From contig AP031352.1 in assembly GCA_037833965.1 (NCBI GenBank), positions 18,766,501 to 18,830,500 on the forward strand: a stretch of DNA of 64,000 nt. Direction: 5' to 3'. Position numbers and translations under genes: made by a program. Source of the DNA: Marchantia polymorpha subsp. ruderalis. Lineage: Eukaryota > Streptophyta > Marchantiopsida > Marchantiales > Marchantiaceae. A model generated the notes under the pieces. That model ran no database searches, was not told the DNA's origin, and saw nothing but the letters and a program-made list of their open reading frames with translations. The first letter of the stretch is position 1, and every line of letters begins with the position of its first letter. This document shows, piece by piece, positions 1 through 64,000 of this stretch.

Positions 1-733
1 AGAGACTTGAGTAGTGCGGATCTGCACCTGCGGGTGATTTCTGATGCTCAGAGCCGGCTGCGAGTTAGATACTTGAACAGTTCCCCCTTACTCCTTCGAG
101 TGACATATCCTGATTGTACTCCTACAGGAAGTTTCCTCTAAATGCCAATGTGAAGTTTCATTACTTCGTGTAAACCTTGGTTTGTAATTCAGGTTGTGTG
201 TGTGTTACTGGATCGTGTTTTCAGTAAGTTCTCAGTCGGGTCTGCACTCCCTGCGTTTGGTGTGATAGTCGAGGGTGACGTCCACGGCGTATGTAGAGGC
301 TTCGTTCCGAAGTGGGAAGTCCAGTCCGGGTACCCCCGCTAGTTCCTGGCGGAAGGGCAGTAAAAGCCGGAGTGGGAGGCACTACCTGCAGAACCTCTGA
401 GTGAACTTGTGAGACACCTTCCTCCTGAAATCCGAAGCGGAGGTCCTGACCGACCTCCGAGTTGTGCTTTTTGCCAGTTTCAGGTGTGTGTGTGTGTTGA
501 GTGACTACGTTGTACCGTGCATCCTCCGAGCATCCTCCGAGTCGAGATCCTCCTCCGAGTCGAGCCTCTGAGTCGAGCACTACAGTATTTCTGGGAGTGA
601 CAGTCGCCTAGAATTCAAACTCTACAAAAGTCTGTTAAAACGTGACACTTTTACTCTGTGTGTTGCCTCTGTCCCTGTGGGTTCGATCTTTTTACCACCA
701 TACTGCAGTTTTAGCCTTTGGTGGGTTATTACA
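1..733 (+). mobile_element. 3' part of a family-2 LTR (R/U5 side), cut by the window edge
   Basis: This stretch matches, in opposite orientation, the R/U5 side of the family-2 solo LTRs at 10219-15091 and 43613-48481. Shared blocks include the TG microsatellite, the repeated CCTCCGAGTCGAG motifs around 520-570 and the terminal TGGGTTATTACA. The LTR ends at base 733 with the family-wide TTACA terminus. Its U3 part and any element body lie to the left of the window, so its target-site duplication cannot be checked; the right copy would be ATGTG at 734-738. Confidence 0.85.
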
Positions 734-879
734 ATGTGATGTGTATCACAAGGTCATCATTAAAAGTTGGAACTATATGAGACTGATACATACTTTACAT
801 ATGCTTTTCGATCGAGACCTGTAAATCAAATGGTGGATGAATTGATCAAGTGGATTTTGAAGATCTTACTCTCGTTTGT

Positions 880-3640
880 CGTATAATCAGGGCTTTGATT
901 AGCAATTACCACAGCCAAATGACATCCCCAGCTTTGTTCCAATATGACAAAATTCGATGGTTGTAAGTAATCAAAATCAAGGGAAAATCTCTATAGATCT
1001 CCGCTATGTTTAGATCAAGTCTTGACGCCTATTTCTAGAGACGATAATTGCTCAACATAACCAAATTACTGTCCTTTCGTTCTCTGGAGACATGAGTTTT
1101 CTGAATTTTATTCTTCGCACTTATCTCCTGTGCAAAATGAATCAACAAATAATATTAGTTCTGATTATTGGTCAATGACTTTGAAAGAAAATTTCACGTA
1201 TCTTGCAGAAATTTGCATGAAAATAGCCTAGTGAGAGGGGATCTTCCGGACGTGAGTCAGCTCGCCAGCGTCGACGTCTTGTAAGAATACTGTGACCTGC
1301 TTACATTACAATGATTCACGAGCGATGCTACATTCGGATTTTTAATAGGAATTACTAATTTTCTTGTCGTGGGTTTCCCTTATATTTTGTATCCGATACT
1401 TTTTTTTGCAGTAAGATTTACAGCTGCAATCTGACGGGACGTCTGCCTTCTTTCCAATACAACACAAAGCTCATGTATATGTAAGTATTTCTTCAAATAA
1501 GCTTCTGAGGCTACGTCTTCAGTCATGTACTTTATGTCCAGATCTAACCTTGGTTAGCACGGACAGTCTTTCGTATCAAAGTCCATTTTCCTATAGTCTT
1601 TCCTATATTTATTCCTGAATCCAGATTGTAAGCTCGACTAATTTGTACATGTCATTATTAGTGATTTCCTGAACAGTAGTATAACGGAAAGATTACCTGA
1701 TTTGCCTCCGAGTTCTGTCACACAAAAAGTCGAAGAGAAACTTCTCCAGAAGATGTAAGCTTTACTACGTTACTTTCTCACTGGACTGCGTATAATTCCA
1801 CCTTAGAACGGTTGAAGATTTGATCCGCTTTCTACGTAGGCCTCGGAGTGTTATTCCTATGTATTAAATTAAAGTGAATGCCATGAGCTCGAATCTTGAA
1901 CGCATTCACATGTAATTTGGGTCAACAGAAGACTCACGAACAACAGCTTTTCTAATGGATGACCACGGTCTTGGTTTCAACTCAATTTCACTCAAGAGCT
2001 GTGAGAAACTAGAAAACCTTTTTATTCCCATTCGAATACGATTCAAATCCAACGTGTTTGAATTTGTTCCTAATTTCTGTATTTCTAGATACGCAGATCA
2101 CTAATCTTGGAGCCCAAGTCAAGAAAGATGTGCACGTCATTCCGTTTCCATTCATCTATTCAAAATTTCCTAAGCGTGATGTGCCTCCTCAACCAGGCTT
2201 GTAGGCTACAATAATCTCAGTGATCCCTTACCGAAGGAACTTGGGGAGTTGTCTGATCTGAAGTTTGTTTAAGTGAAATTATATGCAATTCATCCCGAAC
2301 AGTGTAGGTTCAAGTAGCGAGTTGGAAAGAACAACAGCTCAAGAAGACACGAGTCGATATTGCTATCAATGCTGCATCAGGTAAGTAGTTCAGATAAGGA
2401 TGCTTCTTTCAAGATTCAAATAAATATCAGAGGAATATAACAGAAAATGATTCAGATTCTTTCGATTGATCCTTCTTTTGTAATCTATCTGTGTAGGTCT
2501 CGAGTAACTGCACAAGGACTGCAACCCAGCCGTCATACATCGTGACGTAAAATCACAGAACATTCTACAAGTTGACAAACTACAAGCAAAGCGTAAGAGA
2601 TTTGGGTATTTCTAAACAAGCTCAGAATAAGAAACAAAGGACGTAGAAACGGTCAACATAAGTGGAAACTCCACCGCAATCAAGGGTTATTTGGATCCAG
2701 AGTATGTGGCCATTACTTCCATTCTTGTTCTTGTGAATACTTTCATTCAGGCAGATGAGACTTCTGTCGTCTTCTAAAAATTTGCCATAAATTTGCAGAT
2801 CTCTCAGTTGTGTCATTCTTATTTAAGTTGTACGGTGCTCAATGCAGGTAATTTATCCAACGGAAGTTGAGCACCAAGAGCGATGTATACAGTTTCGGAA
2901 TTGTGCTTTTTGGAATTATTACTGGCAAGCGGTCTTAGAGCTTGGAATTACTTGCTGGCGAGGATACGATAAGATAGATTGGCTAAGACATATTCAACCC
3001 TTGAATCTCTTCTTCCATGTTATCCTGGATTCGGGAACTCCGTCCATTTTGTATTTTCATCGTATCTGATTGCTATTATATACATCATCACGGTTCCCAC
3101 TTCAGAAACTGTCACGCTTAACATACAAAGTACACGGGTACGCATCGGAAGTATCGATTTACAGAAAATGAAGATTGAATGAATTTTGAGTCTCTCTTTT
3201 ATTCTTCACTCTTAACTCCTCATTTTTTCCATACTCTTTCCTCTGAGTATATCGTCAGTGAGCCTTTTATCCATCCATGATGAATAAATGACCAGGTAAT
3301 AAACGCAGTGGATACGGATGAGATTGAGACAGTCGTCGATGTCGTTTGAAGGATGAGGGTTTAGGACGGGGGGTGTCGAGGGTTTGCGGACGGTTGTGTT
3401 ATGTGCGTTTGCATGCGTTGCCACCACTGGTGGAGAAAGGCCGGAGATGGGTGAGATTATGGACATATTAACGAAGGCTCTGCAGTTGGAAAAGGAACCT
3501 TTAATAGTTCAGATCTCAAAGTTTTTTGTGAAAAGACTGCTCCATACTCTGATACGCTCAAGGCTCCAGGAACTCCTCCCGATTATGATGAAGACGAACG
3601 TTCCATTATTTCGTATCCTACCCAGCTAATTAAATCTTTC
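880..3640 (+). pseudogene. Decayed LRR (malectin-type) receptor-like kinase
   Basis: Exon-like pieces on the plus strand, separated by intron-like DNA with GT/AG borders, spell an LRR receptor kinase. LRR segments are near 1205-1277, 1412-1480 (CNLTGRLPSF), 1662-1756 and 2198-2270 (NNLSDPLPKELGELSDL). Kinase pieces follow: DIAINAASG at about 2345-2383, the catalytic loop HRDVKSQNIL with HRD at 2538-2546, an FGIS-like activation segment with GYLDPEY at about 2680-2705, STKSDVYSFGIVLFG at about 2868-2925, and a C-lobe ERPEMGEIM near 3430-3460. The order LRR, kinase loop, GYLDPEY and DVYSFG is typical of plant malectin-LRR kinases acting at the plasma membrane. It is broken: a TAA at 2505-2507 replaces the expected Tyr in GLEYLH, and the activation segment changes frame. 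I see no intact N-terminus or signal peptide. Exon borders are approximate. The LTR at 1-733 lies immediately upstream and could have removed its 5' part. Confidence 0.75.
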
Positions 3641-4118
3641 TAGCTTCTTACTATCCATGAGAAACGGGCATACGAAGAGAAAGATAGATGGACGTCAAAC
3701 TCCAAGAATGCCTGCTACAATGAACCATCCTTCTTCTGTTTTAGTTACATTGTCAAATTAGCTCTTACAAGTTCTCAGTTTATATCAGTCGTACGGAAGA
3801 TTAATATCGTGGTCAGTTTTCGATTATGTCCAGACTAACTTCACCTGATGCTTTTTGATATTAAATGATGTTATTTTTTGTGTACTCATGCAGAAACCAG
3901 TGGCACAGAAAAGTCTTTCCTCAACTCTAGTCAGCAGGATCACAGCCATTCACCACCAAGTCGATGACATCCATTTCGAGACTGTCCGCACATTAATAGA
4001 GGTCCGTGTCAGCTTCTAATGACTATTGTCATGATGTTTGTTTATGGATCTGATTGATGTGCATTCAACCATCTTTGTTTCCTTCTAACATTATACTCGA
4101 AATGAATTGATATTAAAC
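3641..4118. other. Host-type sequence without a recognisable gene
   Basis: This lies between the kinase remnant and the solo LTR beginning at 4124. It may include the tail or 3' flank of the kinase gene, since a short open stretch near 3900-4005 follows an AG border. No domain is recognisable. Confidence 0.4.
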
Positions 4119-4123
4119 TGTTA

Positions 4124-7100
4124 TGTAATAACCCACTAAAGGCTAAAACTGCAATATAGTGGTAGAATGGTCGAACCCGCAGGGACAGAGGAACACACAG
4201 GGTACAAAGTGTCACGTTTTTCAGACTATTGAGGAGTTTGAATTCTCAGGCGACTGTCACTCCCAGAAATACTGCAAGTGTCCACTCGGAGCGCACTCGG
4301 AGGTCGCACAGTGCAGCGTAACACACACACACACACACACCTGAAACTACAGGAACACAACCCAGAGATCCGTTGGGACCTCTACTCAAGATTTCAGGGG
4401 GGAAAGTCTCTCGCGAGCACACTCAGCGAAGCTGCGGGCAGTGGCTTCCAACTCCGGCTTTTACAACGCTTCCACTAGCTTGCTGCTAGTGTAGGAAACC
4501 CGGTTTGGACTACCTACTTCGGATCGAAGTCACTCCTACGCGGTGAACAACACTTTCAACTCACAAAACGCGCAGAGAACACAGGTCCGCACTGAAGGAC
4601 TCACTGTGAAACATTCCAGTAACACAACAACAGTATATTGAAGAGTTTGAATTCTCAGGCACTTGTCATTCCCAGAAATACTACAGGGGTTATCCTCAAG
4701 GCACCTGCTGCAGCGTAACCTGAATTTACAACCAAGGCTTACACGAAGTAGCAAAACTTCACTTTGGCATTTAGGGGAAAAATCCCAAAGGAGTACAATC
4801 AGAAAGAAACACTCGAAGGTGTAGGGGCGAAACTGTTCAAGTATCTAACTAGTCACTGGCTCTGAGCATCGGCAGTCACTCGCAGGTGCAGATCCGAACT
4901 ACTCAAGTCTCTAACCAATGTACTAGCTCTGAACATTCGGCCGAAGACCTTCAGCTACAAAATGCGGAACGCTAAGTTGTAACTCCTCTTGCGTGGTGAC
5001 AGAACTGAAGGACACGAACACGCAGAGGAAATGGACTCCTGATCTGCACTTCTGAGCTTGGGAAAGAACCCCAGGCAAAACGCCTGGAACTATTTTACAC
5101 CTTCTAAGTCCTAACTAGCACTACACTGCACTACGCTATACGCCTGCACGGAACCACGCTACACTACACTCCGCGGAACCTGTGCTACGTCTCCTGCGCG
5201 ACGGACTGCCGCGCACTAACTCCCTACCCTGCCAGTCTTCCGCTCGACTGCGCAGTCCCAATCGCTGCAACGCCGCGGACACCTCCACCTCGAGGGTGGA
5301 CATGGTGTCCCGCGCCTTCGACAGAAAAGCTTCGAGCTTCTTCGCTACCTTCCGCCGACTCCTGCTGTCGCCTGACAACAACCCGGCTGCGCGAAGTTCA
5401 AACTCACGCAGTGTGAGTTTCTCCTGCGCCGCCACTTTCCAGTGGGCGTAGCCCTTGAGACAGTGGGCGACACGCCTCGCCGTCTCCTCCTTCGTGCGAT
5501 CTGCCTCTCGCCTGTGATCCTCTTCAATTACCACTAATTGCGATTCGGCCTCAGCACGCTGCGCTCTCAATTCGCCACACTCTGACTGTAGCCTGCGGAT
5601 TAAATCCTCATCCGCCTGTCGTGCGAGCTGACACTGCTCTAACAACCGCGTCTGTCGCACGAGCTCCTCTGACAAAATCTGATTCTGGGTCTGCTCAGAA
5701 ATTAGTGCTTCCGTGACCTTCACCTGCTCCTTGGTGAGCTCTTCCAGTTTCCCATCCCTCACCTTTTCGGAGTACTTGTAGAATTTCTGATTGAGTTTAT
5801 ACTGACCCCACAAGCATTCATGCTTCTCCTTCAATTCCCTCAACTCCTGGTCCACTCTAGCTAGTAGCTTGCTGGTGTGGACTTTAGTGCGAGTCCGCCT
5901 GCGCACTAATTCGATGTAAGATCCCGGCTGAAGTGGGTCGGCGTATTTATCGATTTTGCGATCCAAGTACCTCAGCAACGGAATCACCTGCTCAGAGAGC
6001 GCCGCCGCCGGCGCTTCAACAATTTCCTCCTCCTCCTCCTCGGTATCCCCTGCTCCTGACATTTCTTTGGTGGAGCCTCCGTCGTCATCATCCGAGTGGA
6101 GAATTTCAGTCGCCATTGATTGCGTCGGCGACTGACCCGAGTGGGGCTGCACGTCGTCGACGTGTGCTGCCTGCGAAGGCACTGCTACAGCCTCGCTGCT
6201 CTTCGCCAAAATGTCTAAGGCGGTAGGCGAATGTGCCCGTGCTACATCCCCACCGCCCGCTTGTTGGTCTTCTACCGTATCCTCTCTGCCGCCGACGTCC
6301 GCCGCAGAAGGCGATCGAGCGGAGGGTGGCTGCGCGGGGTTTGATTGCGCATCGCGCAGCGAAATTTCATCCCGCGGACAGTCACTCCGCTCCTCCGTCT
6401 GTTGCTGCTCCCTCGATCGGTCCGCGGAGGCTGTGCTTGGCCTGTGCGCAGGCGCAAATGCCGGCGCCTTGTCCGCCGCAGGCGTAGCGCCGCGGACGTC
6501 CACCGCCAAAGGCGACATGGTTGGGGGCCGCTCGCCCGACGTCCCTTGGCCCTGAGGTCCTACCGCCGAAGGCGCATCTACCGGCGGATTACCCGCCGAT
6601 GGTGCGGCCTCCGCACGCTCCATGCTCGTATCTCCTCGGCTCGAAGGCCCTGGCGCCGAAGGCGCAAATCGCGGCGCGTGGTGCGCCGGAAAGTCTGGCC
6701 CCGAATGCCGGTGTCTCGTAGGCGGATCCTCCGCCGGCTCCTTCCCCTTCCTACGTTGGAATGGGGGTGATTCCTGCCTGTGCATAAGCGGCACGTGTGG
6801 AGGTGACCTGCGCACAGGCGGACTGCTTCTTCCCACGCGTAGGCGTAGGTCTACGTCCGCTTGTGGTCGCCCGTCCGCGGAGGCTCGTCCGTCCGCGGAG
6901 TCTCGCCTGTCCGCGGAGGCTCGTCCGTGTGCAAACGGAACACCTGTCCGCAACGCACGTGGTAACTCCGGAGGCCCTCGGCCCGTAGGCGGCCTCTCGT
7001 CCGTCGAGGGTGCAGTGCGGTCCGTTGCTCATGCGGACGTCCGCGCTCCCTCGTTCCTCTCTGGCGACGCACTTCCTTTCTCCGTCGCAATCGTCGCCGG

Positions 7101-9466
7101 GTCCGCGCTGTTGGCTGGTAACACCAGCCTGCGTGCCTTCTGCTTCGGCCGGCTGTATGACTCGTACAACGGCCGCGGTCGAATAGGAGCAGAGGGTTCT
7201 TGATGCTGCTCCTCTTCGGACTCCTCTCTCCATCGCCGCTTCCGCGGCGCTCGTGGTGCAGGAGTGTTCCTCCCTTCGTCCCTCCGCCTTGACGGAGTAG
7301 AAGTCGGTGACTCCTCTGCATCAGTGTCGACCTCATTCTCCCGCACATACTTCCCGGGATGGTCGATGGACAACGGCGGAAAACGCGCAAGCTCCGCCGC
7401 TGTCAAACAATTCCGCTGTCGATAAAAATTGATGAGGAAAGGAGAGAGATGGTTTAGAGTTCCCCCCTTCTCCTCAAAAGCGTGCTGTCGCATCACCTTG
7501 TGCAGGATGCTCACCCAGTGAATTGGAGTTCCCTCGATGACGCACTCCACAAAACAGACCTGCCACAATGTGATGTAGCAGGCGCGGTGTGGCTGCAGTA
7601 ATTGCATCAGCGCCGGGGACAAAGTCCGGCGGAATCGATCCTTGTAATCGCAGGTCCTGTACCCATTCTTGGTAGACCTCCCGTTCTTGAATAGCTCCAC
7701 AAATTGCGCCTCTTCCTGCTTGGTCACCTTGATGCTCTCACTGTCGAAGAGGAGGTGCCCTGGCATGCCGGCACATCTCCCCAATGCCTGCGCCCAATCT
7801 TGGACTGTCCACCGATCAACATGCGGACGCAATCCGCGCGAGGGTGGTCCCTATGGCTCTAGCCACTCGCGCACCATATCCGCACAGATGTAGTTCCATC
7901 CCCATAGCAAGAAATCGAGCTTGTGTGCTATCAGGCGCTCCTCGTAAGCGCGCAGCCCGTTCTGTGGTAGTCGGAGCGGCAGCATCCGCAATCGGCCCGG
8001 TCTCGTCATTGCGTTCTTGGAGTTCGCCCGCCCGCTCATTCTACTTCCGCTCCGCTCGAGCACCTTTCTTCCTCGGCAAACTCTAATCGCCCTCAATTCC
8101 AAATCACGCGCACTCACTTCTCCCTCAATCACCAAGAAATCCTCTGCGCGGCGATGTCGAGAATGCTTCGCAGCCAGCAGATGGATGCGCGCAGCTCGCA
8201 CTAGAGAATGGAATCGCGAATTCAAGAATGGGACGCTCTCCGCCGCCCGGTCGAAGGTCATGGTCGGCTCTTGCTCGTGGAGGACGTCTCAATTGATGGC
8301 CGCGCCGGCTCTATGCTGAAACGGTCTCCGCTCTCACGCGCGGCTTCACGCTCCGCCGTCGCCGATTAAACTCTCACGCTCGAATTGGCGAATTTGAACT
8401 CCGCGAGCGTACTACGCCGCGGACCTGGGTGCGCAGCGCCGAAGGCGGATTTTCCGCCTTGCGCGGTACACTCGTACGTACCGCTCCTCAGCCAATCCTC
8501 TTCTGCCTCGGCGCGTGTGTCCGCATGTCGGACAAAAGTTCAACCACCGCCTGCGCGCAGGCGGACTCCTCGGCGGATTCTCCGCCGGCTCGGAACTTCA
8601 CCCTCCTGTGCACAGGCGCTCGCCTGTCCGCAGGCGAAGTCCGGTCGCGGCGATGCGCTGGCGCGGAAGGCGTTGACCGCGGTCAACCGACTCCGTCCAG
8701 ACTGTCCGTTCCTTGTCTCTTCGTTGGCGCTTCCACCGCCGCAACTCCGTCCGTCCAAGAGCGCATCCATCCGTCCCGTCCGTACGGTCCGTACGGATTT
8801 TACTATTCTGGCGGCTCCTTGCTCGTCCGCGGCGATGCGCTGGCGCAGAAGGCGCCGTACAATTTCTACCTCACAAGGCGCATTTCTAGGGCCCAAGGCG
8901 GATTTCCCGCCGACGCCGAGGCGCCTGTGCACAGGCGGACGCCTGTGCGTAGGCGAACTTCGCGCCTATCTCACAAACCCTATCTCGCCTGTGCGCAGGC
9001 GAACTTCCTTCGTCCGCGCATAGGACAAAACTTCTCCGCCTGCGCGCAGGCGAAGAGCTGAGTATCTTACAACCTTCATAACTCCCGGAGTCCTTATCCG
9101 TTGTTGGCGTTCTTGGGCTCGTTGGAATCAGTGCGTCGAGCTCTTTCCAACGAGACCCTAACTAAGTCAAGGCGTCCGGGGGTTGACCTAAATACGAAGG
9201 ATTTCCCTACCGCCGCGGACGCAGCTCCGAAGGCGGGTTTTGCGCCTTGCGCCGTAGGGATCCTAGCTGCACAGTTCGCAGAGAGGGTGGTGGCCGTCCT
9301 TACCGCTGCACCCAACTCCTAGATTTTACGAGATTCCTCGAGAATCTCTGCGATCTTCTGAATTCACTCTGTTTTGATGCACCGAAGGCTATTTACATTG
9401 CTGCCAGGGCACAATTTTCCAAAAATGTTTTAATTTCCTCAAAATTACCAAAAGTGGGGTACCTTA
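4124..9466 (-). mobile_element. Solo LTR, family 1 (older copy), TSD TGTTA
   Basis: A complete 5.34-kb LTR in reverse orientation. On the plus strand it opens with TGTAATAACCC (complement of the LTR 3' terminus) and closes with AAAAGTGGGGTACC followed by TTA. Identical 5-bp target duplications TGTTA flank it at 4119-4123 and 9467-9471. No primer-binding site, gag or pol is present, so it is a solo LTR left by LTR-LTR recombination. The outer end reads CCTTA where younger copies have CCACA. Its U3 holds a broken version of the LTR-encoded ORF, and the TATA position reads TGTAAAATA when read in the LTR direction. Divergence from the copies at 17-41 kb marks it as the oldest family-1 copy here. 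Confidence 0.92.
5136..8261 (-). pseudogene. U3-encoded retrotransposon protein, disrupted by two in-frame stops
   Basis: Three open segments (8261-7851, 7832-7029 and 6953-5136) lie in the same frame and together cover the whole LTR-encoded protein found intact at 28028-31165. They are separated by a TAG just below 7851, where the intact copies read Glu-Pro-Gln, and a TGA just below 7029 in the Ala/Arg-rich linker. The N-terminal domain (LDFLLWGWNYIC, GTLNHLSPFLINFYRQRNCLT), the acidic EEEEEEI stretch and the C-terminal coiled coil are all still readable. Apart from the two nonsense changes the frame is preserved over about 3.1 kb, so it decayed recently relative to its divergence. Function is unknown; see the intact copy. 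Confidence 0.85.
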
Positions 9467-9471
9467 TGTTA

Positions 9472-10213
9472 CGGGTCGGAGTTGATATCTGAAACATATG
9501 TAATACCTTCATTTGCTCCGACATACCTCCAATAAACAAATACCTACATTCGACTTGAGCCTTGATTTTGTTGCTACCTCGAAATGTTCGAGCTCAGCCG
9601 CTGGACCTGTCAGAAGTGATGAGGGCTGCGAGAAGCTTGTGTGGGAGTTTCGAGTATCGAGTCACGAGCTCTTTACAAGGCTCGGCGAGTAGTCTAAAGA
9701 AGTGCGTGCGTACGCTATAAGACGAGAACTAACGCGGAATAAGAGCCTTCATGAGCTTAATGTAGAGGCCTCTAAATTTAATCTAGAGGTGTCGACGTCG
9801 ATCGACATCGGGCGATCATGGTCGAGAACTACGACAAATTAATTTTGACCGCAAGAGTGGACCGTGTTTCAAGGTCTGAAGCACGAAATTCCGATCGGGG
9901 CTCCAAAATAGTGTACATTGCCCTACACGAATCGAGTCACAGTGGTCGTTAGTTGGACCCGGAAGGATCTTTGAATATACCGCAGCTCTCAATGGTCACC
10001 CTGGATGCCGGATCAAATCTTACTTTCGCACTTCGCTTCGACGAATGGAAAACGAAAGTTGCCACATCGGGAACCGAGACTGTCACAATCTTATCATTTG
10101 TGTGTTCGGTAATTTCAACGATGAGGCAGATCTTCTACTGAGGCATCATTGCGTGCAATTATACCTCAACGCATATGATTGCGTCTATACAAGTGAACGC
10201 AGATTTTGCCATG
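9472..10213. other. Short host or older-repeat island between two solo LTRs
   Basis: About 740 bp separate the solo LTRs ending at 9466 and starting at 10219. Open stretches of 62 and 71 codons lie at 9953-10141 and 10045-10260 in different frames, and the second runs into the LTR. Neither shows a domain I recognise. I see no RNA gene or promoter. Confidence 0.4.
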
Positions 10214-11136
10214 AAGTGTGTAATAACCCACCAAAGGCTAAAACTGCAGTATGGTGGTAAAAAGATCGAACCCACAGGGACAGAGGCAACACACAGAGTA
10301 AAAAGTGTCACGTTTAACAGACTTTTGTAGAGTTTGAATTCTCAGGCGACTGTCACTCCCAGAAATACTGCAGTGCTCGACTCGGAGGCTCGACTCGGAG
10401 GAGGATGCTCGACTCGGAGGATGCTCGGAGGATGCACAGTACAGCGTAGTCACTCAACACACACACACACACACCTGAAACTGGCAAAAGCACAACTCGG
10501 AGGTCGGTCAGGACCTCCGCTTCGGATTTCAGGGGGAAAGTGTCTCAAAAGTTCACTCAGAGGTTCTGCAGGTAGTGACTCCCACTCCGGCTTTTACTGC
10601 CCTCCCGCCAGGAACTAGCGTAGGGAACCCGGACTGGACTTCCCACTTCAGAACGAAGCCCCTTCATACGCCGTGGACGTCACTCTTGACTCACACCAAA
10701 CGCAGGGGGTACAGGCCCGACTGAGAACTTAACTGAGACACAATCCAGTAACACACACACACAACCTGAATTGCAAACCAAGGCTTACACGAAGTAATAA
10801 AACTTCACTTTGGCATTCAGGGGAAACTTCCCGTAGGAGTACAATCAGGATATGTCACTCGAAGGAGTAAGGGGGAACTGTTCAAGTCTCTAACTCGCAG
10901 CCGGCTCTGAGCATCAGAAATCACCCGCAGGTGCACATCCGCACTACTCAAGTCTCTAACCGGGTGCTAGCTCTAAACATTCAGCCGAAGGCCTTCAACT
11001 ACAACATACGGTAACTTCGCTATGCTGCAGCTTCTCTACGTGGTGCCAGTACCAAAATGCACAAACACGCCAAGAAAGTGAGTTCCTGATCTGCACTTCC
11101 GAAACTGGAAGAGTCCCAAGGCAAAACGCCTTGATC

Positions 11137-11145
11137 TACTTTATA
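11137..11145 (-). promoter_or_regulatory. LTR TATA box (family 2)
   Basis: In LTR orientation the bases read TATAAAGTA, directly downstream of the U3 ORF stop and upstream of the GGCGTTTTGCC stem. Family 1 has TATAAAATA at the same relative place. This marks the probable U3/R transition and places the ORF inside U3. Confidence 0.6.
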
Positions 11146-11177
11146 CCCTCAAAGGTCCTAACTAACACTACGCTATC

Positions 11178-13866
11178 CTATCTGCTACTCGCAACACTTG
11201 CACGAAACCAAACTATGCTACTGCACTCTGCAGATCCGGTGCTGCGCCTCCTGCGCGCCGGACTGCCTCGCTCTTTATCTCTACCTTGCCAATCTTCCGA
11301 CCGGCTGCGCAACCCCAGACGTCGGAGGGCTGCAGTCACTTCCGACTCCAAGTGCGCCATAGTGTCGCGCGCACCCGACAAGAAGGATTCTAATTTCCTC
11401 GCTACTCGCCGCCGACTCCGACTGTCACCCTCCGTCAATGCCGCCGCCCGAAGCTCGAACTCCCTGAGTGTGATCTTCTCTTGAGCTGCCACCTCCCAAT
11501 GGGCGTATCCTTTTAGACAGTGAGTCACCCGCGTCGCCAACTCTTCTCGCGCCCGGCAGCTGCCTTCCACCTCTACTAGCTGCATTTCCGCATCCGCGCG
11601 CTGCGCTCTCAAATCCGCGCACTCGGATTGCAAGTTGCGCAACAACTCCTCATCCTCCTTGCGTGTACTTTGACTTTCTTCTAAAGCGCGCTTCTGGCGC
11701 GCAAGCTCTTCTGCTAAGATGCGGTTTTGTCTCCGCTCTTCCTGTAATTCCGACTCGATCTTTGCCCGCATTAGCTCGGCATCCGCCTGGTTTTTTGTCG
11801 CCGCATCCTCCCTCTGCTGTTGCAAGGTTTGGTATAGCTTCTGCGTGACCGCCAGGTGCTGTCGGAGGGTAGTGTTCCTATCCTGCAATATTTGGCACCT
11901 AGAGACCCAAGTGGCCACCTTGCTCCTCGTCCTGCGCTTGACAGTCTCCACGTAAGACTGCGGTCTTCCGGTACCCGAGTACTTGGATGTCTTGCGATCC
12001 TGATATCGCAGGAGTGGAACTATCTGCTCGCACAACACCCCTGTTGGCGTTTTCTGCACAGAGTCCGCTTCCTGCTCTTCCGAGCTCCTCTCATCCTCCG
12101 TTTCGAGGATTTCGGTCGCCACCGAATCCCTTGGCGACTCCCTGGAACTGTGGCGCGCAGCAGCTTCCGCCGCGACTGCCGCTCCACTCCCTGCTAAAAT
12201 ATCCAAGGCACTGGGGGATCCCACTGCTTGAGCCCCTGTTCCGGCTCGATCTTCGGTCTCCGAAGGGGTCGACGCCGCAGTGACTTTTGTCACCTTCGCA
12301 CCGCCCGCTTCTGCTGCCTTCCCTTCCGGCGCGGTCTGCGCGGAAGGTGTCTTCGCTGGAGGTGCGTCCGCCGAAGGCGTCCGCACACTGGTCGCCGGCC
12401 CTGTCCGTCTCGCAGTCGGCGAATCTGGCCGACTCTCTGTTGACCGACTCGCAGTCGGCCGACTAGCAGTTGTCCGACTGGCAGTCGGATACACCCTGCG
12501 CATCTTCACTCCACTTGGCCTGCTTGCTGGTGGCGTTTTCCCAGAAGTGCCTTCCGCCGAAGACGACCCTCTGAGGGTTGTTGGCTCGTCCGCCAAACTC
12601 TCTTCTGCTTCCGGCCTGCTATCCGGTTCAACGCGCCGCTCCGTCGGCCTTCCTTCCGTTTGTCGACCTTCAGTCGCCCGACTCGTAGTCGGCCGACTGT
12701 CAGTCCGTCCGTCTTCTTCCGAAGGCATTGGTGCCTTCTGCGCAGAGGTATTTGCCGACTTCCCCAGAATCTGCGCGATTATATCCTCCTGCGTGGGCAG
12801 GTTACTCCACCGGACCGGAGTACGCCCGGTCTCCTCAATACTAGTTGGCATTTTGCGTGCCCTCTGTTTTGGTCGGCTGTGAGGCTCGTTGGTTGGCCGA
12901 CTACGAGTCGGCGCAGCTGGCGCTTCCGGCTGCCTGTCCTCAGGTCTCTCATCCCACTTCCGCTTCCGCGGAACGCGCTCACTTCGACGTTCTTCTGCTG
13001 CTCTTGCTGGGGGCGGAGCCGGAGGCGGACTGGCAGGTGCCTCGTCCGGATCCGTGTCTACTTCGGCCTCCCGCGAGTATCTACCTGGATAGCTCCGGGT
13101 CAGCAGCGGAAACCGTGTCCGCTCTGAATTTGTCAAACATCTCATCGCCCGATAAAACACAATCAGGTAAGGCGAAAGATGATTGAGGGTTCCTCCTCTC
13201 TCTTCTTGCGCATGTTGGCGCGTCACCTTCCACAGGAGCCGTGCCCAATGCACTAGAGCTCCTGACAACACTAGCTCCACAAATCCTACCTGCCAACCAT
13301 GCATGTAAGCGGTCTTGGTCAGCTGCAATATCTGCAACAATGTAGTCGCGACATTTCTCCGCAATCGATCTTTGTAATCCCGTGTCCGGAAACCGTTCTT
13401 GGGATGCCTGGCAACTTTGAAAAGCTCATTGTAGGAGATTTTTTCCTCCTGGGACACCTTCACGCTATCGGCCTCGAAGAGGAGATACCCTTCCTCGCCG
13501 GCACACCTGCGCCCAGTCACAAATGTCCCACCTCTCTAGATGTGGACGGAATCCGCGTGAGGGCTTGTGCCTCTCCTGCACATACTCGCGCACCATCTTC
13601 GGACATGTCCAGTTCCATCCCCACAGGAGGAAATCGAGCTTCAGCCCTATCAGCACATCTTGAAATGCGCGTAGACCGATCTGCGGCACCCTGAGTGGAG
13701 ACACTCGCAGCTGGGGGACCTTCGACATTGCGTTTCCTGCACACACAGACGTTCTCCCCTTCACTCGCTCTCTCACAATCGCCACTGCGCGTCGGCCGCT
13801 CAAGCACTGACTGCTGTCACTCTCTCTTCTCTCACGCTCAAGTTCGCTACTCGCAATTCTCTCCAA
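11178..13866 (-). pseudogene. Family-2 U3-encoded protein, one frameshift
   Basis: An open frame of 780 codons (13520-11178) follows, one base out of phase, an upstream segment (13866-13465) that encodes the N-terminal part. Comparison with the sister copy at 43613-48481 shows a 10-bp deletion here near 13505-13515, within WAQVLGRCAG, that causes the shift. The protein parallels the family-1 U3 protein: LDFLLWGWNW, RTRDYKDRLRR, GGTLNHLSPYLIVFYR, SALDILA, SVATEILE, LCEQIVPLLRYQDRK, then a Glu/Arg/Gln-rich coiled coil ending in WFRASV. Shared domain order and many shared residues at strong overall divergence argue that this is a genuine protein and not chance openness of GC-rich DNA. Function is unknown. 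Confidence 0.8.
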
Positions 13867-15096
13867 GGTCTGTCAAGATCCTTGCGCAACTCGCCTCCGC
13901 ACTCTCTCCTCTTCTGTAGGTCTCTCCGCCCTTGCGCGTAATCTTGGAAGCTGGAAATCGCAAAATCAAGAATGAGAGAATAAGACTGGAGGGCAGTCTT
14001 TTCTTCTCCGAATTCAAGATCGTCCAACGTTCTTACTGGTTACAATTTACGCAGCCGGCTATACGGCCTAACGGTTCGCCCTTGCATGCTCGAATTCACG
14101 TCTCCACACTGCGCGCATTCGCATGCGTGAATGTCGAATTCTCCCGCCGCCACCGTCTTCCGGACTCGAGTTCGCCGCAGTGTATACGTCGGCTATGTTG
14201 TCTTTTCCTAACCCGTCCATCACCGGAGGCGTGTCGCCGCTGGCGTATTCCTTATCCGTCGGCGCCTTGCTGGAGGCGCACATCCAGTCGGCGCGAATTA
14301 CGCCGGCGCGTATTCGTACCGCTTGTTTTGTCCGTTCTGCCTCGTCTATTGCTGACGGCGCATATCCCGCCGGCGCAAATCATGCCATCGCATCCGCCTA
14401 TCAGCGCCACGTCGGAGGCGTACATCCGGCCGGCGCTTTTCTTCCGTTGCGCAGCCGCCAAAGGCGCTTCCGACTCTGAGTTGATTTCCTCCCATGAGCG
14501 CGTGATTCCGCCGAAGGCGCATCGCCGAATGCGTACGGGAGTCCTTTCCGACTGTGAACCCTAGCGCGAACGGCGCATGTCCGGCTACGAGTTTTCCGAT
14601 GCTCATAACTTCTTTGTCCCTGATCCATCTCCGACGCTCTTGGGCTCGTTAGGACGAGCGTTCCGAGCTCTTTCTAATGCGACTTCAACCAACTGGAACT
14701 ACCATGTATTCCGATCGTCATGAAGGTTTCCCTTTCCGCGCTAGCGGCGCATCGCCGAAGGCGCACTCATGACCGGAAGCCTTCAGAGGCCCGTGCCGTT
14801 CTTCTGACGTTTTTTAGCAAAATCTCCTCCGGAGGTGTCTGCGCCGGAAGCGTGGCTTCCTTAAACGCTGGGAGCGCGTGAGTAGAGACACCTCAGAAAA
14901 GGAGCTTTTGCCGAAGGCGCCGAAGACATTTGGCGCTGGTACATCCGACTTCGCGATTCTTTGTGACCTCGTGACGATCTCCTCAATCCACTCTATTTAA
15001 CGTACCCTTTTCTAACTACAGACACTGCTTCGGTACTTGTTTTCTAAAATTGTTTAAATTCTGCAAAAAAAACAAAAAGTGTGTTACCACAAAGTG

Positions 15097-15509
15097 CGAA
15101 AGAGTTAACTTACCCAACAAACACTTCGTTGCAAGGACTTGAACTGCAATTCTATGAGAAGTAAGCTTCAACTAGAGAACCGTGAGAGCCGTAGGAAAAT
15201 AATCCTCTACTCATAATCAATTATTCTCTGGATCTTATACATGTCCTGCTGAAGTTTAATATTTGGGAAGTTTTTATCATTGCTTTATGCTTAAGCAGTT
15301 ATTCCAAAAATAATTTACCTAGATCAGTTCTGATGTATTGAATTTATTCCAAAAATATGTAACCTGCATCTTGTGGAAAAATTTAATTATTTATTAAAGA
15401 ATTTCTATCGTGAATTCGTTCAGATTAAAAGGAATAAATTATTGTAATATTTAAATATTTTGCAAAATATAACTTACATGATCGTAAACGTAAGAGCATT
15501 ACTCTCTTT
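15097..15509. other. Host-type intergenic or intronic sequence, no gene seen
   Basis: AT-rich, short stop-broken frames only, directly after the TSD of the family-2 solo LTR. Nothing recognisable. Confidence 0.4.
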
Positions 15510-16060
15510 AGTGCGATACTTTAAAGAGTTCCGATGGAGGTTTTGTACTTGAGAATAATCTCATTCATTGCCGTCTCAAAATTACAGCAAACGTCGAGGT
15601 CTTTGACGCAAAAGCAAGTGAATAATAAAAATACACGAGTTCAGGGTAATCCATTTCTGCATATATTGGAACTTAGACCGTCTATCACCAAAATCATCCC
15701 CGACAATAAGTTCATCTTGAAGTAAGTTCTCACTTCTTAGTGAAGTGGGATTATGTATTCTACATGTGTTCAATCCAACTCAACTTAAATCTAATCGTAG
15801 ATAAAGTTATAGTCTTGTACATTGGTATAATCACTCCATCTATATTTATTCTAGAACAGTCTATTCTTGACCTGCAAGAGTCAAGACCCGGACAATCTGC
15901 TGCTGAACTGCAGAAAAACTGTTGTCTTCAGTAAGATTCACCTTCAGCAATGGAAATTCATACTTGTCATGGCCCGGTACAGTAGTTGTAATCCCAATAC
16001 AATAGAATGTCTAGTTCTTTTAAGTACGTTAGATTGGAATTGGATCCATAGTCTCCTTGG
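15510..16060 (+). pseudogene. Possible malectin-like receptor kinase ectodomain remnant
   Basis: Two exon-like pieces resemble the malectin-like ectodomain of plant LRR receptor kinases. The first ends in GNPFLHILELRPS followed by GT at about 15721, matching the family pattern of a Pro-Phe-x-x-x-Leu-Glu-Leu-Arg-Pro strand. The second follows a CAG border near 15930 and contains a stretch that could be a decayed YPDDPxDR motif around 16025-16050. Frames are interrupted, for example by two consecutive stops after the first segment in one frame. It is on the same strand as the LRR-kinase remnant at 880-3640 but downstream of it, so the two are probably pieces of different paralogues. Identification rests on short motifs only. 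Confidence 0.4.
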
Positions 16061-17181
16061 TCGATTCTCATCAAGTCAAATTTACTTTACAATTTGACTA
16101 AAATTTGTGCAATGTCACCGGGGTCATGTAACTACACAGTCATGTTGGAGACGACTCATAAACTCTCACTAATAAACTCGAGAGTTTACAAAGCATTACT
16201 TTACCGTTTGACAATTGGAGATGACTTTGAGAGCAATCGCGAGATTCAAGGAAGAGTACGGGAAAAATAAATAAAAGTCGTTCCTCCAGCACAGCGACCG
16301 GTGGAATTTAATAATAGGCGATATTGTTGCCTTCGACCAGGTTGAGCTTCACAAAATTTTGGTCTAGATTACGGGTAGAGAATATGGATCTCAAACATTA
16401 GATTCTTGAACTTGCAAAATGATGTATTTCAACAGAAGTCTTCATTTATTGCAGCTACAAAAGCAAGGATGGCTGTGAGGCACATTGTCGTGAATAACAT
16501 CGAAGGAGTAGGCTGAAAAGTGTCCCGATTCGGATTATCAAAGAGGAGGAAGAAGGAAAGATTCTGATTGTGAAAGTTCTCTCGCTCGACGTGTTTCATG
16601 CAAGCTTTGCGTACACTTCTTTGTCAAAATCTGGAAAGTCAAAATCATACTAACGACATTAAATGAAGCTATGGGTATGCTTTCAAAACATACGAATCCC
16701 TCATATGCAGTTATTTATATGATTTTATTCACTAACATGAATTCATCTTCTACTAACAAACAACTTGGTCTAGAAAATGGCTATTCATCACCACAAATTT
16801 GAACATTGATGCACATGTTCTTAAATCCTACACATCAATATAAAATTAGTGGTATTACAAAAAGATCCTATATTTAGGAGAATTTTCTAACCATATTTTA
16901 ATATGAATTACCACATGAGGGTACATGCCGTTTTGCAATAGACATTGATTTTTATTGTTTGGTTCATGATACTACATGTTTGAAGTCAAATTTATGTTTC
17001 CGCCACAACGTAGGCAGCATTCAGCAAAGATCACCACGGTTAATAACACGTGCACTAAATGCTAGTTTTCAATGCGATCACAACTATGCATACAAAACAT
17101 GATGAAGATGAAAACATATGCCAAGAGTATAATTCTGCTTTTCCGTCTCCGACGAATTATGTCACACCTTTGATTCTTCAG
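16061..17181. other. AT-rich flank without recognisable genes
   Basis: No convincing ORF, RNA gene or repeat. It ends at the CTTGA target duplication (17182-17186) of LTR#1. Confidence 0.4.
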
Positions 17182-17186
17182 CTTGA

Positions 17187-17860
17187 TGTGGTACCCCACT
17201 TTTGGCAATTTTGAGGAAATTAAAACATTTTTGGAAAACTGTACCCTGGCAGCATTGTAAATAGCCTTCGGTACATCAAAACAGAGTGAATCCGGAAGAT
17301 CGCGCGGATTCTCAAGGGATCTTGTAGAATTTGGGATTTGGGGTGCAGTAGTAAGGTCAGGCACCACCCTCCCTGCGAGCTCCGCAGTTAGGATCTCTAC
17401 GGCGCAAGGCGCAAAACCCGCCTTCGGAGGTTGCGTCCGCGGCTGTAGGGAAACCCTCGTAATTAGGTAACCCTCGGGCGCCTTGACCAAGTTAGGATCC
17501 CGTTGGAAAGAGCTCGACGCGCTGATTCCAACGAGCCCAAGAACGCTTGGAACGGACGAGGACTTAGGGAGTTATCGCTACTGGAAGAAACGGAGGCGGT
17601 CGCCTGCGGCGGAAGGAGTTCGCCACCGGCGCGAATTCCGCCTGCGCGGAAGGGGGATTCAAGTTTTGTCCTATGCGCGGACGAAGGCGTTCGCCTGTGC
17701 ACAGGCGAAGTAGGGTTAGGGAAGGCGCGAAGTCCGCCTACGCACAGGCGTTCGCCTGTGCACAGGCACTTCGGCGTCAGCGGGAGATCCGCCTTGGGCC
17801 CTAGAAATGCGCCTTGTGAGGTAGAAAGTGTACGACGCCTTCCGCGCCAGCGCAGCGCAG
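17187..17860 (+). mobile_element. LTR#1 (family 1), 5' segment, split by a nested element
   Basis: The first 674 bp of a family-1 LTR, starting TGTGGTACCCCACTTTTGG. It is preceded by target duplication CTTGA (17182-17186), whose partner is at 41561-41565. The segment breaks at CGCAG (17856-17860), where the complete element 17861-32174 is inserted, and the LTR resumes after the second CGCAG at 32175. It contains one copy of the hairpin module (around 17500-17545) and several GCCTGTGCACAGGC palindromes. Confidence 0.93.
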
Positions 17861-19104
17861 TGTGGTACCCCACTTTTGGCAATTTTGAGGAAATTAAAAC
17901 ATTTTTGGAAAACTGTACCCCGGCAGCATTGTAAATAGCCTTCGGTACATCAAAACAGAGTGAATCCGGAAGATCGCGGGGATTCTCGAGGGATCTTGTA
18001 GAATCTGGGATTTGGGGTGCAGTAGTAAGGTCAGGCACCACCCTCCCTGCGAGCTCCGCAGTTAGGATCTCTACGGCGCAAGGCGCAAAACCCGCCTTCG
18101 GAGGTTGCGTCCGCGGCTGTAGGGAAACCCTCGTAATTAGGTAACCCTCGGGCGCCTTGACCAAGTTAGGATCCCGTTGGAAAGAGCTCGACGCGCTGAT
18201 TCCAACGAGCCCAAGAACGCTTGGAACGGACGAGGACTTAGGGAGTTATCGCTACTGGAAGAAACGGAGGCGGTCGCCCCCGGCGGAAGGATTTCGCCAC
18301 CGGCGCGAATTCCGCCTACGCGGAAGGGGGATTCAAGTTTTGTCCTATGCGCGGACGAAGGCGTTCGCCTGTGCACAGGCGAAGTAGGGTTAGGGAAGGC
18401 GCGAAGTCCGCCTACGCACAGGCGTTCGCCTGTGCACAGGCACTTCGGCGTTGGCGGGAGATCCGCCTTGGGCCCTAGAAATGCGCCTTGTGAGGTAGAA
18501 AGTGTACGACGCCTTCCGCGCCAGCGCAGCGCAGCGTACGTCGGAAGACCGCCAGAGTAATCCAATCGGTACGGACCATGCGGACGGCACGGGTGGATGC
18601 GCTCTTGGACGGACGGAGTTGCGGCGGCGGAAGCGCCGACGGAGAGACAAGGAACGGACAGACTGGACGGAGACGGCTGACCACGGTCAACGCCTTCCGC
18701 GCCAGCGCAGCGCCGCGGACGGAATTCGCCTGCGCACAGGAGAACGCCTGTGCACAGGAGAATGTTCAAGTTCCGCGCCGGCGGAGAATCCGCCGAGGCC
18801 CCTGCCTGCGCACAGGCAGGAGTTGAATTTTTGTCCGACATGCGGACGCACGCGTCAAGGCAGAAGGAGATTGGCCGAGGGGCGGTACGAACAAGTGTAC
18901 CGCGCAAGGCGGAAAACTCGCCTTCGGCGCTACGCCCCCATGTCCGGAGGGTGACACGCTCGCGGAGTTCAAATCCGCCAATTCGAGCGTGAGAGTTTAA
19001 TCGAAGACGGCGGAGCGTGAAGCCGCGCGTGAGAGCGAAGACCGTTCCAGCGTACAGCCGGCGCGGCCATCAAGTGAGACGTTCTTCACGACCAAGAGAC
19101 GACC

Positions 19105-19978
19105 ATGACCTTCGACCGGGCGGCGGAGAGCGTCCCATTCTTGAATTCGCGATTCCAATCTCTTGTGCGCGCTGCGCGCATCCATCTGCTGGCTGCGGAC
19201 CATTCTCGTCGTCGTCGCACAAGAGATTTCTTGTTGATTGAGGGAGAAGTGAGTGCGCGTGATTTGGAATTGAGAGCGATTAGAGTTTGCCGAGAGAGAA
19301 GGAAACGCGGACAGTGCGGAAGTAGAATGAGCGGGCGAGCGAACCCCAGGAACGCAATGACGAGACCGAGCAGATTGCGGATGGTGCCACTTCGCCTGCC
19401 GCAGAACGGGCTGCGCGCTTTCGAAGAGCGCTCGGATTTTGTCAGAGGAGCTCGTGCGACAGACGCGGTTGTTGGAACAATGTCAGCTCGCACGGCAGGC
19501 GGATGAAGAATTAATCCGCAGTTTACAGTCAGAGTGTGGCGAATTGAGGGCGCAACGTGCTGAAGCCGAATCGCAATTAGTGACCATTGAAGAGGATCGC
19601 AGGAAGGAGGCGGATCGCACGAAGGTGGAGACGGCGAGGCGAGTCGCCCACTGTCTCAAGGGCTACGCCCACTGGGAAGTGAAGGCGCAGGAGAAACTCA
19701 CACTGCGTGAGTTTGAATTGCGCGCAGCCGGGTTGTTGTCAGGCGACAGTAGGAGTCGGCGGAAGGTAGCGAAGAAGCTCGAGGCCTTTCTGTCGAAGGC
19801 ACAGGATACCATGTCCGCCCTCGAGGGGGAGGTGTCCGCGGCGTTGCAGCGGTTGGGACTGCGTAGTCGAGCGGAAGAGTGGCAGGGTAGGGAGCTAGTG
19901 CGCGGCAGTCGGCCGCGCAGGAGACGTAGTACAGGTTCCGCGGAGTGTAGTGTAGCGTGGTTCCGTGCAGGCGTGTAG
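19105..19978 (+). pseudogene. U3 ORF of the 5' LTR, truncated by deletion
   Basis: The first 110 or so codons (from the ATG at 19105) and the last 180 or so codons (the frame ending at 19978) of the 1045-codon U3 protein remain, joined out of frame because the 2264-bp deletion is not a multiple of three. The conserved N-terminal domain is lost after the FEERL motif, together with the whole linker. The coiled-coil end is intact in sequence but frameshifted, so only a chimeric peptide of about 133 residues could be made. Confidence 0.9.
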
Positions 19979-20014
19979 CGTAGTGCAGTGTAGTGTTAGG
20001 TAGGACTTAGAAGG

Positions 20015-20023
20015 TATAAAATA
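20015..20023 (+). promoter_or_regulatory. LTR TATA box of the complete element
   Basis: TATAAAATA, about 37 bp after the U3 ORF stop codon. It is followed by the short stem GGCGTTTTGCC at 20040-20050. Transcription would start roughly 25-35 bp downstream, giving an R/U5 leader of about 0.9 kb. The same box is at 31202-31210, 35924-35932 and, in reverse, 37128-37136. Confidence 0.65.
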
Positions 20024-20389
20024 GTTCCAGGCGTTTTGCCTGGGGTTCTTTCCCATCAGAAGTGCAGATCAGGAACCCATTTCCTTTGCGTGTTTGTGTC
20101 CTTGAGTTCTGTCACCACGCACGAGGAGTTACAACTTAGCGTTCCGCATTTTGTAGCTGAAGGCCTTCGGCCGAATGTTCAGAGCTAGTACATTGGTTAG
20201 AGACTTGAGTAGTTCGGATCTGCACCTGCGGGTGACTGCCGATGCTCAGAGCCAGTGACTAGTTAGATACTTGAACAGTTTCGCCCCTACACCTTCGAGT
20301 GTTTCTTTCTGATTGTACTCCTTGGGATTTTTCCCCTGAATGCCAAAGTGAAGTTTTGCTACTTCGTGTAAGCCTTGGTTGTAAATTCA

Positions 20390-20915
20390 GGTTACGCTGC
20401 AGCAGGTGCCTTGAGGGTAACCCCTGTAGTATTTCTGGGAATGACAAGTGCCTGAGAATTCAAACTCTTCAATAGACTGTTGTTGTGTTACTGGAACGTT
20501 TCACAGTGAGTCCTTCAGTGCGGACCTGTGTTCTCTGCGCGTTTTGTGAGTTGAGAGTGTTGTTCACCGCGTAGGAGTGACTTCGATCCGAAGTAGGCAG
20601 TCCAAACCGGGTTTCCTACACTAGCAGCGAGCTAGTGGAAGTGTTGTAAAAGCCGGAGTTGGAAGTCACTGCCCGCAGCTTTGCCGAGTGTACTCTTGAG
20701 AGACTTTCCCCCTGAAATCTTGAAGTAGAGGTCCTAACGGATCTCTGGGTTGTGTTTCTGTAGTTTCAGGTGTGTGTGTGTGTGTGTGTTACGCTGCACT
20801 GTGCGACCTCCGAGTGCGCTCCGAGTGGACACTTGCAGTATTTCTGGGAGTGACAGTTGCCTGAGAATTCAAACTCCTCAATAGTCTGTTAAAACGTGAC
20901 ACTTTGTACCCTGTG
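20390..20915 (+). repeat. Internal duplication in the R/U5 region
   Basis: Two diverged copies of a block of about 100 bp, starting GTTACGCTGCA and continuing through GTATTTCTGGGA, TGCCTGAGAATTCAAACTC and CAATAG, lie at about 20393-20490 and 20788-20900. A TG microsatellite (about 20770-20788) precedes the second. The same duplication is seen in the other family-1 LTRs. Confidence 0.6.
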
Positions 20916-21009
20916 TGTTCCTCTGTCCCTGTGGGTTCGACCTTTCTACCACTATATTGCAGTTTTAGCCTTTAGTGGGTTATTACATAAGAACCCGACG
21001 ACTTCTTTT

Positions 21010-21026
21010 TGGCGCCGCTGCCGGGG
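21010..21026 (+). promoter_or_regulatory. Primer-binding site for tRNA-Asp
   Basis: TGGCGCCGCTGCCGGGG matches the complement of the 3' end of plant tRNA-Asp (TGGCGCCGTTGCCGGGG) at 16 of 17 positions. This primer is typical of Athila-type plant elements. It starts 22 bp after the LTR end, farther than the usual few bases. Confidence 0.88.
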
Positions 21027-21073
21027 ACAGTTGCGTCAACACCGGGGTTTTTACGAGCAGCCATGCTCGGTGA

Positions 21074-23905
21074 ATGTCGACTGGGGCTGGCGGGAGCAAC
21101 CTAAGTGCTAGAGCTGTCCGCAAGTTCCGACGAGATTCAGAGAAGGCCGTGGAAGAGACACGGCGTCAAACCAAGAAAACACCAAAAAGAGTACCTAAGC
21201 CTAGTTCGGCCGACATCCTTGGGGAACCTACCCCCGGCGACTCGGAACCAAACTTGGTGCTTACAGTTCTACTAGATATTCCTTGCACGGACCCGCCTAG
21301 TGAAGTAGAACCGACCGCCCGAGGACCGTCGACAGACACACTGATGGCGGACGGACAAGCCAATGTGCGGCTACCTCAGCCGATTACTAAACATTCCTAC
21401 CCGAAGTACAAAGGGAGTGGGGATGACGACGATGCAGATTCATACATCAAGTTATTCGAGTCGGTGTCTATTGCCAATCGCGAGATCGCAGACGACGACC
21501 GACTAAGGATCTTTCCAAGCCTTCTGCGGAAGAAAGCGAGGAGTTGGTATAATCACGAGAGCATCGATCCGACTGGGTTGACAACATGGGCCCAGCTGAA
21601 GGAGAAGTTCCTTCGTCGCTTTCGCGAGCTCGGCTACGACAGCCGGGTTTTGACGAAGTTACGTAATTTGCAGCGAGAGAAGAAGGAGAGTCTGCGTGAC
21701 TACACTGAGAGATTTATGGACCTCCTCGACAGAATACCGAAAACAGGACCAGGGTCCCCTTTCTCGGTACAACAAGCTGTGGATTGGTACGTGACCGGTT
21801 TAACTCGGGAGATGGAGACTTTTTGCCGACGTAGCAAGTGCGACACTATTGAGGATGTGATTGCATCGGCAGAAGCCTTCGAAACTTCCACTCTCAACCG
21901 CAGAGGGAGAGAGAGACGGGAGTCGAAGGAGCGCAAACCGAAGGGAGGGCGAAGACGGCGTAGAGGTACAACTCCGTCATCGGAGGAATCGTCTTCGGAC
22001 GAGAACCGTTCTTCATCCGAAGAAGAGGAAACCTCATCGTCGGAGGAGGAGAAGAAGAGGAAGAAGCATGGGTCAGCGAAGAAAAAGGGCATCCGACGAG
22101 TGACTACGGACAGAGCGCCGGGAGATATAGCTTCGAAGATGGAGACCCTTGTGAAGGACTTCGCCGATCTCAAGGTTCAAGTGGTAGGCGGGCATGATCG
22201 CCGAAAATCACCCGGGAGAGTGCGAGCGAACTTATGGTGTACTACGTGCGGGGCGGTGGGACATGCAAACACCGAGTGCCTTACCACCCGGCCGTCATAT
22301 CCAGTCAACGCAGTAGAGTGGGCGCAACCGTACTATGGAGAGCACCCTCAGTACTATGGAGAGGCTAGCGAAGAGACAGCCTACGCCGTCCAGTCGGTGC
22401 CTACCCCTCCTGCGGTTTCAGCAATGCAAGTTCCACGATATATTCCGGTGGATCGGGCCACTACGGTACCTGTGAGGCGGAGAGCACCTCCAGGGACGTT
22501 TGACCCACCGCCACCGCGAGCTTGTTATAATTGCGGGGAAGTTGGGCACTTCTCACCGCAGTGTCCCCATCCAAAAAGGCGAAACGATTATGCTCCGACA
22601 TGTAGCAATTGCAAGAAGGTCGGGCACACTGCGCCAGAGTGTGATCAGCCACCAGTCCCTCGGCCAGTGGTACGATTTGTGAACACTCCTGCCAAGGAGG
22701 ACGTGCAAGTTAACCAGGTCGAAGTAGGTTCAGACGGGGATGGCGAAGACGAAGAATGGCCGGCTGAAGAGGTTATGTGCGCACGGGTCGAAACTCGTAG
22801 CTCCAAGAAATCCAAGGAGCAAGAGCGTGACACTCGCAAGCACGAACGGAGAACCGCCGACCGGACGGGAAAAGGAAAGGAGAAGACATCCAGCAAGTCC
22901 GACTCGCGACCTGCTCGGAAGTCTTTGACTACGCGGGAGGCACCAGCAGTGCGCCCCCAGGCAGCAGTCGAGGACGAGCCAGTGCGCCTACTGAAACGGG
23001 ACTATGCTCCGGATATCCGCAACGAGGTAGCCAACCTGTTGCAGGAAGCGATCCGCACTCAAAAGGATCCACCGCGGCCAGACCTGACATCCTCCCTTGG
23101 GGCGAAGTTGGCAGCCACCGTGGAACCTCGCAGAGCGTCGCCGACCCCGGCGCCCCAACGCGCCCACTATGACTTGGTTGAAGATCTCGGGAGTCGAAAA
23201 GTGAACATTACGTTCAAGCAGCTCTTGGAGGACAATAAGACGTATCGGAGAATGTTGATGCTTTCGCTACGGCATCCGCGGAAGCCGCGCGCATCCACAT
23301 CCTCTCAAGTATATCAAGTGGAGAGCGAAGACCAAGGGCCACCCGAGATCGATGTGGAGATAGCCGGATGTTGTGTACGCAGAGTGCCAATCGACTCTGG
23401 ATCAGGAGTCAACATAATGACGGAGGATACAGCGAGAGCCTTGGGGTTCAGTCAATACGAACCCTCGAAGCGTGTGTTGAGATTAGCGGATCAGACGCGG
23501 AGAATGCCTGCAGGTATGCTGCGCAATGTCAAGACAACCATCGGGGGTGCGGACTTTCGGTTGACGTATATCATCCTTCAACCGATGATGAAGCAGGGCT
23601 ATGACGTTCTGCTCGGGCGACCATGGCTATATGGTGCACAAGTCAGATGTGACTGGCGAAGACATCGCCTTAAGTTTCCTCACCCTTCGGAACCGACCAA
23701 AACCATTACAGTGCCCTGGAATAGGGTCAGGCACGAAGGAGAGACCCCATCGACAAGTGCAGGTTACACATCGGGCGAGGACAGTGAGTCGACCGCGCGA
23801 TCGGATTCCAGTGGTACCGAATCCGATTACTTCGTGGGATTCGTTGCCTGCTGTTCGGTGGAAGAAGAAGAAGAGACGGAAGCTATTCAGCCGGAAGACG
23901 AATAG
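21074..23905 (+). CDS. gag-pro: Gag-protease polyprotein
   Basis: 943 codons encoding the structural and protease part of the element. A retrotransposon Gag domain lies around residues 108-240 (SYIKLFESV, ARSWYN, LREKF-like LKEKFLRRF, LRDYTERF). An Arg/Ser/Glu-rich stretch follows at 275-340. Three CCHC zinc knuckles, which bind the genomic RNA, are at C389-C402, C484-C497 and C510-C523. The aspartic protease has its active site at D774 in PIDSGSGVNIM (DSGS where DTGA or DSGA is more usual) and a C-terminal DVLLGRPWL strand at 844-852. The product should assemble particles in the cytoplasm and cleave itself. The chosen ATG is the first after the PBS. It ends in UAG, in frame with pol. Confidence 0.95.
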   Translation: MSTGAGGSNLSARAVRKFRRDSEKAVEETRRQTKKTPKRVPKPSSADILGEPTPGDSEPNLVLTVLLDIPCTDPPSEVEPTARGPSTDTLMADGQANVRLPQPITKHSYPKYKGSGDDDDADSYIKLFESVSIANREIADDDRLRIFPSLLRKKARSWYNHESIDPTGLTTWAQLKEKFLRRFRELGYDSRVLTKLRNLQREKKESLRDYTERFMDLLDRIPKTGPGSPFSVQQAVDWYVTGLTREMETFCRRSKCDTIEDVIASAEAFETSTLNRRGRERRESKERKPKGGRRRRRGTTPSSEESSSDENRSSSEEEETSSSEEEKKRKKHGSAKKKGIRRVTTDRAPGDIASKMETLVKDFADLKVQVVGGHDRRKSPGRVRANLWCTTCGAVGHANTECLTTRPSYPVNAVEWAQPYYGEHPQYYGEASEETAYAVQSVPTPPAVSAMQVPRYIPVDRATTVPVRRRAPPGTFDPPPPRACYNCGEVGHFSPQCPHPKRRNDYAPTCSNCKKVGHTAPECDQPPVPRPVVRFVNTPAKEDVQVNQVEVGSDGDGEDEEWPAEEVMCARVETRSSKKSKEQERDTRKHERRTADRTGKGKEKTSSKSDSRPARKSLTTREAPAVRPQAAVEDEPVRLLKRDYAPDIRNEVANLLQEAIRTQKDPPRPDLTSSLGAKLAATVEPRRASPTPAPQRAHYDLVEDLGSRKVNITFKQLLEDNKTYRRMLMLSLRHPRKPRASTSSQVYQVESEDQGPPEIDVEIAGCCVRRVPIDSGSGVNIMTEDTARALGFSQYEPSKRVLRLADQTRRMPAGMLRNVKTTIGGADFRLTYIILQPMMKQGYDVLLGRPWLYGAQVRCDWRRHRLKFPHPSEPTKTITVPWNRVRHEGETPSTSAGYTSGEDSESTARSDSSGTESDYFVGFVACCSVEEEEETEAIQPEDE

Positions 23906-23911
23906 CAATTA
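23903..23911 (+). promoter_or_regulatory. Probable stop-codon readthrough site TAGCAATTA
   Basis: The Gag-Pro stop UAG is followed at once by CAAUUA. This matches the UAG-CAR-YYA readthrough consensus known from tobamoviruses. Pol continues in the same frame without another stop and without an ATG near its beginning. Suppression of this one codon would yield a fusion of about 1890 residues. Confidence 0.8.
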
Positions 23912-23914
23912 ACT

Positions 23915-26746
23915 GTGGGACTGGGAAGGAGTGAGACGAGTCACACCGAGGGCATTGTCGACCCTAGTGACTGTCACGAAGTACAACTCAGTCCCGGCAA
24001 GTGCTTGAAGGTATCAAGCGCAGTGAGAGGAGACGAGCTAAGGAAAGTACAGGCGTTCCTTAGCCACTATGTCGACGTCTTCGCCTGGAAGATCGAGGAC
24101 ATGAAGGGGATACCTGCACGGTATGGGGAGCACCGTATCGATTTACTGGACGACTCAGTACCCATACGACAGCGCCAGTATCGCCTCAACCCAAAGTACT
24201 CCTTGCTAGTGAAAGAGGAGATAGATAAGTACTTGAGCGCTGGTATTATTTATCCTGTGCTCAGCAGTGAGTGGGTGTCGCCGATTGTTATCGTACCCAA
24301 GAAGTTGACGGGTAAGATACGAGTGTGTCAGGATTTCCGGAAGTTGAATGCGGCAACACGCAAGGATCATCACCCGTTACCATTCACGGATGCCATTCTA
24401 GACCATGTCGCAGGACATGAATGTTATAGCTTCCTGGATGGGTTCTCAGGTTACAATCAGGTGTCTATCCGTGAACAGGACAAGGATAAAACTACGTTCA
24501 CAACCGACTGGGGAACTTACGCATACCACAAGATGCCCTTCGGTCTGTGCAACGCGCCTGCCACCTTTCAACGGATGATGACCAATATCTTTCAGGAACA
24601 ACTGAGGAAGTTCCTAGAAATATTCATAGATGACTTCTGTGTCTTTGGGAAGCGGTCTGAACACCTAAGTCACTTGAAGCAGACTTTCGATAAATGTAGA
24701 GAGAGCAGTTTATCGCTGCATCCCGAGAAGTGCTTTTTCTTCATGACTAGTGGGATCTTGTTGGGTCATCGGGTCTCGGCAGAAGGCATTGCGGTGGACA
24801 TCGAGAAGGTCAAGGTTATACTCGAGCTTGAGCCACCCGCGAATCTAAGAGAGCTGCGAGCATTCCTGGGTCATGTGGGCTACTATCGAAGATTCATACA
24901 CATGTATGCAATACTGGCGGCGGACCTGACCAAGTTGTTGAAGAAGGACGAGCCTTATGCTTGGGGTGCGAACCAGCAGACAGCATTTGAAGCTCTGAAA
25001 GCGAAACTCACGACTGCTCCCGTACTAAGGAGTCCAGACTGGAATCGACCATTCCATGTTTACGTTGACACTTCGGCATTCGCCATCGGTGTAGTACTGA
25101 GTCAAAAGGATGACAACAAAAAGGACTACCCGATCTACTTCGCGAGCCGACAACTGTCTCTAGCAGAGCGGAAGTACACCACGACGGAGAGAGAAGCGTT
25201 GGGGATGGTGTACTCCTGTAAAAAGTTCCGTCACTACCTAATCTGTTACGAGTTTGTGTTCCATGTGGACCACTACGCATTGCAACACCTAGTTAAGAAA
25301 GCCGACCTATCCGGTCGAATCGCCAGGTGGGTGTTATTACTACAAGAGTTCACCTACACAGTCCAGACCAGGAAAGGGGTGCACCACGAAAATGCGGATT
25401 ACTTGTCCCGATTATGGACACAGCCGACAGAGGAGGAATTGGTGGACGATTTTCCAGATGAAGAGTTATTTCAGTTGTCTGCAGGACATGAGTCCCGCTA
25501 TGCCGACCTGTATCGATATCTGCTAACCCTCCAGTGCCCCGAGGGCATGGATTTGGAACAGCGAACTGTCTTCATTCATAAGGCAGGCCCGTATCAACTC
25601 CAGCAGGGAGTTTTGTTCAAGAAGATGGCGGATGAGCGCTTATGCAGATGCCTGGAGGAATCAGAAGTACCAAGAATAGTGAGTGCGATGCACACAGAGG
25701 AGGCGGGTGGACACTATGCCACCAGGAACACGGTCACAAAGATCCTAAATGCGGGGTATTGGTGGCCGACCATGTTTAAGGATGTTCTCGATTACATCCG
25801 CAAGTGCGACAGTTGCCAGAGGACGGGGAGACCGACGCCTACAACACGATGGCCCCTGACTCCCATCATGCCTCTAGCACCTTTCGAAAAGTGGGGTATT
25901 GACTTTGTAGGGCCGATACAACCAGTGACTAGAAGTACACGAAGGCGCTACATTCTGGTAGCAACGGACTACGCCACCAAAATGGTAGAGGCCAGAGCCA
26001 CCAGAAGGGATGATGCTGCCACAGTGGCAGCATTCTTGTTTGAGTCGATCATCACACGCTACGGATGTCCCTTAGAGCTAGTGAGCGACCGGGGCACGCA
26101 TTTTCTGAATCAGATCATCGAAGATCTGACACGGTACTTCCACATCAAGCACCGGAAGACTACTCCATACAATCCTAAGGCAAATGGACTGACGGAGAAG
26201 TCCAATGGACTGCTGTGTAAAATACTACTCAAGGTCACGGTGAATCACGCTCACGACTGGGATACGAAGCTAGCAGCCGCTCTATGGGCGTACCGCACAG
26301 CTGAGAAGATCACGACCAAACAGACACCATACTTTCTGGTGTATGGGCAACACCCGATCCTCCCAATCGAATTTGAAGTACCCACACATCGAACGATGGA
26401 TTTGCAGAGGATGGGCGCAGAGGAGAGTCAGCTCTACAGGTTACAGGAGGTCATGCTGCTGGATGAGCGGAGAAGAGACGCCGAAGATCGCACCAGGAAA
26501 ATCCAGCTCCGCCGAAAGGAGAGGTACGATAAAAAGATCAAACCGGTACTACTGCAGGCGGGTGATTTGGCATTGCTCTACGACAGCAGGCATGCCAGAT
26601 TCCCAGGCAAACTGCACCTAAGGTGGATGGGACCTTACAGGGTTGTCGAAGTCTTCCCGAATGGGTCCATCCAACTTGCGGACCTGGCCGGCGATTTGTT
26701 AGGCACCCGAGTGAACGGGTGGCGGTTGAAGAAATACCACATGTGA
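23915..26746 (+). CDS. pol: Pol: reverse transcriptase, RNase H, integrase
   Basis: The frame is open from the codon after the Gag-Pro UAG (23906) to 26746. The first listed codon is GTG, so expression as a readthrough fusion is more likely than independent initiation. Counting from 23915: RT spans about 85-290, with catalytic D175 (FLDGFSGY) and D239-D240 in FIDDF (YVDD/YIDD in most relatives). RNase H spans about 375-500, with D385, E427, D452 and D495. The integrase HHCC zinc finger is H593, H600, C631, C634. The catalytic triad is D663 (GIDFVGP), D725 (SDRGTHF) and E761 (LTEKSN), with D725 and E761 separated by 35 residues. No chromodomain follows; the protein ends WRLKKYHM. All catalytic residues are present, so the enzyme looks competent. 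Confidence 0.95.
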   Translation: MGLGRSETSHTEGIVDPSDCHEVQLSPGKCLKVSSAVRGDELRKVQAFLSHYVDVFAWKIEDMKGIPARYGEHRIDLLDDSVPIRQRQYRLNPKYSLLVKEEIDKYLSAGIIYPVLSSEWVSPIVIVPKKLTGKIRVCQDFRKLNAATRKDHHPLPFTDAILDHVAGHECYSFLDGFSGYNQVSIREQDKDKTTFTTDWGTYAYHKMPFGLCNAPATFQRMMTNIFQEQLRKFLEIFIDDFCVFGKRSEHLSHLKQTFDKCRESSLSLHPEKCFFFMTSGILLGHRVSAEGIAVDIEKVKVILELEPPANLRELRAFLGHVGYYRRFIHMYAILAADLTKLLKKDEPYAWGANQQTAFEALKAKLTTAPVLRSPDWNRPFHVYVDTSAFAIGVVLSQKDDNKKDYPIYFASRQLSLAERKYTTTEREALGMVYSCKKFRHYLICYEFVFHVDHYALQHLVKKADLSGRIARWVLLLQEFTYTVQTRKGVHHENADYLSRLWTQPTEEELVDDFPDEELFQLSAGHESRYADLYRYLLTLQCPEGMDLEQRTVFIHKAGPYQLQQGVLFKKMADERLCRCLEESEVPRIVSAMHTEEAGGHYATRNTVTKILNAGYWWPTMFKDVLDYIRKCDSCQRTGRPTPTTRWPLTPIMPLAPFEKWGIDFVGPIQPVTRSTRRRYILVATDYATKMVEARATRRDDAATVAAFLFESIITRYGCPLELVSDRGTHFLNQIIEDLTRYFHIKHRKTTPYNPKANGLTEKSNGLLCKILLKVTVNHAHDWDTKLAAALWAYRTAEKITTKQTPYFLVYGQHPILPIEFEVPTHRTMDLQRMGAEESQLYRLQEVMLLDERRRDAEDRTRKIQLRRKERYDKKIKPVLLQAGDLALLYDSRHARFPGKLHLRWMGPYRVVEVFPNGSIQLADLAGDLLGTRVNGWRLKKYHM

Positions 26747-26770
26747 GTGTTCGCGTGGACGCTCACAATT

Positions 26771-26781
26771 GAGGAGGGGGG
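26771..26781 (+). promoter_or_regulatory. Polypurine tract
   Basis: GAGGAGGGGGG directly before CA and the 3' LTR start TGTGG at 26784. This is the expected plus-strand primer, and it fixes the left boundary of the 3' LTR upstream of the U3 ORF. Confidence 0.88.
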
Positions 26782-28027
26782 CATGTGGTACCCCACTTTT
26801 GGCAATTTTGAGGAAATTAAAACATTTTTGGAAAACTGTACCCCGGCAGCATTGTAAATAGCCTTCGGTACATCAAAACAGAGTGAATCCAGAAGATCGC
26901 GGGGATTCTCGAGGGATCTTGTAGAATCTGGGATTTGGGGTGCAGTAGTAAGGTCAGGCACCACCCTCCCTGCGAGCTCCGCAGTTAGGATCTCTACGGC
27001 GCAAGGCGCAAAACCCGCCTTCGGAGGTTGCGTCCGCGGCTGTAGGGAAACCCTCGTAATTAGGTAACCCTCGGGCGCCTTGACCAAGTTAGGATCCCGT
27101 TGGAAAGAGCTCGACGCGCTGATTCCAACGAGCCCAAGAACGCTTGGAACGGACGAGGACTTAGGGAGTTATCGCTACTGGAAGAAACGGAGGCGGTCGC
27201 CCCCGGCGGAAGGATTTCGCCACCGGCGCGAATTCCGCCTACGCGGAAGGGGGATTCAAGTTTTGTCCTATGCGCGGACGAAGGCGTTCGCCTGTGCACA
27301 GGCGAAGTAGGGTTAGGGAAGGCGCGAAGTCCGCCTACGCACAGGCGTTCGCCTGTGCACAGGCACTTCGGCGTTGGCGGGAGATCCGCCTTGGGCCCTA
27401 GAAATGCGCCTTGTGAGGTAGAAAGTGTACGACGCCTTCCGCGCCAGCGCAGCGCAGCGTACGTCGGAAGACCGCCAGAGTAATCCAATCGGTACGGACC
27501 ATGCGGACGGCACGGGTGGATGCGCTCTTGGACGGACGGAGTTGCGGCGGCGGAAGCGCCGACGGAGAGACAAGGAACGGACAGACTGGACGGAGACGGC
27601 TGACCACGGTCAACGCCTTCCGCGCCAGCGCAGCGCCGCGGACGGAATTCGCCTGCGCACAGGAGAACGCCTGTGCACAGGAGAATGTTCAAGTTCCGCG
27701 CCGGCGGAGAATCCGCCGAGGCCCCTGCCTGCGCACAGGCAGGAGTTGAATTTTTGTCCGACATGCGGACGCACGCGTCAAGGCAGAAGGAGATTGGCCG
27801 AGGGGCGGTACGAACAAGTGTACCGCGCAAGGCGGAAAACTCGCCTTCGGCGCTACGCCCCCATGTCCGGAGGGTGACACGCTCGCGGAGTTCAAATCCG
27901 CCAATTCGAGCGTGAGAGTTTAATCGACGACGGCGGAGCGTGAAGCCGCGCGTGAGAGCGAAGACCGTTCCAGCGTACAGCCGGCGCGGCCATCAAGTGA
28001 GACGTTCTTCACGACCAAGAGACGACC

Positions 28028-31000
28028 ATGACCTTCGACCGGGCGGCGGAGAGCGTCCCATTCTTGAATTCGCGATTCCAATCTCTTGTGCGCGCTGCGC
28101 GCATCCATCTGCTGGCTGCGGACCATTCTCGTCGTCGTCGCACAGGAGATTTCTTGTTGATTGAGGGAGAAGTGAGTGCGCGTGATTTGGAATTGAGAGC
28201 GATTAGAGTTTGCCGAGAGAGAAAGAAACGCGGACAGTGCGGAAGTAGAATGAGCGGGCGAGCGAACCCCAGGAACGCAATGACGAGACCGAGCAGATTG
28301 CGGATGGTGCCACTTCGCCTGCCGCAGAACGGGCTGCGCGCTTTCGAAGAGCGCTTAATAGCAAGAAAGCTCGATTTCTTGCTATGGGGATGGAATTACA
28401 TCTGCGCGAATATGGTGCGCGAGTGGTTAGAGCCACAGGGACCACCCTCGCGCGGATTGCGTCCGCATGTTGACCGGTGGACAGTCCAAGATTGGGCGCA
28501 GGCGTTGGGAAGATGTGCTGGCATGCCAGGGCATCTCCTTTTCGACAGCGAGAGCATCAAGGTGACCAAGCAAGAAGAAGCGCAATTTGTGGAGCTGTTC
28601 AAGACCGGGAGGTCTACCAAGAATGGGTACAGGACCCGTGATTACAAAGATCGATTTCGCCGGACTTTGTCCGCGGCGCTGATGCAATTACTGCAGCCGC
28701 ACCGCGCCTGCTACATCACATTGTGGCAGGTCTCTTTTGTGGAGTGCGTCATCGAGGGAACTCCAATTCACTGGGCGAGCATCCTGCACAGAGTGATGCG
28801 ACAGCACGCGTTTGAGGAGAAGGGGGGAACGCTAAACCATCTTTCTCCTTTCCTCATCAATTTTTATCGACAGCGGAATTGTTTGACAGCGGCGGAGCTT
28901 GAACATTTTCCGCCATTGTCCATCGACCATCCCGGGAAGTATGTGCGGGAGAACGAGGTTGACACTGATGCGGAGGAGTCACCGACTTCTACCCCATCAA
29001 GACGGAGGGATGAAGGGAGACACACCCCTGCGGCGCGAGTGCCGCGGAAGCGGCGATGGAGGGAAGAGGCCGAAGAGGAGCAGCATCAAGAACTCTCTGT
29101 TCCCATTCGACCGCGGCCGCTGTGCGAGCCATACAGCCGGCCGAAGCAGAAGGCACGCAGACTGGTGTTGCCAGCTGACAGTGCAGACACGGCGACGATT
29201 GCGACGGAGATAGGAAGTGCGTCGCCAGAGAGACGAGAGGAAGCGCGGACGACCGCAGGAGCGACGGGCCACGCTGCAACCTCGTCGGGAGAGAGGCCGC
29301 CTACGGGCCAAGGGCCTCCGGAGTTACCAAGTGCGATGCGGACAGATGTTCCGTTTGCGCACAGGCGAACCTCCGCGGACGGACAAGCCTCCGCGGATCG
29401 GCGAACACAAGTGGACGTGGATCTACGCTTACGCGTGGGAAGGAGCAGTCCGCCTGTGCACAGGCGCTCGCCTGTGCACAGGTCACCTATGCACAGAACA
29501 CCTCCACACGTGCCGCCTGTGCACAGGCAAGAATCACCCCCGTTCCAACGTAGGAAGGGGAAGGAGCCGGCGGAAGAACCGCCTACGAGACACCGGCCCT
29601 CGGGGCCAGACCCACCGGCGCACCACGCGCCGCAATTCGCGCCTTCGGCGCCAGGGCCTTCGAGCCGAGGAGATACGAGCAGAGAGCGTGCGGAGGCCGC
29701 ACCATCGGCGGGAAGTACGCCGATAGATGCGCCTTCGGCGGTAGGGCCTATAGGCCAAGGAGCATCGGGCGTGCGGCCCCCGGCCATGTCGCCTTCGGCG
29801 ATAGATGTCCGCGGCGCTACGCCTGCGGCGGACAAGGCGCCGGCACATGCGCCTGCGCACGGGCCGGGCACAGCCCCCACGGACCGATCAAGGGAGCAGC
29901 AGACGGAGGAGCGGAGTGACTGTCCGCGGGACGACATCTCGATGCGCGATGCGCAATCCAACCCCGCGCAGCCACCCTCCGCTCGATCGCCTTCGGCGAC
30001 GGACGACGGCGACAGAGAGAATGCGGTGGGCAATCAACCAGCGAGCGACAGGGATGCCGCTCGGATACATTCGCCTTCCGCCTTAGACATTTTGGCGACG
30101 AGCAGCGAGGCTGCAGCCGTGCCTTCGCAGGCAGCACACGTCGAGGACGTGCAGCCCCACTCGGGGCAGTCGCCGACGCAATCAATGGCGACTGAAATTC
30201 TCCACTCGGATGATGAGGACGGAGGCTCCACGGAAGAAATGTCAGGAGCAGAAGACACCGAGGAGGAGGAGGAGGAAATTGTTGGAGCGCCGGCGGCGGC
30301 GCTCTCTGAGCAGGTGATTCCGTTGCTGCGGTACTTGGATCGCAAGGTCGATAAATACGCCGACCCACTCCAGCCGGGATCTTACATCGAGTTAGTGCGC
30401 AGGCGGACTCGCACTAAAGTCCACACCAGCAAGCTATTAGCTAGAGTGGACCAGGAGTTGAGGGACTTGAAGGAGAAGCATGAGTGCTTGTGGGGACAGT
30501 ACAAGCTTAATCAGAAATTCTACAAGCACTCCGAGAAGATGAAGGATGAGAAACTGGGCGAGCTCACCAAGGAGCAGGTGAAGGTCAAGGAAGCACTCAA
30601 CTCTGAGCAGGCCGAGAATCGGATTTTGTCAGAGGAGCACGTGCGACAAACGCGGTTGTTGGAACAATGTCAGCTCGCACGGCAGGCGGATGAAGAATTA
30701 ATCCGCAGTTTACAGTCAGAGTGTGGCGAATTGAGGGCGCAACGTGCTGAAGCCGAATCGCAATTAGTGACCATTGAAGAGGATCGCAGGAAGGAGGCGG
30801 ATCGCACGAAGGTGGAGACGGCGAGGCGAGTCGCCCACTGTCTCAAGGGCTACGCCCACTGGGAAGTGAAGGCGCAGGAGAAACTCACACTGCGTGAGTT
30901 TGAATTGCGCGCAGCCGGGTTGTTGTCAGGCGACAGTAGGAGTCGGCGGAAGGTAGCGAAGAAGCTCGAGGCCTTTCTGTCGAAGGCACAGGACACCATG

Positions 31001-31165
31001 TCCGCCCTCGAGGGGGAGGTGTCCGCGGCGTTGCAGCGGTTGGGACTGCGTAGTCGAGCGGAAGAGTGGCAGGGTAGGGAGCTAGTGCGCGGCAGTCGGC
31101 CGCGCAGGAGACGTAGTACAGGTTCCGCGGAGTGTAGTGTAGCGTGGTTCCGTGCAGGCGTGTAG
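28028..31165 (+). CDS. U3-encoded retrotransposon protein (unknown function), intact
   Basis: 1045 codons lying wholly inside the U3 of the 3' LTR, upstream of the TATA box, so on genomic RNA it is the third ORF after pol. Residues about 90-310 form a conserved domain with LDFLLWGWNYIC (115-126), RTRDYKDRFRRTL (202-214), a helix-rich stretch 225-270 and GGTLNHLSPFLINFYRQRNCLT (266-287). Its spacing (a Gly-x-x-Ile helix, then Leu-Ile followed by an aromatic residue) faintly recalls the putative plant transposon protein domain of angiosperm retroelements; this is only a suggestion. Residues about 312-740 are low-complexity, Pro/Ser/Arg/Ala-rich, partly coded by GCCTGTGCACAGGC palindromes (HRRSPVHRS). 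Then come SALDILA, SMATEIL, an acidic run, LSEQVIPLLRYLDRK and a long coiled coil to about 1000, ending in Arg-rich and WFRAGV segments. No signal peptide or membrane span is seen, which argues against an envelope protein. Not recognised as any named family. Confidence 0.85.
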   Translation: MTFDRAAESVPFLNSRFQSLVRAARIHLLAADHSRRRRTGDFLLIEGEVSARDLELRAIRVCRERKKRGQCGSRMSGRANPRNAMTRPSRLRMVPLRLPQNGLRAFEERLIARKLDFLLWGWNYICANMVREWLEPQGPPSRGLRPHVDRWTVQDWAQALGRCAGMPGHLLFDSESIKVTKQEEAQFVELFKTGRSTKNGYRTRDYKDRFRRTLSAALMQLLQPHRACYITLWQVSFVECVIEGTPIHWASILHRVMRQHAFEEKGGTLNHLSPFLINFYRQRNCLTAAELEHFPPLSIDHPGKYVRENEVDTDAEESPTSTPSRRRDEGRHTPAARVPRKRRWREEAEEEQHQELSVPIRPRPLCEPYSRPKQKARRLVLPADSADTATIATEIGSASPERREEARTTAGATGHAATSSGERPPTGQGPPELPSAMRTDVPFAHRRTSADGQASADRRTQVDVDLRLRVGRSSPPVHRRSPVHRSPMHRTPPHVPPVHRQESPPFQRRKGKEPAEEPPTRHRPSGPDPPAHHAPQFAPSAPGPSSRGDTSRERAEAAPSAGSTPIDAPSAVGPIGQGASGVRPPAMSPSAIDVRGATPAADKAPAHAPAHGPGTAPTDRSREQQTEERSDCPRDDISMRDAQSNPAQPPSARSPSATDDGDRENAVGNQPASDRDAARIHSPSALDILATSSEAAAVPSQAAHVEDVQPHSGQSPTQSMATEILHSDDEDGGSTEEMSGAEDTEEEEEEIVGAPAAALSEQVIPLLRYLDRKVDKYADPLQPGSYIELVRRRTRTKVHTSKLLARVDQELRDLKEKHECLWGQYKLNQKFYKHSEKMKDEKLGELTKEQVKVKEALNSEQAENRILSEEHVRQTRLLEQCQLARQADEELIRSLQSECGELRAQRAEAESQLVTIEEDRRKEADRTKVETARRVAHCLKGYAHWEVKAQEKLTLREFELRAAGLLSGDSRSRRKVAKKLEAFLSKAQDTMSALEGEVSAALQRLGLRSRAEEWQGRELVRGSRPRRRRSTGSAECSVAWFRAGV

Positions 31166-31201
31166 CGTAGTGCAGTGTAGTGTTAGGTAGGACTTAGAAG
31201 G

Positions 31202-31210
31202 TATAAAATA
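31202..31210 (+). promoter_or_regulatory. TATA box of the 3' LTR
   Basis: TATAAAATA, 36 bp downstream of the U3 ORF stop. In the 3' LTR it points out of the element into the right half of LTR#1. Confidence 0.6.
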
Positions 31211-32174
31211 GTTCCAGGCGTTTTGCCTGGGGTTCTTTCCCATCAGAAGTGCAGATCAGGAACCCATTTCCTTTGCGTGTTTGTGTCCTTGAGTTCTGTC
31301 ACCACGCACGAGGAGTTACAACTTAGCGTTCCGCATTTTGTAGCTGAAGGCCTTCGGCCGAATGTTCAGAGCTAGTACATTGGTTAGAGACTTGAGTAGT
31401 TCGGATCTGCACCTGCGGGTGACTGCCGATGCTCAGAGCCAGTGACTAGTTAGATACTTGAACAGTTTCGCCCCTACACCTTCGAGTGTTTCTTTCTGAT
31501 TGTACTCCTTGGGATTTTTCCCCTGAATGCCAAAGTGAAGTTTTGCTACTTCGTGTAAGCCTTGGTTGTAAATTCAGGTTACGCTGCAGCAGGTGCCTTG
31601 AGGGTAACCCCTGTAGTATTTCTGGGAATGACAAGTGCCTGAGAATTCAAACTCTTCAATAGACTGTTGTTGTGTTAGTGGAACGTTTCACAGTGAGTCC
31701 TTCAGTGCGGACCTGTGTTCTCTGCGCGTTTTGTGAGTTGAGAGTGTTGTTCACCGCGTAGGAGTGACTTCGATCCGAAGTAGGCAGTCCAAACCGGGTT
31801 TCCTACACTAGCAGCGAGCTAGTGGAAGTGTTGTAAAAGCCGGAGTTGGAAGTCACTGCCCGCAGCTTTGCCGAGTGTACTCTTGAGAGACTTTCCCCCT
31901 GAAATCTTGAAGTAGAGGTCCTAACGGATCTCTGGGTTGTGTTTCTGTAGTTTCAGGTGTGTGTGTGTGTGTGTGTTACGCTGCACTGTGCGACCTCCGA
32001 GTGCGCTCCGAGTGGACACTTGCAGTATTTCTGGGAGTGACAGTTGCCTGAGAATTCAAACTCCTCAATAGTCTGTTAAAACGTGACACTTTGTACCCTG
32101 TGTGTTCCTCTGTCCCTGTGGGTTCGACCTTTCTACCACTATATTGCAGTTTTAGCCTTTAGTGGGTTATTACA

Positions 32175-35100
32175 CGCAGCGTACGTCGGAAGACCGCCAG
32201 AGTAATCCAATCGGTACGGACCATGCGGACGGCACGGGTGGATGCGCTCTTGGACGGACGGAGTTGCGGCGGCGGAAGCGCCGACGGAGAGACAAGGAAC
32301 GGACAGACTGGACGGAGACGGCTGACCACGGTCAACGCCTTCCGCGCCAGCGCAGCGCCGCGGACGGAATTCGCCTGCGCACAGGCGAACGCCTGTGCAC
32401 AGGAGGATGTTCAGGTTCCGCGCCGGCGGAGAATCCGCCGAGGCCCCTGCCTGCGCACAGGCAGGAGTTGAATTTTTGTCCGACATGCGGACGCACGCGT
32501 CAAGGCAGAAGGAGATTGGCCGAGGGGCGGTACGAACAAGTGTACCGCGCAAGGCGGAAAACTCGCCTTCGGCGCTACGCCCCCATGTCCGGAGGGTGAC
32601 ACGCTCGCGGAGTTCAAATCCGCCAATTCGAGCGTGAGAGTTTAATCGACGACGGCGGAGCGTGAAGCCGCGCGTGAGAGCGAAGACCGTTCCAGCGTAC
32701 AGCCGGCGCGGCCATCAAGTGAGACGTTCTTCACGACCAAGAGACGACCATGACCTTCGACCGGGCGGCGGAGAGCGTCCCATTCTTGAATTCGCGATTC
32801 CAATCTCTTGTGCGCGCTGCGCGCATCCATCTGCTGGCTGCGGACCATTCTCGTCGTCGTCGCACAGGAGATTTCTTGTTGATTGAGGGAGAAGTGAGTG
32901 CGCGTGATTTGGAATTGAGAGCGATTAGAGTTTGCCGAGAGAGAAAGAAACGCGGACAGTGCGGAAGTAGAATGAGCGGGCGAGCGAACCCCAGGAACGC
33001 AATGACGAGACCGAGCAGATTGCGGATGGTGCCACTTCGCCTGCCGCAGAACGGGCTGCGCGCTTTCGAAGAGCGCTTAATAGCAAGAAAGCTCGATTTC
33101 TTGCTATGGGGATGGAATTACATCTGCGCGAATATGGTGCGCGAGTGGCTAGAGCCACAGGGACCACCCTCGCGAGGATTGCGTCCGCATGTTGACCGGT
33201 GGACAGTCCAAGATTGGGCGCAGGCGTTGGGAAGATGTGCTGGCATGCCAGGGCATCTCCTTTTCGACAGCGAGAGCATCAAGGTGACCAAGCAAGAAGA
33301 AGCGCAATTTGTGGAGCTGTTCAAGACCGGGAGGTCTACCAAGAATGGGTACAGGACCCGTGATTACAAAGATCGATTTCGCCGGACTTTGTCCGCGGCG
33401 CTGATGCAATTACTGCAGCCGCACCGCGCCTGCTACATCACATTGTGGCAGGTCTCTTTTGTGGAGTGCGTCATCGAGGGAACTCCAATTCACTGGGCGA
33501 GCATCCTGCACAGAGTGATGCGACAGCACGCGTTTGAGGAGAAGGGGGGAACGCTAAACCATCTTTCTCCTTTCCTCATCAATTTTTATCGACAGCGGAA
33601 TTGTTTGACAGCGGCGGAGCTTGAACATTTTCCGCCATTGTCCATCGACCATCCCGGGAAGTATGTGCGGGAGAACGAGGTCGACACTGATGCGGAGGAG
33701 TCACCGACTTCTACCCCATCAAGACGGAGGGATGAAGGGAGACACACCCCTGCGGCGCGAGTGCCGCGGAAGCGGCGATGGAGGGAAGAGGCCGAAGAGG
33801 AGCAGCATCAAGAACTCTCTGCTCCCATTCGACCGCGGCCGCTGTGCGAGCCATACAGCCGGCCGAAGCAGAAGGCACGCAGACTGGTGTTGCCAGCTGA
33901 CAGTGCAGACACGGCGACGATTGCGACGGAGATAGGAAGTGCGTCGCCAGAGAGACGAGAGGAAGCGCGGACGACCGCAGGAGCGACGGGCCACGCTGCA
34001 ACCTCGTCGGGAGAGAGGCCGCCTACGGGCCAAGGGCCTCCGGAGTTACCACGTGCGATGCGGACAGATGTTCCGTTTGCGCACAGGCGAACCTCCGCGG
34101 ACGGACGAGCCTCCGCGGATCGGCGAACACAAGTGGACGTGGATCTACGCTTACGCGTGGGAAGGAGCAGTCCGCCTGTGCACAGGCGCTCGCCTGTGCA
34201 CAGGTCGCCTGTGCACAGAACACCTCCACACGTGCCGCCTGTGCACAGGCAAGAATCACCCCCGTTCCAACGTAGGAAGGGGAAGGAGCCGGCGGAAGAA
34301 CCGCCTACGAGACACCGGCCCTCGGGGCCAGACCCTCCGGCGCACCACGCGCCGCAATTCGCGCCTTCGGCGCCAGGGCCTTCGAGCCGAGGGGATACGA
34401 GCAGAGAGCGTGCGGAGGCCGCACCATCGGCGGGAAGTACGCCGATAGATGCGCCTTCGGCGGTAGGGCCTATAGGCCAAGGAGCATCGGGCGTGCGGCC
34501 CCCGGCCATGTCGCCTTCGGCGATAGATGTCCGCGGCGCTACGCCTGCGACGGACAAGGCGCCGGCACATGCGCCTGCGCACGGGCCGGGCACAGCCCCC
34601 ACGGACCGATCAAGGGAGCAGCAGACGGAGGAGCGGAGTGACTGTCCGCGGGATGAAATCTCGATGCGCGATGCGCAATCCAACCCCGCGCAGCCACCCT
34701 CCGCTCGATCGCCTTCGGCGACGGACGACGGCGACAGAGAGAATGCGGTGGGCAATCAACCAGCGAGCGACGGGGATGCCGCTCGGATACATTCGCCTTC
34801 CGCCTTAGACATTTTGGCGACGAGCAGCGAGGCTGCAGCCGTGCCTTCGCAGGCAGCACACGTCGAGGACGTGCAGCCCCACTCGGGGCAGTCGCCGACG
34901 CAATCAATGGCGACTGAAATTCTCCACTCGGATGATGAGGACGGAGGCTCCACGGAAGAAATGTCAGGAGCAGAAGACACCGAGGAGGAGGAGGAGGAAA
35001 TTGTTGGAGCGCCGGCGGCGGCGCTCTCCGAGCAGGTGATTCCGTTGCTGCGGTACTTGGATCGCAAGGTCGATAAATACGCCGACCCACTCCAGCCGGG

Positions 35101-36494
35101 ATCTTACATCGAGTTAGTGCGCAGGCGGACTCGCACTAAAGTCCACACCAGCAAGCTATTAGCTAGAGTGGACCAGGAGTTGAGGGACTTGAAGGAGAAG
35201 CATGAGTGCTTGTGGGGACAGTACAAGCTTAATCAGAAATTCTACAAGCACTCCGAGAAGATGAAGGATGAGAAACTGGGCGAGCTCACCAAGGAGCAGG
35301 TGAAGGTCAAGGAAGCACTCAACTCTGAGCAGGCCGAGAATCGGATTTTGTCAGAGGAGCTCGTGCGACAGACGCGGTTGTTGGAACAATGTCAGCTCGC
35401 ACGGCAGGCGGATGAAGAATTAATCCGCAGTTTACAGTCAGAGTGTGGCGAATTGAGGGCGCAACGTGCTGAAGCCGAATCGCAATTAGTGACCATTGAA
35501 GAGGATCGCAGGAAGGAGGCGGATCGCACGAAGGTGGAGACGGCGAGGCGAGTCGCCCACTGTCTCAAGGGCTACGCCCACTGGGAAGTGAAGGCGCAGG
35601 AGAAACTCACACTGCGTGAGTTTGAATTGCGCGCAGCCGGGTTGTTGTCAGGCGACAGTAGGAGTCGGCGGAAGGTAGCGAGGAAGCTCGAGGCCTTTCT
35701 GTCGAAGGCACAGGATACCATGTCCGCCCTCGAGGGGGAGGTGTCCGCGGCGTTGCAACGGTTGGGACTGCGTAGTCGAGCGGAAGAGTGGCAGGGTAGG
35801 GAGCTAGTGCGCGGCAGTCGGCCGCGCAGGAGACGTAGTACAGGTTCCGCGGAGTGTAGTGTAGCGTGGTTCCGTGCAGGCGTGTAGCGTAGTGTAGTGT
35901 AGTGTTAGGTAGGACTTAGAAGGTATAAAATAGTTCCAGGCGTTTTGCCTGGGGTTCTTTCCCATCAGAAGTGCAGATCAGGAACCCATTTCCTTTGCGT
36001 GTTTGTGTCCTTGAGTTCTGTCACCACGCACGAGGAGTTACAACTTAGCGTTCCGCATTTTGTAGCTGAAGGCCTTCGGCCGAATGTTCAGAGCTAGTAC
36101 ATTGGTTAGAGACTTGAGTAGTTCGGATCTGCACCTGCGGGTGACTGCCGATGCTCAGAGCCAGTGACTAGTTAGATACTTGAACAGTTTCGCCCCTACA
36201 CCTTTGAGTGTTTCTTCCTGATTGTACTCCTTGGGATTTTTCCCCTGAATGCCAAAGTGAAGTTTTGCTACTTCGTGTAAGCCTTGGTTGTAAATTCAGG
36301 TTACGCTGCAGCAGGTGCCTTGAGGGTAACCCCTGTAGTATTTCTGGGAATGACAAGTGCCTGAGAATTCAAACTCGTCAATAGACTGTTGTTGTGTTAC
36401 TGGAATGTTTCACAGTGAGTCCTTTAGTGCGGACCTGTGTTCTCTGCGCGTTTTGTGAGTTGAGAGTGTTGTTCACCGCGTAGGAGTGACTTCG
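32175..36494 (+). mobile_element. LTR#1 (family 1), 3' segment
   Basis: Resumes LTR#1 after the second CGCAG (32175-32179) and runs collinearly with the 3' LTR to 36494, where the palindrome-centre junction begins. Its last 402 bp are missing except for a detached TTACA at 41556-41560, which abuts the CTTGA duplication. With 17187-17860 it adds up to the expected 5391 bp. No internal genes belong to it, so it was a solo LTR before the later insertions. Confidence 0.9.
32750..35887 (+). CDS. U3-encoded retrotransposon protein, intact second copy
   Basis: 1045 codons, differing from the copy at 28028-31165 at only about ten residues (for example LSAPIR versus LSVPIR, ELPRAM versus ELPSAM, RKVARKLE versus RKVAKKLE). 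All conserved blocks are present: the WGWNYIC domain, the palindrome-coded VHRSPVHR linker, the acidic run and the coiled coil. It sits in a solo LTR with no linked gag or pol. Expression would need a promoter outside the LTR or in the upstream part of U3, because the LTR TATA box (35924-35932) lies downstream. Confidence 0.8.
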   Translation: MTFDRAAESVPFLNSRFQSLVRAARIHLLAADHSRRRRTGDFLLIEGEVSARDLELRAIRVCRERKKRGQCGSRMSGRANPRNAMTRPSRLRMVPLRLPQNGLRAFEERLIARKLDFLLWGWNYICANMVREWLEPQGPPSRGLRPHVDRWTVQDWAQALGRCAGMPGHLLFDSESIKVTKQEEAQFVELFKTGRSTKNGYRTRDYKDRFRRTLSAALMQLLQPHRACYITLWQVSFVECVIEGTPIHWASILHRVMRQHAFEEKGGTLNHLSPFLINFYRQRNCLTAAELEHFPPLSIDHPGKYVRENEVDTDAEESPTSTPSRRRDEGRHTPAARVPRKRRWREEAEEEQHQELSAPIRPRPLCEPYSRPKQKARRLVLPADSADTATIATEIGSASPERREEARTTAGATGHAATSSGERPPTGQGPPELPRAMRTDVPFAHRRTSADGRASADRRTQVDVDLRLRVGRSSPPVHRRSPVHRSPVHRTPPHVPPVHRQESPPFQRRKGKEPAEEPPTRHRPSGPDPPAHHAPQFAPSAPGPSSRGDTSRERAEAAPSAGSTPIDAPSAVGPIGQGASGVRPPAMSPSAIDVRGATPATDKAPAHAPAHGPGTAPTDRSREQQTEERSDCPRDEISMRDAQSNPAQPPSARSPSATDDGDRENAVGNQPASDGDAARIHSPSALDILATSSEAAAVPSQAAHVEDVQPHSGQSPTQSMATEILHSDDEDGGSTEEMSGAEDTEEEEEEIVGAPAAALSEQVIPLLRYLDRKVDKYADPLQPGSYIELVRRRTRTKVHTSKLLARVDQELRDLKEKHECLWGQYKLNQKFYKHSEKMKDEKLGELTKEQVKVKEALNSEQAENRILSEELVRQTRLLEQCQLARQADEELIRSLQSECGELRAQRAEAESQLVTIEEDRRKEADRTKVETARRVAHCLKGYAHWEVKAQEKLTLREFELRAAGLLSGDSRSRRKVARKLEAFLSKAQDTMSALEGEVSAALQRLGLRSRAEEWQGRELVRGSRPRRRRSTGSAECSVAWFRAGV

Positions 36495-36532
36495 TAGTGT
36501 GACTTAGGAGTGACCGCGTAGGAGTGACTACC
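36495..36532. other. 38-bp filler at the palindrome centre
   Basis: Joins LTR#1 (+) to LTR#2 (-) where about 771 bp of LTR ends are missing. The filler contains ACCGCGTAGGAGTGACT, a copy of the immediately adjacent left arm (about 36475-36491), and smaller echoes of TAGGAGTGA. Short templated insertions of this kind are typical of polymerase-theta end joining after a break. Confidence 0.8.
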
Positions 36533-39500
36533 TAGGAAACCCGGTTTGGACTGCCTACTTCGGATCGAAGTCACTCATACGCGGTGAACAACACTCTCAA
36601 CTCACAAAACGCGCAGAGAACACAGGTCCGCACTGAAGGACTCACTTTGAAACATTCCAGTAACACAACAACAGTCTATTGAAGAGTTTGAATTCTCAGG
36701 CACTTGTCATTCCCAGAAATACTACAGGGGTTACCCTCAAGGCACCTGCTGCAGCGTAACCTGAATTTACAACCAAGGCTTACACGAAGTAGCAAAACTT
36801 CACTTTGGCATTTAGGGGAAAAATCCCAAGGAGTACAATCAGAAAGAAACACTCGAAGGTGTAGGGGCGAAACTGTTCAAGTATCTAACTAGTCACTGGC
36901 TCTGAGCATCGGCAGTCACCCGCAGGTGCAGATCCGAACTACTCAAGTCTCTAACCAATGTACTAGCTCTGAACATTCGGCCGAAGGCCTTCAGCTACAA
37001 AATGCGGAACGCTAAGTTGTAACTCCTCGTGCGTGGTGACAGAACTCAAGGACACAAACACGCAAAGGAAATGGGTTCCTGATCTGCACTTCTGATGGGA
37101 AAGAACCCCAGGCAAAACGCCTGGAACTATTTTATACCTTCTAAGTCCTACCTAACACTACACTACACTACGCTACACGCCTGCACGGAACCACGCTACA
37201 CTACACTCCGCGGAACCTGTACTACGTCTCCTGCGCGGCCGACTGCCGCGCACTAGCTCCCTACCCTGCCACTCTTCCGCTCGACTACGCAGTCCCAACC
37301 GTTGCAACGCCGCGGACACCTCCCCCTCGAGGGCGGACATGGTATCCTGTGCCTTCGACAGAAAGGCCTCGAGCTTCCTCGCTACCTTCCGCCGACTCCT
37401 ACTGTCGCCTGACAACAACCCGGCTGCGCGCAATTCAAACTCACGCAGTGTGAGTTTCTCCTGCGCCTTCACTTCCCAGTGGGCGTAGCCCTTGAGACAG
37501 TGGGCGACTCGCCTCGCCGTCTCCACCTTCGTGCGATCCGCCTCCTTCCTGCGATCCTCTTCAATGGTCACTAATTGCGATTCGGCTTCAGCACGTTGCG
37601 CCCTCAATTCGCCACACTCTGACTGTAAACTGCGGATTAATTCTTCATCCGCCTGCCGTGCGAGCTGACATTGTTCCAACAACCGCGTCTGTCGCACGAG
37701 CTCCTCTGACAAAATCCGATTCTCGGCCTGCTCAGAGTTGAGTGCTTCCTTGACCTTCACCTGCTCCTTGGTGAGCTCGCCCAGTTTCTCATCCTTCATC
37801 TTCTCGGAGTGCTTGTAGAATTTCTGATTAAGCTTGTACTGTCCCCACAAGCACTCATGCTTCTCCTTCAAGTCCCTCAACTCCTGGTCCACTCTAGCTA
37901 ATAGCTTGCTGGTGTGGACTTTAGTGCGAGTCCGCCTGCGCACTAACTCGATGTAAGATCCCGGCTGGAGTGGGTCGGCGTATTTATCGACCTTGCGATC
38001 CAAGTACCGCAGCAACGGAATCACCTGCTCGGAGAGCGCCGCCGCCGGCGCTCCAACAATTTCCTCCTCCTCCTCCTCGGTGTCTTCTGCTCCTGACATT
38101 TCTTCCGTGGAGCCTCCGTCCTCATCATCCGAGTGGAGAATTTCAGTCGCCATTGATTGCGTCGGCGACTGCCCCGAGTGGGGCTGCACGTCCTCGACGT
38201 GTGCTGCCTGCGAAGGCACGGCTGCAGCCTCGCTGCTCGTCGCCAAAATGTCTAAGGCGGAAGGCGAATGTATCCGAGCGGCATCCCCGTCGCTCGCTGG
38301 TTGATTGCCCACCGCATTCTCTCTGTCGCCGTCGTCCGTCGCCGAAGGCGATCGAGCGGAGGGTGGCTGCGCGGGGTTGGATTGCGCATCGCGCATCGAG
38401 ATTTCATCCCGCGGACAGTCACTCCGCTCCTCCGTCTGCTGCTCCCTTGATCGGTCCGTGGGGGCTGTGCCCGGCCCGTGCGCAGGCGCATGTGCCGGCG
38501 CCTTGTCCGTCGCAGGCGTAGCGCCGCGGACATCTATCGCCGAAGGCGACATGGCCGGGGGCCGCACGCCCGATGCTCCTTGGCCTATAGGCCCTACCGC
38601 CGAAGGCGCATCTATCGGCGTACTTCCCGCCGATGGTGCGGCCTCCGCACGCTCTCTGCTCGTATCCCCTCGGCTCGAAGGCCCTGGCGCCGAAGGCGCG
38701 AATTGCGGCGCGTGGTGCGCCGGAGGGTCTGGCCCCGAGGGCCGGTGTCTCGTAGGCGGTTCTTCCGCCGGCTCCTTCCCCTTCCTACGTTGGAACGGGG
38801 GTGATTCTTGCCTGTGCACAGGCGGCACGTGTGGAGGTGTTCTGTGCACAGGCGACCTGTGCACAGGCGAGCGCCTGTGCACAGGCGGACTGCTCCTTCC
38901 CACGCGTAAGCGTAGATCCACGTCCACTTGTGTTCGCCGATCCGCGGAGGCTCGTCCGTCCGCGGAGGTTCGCCTGTGCGCAAACGGAACATCTGTCCGC
39001 ATCGCACGTGGTAACTCCGGAGGCCCTTGGCCCGTAGGCGGCCTCTCTCCCGACGAGGTTGCAGCGTGGCCCGTCGCTCCTGCGGTCGTCCGCGCTTCCT
39101 CTCGTCTCTCTGGCGACGCACTTCCTATCTCCGTCGCAATCGTCGCCGTGTCTGCACTGTCAGCTGGCAACACCAGTCTGCGTGCCTTCTGCTTCGGCCG
39201 GCTGTATGGCTCGCACAGCGGCCGCGGTCGAATGGGAGCAGAGAGTTCTTGATGCTGCTCCTCTTCGGCCTCTTCCCTCCATCGCCGCTTCCGCGGCACT
39301 CGCGCCGCAGGGGTGTGTCTCCCTTCATCCCTCCGTCTTGATGGGGTAGAAGTCGGTGACTCCTCCGCATCAGTGTCGACCTCGTTCTCCCGCACATACT
39401 TCCCGGGATGGTCGATGGACAATGGCGGAAAATGTTCAAGCTCCGCCGCTGTCAAACAATTCCGCTGTCGATAAAAATTGATGAGGAAAGGAGAAAGATG

Positions 39501-41555
39501 GTTTAGCGTTCCCCCCTTCTCCTCAAACGCGTGCTGTCGCATCACTCTGTGCAGGATGCTCGCCCAGTGAATTGGAGTTCCCTCGATGACGCACTCCACA
39601 AAAGAGACCTGCCACAATGTGATGTAGCAGGCGCGGTGCGGCTGCAGTAATTGCATCAGCGCCGCGGACAAAGTCCGGCGAAATCGATCTTTGTAATCAC
39701 GGGTCCTGTACCCATTCTTGGTAGACCTCCCGGTCTTGAACAGCTCCACAAATTGCGCTTCTTCTTGCTTGGTCACCTTGATGCTCTCGCTGTCGAAAAG
39801 GAGATGCCCTGGCATGCCAGCACATCTTCCCAACGCCTGCGCCCAATCTTGGACTGTCCACCGGTCAACATGCGGACGCAATCCGCGCGAGGGTGGTCCC
39901 TGTGGCTCTAACCACTCGCGCACCATATTCGCGCAGATGTAATTCCATCCCCATAGCAAGAAATCGAGCTTTCTTGCTATTAAGCGCTCTTCGAAAGCGC
40001 GCAGCCCGTTCTGCGGCAGGCGAAGTGGCACCATCCGCAATCTGCTCGGTCTCGTCATTGCGTTCCTGGGGTTCGCTCGCCCGCTCATTCTACTTCCGCA
40101 CTGTCCGCGTTTCTTTCTCTCTCGGCAAACTCTAATCGCTCTCAATTCCAAATCACGCGCACTCACTTCTCCCTCAATCAACAAGAAATCTCCTGTGCGA
40201 CGACGACGAGAATGGTCCGCAGCCAGCAGATGGATGCGCGCAGCGCGCACAAGAGATTGGAATCGCGAATTCAAGAATGGGACGCTCTCCGCCGCCCGGT
40301 CGAAGGTCATGGTCGTCTCTTGGTCGTGAAGAACGTCTCACTTGATGGCCGCGCCGGCTGTACGCTGGAACGGTCTTCGCTCTCACGCGCGGCTTCACGC
40401 TCCGCCGTCGTCGATTAAACTCTCACGCTCGAATTGGCGGATTTGAACTCCGCGAGCGTATCACCCTCCGGACATGGGGGCGTAGCGCCGAAGGCGAGTT
40501 TTCCGCCTTGCGCGGTACACTTGTTCGTACCGCCCCTCGGCCAATCTCCTTCTGCCTTGACGCGTGTGTCCGCATGTCGGACGAAAATTCAACTCCTGCC
40601 TGTGCGCATGCAGGGGCCTCGGCGGATTCTCCGCCGGCGCGGAACTTGAACATTCTCCTGTGCACAGGCGTTCGCCTGTGCGCAGGCGAATTCCGTCCGC
40701 GGCGCTGCGCTGGCGCGGAAGGCGTTGACCGTGGTCAGCCGTCTCCGTCCAGTCTGTCCGTTCCTTGTCTCTCCGTCGGCGCTTCCGCCGCCGCAACTCC
40801 GTCCGTCCAAGAGCGCATCCACCCGTGCCGTCCGCATGGTCCGTACCGATTGGATTACTCTGGCGGTCTTCCGACGTACGCTGCGCTGCGCTGGCGCGGA
40901 AGGCGTCGTACACTTTCTACCTCACAAGGCGCATTTCTAGGGCCCAAGGCGGATCTCCCGCCGACGCCGAAGTGCCTGTGCACAGGCGAACGCCTGTGCG
41001 TAGGCGGACTTCGCGCCTTCCCTAACCCTACTTCGCCTGTGCACAGGCGAACGCCTTCGTCCGCGCATAGGACAAAACTTGAATCCCCCTTCCGCGCAGG
41101 CGGAATTCGCGCCGGTGGCGAACTCCTTCCGCCGCAAGCGACCGCCTCCGTTTCTTCCAGTAGCGATAACTCCCTAAGTCCTCGTCCGTTCCAAGCGTTC
41201 TTGGGCTCGTTGGAATCAGCGCGTCGAGCTCTTTCCAACGGGATCCTAACTTGGTCAAGGCGCCCGAGGGTTGACCTAATTACGGGGGTTTCCCTACAGC
41301 CGCGGACGCAACCTCCGAAGGCGGGTTTTGCGCCTTGCGCCGTAGAGATCCTAACTGCGGAGCTCGCAGGGAGGGTGGTGCCTGACCTTACTACTGCACC
41401 CCAAATCCCAGATTCTACAAGATCCCTCGAGAATCCCCGCGATCTTCCGGATTCACTCTGTTTTGATGTACCGAAGGCTATTTACAATGCTGCCGGGGTA
41501 CAGTTTTCCAAAAATGTTTTAATTTCCTCAAAATTGCCAAAAGTGGGGTACCACA
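36533..41555 (-). mobile_element. LTR#2 (family 1), inverted, truncated at the palindrome centre
   Basis: Reverse complement of a family-1 LTR lacking its last 369 bp; it ends with GGGGTACCACA at 41555. The next five bases TTACA (41556-41560) equal the terminal bases of LTR#1 and are followed by CTTGA. The simplest reading is that LTR#2 inserted with TSD TTACA at the extreme end of LTR#1, giving a tail-to-tail pair. With LTR#1 it forms inverted arms of about 5 kb. It carries no internal region. The TATA box is at 37128-37136 on the minus strand. Confidence 0.9.
37173..40310 (-). CDS. U3-encoded retrotransposon protein, intact third copy (minus strand)
   Basis: 1045 codons on the minus strand. 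At every position where LTR#1 and the complete element differ in the protein, this copy agrees with the LTR#1 version. At some silent positions it agrees with the complete element instead (for example the codon before REWL-EP at about 39905-39915), so the copies are mosaics. Domain layout is as in the copy at 28028-31165. It lies in a solo LTR and its promoter is unknown. Confidence 0.8.
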   Translation of the reverse strand: MTFDRAAESVPFLNSRFQSLVRAARIHLLAADHSRRRRTGDFLLIEGEVSARDLELRAIRVCRERKKRGQCGSRMSGRANPRNAMTRPSRLRMVPLRLPQNGLRAFEERLIARKLDFLLWGWNYICANMVREWLEPQGPPSRGLRPHVDRWTVQDWAQALGRCAGMPGHLLFDSESIKVTKQEEAQFVELFKTGRSTKNGYRTRDYKDRFRRTLSAALMQLLQPHRACYITLWQVSFVECVIEGTPIHWASILHRVMRQHAFEEKGGTLNHLSPFLINFYRQRNCLTAAELEHFPPLSIDHPGKYVRENEVDTDAEESPTSTPSRRRDEGRHTPAARVPRKRRWREEAEEEQHQELSAPIRPRPLCEPYSRPKQKARRLVLPADSADTATIATEIGSASPERREEARTTAGATGHAATSSGERPPTGQGPPELPRAMRTDVPFAHRRTSADGRASADRRTQVDVDLRLRVGRSSPPVHRRSPVHRSPVHRTPPHVPPVHRQESPPFQRRKGKEPAEEPPTRHRPSGPDPPAHHAPQFAPSAPGPSSRGDTSRERAEAAPSAGSTPIDAPSAVGPIGQGASGVRPPAMSPSAIDVRGATPATDKAPAHAPAHGPGTAPTDRSREQQTEERSDCPRDEISMRDAQSNPAQPPSARSPSATDDGDRENAVGNQPASDGDAARIHSPSALDILATSSEAAAVPSQAAHVEDVQPHSGQSPTQSMATEILHSDDEDGGSTEEMSGAEDTEEEEEEIVGAPAAALSEQVIPLLRYLDRKVDKYADPLQPGSYIELVRRRTRTKVHTSKLLARVDQELRDLKEKHECLWGQYKLNQKFYKHSEKMKDEKLGELTKEQVKVKEALNSEQAENRILSEELVRQTRLLEQCQLARQADEELIRSLQSECGELRAQRAEAESQLVTIEEDRRKEADRTKVETARRVAHCLKGYAHWEVKAQEKLTLREFELRAAGLLSGDSRSRRKVARKLEAFLSKAQDTMSALEGEVSAALQRLGLRSRAEEWQGRELVRGSRPRRRRSTGSAECSVAWFRAGV

Positions 41556-41565
41556 TTACACTTGA

Positions 41566-43010
41566 TCAAAGGATGCCACAAGGAGCTTGGAAGCGATCAG
41601 ATCATCTTTGTTTTGTCAGAGCATGTTTTGTCTTTGGCTTTGAAAGTACTATGATAGTCCCATCTGTACATCATGTGGAAGTGAGTACGAGGTTGGATAC
41701 AGGGCATGGTTTTTACTTCTTCATGGAGGTGAGCTCCGTCCGTTTTATGGGATTTGCTCTGATTTTAGCTTATTTGAAATCCGTGTCGTTAAATGAGGCC
41801 TTGAAAAAAAAAGAAAACAAATTACCATGAATTCAACACCTTCCATGAAAATGTGTGATGCATAAATCACCTGGCGTATTACATCTTTTACAAGAAATTC
41901 AAAGGGCGATCCCAAATATTTTATCTTCAATACTAGCAACATCTAAGCTCTGATTAAGTCTACATAGACTTAATCAGACTTGAAAGTCTTTCGACAGTGA
42001 ACAATTTGACAAGTATTGTACCTCGCTATTGGATATAGTGATACTGTTTTAGACGGGATGATTGCTTCAAGATCACTTCCGTAAAATTGAAATTCCAACT
42101 GTGAAGTTTGACGCATGCGTGACAGGTAAAGCTCTCTTGCTATGCCACTTCCACTTTGTGGTTAAGACCGGTCAACCCTCGAAGTAAGGATGGTAGAAAG
42201 CATTCTTTGCAGTGCAGGAAGGAAACAAAGAGTCCTGAGAGAAAATGTCTCCGAGGAATCTGAAGTTGATTTTAGTCATGAGACCTGAGATTATCATTGA
42301 CATGCTGTATATGCATGTGCTATACTGCTGCAGCACTGTTAATAGACGAAGCACATCTGCGTCGCTAGAACCAGGCCCTGTTCTTTGAATCGAGAGCCAG
42401 ACCAAACCCATGGGGAGCTACGAGGCAGGCCGGTCGCTGGAGTGTCTGCAAAATCATGACAAATCTCCCTTCCAGCCGCTGCTCTTCGTATTCGGTCCTC
42501 CGGCCCTGTGCGTATAACGAAAAAGTAAACGTTTCAGCACTGTTTCCATAATCATACTACAGTCACGACGCTATTCTCGGCCCAAATTTTCGAAACTTAC
42601 AAGCGACGATACCTCAGCTCGAAAAGCTCCGAGAATGAACTTCCTAAGCCTGCTGGAGACTCGGGAAGTTCAAGGGCAACGAAAGAGGACTGCCATCTTC
42701 CAAGCTTTTTGCTGTTACGAAATGCGACCTTCTTTTCGAATCAATGGATCAAATCAGAGGTATTGGGGATCCCGACCGAAATGTCATAGCGCTGGTAGTC
42801 TGTATCCTTGCTGAGCTCATAAAACTTAAGGTCTTCGTTACGTTTCCATTCTTTCTTAGAATCTTAGACCGGTCCAAAAGTCCAAACGCTCACGGGTACA
42901 GTTTATTTGAGTCAATGAACACATCTTATTGGTAAAACGCTCAATAACTCTTTGTTGACGTTCATCCACTTGCTTGAGAAACAGCGAAAGCTGGGCTATG
43001 GGAGCAGCAT
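41566..43010. other. Host sequence between the LTR pile and the small secreted-protein gene
   Basis: Follows the CTTGA duplication. Only short stop-broken frames occur (for example 42172-42411 minus, 42744-42935 plus) and none has a recognisable domain. The right part is likely the upstream regulatory region of the gene at 43070. Confidence 0.4.
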
Positions 43011-43011
43011 C

Positions 43012-43018
43012 TATAAAT
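43012..43018 (+). promoter_or_regulatory. TATA box of the small secreted-protein gene
   Basis: TATAAAT within CTATAAATGCC, 52 bp upstream of the ATG at 43070. This is a spacing that would give a short leader of about 25-30 nt. It belongs to host DNA, not to an LTR. Confidence 0.5.
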
Positions 43019-43069
43019 GCCAGACTTGAGTCCCATCATTCCAACCTCCAATCCCACTGTGACATTGAT

Positions 43070-43327
43070 ATGAAGATGGCACCGAGTAATTTGATTGTTC
43101 TTCTAGCATGTTTTCTCGTAGGCTCCTCTACCACGGTTTGTATGGGAGAGAAGTGGCCGTCACAAGCCTCTAGTTCTCTCTCACATCAGACAACATCTGC
43201 CGAGTCCGAGAGAACTTTCATCCAATCTAGCCGTAAAGGCAAGCTTCTTTACGATGAGCGTCTTCGTGCGGTAGAGTTCAAGGAAAGGGACCTAGATCAT
43301 CACGACCATCAAGGATTACTATGGTAA
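43070..43327 (+). pseudogene. Small secreted-protein gene truncated by a retroelement
   Basis: 85 codons from the ATG at 43070. The first 25 or so residues read as a signal peptide: a Lys-containing start, the hydrophobic core LIVLLACFLVG, then small residues before VCMG. The remainder is hydrophilic, Ser/Glu/Arg/His-rich (SSRKGKLLYDERLR, ERDLDHHDHQG), with one Cys and no obvious peptide-hormone signature. The frame could be extended upstream to an ATG at 42974, but the TATA box at 43012 favours 43070. The reading frame enters a family-3 element at 43320, which supplies the last residues and the stop, so the original C-terminus is missing. It could be a peptide-hormone precursor or another small apoplastic protein; I do not recognise the family. 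Confidence 0.5.
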
Positions 43328-43612
43328 CCCACTTTTTGTTTTTTGTCGGAACTAAAACATTTTTGAATAGTAAGTACCGCGGTAGCAGCTGTAAATAGTA
43401 ATTGGTACGCGAAACCAGAGTAAAAAGAGGATTGAGGACAGTCAAGGGGTTTTGGGCTTAGGCCACAGTGGGACACTTGGGACAGAACGGGCGGTTCATG
43501 CTGCAGGATCCGCTTCGAGCACCTTCGGCGGTAGATCACTCATGACTTTCTCAATTCGTAACGCCTTGAGTTGCTTCGGGTCTTGTTTGGAAAGAACTCG
43601 ACGCGTTGGTTT
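43320..43612 (+). mobile_element. Family-3 LTR, left end
   Basis: Starts TATGGTAACCCACTTTTTG, clearly related to the family-1 start TGTGGTACCCCACTTTTGG (with TG changed to TA), and continues with AAAACATTTTTG and a GTAAATAG block shared with family 1. It includes the left half of a hairpin module (about 43530-43612), interrupted by the family-2 solo LTR that follows. Confidence 0.75.
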
Positions 43613-46600
43613 TGTAATAACCCACCAAACGCTAAAACTGCAGTATGGTGGTAAAAAGATCGAACCCACAAGGACAGAGGCAACACACAGAGTAAAAAGT
43701 GTCACGTTTAACAGACTTTTGTAGAGTTTGAATTCTCAGGCGACTGTCACTCCCAGAAATACTGCAGTGCTCGACTCGGAGGCTCGACTCGGAGGAGGAT
43801 GCTCGACTCGGAGGATGCTCGGAGGATGCACAGTACAGCGTAGTCATTCAACACACACACACACACCTGAAACTGGCAAAAGCACAACTCAGAGGTCGGT
43901 CAAGACCTCCGCTTCGGATTTCAGGGGGAAAGTGTCTCAAAAGTTCACTCACAGGTTCTGCAGGTAGTGACTCCCACTCCGGCTTTTACTGCCCTTCCGC
44001 CAGGAACTAGCGTAGGGAACCCGGATTGGACTTCCCACTTCGGAACGAAGCCCCTTCATACGCCGTGGACGTCACCCTCGACTCACACCAAACGCAGGGG
44101 GTACAGGCCTGACTAAGAACTTAACTGAGACACAATCCAGTAACACACACACACAACCTGAATTGCAAACCAAGGCTTACACGAAGTAATAAAACTTCAC
44201 TTTGGCATTCAGGGGAAACTTCCCGTAGGAGTACAATCAGGATATGTCACTCGAAGGAGTAAGGGGGAACTGTTCAAGTCTCTAACTCGCAGCCGGCTCT
44301 AAGCATCAGAAATCACCCGCAGGTGCAGATCCGCACTACTCAAGTCTCTAACCGGGTGCTAGCTCTGAACATTCAGCCGAAGGCCTTCAACTACAACATA
44401 CGGTAACTTCGCTATGCTGCAGCTTCTCTACGTGGTGCCAGGACCAAAATGCACAAACACGCCAAGAAAGTGAGTTCCTGATCTGCACTTCCGAAACTGG
44501 AAGAGTCCCAAGGCAAAACGCCTTGATCTACTTTATACCCTCAAAGGTCCTAACTAACACTACGCTATCCTATCTGCTACTCGCAACACTTGCACGAAAC
44601 CAAACTATGCTACTGCACTCTGCAGATCCGGTGCTGCGCCTCCTGCGCGCCGGACTGCCTCGCTCTCTATCTCTACCTTGCCAATCTTCCGACCGGCTGC
44701 GCAACCCCAGACGTCGGAGGGCTGCAGTCACTTCCGACTCCAAGTGCGCCATAGTGTCGCGCGCACCCGACAAGAAGGATTCTAATTTCCTCGCTACTCG
44801 CCGCCGACTCCGACTGTCACCCTCCGTCAATGCCGCCGCCCGAAGCTCAAACTCCCTGAGTGTGATCTTCTCTTGAGCTGCCACCTCCCAATGGGCGTAT
44901 CCTTTTAGACAGTGAGTCACCCGCGTCGCCAACTCTTCTCGCGCCCGGCAGCTGCCTTCCACCTCTGCTAGCTACATTTCCGCATCCGCGCGCTGCGCCC
45001 TCAAATCCGCGCACTCGGATTGCAAGTTGCGCAACAACTCCACATCCTCCTTGCGTGTACTTTGACTTTCTTCTAAGGCGCGCTTCTGGCGCGCAAGCTC
45101 TTCTGCTAAGATGCGGTTTTGTCTCCGCTCTTCCTGCAATTCCGACTCGATCTTTGCCCGCATTAGCTCGGCATCCGCCTGGTTTTTTGTCGCCGCATCC
45201 TCCCTCTGCTGTTGCAAGGTTTGGTATAGCTTCTGCGTGACCGCCAGGTGCTGTCGGAGGGTAGTGTTCCTATCCTGCAATATTTGGCACCTAGAGGCCC
45301 AAGTGGCCACCTTGCTCCTCGTCCTGCGCTTGACAGTCTCCACGTAAGACTGCGGTTTTCCGGTACCCGAGTACTTGGATGTCTTGCGATCCAGATATCG
45401 CAGGAGTGGAACTATCTGTTCGCACAACACCCCTGTTGGCATTTTCTGCACAGAGTCCGCTTCCTGCTCTTCCGAGCTCGTCTCATCCTCCCTTTCGAGG
45501 ATTTCGGTCGCCACCGAATCCCTTGGCGACTCCCTGGAACTGTGGCGCGCAGCAGCTTCCGCTGCGACTGCCGCTTCACTCCCTGCTTTAATATCCAAGG
45601 CACTGGGGGATCCCACTGCTTGAGCTCCTGTTCCGGCTCGATCTTCGGTTTCCGAAGGGGTCAACGCCGCAGTGACTTTTGTCACCTTTGCACCGCCCGC
45701 TTCCGCTGCCTGCCCTTCCGGCGCGATCTGCGCGGAAGGTGTCTTCGCTGGAGGTGCGTCCGCCGAAGGCGTCCGCACACTGGTCGCCGGCCCTGTCCGT
45801 CTCGCAGTCGGCGAATCTGGCCGACTCTCTGTTGACCGACTCGCAGTCGGCCGACTAGCAGTTGTCCGACTGGCAGTCGGATACACCCTGCGCGTCTTCA
45901 CTCCACTTGGCCTGCTTGCTGGCGGCGTTTTCCCAGAAGTGCCTTCCGCCGAAGACGACCCTCTGAGGGTTGTTGGCTCGTCAGCCAAACTCCCTTCTGC
46001 TTCCAACCTGCTGTCCGGTTCAACGCGCCGCTCAGTCGGCCTTTCTTCCGTTTGTCGACCTTCAGTCGCCCGACTCGTAGTCGGCCGACTGTCAGTCCGT
46101 CCGTCTTCTTCCGAAGGCATTGGTGCCTTCTGCGCAGAGGTATTTGCCGACTTCCCCAGAATCTGCGCGATTATCTCCTCCTGGGCAGGATACTCCGCCG
46201 GACCGGAGTACGCCCGGTCTCCTCAGTACTAGTTGGCATTTTGCGTGCCCTCTGTTTTGGTCGGCTGTGAGGCTCGTTGGTTGGCCGACTACGAGTCGGC
46301 GCAGTTGGCGCTTCCGGCTGCCTGTCCTCAGGTCTCTCATCCCACTTCCGCTTCCGCGGAACGCGCTCACTTCGACGTTCTTCTGCTGCTCTTGCTGGGG
46401 GCGGAGCCGGAGGCGGACTGGCAGGTGCCTCGTCCGGATCCGTGTCTACTTCGGCCTCCCGCGAGTATCTACTTGGATAGCTCCGGGTCAGCAGCGGAAA
46501 CCGTGTCTTCTCTGAATTTGTCAAACATCTCATCGCCCGATAAAACACAATCAGGTAAGGCGAAAGATGATTGAGGGTTCCTCCTCTCTCTTCTTGCGCA

Positions 46601-48481
46601 TGTTGGCGCGTCACCTTCCACAGGAGCCGTGCCCAATGCACTGGAGCTTCTGACAACACTAGCTCCACAAATCCTACCTGCCAACCATGCATGTAAGCGG
46701 TCTTGGTCGGCTGCAATATCTGCAACAATGCAGTCGCGACATTTCTCCGCAATCGATCTTTGTAATCCCGTGTCCGGAAACCGTTTTGGGATGCCTGGCA
46801 ACTTTGAAAAGTTCATTGTAGGAGATTTCTTCCTCCTGGGACACCTTCACGCTATCGGCCTCGAAGAGGAGATACCCTTCCTCGCCGGCACACCTGCCCA
46901 ACACCTGCGCCCAATCACAAATGTCCCACCTCTCTGGATGTGGACGGAATCCGCGTGAGGGCTTGTGTCTCTCCTGCACATACTCGCGCACCATCTCTAG
47001 ACATGTCCAGTTCCATCCCCACAGGAGGAAATCGAGCTTCAGCACATCTTGGAATGCGCGTAGACCGATCTGCGGCACCCTGAGTGGAGACACTCGCAGC
47101 TGGGGGACCTTCGACATTGTGTTTCCTGCTCACACAAACGTTCTCCCTTCCGCTCGCTCTCTCACAATCGCCGCTAAGCGTCGGCCGCTCAAGTACAGAC
47201 TGCTGTCTCTCTCTCTTCTCTCGCGCTTAAGTTCGCTACTCGCAAATTCTTTCCAAGGTCTGTCAAGATCCTTGTGCAACTCGTCTCCGCACTCTCTCCT
47301 CTCACTGCAGGTCTCTCCGCCCTTGCGCGAATTCTTGGAAGCTGGAAATCGCAAAAGCAAGAATGAGAGAATGAGACTGGAGGGCAGTCTTTTCTTCTCC
47401 GAATTCTAGATCGTCCAACGTTCTTACTGGTTACAATTTACGCAGCCGGCTATACGACCTAACGGTTCGCTCTTGCATGCTCGAATTCATGTCTCCGCAC
47501 TGCGCGCATTCGCATGCGTGAATGTTGAATTCTCCCGCCGCCACCGTCTTTCGGACTCGAGTTCGCCGCAGTGTATACGTCGGCTATGTTGTCTTTTCCT
47601 AACCCGTCCATCACCGGAGGCGTGTCGCCGCTGGCGTGTTCCTTATCCGTCGGCGCCTTGCTGGAGGCGCACATCCAGTCGGCGCGAATTACGCCGGCGC
47701 GTATTCGTACCGCTTGTTTGTCCGTTCTGCCTCGTCTATTGCTGACGGCGCATATCCCGCCGGCGCAAATCATGCCAGCGCATCCGCCTATCAGCGCCAC
47801 GTCGGAGGCGTACATCCGGCCGGCGCTTTTCTTCCGTTGCGCAGCCGCCAAAGGCGCTTCCGACTCTGAGTTGATTTCCTCCCATGAGCGCGTGATTCCG
47901 CCGAAGGCGCATCGCCGAAGGCGTACGGGAGTCCTTTCCGACTGTGAACCCTAGCGCGAACGGCGCATGTCCGGCTACGAGTTTTCCGATGCTCATAACT
48001 TCTTTGTCCCTGATCCATCTCCGACGCTCTTGGGCTCGTTAGGACGAGCGTTCCGAGCTCTTTCTAATGCGACTTCAACCAACTGGAACTACCATGTATT
48101 CCGATCGTCATGAAGGTTTCCCTTTCCGCGCTAGCGGCGCATCGCCGAAGGCGCACTCATGACCGGAAGCCTTCAGAGGCCCGTGCCGTTCTTCTGACAT
48201 TTTTTAGCAAAATCTCCTCCGGAGGTGTGTGCGCCGGAAGCGTGGCTTCCTTAAACGCTGGGAGCGCGTGAGTAGAGACACCTCAGAAAAGGAGCTTTTG
48301 CCGAAGGCGCCGAAGACATTTGGCGCTGGTACATCCGACTTCGCGATTCTTTGTGACCTCGTGACGATCTCCTCAATCCACTCTATTTAACGTACCCTTT
48401 TCTAACTACAGACACTGCTTCGGTACTAGTTTTCTAAAATTGTTTAAATTCTGCAAAAAAAACAAAAAGTGTGTTACCACA
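43613..48481 (-). mobile_element. Solo LTR, family 2, second copy (TSD GGTTT/GGTTC)
   Basis: A 4869-bp reverse-orientation LTR from TGTAATAACCC to GTGTTACCACA, nearly identical to 10219-15091. Flanks are GGTTT (43608-43612) and GGTTC (48482-48486), a target duplication with one mismatch. Joining the flanks restores the module GAAAGAACTCGACGCGTTGG + TTCTAACGAGCC of the family-3 repeat, confirming a clean insertion. Confidence 0.9.
44570..47117 (-). pseudogene. Family-2 U3-encoded protein, several lesions
   Basis: The same protein as at 11178-13866, here split into 47117-46674, 46752-46171, 46120-44972 and 44962-44570. Visible lesions are a lost base near 46785 (ACCGTTTTGGG versus ACCGTTCTTGGG), changed sequence near 46183-46200 where the other copy reads CTCCTGCGTGGGCAGG, and a stop near 44970 in the coiled coil. 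The segment around 46890-46920, where the sister copy has lost 10 bp, is intact here. The two copies therefore died through different mutations, and their common ancestor was probably open throughout. Confidence 0.8.
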
Positions 48482-50420
48482 GGTTCTAACGAGCCTAAAA
48501 ACTTGTGAAACGAAAAAGAAGTCACTGAGTTATGAGTGTCGGAAGTTACTGATGGGGGCCTTCGGCGGTAGAGCGACTTCGGCGGCACACGTTCGGCGGA
48601 AGAACCGCCGGAAGATGCGCCTTCGGCGGTAGACGCCTTCGGGGCAAGGGCCTTCACAAAGTGCCTTCGGCGGTACGTCTTCGGCGGAAGAGTGAATCTC
48701 TCATAACTTTCTCAATTCACAACGCCTTGACTTGGTTAGGGTCTTGTTGGAAAGAGCTCGACACGCTCATTCTAATGAGCCCAAGAACGCCTGGAACAGA
48801 TGAGGACTCAGGGAGTTGTGACTGTCGGAAGATGCAAAGACGAGCGCCTACGCATAGGCGGAAGGAGTTCGTCGTCGGCGGGAAGTCCGCCGGGAATTCC
48901 GCCTACGCATAGGCGGAAAAAATTCACCTACGCGTAGGCACTTCGCCATCGGCGGAATATCCGCCTTCGGCCCTAGATGTTCGCCTTCGGCGACGGACGT
49001 CTTCATGTCAACGCCTTCGGCGATGCGGGAGAGTGCATTCGGCGGAAGAGTGAAACCCTTATAACATTCTCAATTCGTAATGCCTTGACTTGGTTAGGGT
49101 CTCGTTGGAAAGAATTTGACGCGCTGGTTCTAACGAGCCCAAGAACGCTTCGAACGGATAAGAGATCAATGAATTATGAGTGTCGGAAGTTACAAATAGA
49201 GGGCCTTCGGGGCAAGGGCCTTCGGCGATTCTTTCGGTGCCACGTGGCAGAAAATTCCCGATGACAGAAGTTGGCGGGATGTGAGCACAAAACTGTGCTT
49301 GCATGTCTTTTTACCCTTATGAGAGTTAAAATTTTGGATTTAAGCTCTTGCAAAATTATGCTTAGGGTTTTTTGAAAGTTTCTGCAAGATTAGGAGTTGG
49401 TGTGATGGTTAGGGGGCAAGAGGTGCGGAAGGAGGCCTTCAGGGCAAGGTCTTCGGCGAAATGCCTTCGGTGAAGTCCCTTCGGGAAAAGGCCTTCGGCG
49501 AAGAAGTGAAACTCTCATAACGTTTTCAATGTGTAACGCCTTGACTCAGTTAGGGTTTTGTTGGAAAGAACTCGCGACGCTCGTTCCAACAAGACCAAGA
49601 ACTCTTGAAACGAATAAGACATCACCGAGTAAGGAGCGGCGGAAGTTTCTGATATGGAGGGCCTTCGGCGGCCTGCGCATAGGCGTGTTGCGCGTAGGCA
49701 GCCTACGCATAGGCGGAAGTGTAAAACCGTGATAACGTTTTCAATTCTTAACGGTTTGCATTAGTTAGGGTCTCGTTGGAAAGCGCTCGACACGCTTGTT
49801 CTAACGAGCCCAATGACGCCTGGAACGGATGGGAACTGATGGAGTTATGACTATCGGAAGATACGTAGACGTTCGCCTTCGGCGGAAGGAGTTCGCCTCC
49901 AGCGGGAAATCCGCCTTCGGCCCTAGATGTTCGCCTTCGTCGGAAGCGCCTTCAGCGGTTGCAGGCCTTCGGCGAAGCAGTAAAACCGGCATATCTTTTT
50001 CAATTCTTAGCGATTTGACTTGATTCGGGTCTCGTTGGAAAGAACTCGACGCGCTGGTTCCAACGGGACCAAGATCTCTTGAAACGGATCAGTCATCACT
50101 GAGTTATGAGCGTTGAAAGCGGCTGTCATGGTTAGGCGAGAGGTCTTCGGCGTTAATAGTTAGAGGGGCCTTCGGCACAAGGGGCTGCGTGTAGGACGCC
50201 TGCGAATAGGCGCGCTGCGTGTAGGATGCGTGTGCGTAGGTGGCCTGCGCATAGGCAAACGCCTTTGGCGGAAGAGTAATACCGTCATAACTTTCTCAAT
50301 CCTTAACGGTTTGACTTAGTTAGGGGCTCGTTGGAAAAAGCTCGACGCGCTCGTTCCAACGAGCCCAAGAACAGTTCAAACAAAGCACGGATCTGTGAGT
50401 TATGAGCGTCGGGGTGACTC
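48482..50420 (+). repeat. Array of hairpin modules in family-3 LTR
   Basis: One split and six further copies of a module of about 150 bp. Each reads roughly: (C)TCATAAC, TTTCTCAATTC, AACGCCTTGACT, TTAGGG, a hairpin, CCCAAGAAC, GAACGGAT, GAGTTATGA and CGGAAG. Starts are near 43530 (continuing at 48482), 48685, 49041, 49500, 49714, 49971 and 50268. The hairpin is clearest at 50326-50364, where GCTCGTTGGAA and TTCCAACGAGC form a perfect 11-bp stem around 17 bp. Spacers of variable length are filled with CGCCTTCGGCG and GCCTACGCATAGGC inverted repeats. Families 1 and 2 carry one module per LTR. Confidence 0.8.
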
Positions 50421-51400
50421 TTATAGATAGGCAAAGGTGCGGAAGAGTGTCTTCGGCGGGGGATGCCTTTGGCGGTGCGCGGATGAAAGATTTCAGACGG
50501 CGGATGTTGACGTGGTCATAAATAAAGACTGTATAGGTGTGGTTGTGGCGGCGGCGTGAAATCAAGCGTGGAATAAGACGGCGGGGCATGAAGTCGCACA
50601 TGGGAACCAAGCCGTTGGCCATCATCGCGGGAACGGCATTCACGCGGCCTGTGGGTGACTCGGCCCTTGGACGTTGGAGAGGATTATTCGGCTTGCGAGC
50701 TGAGATTGTGTGGTGTGCCATGGTGTGGAGACGCTGGTGGGATCGGTAGGAGGATAGAGTGTGGACGTGAGTGATTTTCGTAGGGAAGTGGTGAGAATTA
50801 GGAGGGGAGTGTGAAGAGTTCGAAGTAGGAGGAAGCAAACTCTCGTGGGTGGAGGGTCGTATCGGAGAGTGCAATTAGAGTGGGATCTGAGATTGAAGTG
50901 TAATTTGTGAGTGGGATCTGAGATTGAAGTGTAAAATCTGTAAGTGGGATCTGAGATTGAAGTGTAAAATCTGTAAGTGGGATCTGAGATCAAAGTGAAG
51001 GTTCTGAGAGTGGGAGTTGAAATCGAAGTGAAATCTAAGACTGAGATGTGACAGTCGAGATCTGAATTCGAAACTGAAAAGTGAGAATTAAATCTGAGAG
51101 AAAAATCTGGTGGGACCTGAAGGTGGAAATTGAGAAATCGACACTGAAATCTGAGTAGGAAGTGGGAGTGGGACTGAAATCGAAGGTGGGAACTGAGGGT
51201 GTGAGACTGAAATCTGATACTCGAAATTGTGGGTGGAATCTGATTGGAGTGTGAGATCCCTGAGGGCAAGGGTGTTGAAAGCGTGGAGTTGCTGAGAGTG
51301 TAGCCGGAGGGCTGAGCGGAAGAGTGTGTGTGACGGCCAAGAGGATCGCTGGGCTAAGACTGAGTTGATCACTAGGAGGAAGAATCGAGCAAGTGTTGAG
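50421..51400 (+). mobile_element. Family-3 LTR continuation, right boundary unresolved
   Basis: GC-rich DNA after the last module. It resembles, at low similarity, the family-1 segment just upstream of the U3 ORF (a GGCGTGAAATCAAGCGTGG-like stretch near 50550). I found no intact U3 ORF, no TTACA terminus and no second copy of the ATTAC expected as target duplication for a start at 43320, so the element seems truncated. Composition drops to very AT-rich at about 51400. Confidence 0.45.
50880..51015 (+). repeat. Short minisatellite, about 33-bp unit
   Basis: About four tandem copies of a unit containing GTGGGATCTGAGATTGAAGT and then a TGTAAAATCTGTAA-like tail. Related GAGTGGGA/GAAATCGAAG motifs fade out to about 51200. 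Confidence 0.7.
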
Positions 51401-53000
51401 AATATGAAAAACTTAGTATTTGGATGAATAATTTAAATCAGTTCTATTGAAACTTGAATTGAGTATGAAAATTACAGTTTAAAGTATTGAAAAAAAATTA
51501 AGAGTGTAAAACTCATTATGTGTTTAAAAATGTAAAAAACTATGAGAAAATGAACCAAATTATTTTTTATTTTATGAATTAATTTATATAGTAATTAATT
51601 TATTTTATATTAAAAAAAGTCCAAAGAAATTCAAAGTTAAAACTAAATTAATTGCAAGGTTAAACATGTTAACATTTGTAATAAAAAAACGTACAAGACT
51701 AGCTATGTAGTTGATTTTCATGGAGAGCAAACAAACTAAAGTAGGCATACAATTATGTGAATTAGCTAGGAGTGCAAAAAAAAAGCTTGTGTATAGATAT
51801 GATTGATCTATCCTAATACTCAAACTAAATGCGACATGATAAAATATTTTGGAAGTTAAAATACTAATATAACAGTTCGCAATTTGATTGCATGGAATTC
51901 AAAATTACAAAAGAAATTGAAACAAATTGTGAGATTTCTAAGGATCAAAAAAAAAAAATCCAAGTCAAAATCTCACATGAAATATGAAAAAATTTGTGTA
52001 ATAGTATGGTTTTGATTTAAAACTTTATACTAATGTTTTCAAATTTGGAGTAAAAGTTCATGAACATAGAGATTAAAATATATTTCTTCTAGAAACTTTT
52101 TATCAATGCAATGTCCAAAATATTGACTTTAAAACTAGTAATGGGTTTAGGGTGATCAGTCTAGATGATAATTGAAACATAATTGTTGATAAGATTGATT
52201 AAAAAAAGTCATGATTAATTGATAAGCTAGACGTGTACAAAATATTAACGTTCGATCTCATTGAAAGAAAAAACAACATTCAATTTGATTATTGAAAAAT
52301 GGAAAAAAATGTCTGTATTTCATAATTGACAACGAAATGTGAATTTTTTATCATAAAAAATTATCCAATGCCATCTAGTTGATTATCATTGTCATCATTA
52401 GAATTTTTTTTGATCAAATATTATTTTTTTGAATAGTAAATTAATAATCAATGTTGGTATTCATCTAAATTTGATGAAATGAAGTTGATCTTAATATACA
52501 ATGATACAATCTCAACACAACTTAGCAAAAATTGAACATTTAAAAACTTCAAATGAATCAATACCATGCATCTGTTTTTATCTATATTATTGCAAATTAT
52601 TAAATTTTTGATATTAATCTTAATCATTATGATCAATCAATGAAGACTTTATAAAATAATTGAAATATAACCTCCAATCAAGTTTGAATAAATATATTTA
52701 TTGTGATAAAAAATTTGTTTCAGCAGTAAAATTAATTCTTTGTGGAATGCATGAGAATATTCATGAATGTAGTTATGAGTGAAGATTGTGTATAAATTTG
52801 TGCTGAATAATGATAACTACTTTAGAATAATTAAAAGGAAGTCTAATGAAAATCAAACATTAATTCACATCCCAAGAAACATTCAATATGTAGATTTGTG
52901 ATTGTTATTTCAGTGATATGTTATATATTTAAAAAAATTCAATATAAATATTTACATGACTATCCAGTGGTTATGGCAGTAAAATTTGAATAGCAATATA
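51401..53000. other. AT-rich intergenic DNA, no gene seen
   Basis: Long A/T runs and short frames only. No RNA gene, transposon terminus or conserved motif is recognisable. Confidence 0.5.
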
Positions 53001-53010
53001 AGATGTTTAC

Positions 53011-53400
53011 ATGAATAAAATGCGGCATTACTCATCCACTTGCTCGTTTGATTTATATCCACAGCCTTTTGGAAATTGCTGCCTATTGCAACTTCCAATT
53101 CCAAGTGCGACTTTACTTCCTGACTGCCCCGGGCGTCCACAGGTCAACGTGGACTGTCATGGACGGCATATTCTTACCTCCGTTACCTCTGTTACCGCAT
53201 GTGGAATGTTGTGTCCTGGCACCTTGATGACACCTGGTATTGGTGTACCAGGTGAGTTTCACACGTGACATCTCGGAGTGCCTGGAATTCTGCCTCCATA
53301 ATCCGTCCTGCCAACGTTTCTATCATAATTTGATGATTGCACCCACAATTGTCCTGACACCGTGACGACTAGATGTGAAAGGTAAAACGTTCAGGCGAGC
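53011..53400 (+). pseudogene. Cysteine-rich exon-like remnant
   Basis: An island of normal base composition in AT-rich DNA. The frame 53011-53268 contains DCPGRPQVNVDCHGRHILTS and TACGMLCPG. A neighbouring frame at about 53271-53360 reads ECLEFCLHNPSCQRFYHN, whose Cys spacing recalls PAN/apple-type modules. Frames change between the pieces and no start or domain is complete. It could be exons of a decayed secreted or receptor protein; the assignment is tentative. Confidence 0.3.
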
Positions 53401-53852
53401 CGAAGATCAAGGAATGCACCTTTACGTTGGTGAAACACTTACATCAGAACCAATCGCTGCGGAGTTTTGCGAAAGCATGCAATGTTTGCATGCTCCCTGG
53501 GACAATAGTGTTGATCTATCGTAATGCCTGGACAAGGTAGTGATACGCTCCAATAAAATGTGCATTGCGCAATTTTAACATACGAAATATCTCGGGAAAA
53601 TGTGTTACATGCAGAACATTCGAGAAACGTAAGGACTTTTGATTGCTATCATCTCGATAGTAGCAATGGGCATGGAGTAATTCAATTTTCCTTCTTGCAG
53701 TAGATATGTTCGACTTACCTAAACGAGTCCGCCTTCTACTTAGTACAGAGCACCGAGTAAGATGATTGCTATGGACTGTACCCTTCAGTAGATCAGCTTT
53801 TCGTGGTACTTGATCTCATGTACTGTATTGTGCAGAGACAGAGACGAATCAT

Positions 53853-53858
53853 TTTATT
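53853..53858 (-). terminator. Possible polyadenylation signal of the UGT gene
   Basis: TTTATT on the plus strand gives AATAAA in the gene direction, about 135 bp downstream of the stop codon. The motif is common by chance in AT-rich DNA. Confidence 0.3.
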
Positions 53859-53990
53859 GTCCATATTTTATCATTTTATCACAAGAATAGTCGTATGAAC
53901 TAGGCAAAAGTATTATGTTATAGTTTTGAGACAGAGAACAGTCTATAATCGCACATGGATTCAGTCTGTTGCACAGTGGCTCCATCGACT

Positions 53991-55532
53991 TCACAGGCTG
54001 GCTGTGCCGGGAATGAGTTCTACGAGATCACCGAAAGCTTTACTCCTTGCTCCGCCATCTGCTGCAGCTGCGTCAGCCACTCTCTTCAGCTCCTGAAGTC
54101 TCGATCTACATGCCGAACCCTCTTCCGACATGATCAATCGTATTGCCCTTCCCAGTTCCGCATGTCCGACGATTTTATTTTGACGCGGAACCACCACACG
54201 ACCTTCGATGTAGACAGGCTCGCAATCATATTTATCAGCTCCTACTTCAACTGCAATTTTCAGAAAATCCACAATGTGCCTCGTGATTATGCCTTGATCG
54301 TTAGGGAGCCGAGGCCAAGCTATCATTGGCACTCCGACACAGACGGCTTCTAGTACCGAATTCCAGCCGGAGTGCGTGATGAAGGCTCCTATGGACGAGT
54401 GCGATAAAAGCTCCAACTGTGGCACCCACCCACATTGAACAATCCCTCTGCCCTTCATCCGTTCTTCAAAACCTGGAGGAAGAAGATCTTGCAGGCTTGG
54501 GTATTCAGGAGTAGGACGAAAGTCAAAAGCCCACAGAAACGGGTGCCCACTGTCTTCCAGAGCTTGACTAATCTCCCGTGCCTGTTCCGGATCGACATAT
54601 TTTCCTGCGATGCTGCCAAAGCACATGTAAATCACCGACTCAGGTGCTTGACTATCGAGCCACAGCGACAAGCTGGGTTCCAGGGTAGGCTCCTTCCCGA
54701 CGGCGGGGCTTGAAATAGGCCCAACACAGAACACCTTAACGGGCTTCCAGGGCCTGTTCGCTATCCGATACCGCTGGATGGCCTCGATAATTGGCGCTTC
54801 AAACTCGTAAAACGTATTCATGATTAGAGCATCCGTTTGTTGAACAACTTCACCCATACCTATCACGGCCTCCACCCCGAATAAAGCCTCAAACATATCT
54901 GAAAACCGCAATGGTGGAAAGCCATCTATTTCCACCGCACCGTCGAACTTTGACAGCGAGTTTATAGGCCTCCCCGGTATAGTAGCCCTGGGTTTACACA
55001 AAGCTGGACACGAGGTGAGAGTTCCATCAGCAAATAGCGGCGGGAACATTTGCAGCATTCGGGCGAAATTTGCTCCGCAGCTGTAAAACATGTAATGAGG
55101 AATTCCTAACAATCTCGCAGCTTCCAGAGGGGTTGCCAGTAACCTGTCAGCAATGATGCAGGTAGGGCCAGGCTTTCCGGCCTGCTTATCCCTCATGAAG
55201 ATGTCCAGAACTGGCTGAAAAATTTCCTTTGCATTCATAACGAAGTCGAACATGTCAAAGTTGGGACTGGAGAGGATTTGCTTCGAGGATGGAAATTCGT
55301 CGAAGGAGATCAGACGGAGGTCTAACCCCTTCGCCTGTTCGTTCCTGAACTTCGGCAAGTCCATCTCCTCACCCACGTAAGTGACTGTGACACCTCGTTG
55401 AGCCAATTCGACGGCAAGCTTCACCATGCCGGCGATGTGCGCGTGCAACGACACTGCCAAAAGCAGAACATGTTTTTTCAAGCTCTTGGGGCCCTCAGTG
55501 CTGGAATCGACGCCCATAATGACGGCGGGCAA
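53991..55532 (-). CDS. UDP-glycosyltransferase (plant family 1, GT-B fold)
   Basis: 513 codons in one exon, the usual length for plant UGTs, which transfer sugar from UDP-sugars to small acceptor molecules in the cytosol. The N-terminal acceptor domain has the probable catalytic His32 (HAHIAGMVKLA) and its partner Asp129 (CIIADRLL). The C-terminal donor domain has VIYMCFGS (300-307), WLDSQAPESV (291-300) and the PSPG box from W369 to Q413. Within the box, HSGWNS replaces the usual HCGWNS and the segment before the final Asp-Gln is one residue longer (45 instead of 44). The closing Asp-Gln, which contacts the sugar, is kept. The ATG at 55532 gives an N-terminus of usual length; a second Met is six codons in. 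There is no signal peptide. Acceptor and donor cannot be predicted. It stands alone, with no biosynthetic neighbours in view. Confidence 0.93.
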   Translation of the reverse strand: MPAVIMGVDSSTEGPKSLKKHVLLLAVSLHAHIAGMVKLAVELAQRGVTVTYVGEEMDLPKFRNEQAKGLDLRLISFDEFPSSKQILSSPNFDMFDFVMNAKEIFQPVLDIFMRDKQAGKPGPTCIIADRLLATPLEAARLLGIPHYMFYSCGANFARMLQMFPPLFADGTLTSCPALCKPRATIPGRPINSLSKFDGAVEIDGFPPLRFSDMFEALFGVEAVIGMGEVVQQTDALIMNTFYEFEAPIIEAIQRYRIANRPWKPVKVFCVGPISSPAVGKEPTLEPSLSLWLDSQAPESVIYMCFGSIAGKYVDPEQAREISQALEDSGHPFLWAFDFRPTPEYPSLQDLLPPGFEERMKGRGIVQCGWVPQLELLSHSSIGAFITHSGWNSVLEAVCVGVPMIAWPRLPNDQGIITRHIVDFLKIAVEVGADKYDCEPVYIEGRVVVPRQNKIVGHAELGRAIRLIMSEEGSACRSRLQELKRVADAAAADGGARSKAFGDLVELIPGTASL

Positions 55533-57000
55533 TGTCGTGCAATCGGTCGAGGAAATTGTGACGTGAAGCTGCCGATTCTACTCTAGCCTACCTTCTCCGA
55601 CGAGCAGACGTCTGCCTGTAGTGAACGTGCATCTGAGAACGCTCGTCTTCAATAAGTAGTAGCGTCAGAGTAGCTCGGGGTAGGCCATTCCTAAGCCTGT
55701 GAAAGCACCTTGTAAGCTGCAACTAAATCTCCCGTGTGCGTCTCACGTGCCGGGGAAGGTTAACTCAGGAGACCCGTCATCACATCCTCACATACATAAC
55801 TTACACATACATACAATGTGTGTTGTATTCCATATTCAACCCCATTAAATTTTTTGTCTGAATCTCTAGTTATACCACACACCGAATCTCTCCAAAATTT
55901 GCCCATGCTTGTTGAAATAGATAGTATGCGAAACTTACCATACTTAGTTTTGAGTCAAGGTATCGGAACCTTTCTTCGAGGTTCACTAGACGATTTTATT
56001 ACGAATGGCAAGTATTGCTTATGATGGTTTCATTCCGTTCCATTCAGTCCTATCCCTTGTTAACAATCTTTTCATGAGTTGAAAAGATATAACACTACAG
56101 TGGTGTATCTTACTACTTCATTTTATTTCGAAATAATGTTCCAACAAAAATTAAAATTAGACATTATATATATATATATATTTCATTCTAAATTGTTAGC
56201 ATTCTGATTAATTAAATTTATAACTTTCATACCAACATGATGGACATATTATCAATCATCATATATAGTTTAAAGTTTAATATTTTATATGAATATATCA
56301 TGACTGTAAATTGAATTTTTAATCAATGAATGTTTTAAGTAAAATCTATTTTATTTAGAAAACAGATGGAATTTCTTCTCTCATGTCGGTTACCGACAGG
56401 GTCTTCGAAGACCTTTAGCAGAAATGAAAATAATTCAAGAGCAAACCCTCCTCGGACAAGTAGTGGAGGAGAAACTACATAGTGAGACTATTGACCACTA
56501 CTGTCAGGTATCTTTTCAAATACTGGCGACTTGTTAAGTAATTAAAGAAATATAGCCAAATAATCCACCTACTTCATCTTCGGCTCTATTAACTTACATC
56601 CATGATGATATTCTCTTCACTCATGTCAAAGCCTCGGGTTTTATTTCGGCCTGTGCGCTTGGCGGGACTCACATCAAGCTGTTTTAATCACACGACTTAA
56701 TTTTGGGAAAACAACAATTGAGGATCATAAAATGATACCTTAATTTATTCGCTGTGGGTGACATAGACCTCGACCTGGCGACCTGTGGGTAGACGTCTCC
56801 ACATGCTCCAAACTCTCTCTTGGACGTTCCCAGCAGTAATCGATGTCGTTGCTGTCGGTGCGACAGATGTCGACACAACACTTGTTGCCGGTGCTTAATC
56901 CGTGCTTTCATTTGACTTTTCTCTTCAAATCCGCTGACATTCACAGTAGTTTCTGGAGTGACTATTCAATTCGGTAGAATGTCTACTTCTCATTCAAACG
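55533..57000. other. UGT upstream region and AT-rich DNA
   Basis: The first 250 bp or so are of balanced composition and probably hold the UGT promoter and leader (read on the minus strand); no clear TATA box was found. A TA dinucleotide run lies at 56165-56182. Higher-GC islands near 56385-56510 and 56760-56900 look like gene fragments but have no identifiable domain. Confidence 0.4.
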
Positions 57001-60000
57001 CATATATATGTTTTAAAGCTGAGAATACCCTGAGATATGGTGGCCCCTTGTATCCTGTGGTCAAAACGTTCACGACAGTATTATTGAGAGCATGGTGTTC
57101 TCCACATGTTTTGCATTTGACATAAATTAAGCATAGCATACGAACAGGATTGGTAATTACAATTGCTGTCAGGCTGTTTTATGGAGAAAAAACATTTTTT
57201 GTTGAAGATGATACCATCATGGTAAAGTCCAAATGCAAGTAAGACCATCGATCAGTTTTTGTATTAGAATGAAATTGGAGTAGATTTTACTCAAGAAAAA
57301 TCAATCATGAAAGCTCTTTCAAAGAAAAAAGGAGTGCTAATTCATGAATATGTGAAAACCAAGGCAAAAAGTATTGTATCATTTTTCTACCTTATCAAAA
57401 TGCTCGGGAGAATAGAGTCATTATCTAACATCCAAGATATTTGAATGTTCTTCGAAAATTATGATGCATTTTTTATGAATAATACATATTTAATTTATTT
57501 AAAATACTTATATTCAATTAAGACAAGTTGAAACAAGTATTGCATATAGTCTAACAATAAGATCATAGAAAAGTAGACCAAGATGTGATGATTCGGATAC
57601 ACTTCTCAAAAAAAGTCCCGGGGCTATCGTTAAGCTAAATGTGGATTTAACCTTCTTGAAAGTTCATTCTTGAAAATAATACTTTTTTCATACATAACCC
57701 ACATATATAACCTTGGTGAATTTTTTTACTTTCACACGTTTAATATTCTTGTTCATTATCATTTCTCATGAGTCAGCAGATCAATTTTTTGATTCGTGAA
57801 GATAAAATGATCCACATTGCCGAATGATCTCCTTGGACAATACCTCAAGGATTGAACAAGATTTTTGCAGCTCTCTTGAACACAAGCATATTTCGAATGA
57901 AGTGAAAGTAACGAAATTGTTGCAATTTTCTAATAAATTTATGTCAATTCTTATAGAAACATAAGCAAGTGATATGTATTGCGAAGATCAAAGATTCAGA
58001 AATTGGAAAATCTGAGGATTACATATCTCCGTAAGTAGTATATTTTTTGATATTTTAGTGATTTTTTATCATTATTTTAATGAATGACTACATATACATG
58101 TCATATATATTTACATTCTTCTTAACTCAATCTTTTTGATGTTAAAACTTCACTATATTTTTATGCTGGAGCAGTTTTATCATTTAATAAGATTTTTTAA
58201 TTTTGAAAATTTAAGTGTAAAGTTTTGACTGCATAAATCAAGTGAGAAAAAACTTGGATGATTCAAGTTTCAGCTAGATTTTAAATAATCAAATGTTTGA
58301 AAAAATAACATTGAATCATCAATGTATATTATGTTAATAAGTAAATTATCATGTAAATCCTTGATAAATAGATTATTCATTCATAATATGTTATTACACT
58401 TGGGAGTTTATATTTTTACAATTTTTATACTAATAAATAAATAAATAAATAAATTCAAATCTTTTATTAATAAATGATAAAAATATTTTTATATATCAAA
58501 GCTTGAAATTATTTTTTTAAATCAAGTTATTTTTATTTTCTATTATTTTTAAAGAAAAAATGCCTTGAATTATTGCAAAAATACATAAATGTTTACATAA
58601 AGATGAAGTATATATAAAAAAATCACATACTTGTTGGTGTGAAGCATGAAAAATACCTGAATGATGTCAATCATTTTGACAATAACATTTGCTAGGATAA
58701 TTAGGGCCCCCTGATGGAACCAAGCAAAGCATATCAGCACTAGATGTGTAGAAAATTGTTGCAGCAGTGCCATTCATTTCTCTCAATTTCAGACAATTAC
58801 TTAACTGCACGTTGATAAATAATCAGCAGGTGGCGCGAATCAAAATTTTTGTCTACACTAGCCTCCAACGCTTGAGACAAATCACCACATTTTTTTCCTG
58901 GCAAGTGCCACAACTAGACTTTAAAGTCAAAACCGAGTAAGTACAGAAATTCTTCCATGTTCAAAGCTACATCTTCCATGTATGTAGCTCATGGAGTTTT
59001 AGGGTTATAGGCAATTCACTATGCAACAAATTTTTTCTTATGGGAGACAATGTACATTTGGCACCAAGAAAATGGACCTACTTCTTTGTAGAATTTAGTT
59101 TTTTCCCGAATGATTAATATTTTTTTTTGTTGAATAAAATTTTCTCACAATTATTAAATAAAAATATAGATATTTTATGAATATTAGTTAGAATATTTTT
59201 TCAGTATCTTTCAATTATGTTTTAATATTTTTTGTATTTTTTATTTTGTATATGAAAATAATTCTTTTAATCTTAAATTTATTGGAAAACTAATTTTATT
59301 ATGATAATTTATTATTCAATATACTGTTACTACAATGTGTGATTTTTAACATGATAAAACTATTTTTTATAAAAAAAAAAAAAAATACATATATTTTTAA
59401 AATTTAATTAAAGATACTAAATTTTGGAGATTACAAATCAAAAAATAAGTTGAAATAAATCAAATTTTATGTATATCTCGCATCAAAATATGAATTACAC
59501 CATAAAACCAAAGTATAATAAAAAATATGGATAGATACCAAAATATCATATCAATTTGAAGGCACAAAATTTTTTTACATGATAAAAAGATATTGTAGAT
59601 TTTTTATAAAAAATATAATTAGAAAATATATGATAAACCCTGAAAATTTTATTGATATTAACTAAATAAAAAATATCATGTTAACAAACTAAAAACATAA
59701 CAAATTTTTTTGTTGAAATGATGCAAAATTGATCATTAATTTATATTTGAATTCTAGCAAATCTTCATGATTGTTGCACTCAATAACCTACTTATGAAAC
59801 ATCTACATATGAAGTATAATTGCATATGAGTCGTTTTATATATTTTTAAAAAAATTATTACAACAATTTTATTTTTTTTACATGACCAACAAAAAAATTA
59901 ATCACATTATTTCACAATTAAGCAATCTTAATTGATATAAAAGATTATGCAAAATTATTTTTGAATTTAAAAAAATCAAACATAAAAAATAAAGGTTATG

Positions 60001-63000
60001 ATTTATTGTAAATGGTTCTTTATCTTTTTAAGCATATTTTTATAATTAATATACAACTTCAATAATAAAATTTAGCTTTAAAAAAATTCACTGATCATAT
60101 TTACTGTATGTATTGTATTGCATGTGAAGCTATAAAATTATATAACTGGTATACGGAACAAAATTATAAATTTCTTTCAATATTTGATTTTGAAAATAAA
60201 AAACTATGTGTTATATACATTTATTTATTGTAATTATGATTTTTATATCTATATAAAATAATGTTTATCTGAATAAATCAGACTAGTGAATAGATTTATT
60301 GAAGTAAAATGATATGATTATTATATTGACAACAAAATTTCAAAAGATAATTGTGAATTGAATTGAATATATATAGATTTGGCTAAAATTTGTTCAAATT
60401 TTAGCCAAAAAAACATTAGATAATTATTAAAATAATTAAAAAAGTGTGATGAAAATAAAAATTTACATTGTAGATTTTAATTATTTTGACTCAATTAGCA
60501 ACACATTTGATGAATATTAAAATGTGAATTAATAATTATGAGCATGTTTAATGTCACAATAAATACAATTAATTGCTTTTTCTGTCATATATACAATATA
60601 TTTAACAAATACAGTTTTAGAGCCTTAAAGTTGCAAAAAATTTGCATTTTTATCACATAATGTAAAGTTTTAAATAAATAACTTCTAAAAAATCATGTTA
60701 TGATGATTGTAAATCAAGTGAAAAATATAATAGATTTAAAACATATGATAATTGTATTAGTATTTCAAATTAAAGGAAAATGCTGATAAATCTTGAAAAA
60801 TACAAACTTTAAAAACATACAAGGATAGTATAATTGGATTTAAATTTGATATAAAGTAAAAATTTACGTTAGAAATTGTGTAATTTATTCACAAAACAGA
60901 ATAAAATTTCAAAATATATTTAATTTTTTTAAAAAAATTATTGTATTAAAATTAAACTAATGCTTTTTTTCCTCCTATCACATGAAGAATAATACTAATC
61001 ATTTAGCATTTTGATATATGACACTATATGAAAGTTTAAGAATTGAACTTTGATTACAACAATATTTTGTTCATTTAGTAAGTTGTAGCCAAAACTTGGA
61101 AGACTAAGTAAGTCAAAGCATGAAGATGAAATTAGAATCCAGTTTTCCATTTTCAGAAGTCATTTTGAAGATTGCACACGTTTACGTTATTGTATTTAGA
61201 TGCATCAAATACGATAGAATAATATGCAACAATGGATATTTACAAAATTAATTGAAAATTATTATTATTTTGTTGATAATTATAAGAATTGAAATGGATG
61301 AATCTTTTGAACCCTATATTGTCATCTAGATTTGATTTTTATGATTTAATTAATTCAGTAAAAATATAAAGAAAGGGTTCATTAATAAATGATATAAAAG
61401 TATGTAGAATCAAATTTGATCTAACATAGACATAATGAAAACATCCATGCTTCCAAAAATTAAAATTGTGTAGTTTAACAATATACAAATATTGAATTTT
61501 CAATAAGTGATATTGAATGATAAATGAGCAGGTTCTCTAAATACAAAAATCTGTCAATGAAGTTTCGCATATTCTGAATTTGGTTTTTACAAAGTTACAT
61601 ATTTCCACAAAGATCATATACGTGACTAAAAATTGATAAAAGTTAAACATCCTAGTTCCGTCACACCGTTTACAGTTGTTTAAAACTCTTAAATAGTTTT
61701 TTGGGGTTGGAAGTGACACGCACCATATTAAAGTTATCTATAATAGAATGATTGAATTTTGATATTTTCACTGTTTACGATTATTTAAAGTTCTTGAATA
61801 GTTGTTACATGATAGGAATCACACATTTATAAATTTGGATAGTTGCACAATGTGTTTGTCATGACCACACCTTACAAGTGAAAGACGGTCCAATCTCAAC
61901 CATGTTTAAATTATTCAAAATAGTAGTTGTTTTTACTAGATGTCACTTAAAGAAAAAACTAATATTACAATAAAAAAATACAATTCATACAATTTTACAA
62001 ATATTTAATAAGATACTTGATACAAAACAATAATTAAAAAAAAATATTTATCTTCTGAATTAAAATTCATAATCTGTCTTTCAACATTTGATATCAAATG
62101 ATAGGATTGTAACAGAATTATGACAACTTTGATAAAATTTTTTAAAAAATTAATTGACTAACATACATTTTTTTAAAATTACAATATTGTTACATTTACA
62201 AATTTGAAACTTAAATATTTATAATTCTGTAAAAAAATTTCAAGAATAATATAACTTTACTAATGTTATTGTACTTATTTGATATTGCAAAGTAAAATTT
62301 ATAATTAAAATTTATTATAATAATAATAATTTATGAATCAAATTGGCAAGGATAAATAATATAATATAATTAGAACATATTGCATCAAGTTATATTTTTT
62401 ACAAATTTTATAAAAATCAAGTTTTTTAGAAAGCATTAACACATTCAATAATTTATCGAAATATATGCTTTAAGATAAAAAAATATCAAAATTCAGGATA
62501 ATTTCATAAATTGTCTGATTTATTTTTTGAAAGCAATAAAATTGAAAGTAGGCAAGGTAAAAATTTTTCATTTTCTATTTTTCAATTCTAGATTAAAAAA
62601 ATCATTTTTATGTATAAAAACCATGTTAGAAGTTATTTTCTTTTTTCAGTACACAAATGGATCATGACATTTGCAAATCACATTGTACGCATGTGTATCA
62701 CAAACAAAAAAAGTTATGAATTCATAATAAAATTTTATTTATCAATATTGACTTCTGATTAGAAAAATTTGAGCATAAATACTTATTTTGAATCAATTTT
62801 GTGAAAAGATGTTTTTTTGAACACATTTTATTGTTAAATGTTGAATGAATTTTTTTCTTTCTCAGTAATCTCATTGACAACTAATTTTATTCCTATAATT
62901 CATGTGCGCACACACATTGAAAATCCAACAATCCAACATGGTTTGCCACTGGAATCTACATCCACTGAAACATATAACAGTTTTATTTATAAAAATCTAA

Positions 63001-64000
63001 AAGTATCATCAAAATCTATCAGTAGGTACTTTTAAAGTGACAGCATAATGTAAACTCTAACTAGGTTTGAATTAAGCTAAATCAAAATGGACTTGTATTA
63101 AGTATTAACAAAACTAATTGAAATAAATTATTATTATTAAATCTAGCATAGTAAGTAGGATTTAATGTTTACGCTTCATTTTGATTTAAAAATATTAAAA
63201 ATATATTATGTGCAGCAATAAAAGAAAGTGCTAAGTTGATTTTTTTTATCATTATTATATCTGCAAAGTCTTAATCTTATTTTGCATTTAAGATTATGGT
63301 AGAAAGAAGCACATCAATAAGCCCTAGCTTGATAAAATATTTTAAACCAAATGTGTACATATAGTTTGACTGATTTTAAATCTAAAAATCATTTTAAGAA
63401 GGCCATTTGCTCAATTGAAATCTTAATAAATTTTTTCATACATATTTAGTGCATGTATAATGTGATGATGATAGTTATTATGGCCATTTATGCAAAGATG
63501 TATCTTGATAAAAAAAGCATGAAATATAAATAAATATGTGAAGATGACAACATGAGACAAAGAATTATCAGTTGAAACGTTACAAACACAAATATGAGGA
63601 AAATGATATTGATTGAATATATTTGCAACTAAAGATTGTTAAGTCTTGACAAAGTGATTTCATCCTACAAACAAAAAAACATACAAAATTTAGACTAACT
63701 CCGTGCAAATATGTAAACTACAATTTGAAATCATTATCAGAGCTACAACATGTTTATGTTATTTGTATAAAATATAGATTGCAAAACTTTTCATAAAGAA
63801 AATAATTTTGCTTTAGTATGAATTTTTTTTTTAATATCTTATAAATAATGATCAAATATGTAGTAATATTTTTATTAATACTTGCTCATTTTTTACAGAA
63901 AGCGGTAGTATGTAAATGATAGATATCAAATGAACAACAATTAACATTGTTAGTGTTTATGGTTAGAGGAGGTAGAGTGCAAGATTTGCCCGGCGTAAAA
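57001..64000. other. Very AT-rich DNA without recognisable genes
   Basis: Seven kilobases of A/T-dominated sequence with only short frames (the longest about 60-67 codons, for example 58570-58773 minus and 62838-63035 plus), none with a domain. An AAAT-type microsatellite is at about 58432-58455 and poly(A)/poly(T) runs are frequent. I saw no tRNA, rRNA, transposon terminal repeat or coding motif. Confidence 0.55.

What the first reader, a model, noticed from the sequence alone, without database searches (positions are those of the whole stretch)
26784..32174. A 1045-codon gene lying entirely inside the U3 of giant LTRs
The 3' LTR boundary is fixed by the polypurine tract at 26771-26781 and the TSD at 32175. 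The ORF 28028-31165 lies between that boundary and the LTR TATA box. U3-encoded proteins are known in animal retroviruses (MMTV Sag; part of lentiviral Nef), but a full-length protein of about 1000 residues filling the U3 of a plant Ty3/gypsy LTR is unusual and may be undescribed. Being in the LTR, the gene is duplicated at each integration and survives when the element collapses to a solo LTR: three intact copies remain here, two of them in solo LTRs.
Basis: partly seen in the sequence, partly recalled or inferred. Interest (0 to 1): 0.95.

Follow-up and report, generated by a model that had tools for sequence, protein, structure and literature searches.

The report
Protein gene inside liverwort retrotransposon LTRs
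A mobile element in a liverwort (apparently Marchantia) carries a gene for a protein of roughly 960 residues inside its long terminal repeats, so a new copy has the gene twice and leftover single repeats can keep it; the gene shows signs of natural selection, but its job is unknown.

Summary
The window lies in a 241-Mb, nine-contig genome that fits Marchantia polymorpha. A Ty3/gypsy element has a 5,391-bp 3' LTR with TSD CGCAG, and ORF 28028-31165 lies wholly in its U3, upstream of the TATA box. Of 44 scored genome matches to this ORF, 40 show both LTR ends and 4 one end. Ten elements with two LTRs and matching TSDs carry the ORF in both, and two solo LTRs with TSDs carry it intact. The same placement was seen in family 3 and at five diverged loci. 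The protein is under purifying selection: family 1 against 2 dN/dS is 0.31 overall, 0.12 in the N-terminal domain, 0.21 in the C-terminal coiled coil. Corrections: the conserved start is codon 85 (about 961 residues); the window's two extra copies are truncated LTRs fused tail to tail, not proper solo LTRs; the window element's own 5' copy is broken. Best reading: a sense accessory gene that lies in U3 because the PPT sits upstream of it, expressed from the 3' LTR copy as a probable nuclear, self-associating protein. Expression and function are untested. I found no plant precedent in the open papers searched.

The parts
26784..32174 (+). 3' LTR of the family 1 element, 5,391 bp, TG...CA, followed by TSD CGCAG (32175-32179)
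28280..31165 (+). U3-encoded ORF from its conserved start (M85); about 961 codons. Open frame from the first ATG is 28028-31165 (1045 codons)
31202..31209 (+). LTR TATA box (TATAAAAT), 36 bp downstream of the ORF stop; conserved in family 3, changed in family 2
26771..26781 (+). polypurine tract GAGGAGGGGGG, between the pol stop and the LTR
   Evidence: the same tract precedes the 3' LTR of other copies
17861..20987 (+). 5' LTR of the same element, with a 2,263-bp internal deletion that breaks its ORF copy; preceded by TSD CGCAG (17856-17860)
21010..21027 (+). primer-binding site TGGCGCCGCTGCCGGGGA, 22 bp after the LTR end (tRNA-Asp type by recollection)
21074..23905 (+). gag-protease ORF (Retrotrans_gag, CCHC knuckles, aspartyl protease), ending in TAG followed by CAATTA
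23915..26746 (+). pol (RT, RNase H, integrase), same frame as gag-pro
17187..17860 (+). first 674 bp of an older LTR of the same family into which the element inserted
32180..36494 (+). continuation of that target LTR, truncated about 400 bp short of its end; intact ORF 32750-35887
36533..41555 (-). inverted LTR copy, tail to tail with the previous one, also truncated; intact ORF 37173-40310
4124..9466 (-). family 2 solo LTR (about 90% identical), TSD TAACA on both sides; ORF broken (two in-frame stops, gaps)
10219..15091 (-). family 3 solo LTR, TSD CACTT; open frame 11178-13520 homologous to the ORF
43613..48481 (-). second family 3 LTR, broken ORF pieces 44570-47117

Best explanation
The ORF is a real accessory gene of a recently active Ty3/gypsy lineage (no chromodomain found) of a Marchantia genome, carried wholly in the U3 of giant LTRs. 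Shown: it lies between the polypurine tract and the TATA box; two-LTR elements carry it in both LTRs; it can persist in solo LTRs; purifying selection acts mainly on an N-terminal domain (about residues 85-310) and a C-terminal coiled coil (about 744-1045), joined by a less constrained, low-complexity linker. Inferred: the protein is made from the 3' LTR copy, the last cistron of the genomic RNA, probably through a spliced or subgenomic mRNA, because the 5' LTR copy lies upstream of the promoter. Inferred: the protein enters the nucleus (basic clusters near 326-343), self-associates through the coiled coil, and helps the element's RNA, cDNA or chromatin step, as suggested for accessory proteins of other plant elements. 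Inferred history: an accessory ORF downstream of pol became part of U3 because plus-strand priming occurs upstream of it. About 0.9 for a selected U3-encoded protein of the element, about 0.35 for the nuclear helper function.
For: ORF length beyond chance. dN/dS and third-codon-position excess between families 1 and 2. pN/pS 0.06 and 0.08 in the N domain of 22 copies. Of 44 scored family 1 matches, 40 with both LTR ends and 4 with one; ten two-LTR elements with matching TSDs and the ORF open in both LTRs; two solo LTRs with TSD. Family 3 and five diverged loci with the same placement. Six LTR pairs differ by 1-12 substitutions in 4,983-5,394 aligned bases. Forty-eight homologues by profile, 39 named Marchantia polymorpha and 9 unnamed. 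Coiled-coil model with mean pLDDT 78. Basic clusters and no membrane segment.
Against: No transcript or protein evidence was available. The N-terminal domain has no convincing Pfam match and its model is poor (pLDDT 50), so function is guesswork. In the P0001-like group most long matches carry internal stops, as do 34 of 58 family 3 matches. The 22 copies were chosen by protein similarity, which lowers pN/pS overall, though not the contrast between regions. Within family 3 the N domain is not more constrained than the rest (0.48 against 0.38 in the linker and 0.26 in the C part).
Confidence: 0.75

Rival explanations
1. The ORF is not translated: it is a by-product of GC-rich, repeat-built U3 sequence that stays open because the copies are young.
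For: Six LTR pairs are very young (1-12 substitutions). The linker holds short palindromic repeats and is weakly constrained. Long antisense frames also occur.
Against: Third-position excess and dN/dS 0.12 and 0.21 in the two domains between families; 48 homologues, 36 of them at 40-63% identity to the query; start context AACGCAATG in families 1, 2 and one of two family 3 copies; no shuffle reaches half the length.
Confidence: 0.05
2. It is a host gene captured by, or repeatedly hit by, the element, with LTR location secondary.
For: Gene models for many copies exist in an M. polymorpha annotation.
Against: Copies checked sit between LTR ends, or show one end where the other is missing or interrupted; no homologue from another named organism among 48 hits, 9 of which are unnamed; the close match to P0001 (C2:26895422, no internal stop) also has an LTR start upstream.
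Confidence: 0.04
3. The protein is made mainly from an own promoter in the first 1.2-1.5 kb of the LTR rather than from the genomic RNA, so that the LTR is a self-contained gene active even as a solo LTR.
For: 1.24 kb lies between the LTR start and the open frame, and parts of its first ~460 bp are still recognisable at diverged loci; solo LTRs with open ORF exist.
Against: No TATAWA word was found in the upstream U3 of families 1 and 3; no expression data.
Confidence: 0.25
4. The ORF protein is a self-limiting or competitive factor (a brake on further transposition) rather than a helper.
For: Solo LTRs can keep the gene, so dosage could rise with copy number.
Against: No direct evidence; constraint in young copies fits either role.
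Confidence: 0.12

Closest known systems
[quoted passage not shown]
   Same: Accessory ORF downstream of pol, kept in many copies, of unknown function; nuclear role suggested for some (PMC7264820, parts 1-2 of 3 read; PMC6317226, section 13 and passages read)
   Different: In the parts read those ORFs are described between pol and the 3' LTR, not in the LTR; here the ORF is wholly in U3 and present in both LTRs
Retand/Grande/RIRE2 antisense ORFs with the TRP28 domain (PF04195)
   Same: Large accessory protein of plant Ty3/gypsy elements suggested to act in the nucleus (PMC11963269, passages read; PMC7264820)
   Different: Antisense and outside the LTR; none of 38 family members matches PF04195; the genome gave no PF04195 match, though that search had no positive control
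MMTV Sag and lentiviral Nef (U3-encoded or partly U3-encoded retroviral proteins)
   Same: Sense ORF in the 3' U3 behind the polypurine tract, copied into both LTRs (recalled; an MMTV review with the phrase 'LTR contains an ORF' was listed, not read)
   Different: Much longer (about 961 aa), nuclear-signal-like and coiled-coil features, no membrane segment, plant Ty3/gypsy element; homology not tested
Orchid Ty3/gypsy elements with an AlkB demethylase ORF
   Same: Plant Ty3/gypsy element with an accessory protein (PMC12786077 passage; PMC9289625 seen in listing only)
   Different: Has a recognised enzyme domain; its position relative to the LTR was not stated in what I saw

Membership tests
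Ty3/gypsy LTR retrotransposon | pol order RT - RNase H - integrase with gag and aspartyl protease upstream | tested here: met
   (aspartyl protease match is weak: 23.8 bits against a cut-off of 24.3)
Ty3/gypsy LTR retrotransposon | LTR pair, PBS, PPT and 5-bp TSD | tested here: met
Chromovirus branch | chromodomain at the end of integrase | tested here: not met
   no chromodomain match at E<=1
Tat branch | second (additional) RNase H domain | tested here: inconclusive
   only RT_RNaseH models matched; no tree was built
Plant extra ORF (aORF/eORF-3'F) | located between pol and the 3' LTR | tested here: not met
   ORF lies inside the LTR, behind the PPT
Plant extra ORF (aORF/eORF-3'F) | same strand as gag-pol, downstream of pol, kept in many copies | tested here: met
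TRP28 accessory protein of Retand elements | PF04195 domain | tested here: not met
   no match listed at E<=10 for any of 38 members (HMMER's filters drop most matches above about 0.1)
Plant mobile domain ORF of Ogre elements | PF10536 domain | tested here: not met
   no match listed at E<=10 for any of 38 members; the genome search did not complete
Env-like ORF | transmembrane segment | tested here: not met
   highest 19-residue Kyte-Doolittle mean is 1.14
U3-encoded retroviral accessory gene (Sag/Nef type) | sense ORF behind the PPT inside U3 | tested here: met
U3-encoded retroviral accessory gene (Sag/Nef type) | expression from a spliced or internally initiated mRNA | not testable with these tools
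   no RNA data held

The most novel reading that the evidence does not exclude
The LTR itself works as a stand-alone protein gene: solo LTRs scattered through the genome keep producing a nuclear coiled-coil protein that acts in trans on the element family (or has been taken over by the host), so that collapse to a solo LTR leaves a working gene behind instead of a dead relic.
Probability: 0.15. Interest if true: 0.9.

Novelty: new variant of a known kind. Interest (0 to 1): 0.74.

Why it matters
LTRs are usually treated as non-coding regulatory DNA and solo LTRs as relics; repeat-masking can hide them from gene annotation. A selected gene of nearly 1,000 codons inside U3, in several related families of what appears to be a model liverwort, would show that plant LTRs can carry genes, double gene dosage at each insertion, and leave a coding gene after element collapse. 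It also offers a testable system for asking what plant retrotransposon accessory proteins do.

Tried and rejected
Fold route: an AlphaFold model of the N-terminal domain from 38 sequences had mean pLDDT 50, and Foldseek against PDB and BFVD gave no match at E<=0.001; I draw nothing from it. Profile search against PDB sequences gave only chance-level hits, best E 6. The prokaryote genome collection gave no relative. PF04195 gave nothing in the own genome, but no control rang. The PF10536 genome search did not complete. My impression that the N-terminal domain resembles plant transposon-protein domains is a recollection that no Pfam search supported, and I dropped it.

Considered and rejected: chance ORF; host gene; env-like gene; antisense TRP28-type gene. 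A splice acceptor before M85 was looked for by eye in the family 1-3 alignment; no conserved one stood out.

Limits of counts: one search scored only 44 of 13,414 first-look candidates, 58 of 13,609, 63 of 12,882, ranked by similarity to the protein, so intactness fractions are not genome-wide estimates. One search scored 7,992 candidates. In one search, 13 of 1,045 codons were dropped for gaps and two stop codons skipped, leaving 1,030. In one search, columns with fewer than 10 copies were dropped. In one search, columns with fewer than five copies and stop codons were dropped. The six family 3 copies fetched for one search were picked from those listed without internal stops, which biases that count too. 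Of the five family 3 end checks, one LTR end was read by eye with one mismatch.
Full report
Where it is. The window is G000:C3:18766501-18830500 of a genome of 241,466,482 bases in nine contigs.

Anatomy. The element inserted at CGCAG (17856-17860 and 32175-32179) into an older LTR of its own family. It has a 5' LTR (17861-20987, with a 2,263-bp internal deletion), a primer-binding site at 21010, gag-protease 21074-23905, pol 23915-26746 with RT, RNase H and integrase, a polypurine tract at 26771-26781 and a 3' LTR at 26784-32174. Only 24 bases lie between the pol stop and the polypurine tract, so there is no room for an ordinary third gene between pol and the LTR. The TATA box is at 31202. 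The ORF 28028-31165 therefore lies wholly in U3. In the genomic RNA only the 3' LTR copy is present, behind pol; the 5' LTR copy is upstream of the promoter (inference from retroelement biology).

Real gene or chance. The LTR's longest stop-free run is 1,054 codons; the maximum over 300 dinucleotide shuffles is 435. Between family 1 and the family 2 solo LTR (1,030 of 1,045 codons used), dN/dS is 0.31 overall: 0.48 in codons 1-76, 0.12 in 77-310, 0.49 in the linker 311-760 and 0.21 in 761-1045. Substitutions by codon position are 11, 9, 32 in the N domain and 16, 15, 38 in the C domain, whereas the non-coding 5' flank shows no such pattern (39, 57, 46). Among 22 family 1 copies the pN/pS of singleton and shared changes is 0.06 and 0.08 in the N domain, 0.26 and 0.26 in the C domain, 0.71 and 0.25 in the linker; in codons 1-84 it is 1.28 for singletons, and the three shared changes are all non-synonymous. 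Those copies were picked by protein similarity, so the absolute values are biased low, but the contrast between regions is not explained by that. Among seven family 3 copies, picked without internal stops, pN/pS is 0.48, 0.38 and 0.26 for N, linker and C: below 1, but without the strong N-domain signal. Family 1 against family 3 is near saturation (N 0.34, linker 0.29, C not computable). The two family 3 copies in the window compare at 0.67 with one stop in one of them, as expected for decaying copies.

Start codon. The context AACGCAATG at codon 85 is shared by families 1 and 2 and by one of two family 3 copies, the other reading AACACAATG; upstream, family 3 differs from families 1 and 2 by insertions. 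Seven of the homologous proteins begin exactly there. I conclude that the protein is about 961 residues (28280-31165). One unnamed homologue (P0043) has an alignable longer N terminus, so use of the upstream ATG in some copies is not excluded.

Where the copies are. A six-frame search of the whole genome scored 44 matches (of 13,414 first-look candidates), about 99-100% identical and full length, 43 of 44 without an internal stop. I fetched 20 of them whole: 20 of 20 have both LTR ends and an open ORF; one of the 20 LTRs has an internal deletion outside the ORF (L024). Six pairs among them are the two LTRs of one element with the same TSD, and two are solo LTRs with a TSD (GGGAC, GCGCA). For 21 more I fetched only short windows at the expected ends: 19 of 21 show the LTR start and 21 of 21 the LTR end, and four further pairs share a TSD. 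The other three are the copies in the window: one with both LTR ends, two with the start but a truncated end. In all, 40 of 44 show both LTR ends and 4 of 44 one end. LTR pairs of six elements differ by 1, 2, 2, 2, 3 and 12 substitutions over 4,983-5,394 aligned bases, so the family was active recently. The window element itself differs at 8 of 3,127 shared LTR positions.

Other families. Family 3 gave 58 scored matches, 24 of 58 without internal stops. Of five checked at their ends, four show the LTR start at the expected place and four the end; two are solo LTRs with TSDs GCTAT and TTGGG, one is followed by a PBS-like stretch, one runs into an inverted LTR and one lacks the start. The P0001 query gave 144 matching pieces from 63 scored candidates; apart from P0001's own locus the long pieces are about 60-85% identical and most carry stops. 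I checked five loci from that list, chosen by hand: five of five have the LTR start and four of five the LTR end. Three have TSDs (TGGGG, CGTTT, GAACT); one is a 3' LTR with a polypurine tract and an internal region 81% identical to the window element's; the fifth (P0001's own locus) runs into an inverted family 1-like LTR (92% identical) before its end. So the placement in the LTR is not a peculiarity of one copy and is probably old within this group.

The protein. Pfam finds nothing convincing in any member; no TRP28 or plant mobile domain was listed. The C-terminal third is modelled as a long coiled coil (mean pLDDT 78). There are basic clusters, including a bipartite nuclear-signal-like stretch at 326-343, and no membrane segment; basic stretches around PRKR and RPKQKAR recur, with changes, in six of the seven distinct proteins aligned and are missing in P0004. 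Fifty of 254 N-domain positions are at least 90% identical (columns with at least 20 sequences). A profile search among 5.8 billion proteins found 48 homologues among 7,992 scored candidates, 39 named M. polymorpha and nine unnamed, none from another named organism. In contrast the element's pol has named relatives in the liverwort Riccia sorocarpa (42-77% in the listing) and in other land plants (best 120 of 4,721 listed). One M. polymorpha gene model, AXG93_2202s1020 (P0022), contains residues VVPHFW just before its ORF part, which is a reading of LTR bases 2-19; this independently suggests an annotated copy in an LTR (my reading of the translation).

How it most likely works. Because the polypurine tract lies upstream of the ORF, each round of reverse transcription copies it into both LTRs. 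Selection can only act on the 3' copy that is in the RNA, or on copies transcribed from a promoter in the first 1.24 kb of the LTR. I favour an accessory protein that acts in the nucleus on the element's own RNA, cDNA or chromatin; this rests on the basic clusters, the coiled coil and analogy with other plant accessory ORFs, and is an inference. Expression is not shown.

Literature. Reviews and surveys of extra ORFs in plant LTR retrotransposons place them between pol and the 3' LTR or elsewhere in the internal part, in what I read (PMC7264820, parts 1 and 2 of 3; PMC6317226, section 13 and passages; PMC11963269, passages). Phrase searches for ORFs in LTRs or in U3 listed no report of such a plant gene (20 of 26, 1 of 1, 1 of 1, 30 of 34 and 20 of 51 papers listed); they were mostly animal retrovirus papers or unrelated, and the one paper, a plant review (PMC12786077), had no such case in the passages shown. 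Searches on extra ORFs and on Marchantia LTR retrotransposons listed no such report by title or abstract start (PMC9985172 and PMC10714607 passages read). I therefore found no plant precedent; subscription papers and preprints are not covered, and animal precedents (MMTV Sag, Nef) are recalled.

Noticed in passing
23903-23911: gag-pro and pol are in one frame, separated by TAG followed by CAA TTA, the strong readthrough context known from tobacco mosaic virus (recalled). The same word was found in 7 of 9 other elements sampled; the other two windows held other sequence. It looks like programmed readthrough, not a mutation.
   Followed up: yes
32175-41555: Two LTR copies joined tail to tail, each missing its last 370-400 bp. 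They differ at 15 of 4,320 sites, none in the 3.0 kb between 33176 and 36204, which suggests a conversion tract. A family 3 LTR (L030) and P0001's LTR (L091) also run into inverted LTRs, so such junctions may recur.
   Followed up: partly
31166-32174: The stretch from the ORF stop to the LTR end (promoter, R and U5) is more conserved between families 1 and 2 (3.2% different) than the ORF or the 5' part of U3 (11.9%), and its sampled last part is about 88-91% identical at four diverged loci.
   Followed up: partly
L027; G000:C3:29919185; G000:C8:1610309: LTRs with a polypurine tract upstream and a PBS downstream, which suggests chains of LTR-internal-LTR-internal-LTR.
   Followed up: no
27200-27760 and 29300-29560: Several copies of the palindrome GCCTGTGCACAGGC and its variants in U3, some inside the ORF linker, where they encode PVHRRSPVHR-like repeats (seen by eye).
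   Followed up: no
53991-55532: Reverse-strand open frame with a partial UDP-glycosyltransferase domain match, apparently a host gene or gene remnant beside the LTR cluster.
   Followed up: no
G000:C1, around 2.35, 2.76 and 3.11 Mb: The same set of family 3 and P0001-like matches appears three times at nearly constant internal spacing, which suggests a large tandem triplication.
   Followed up: no
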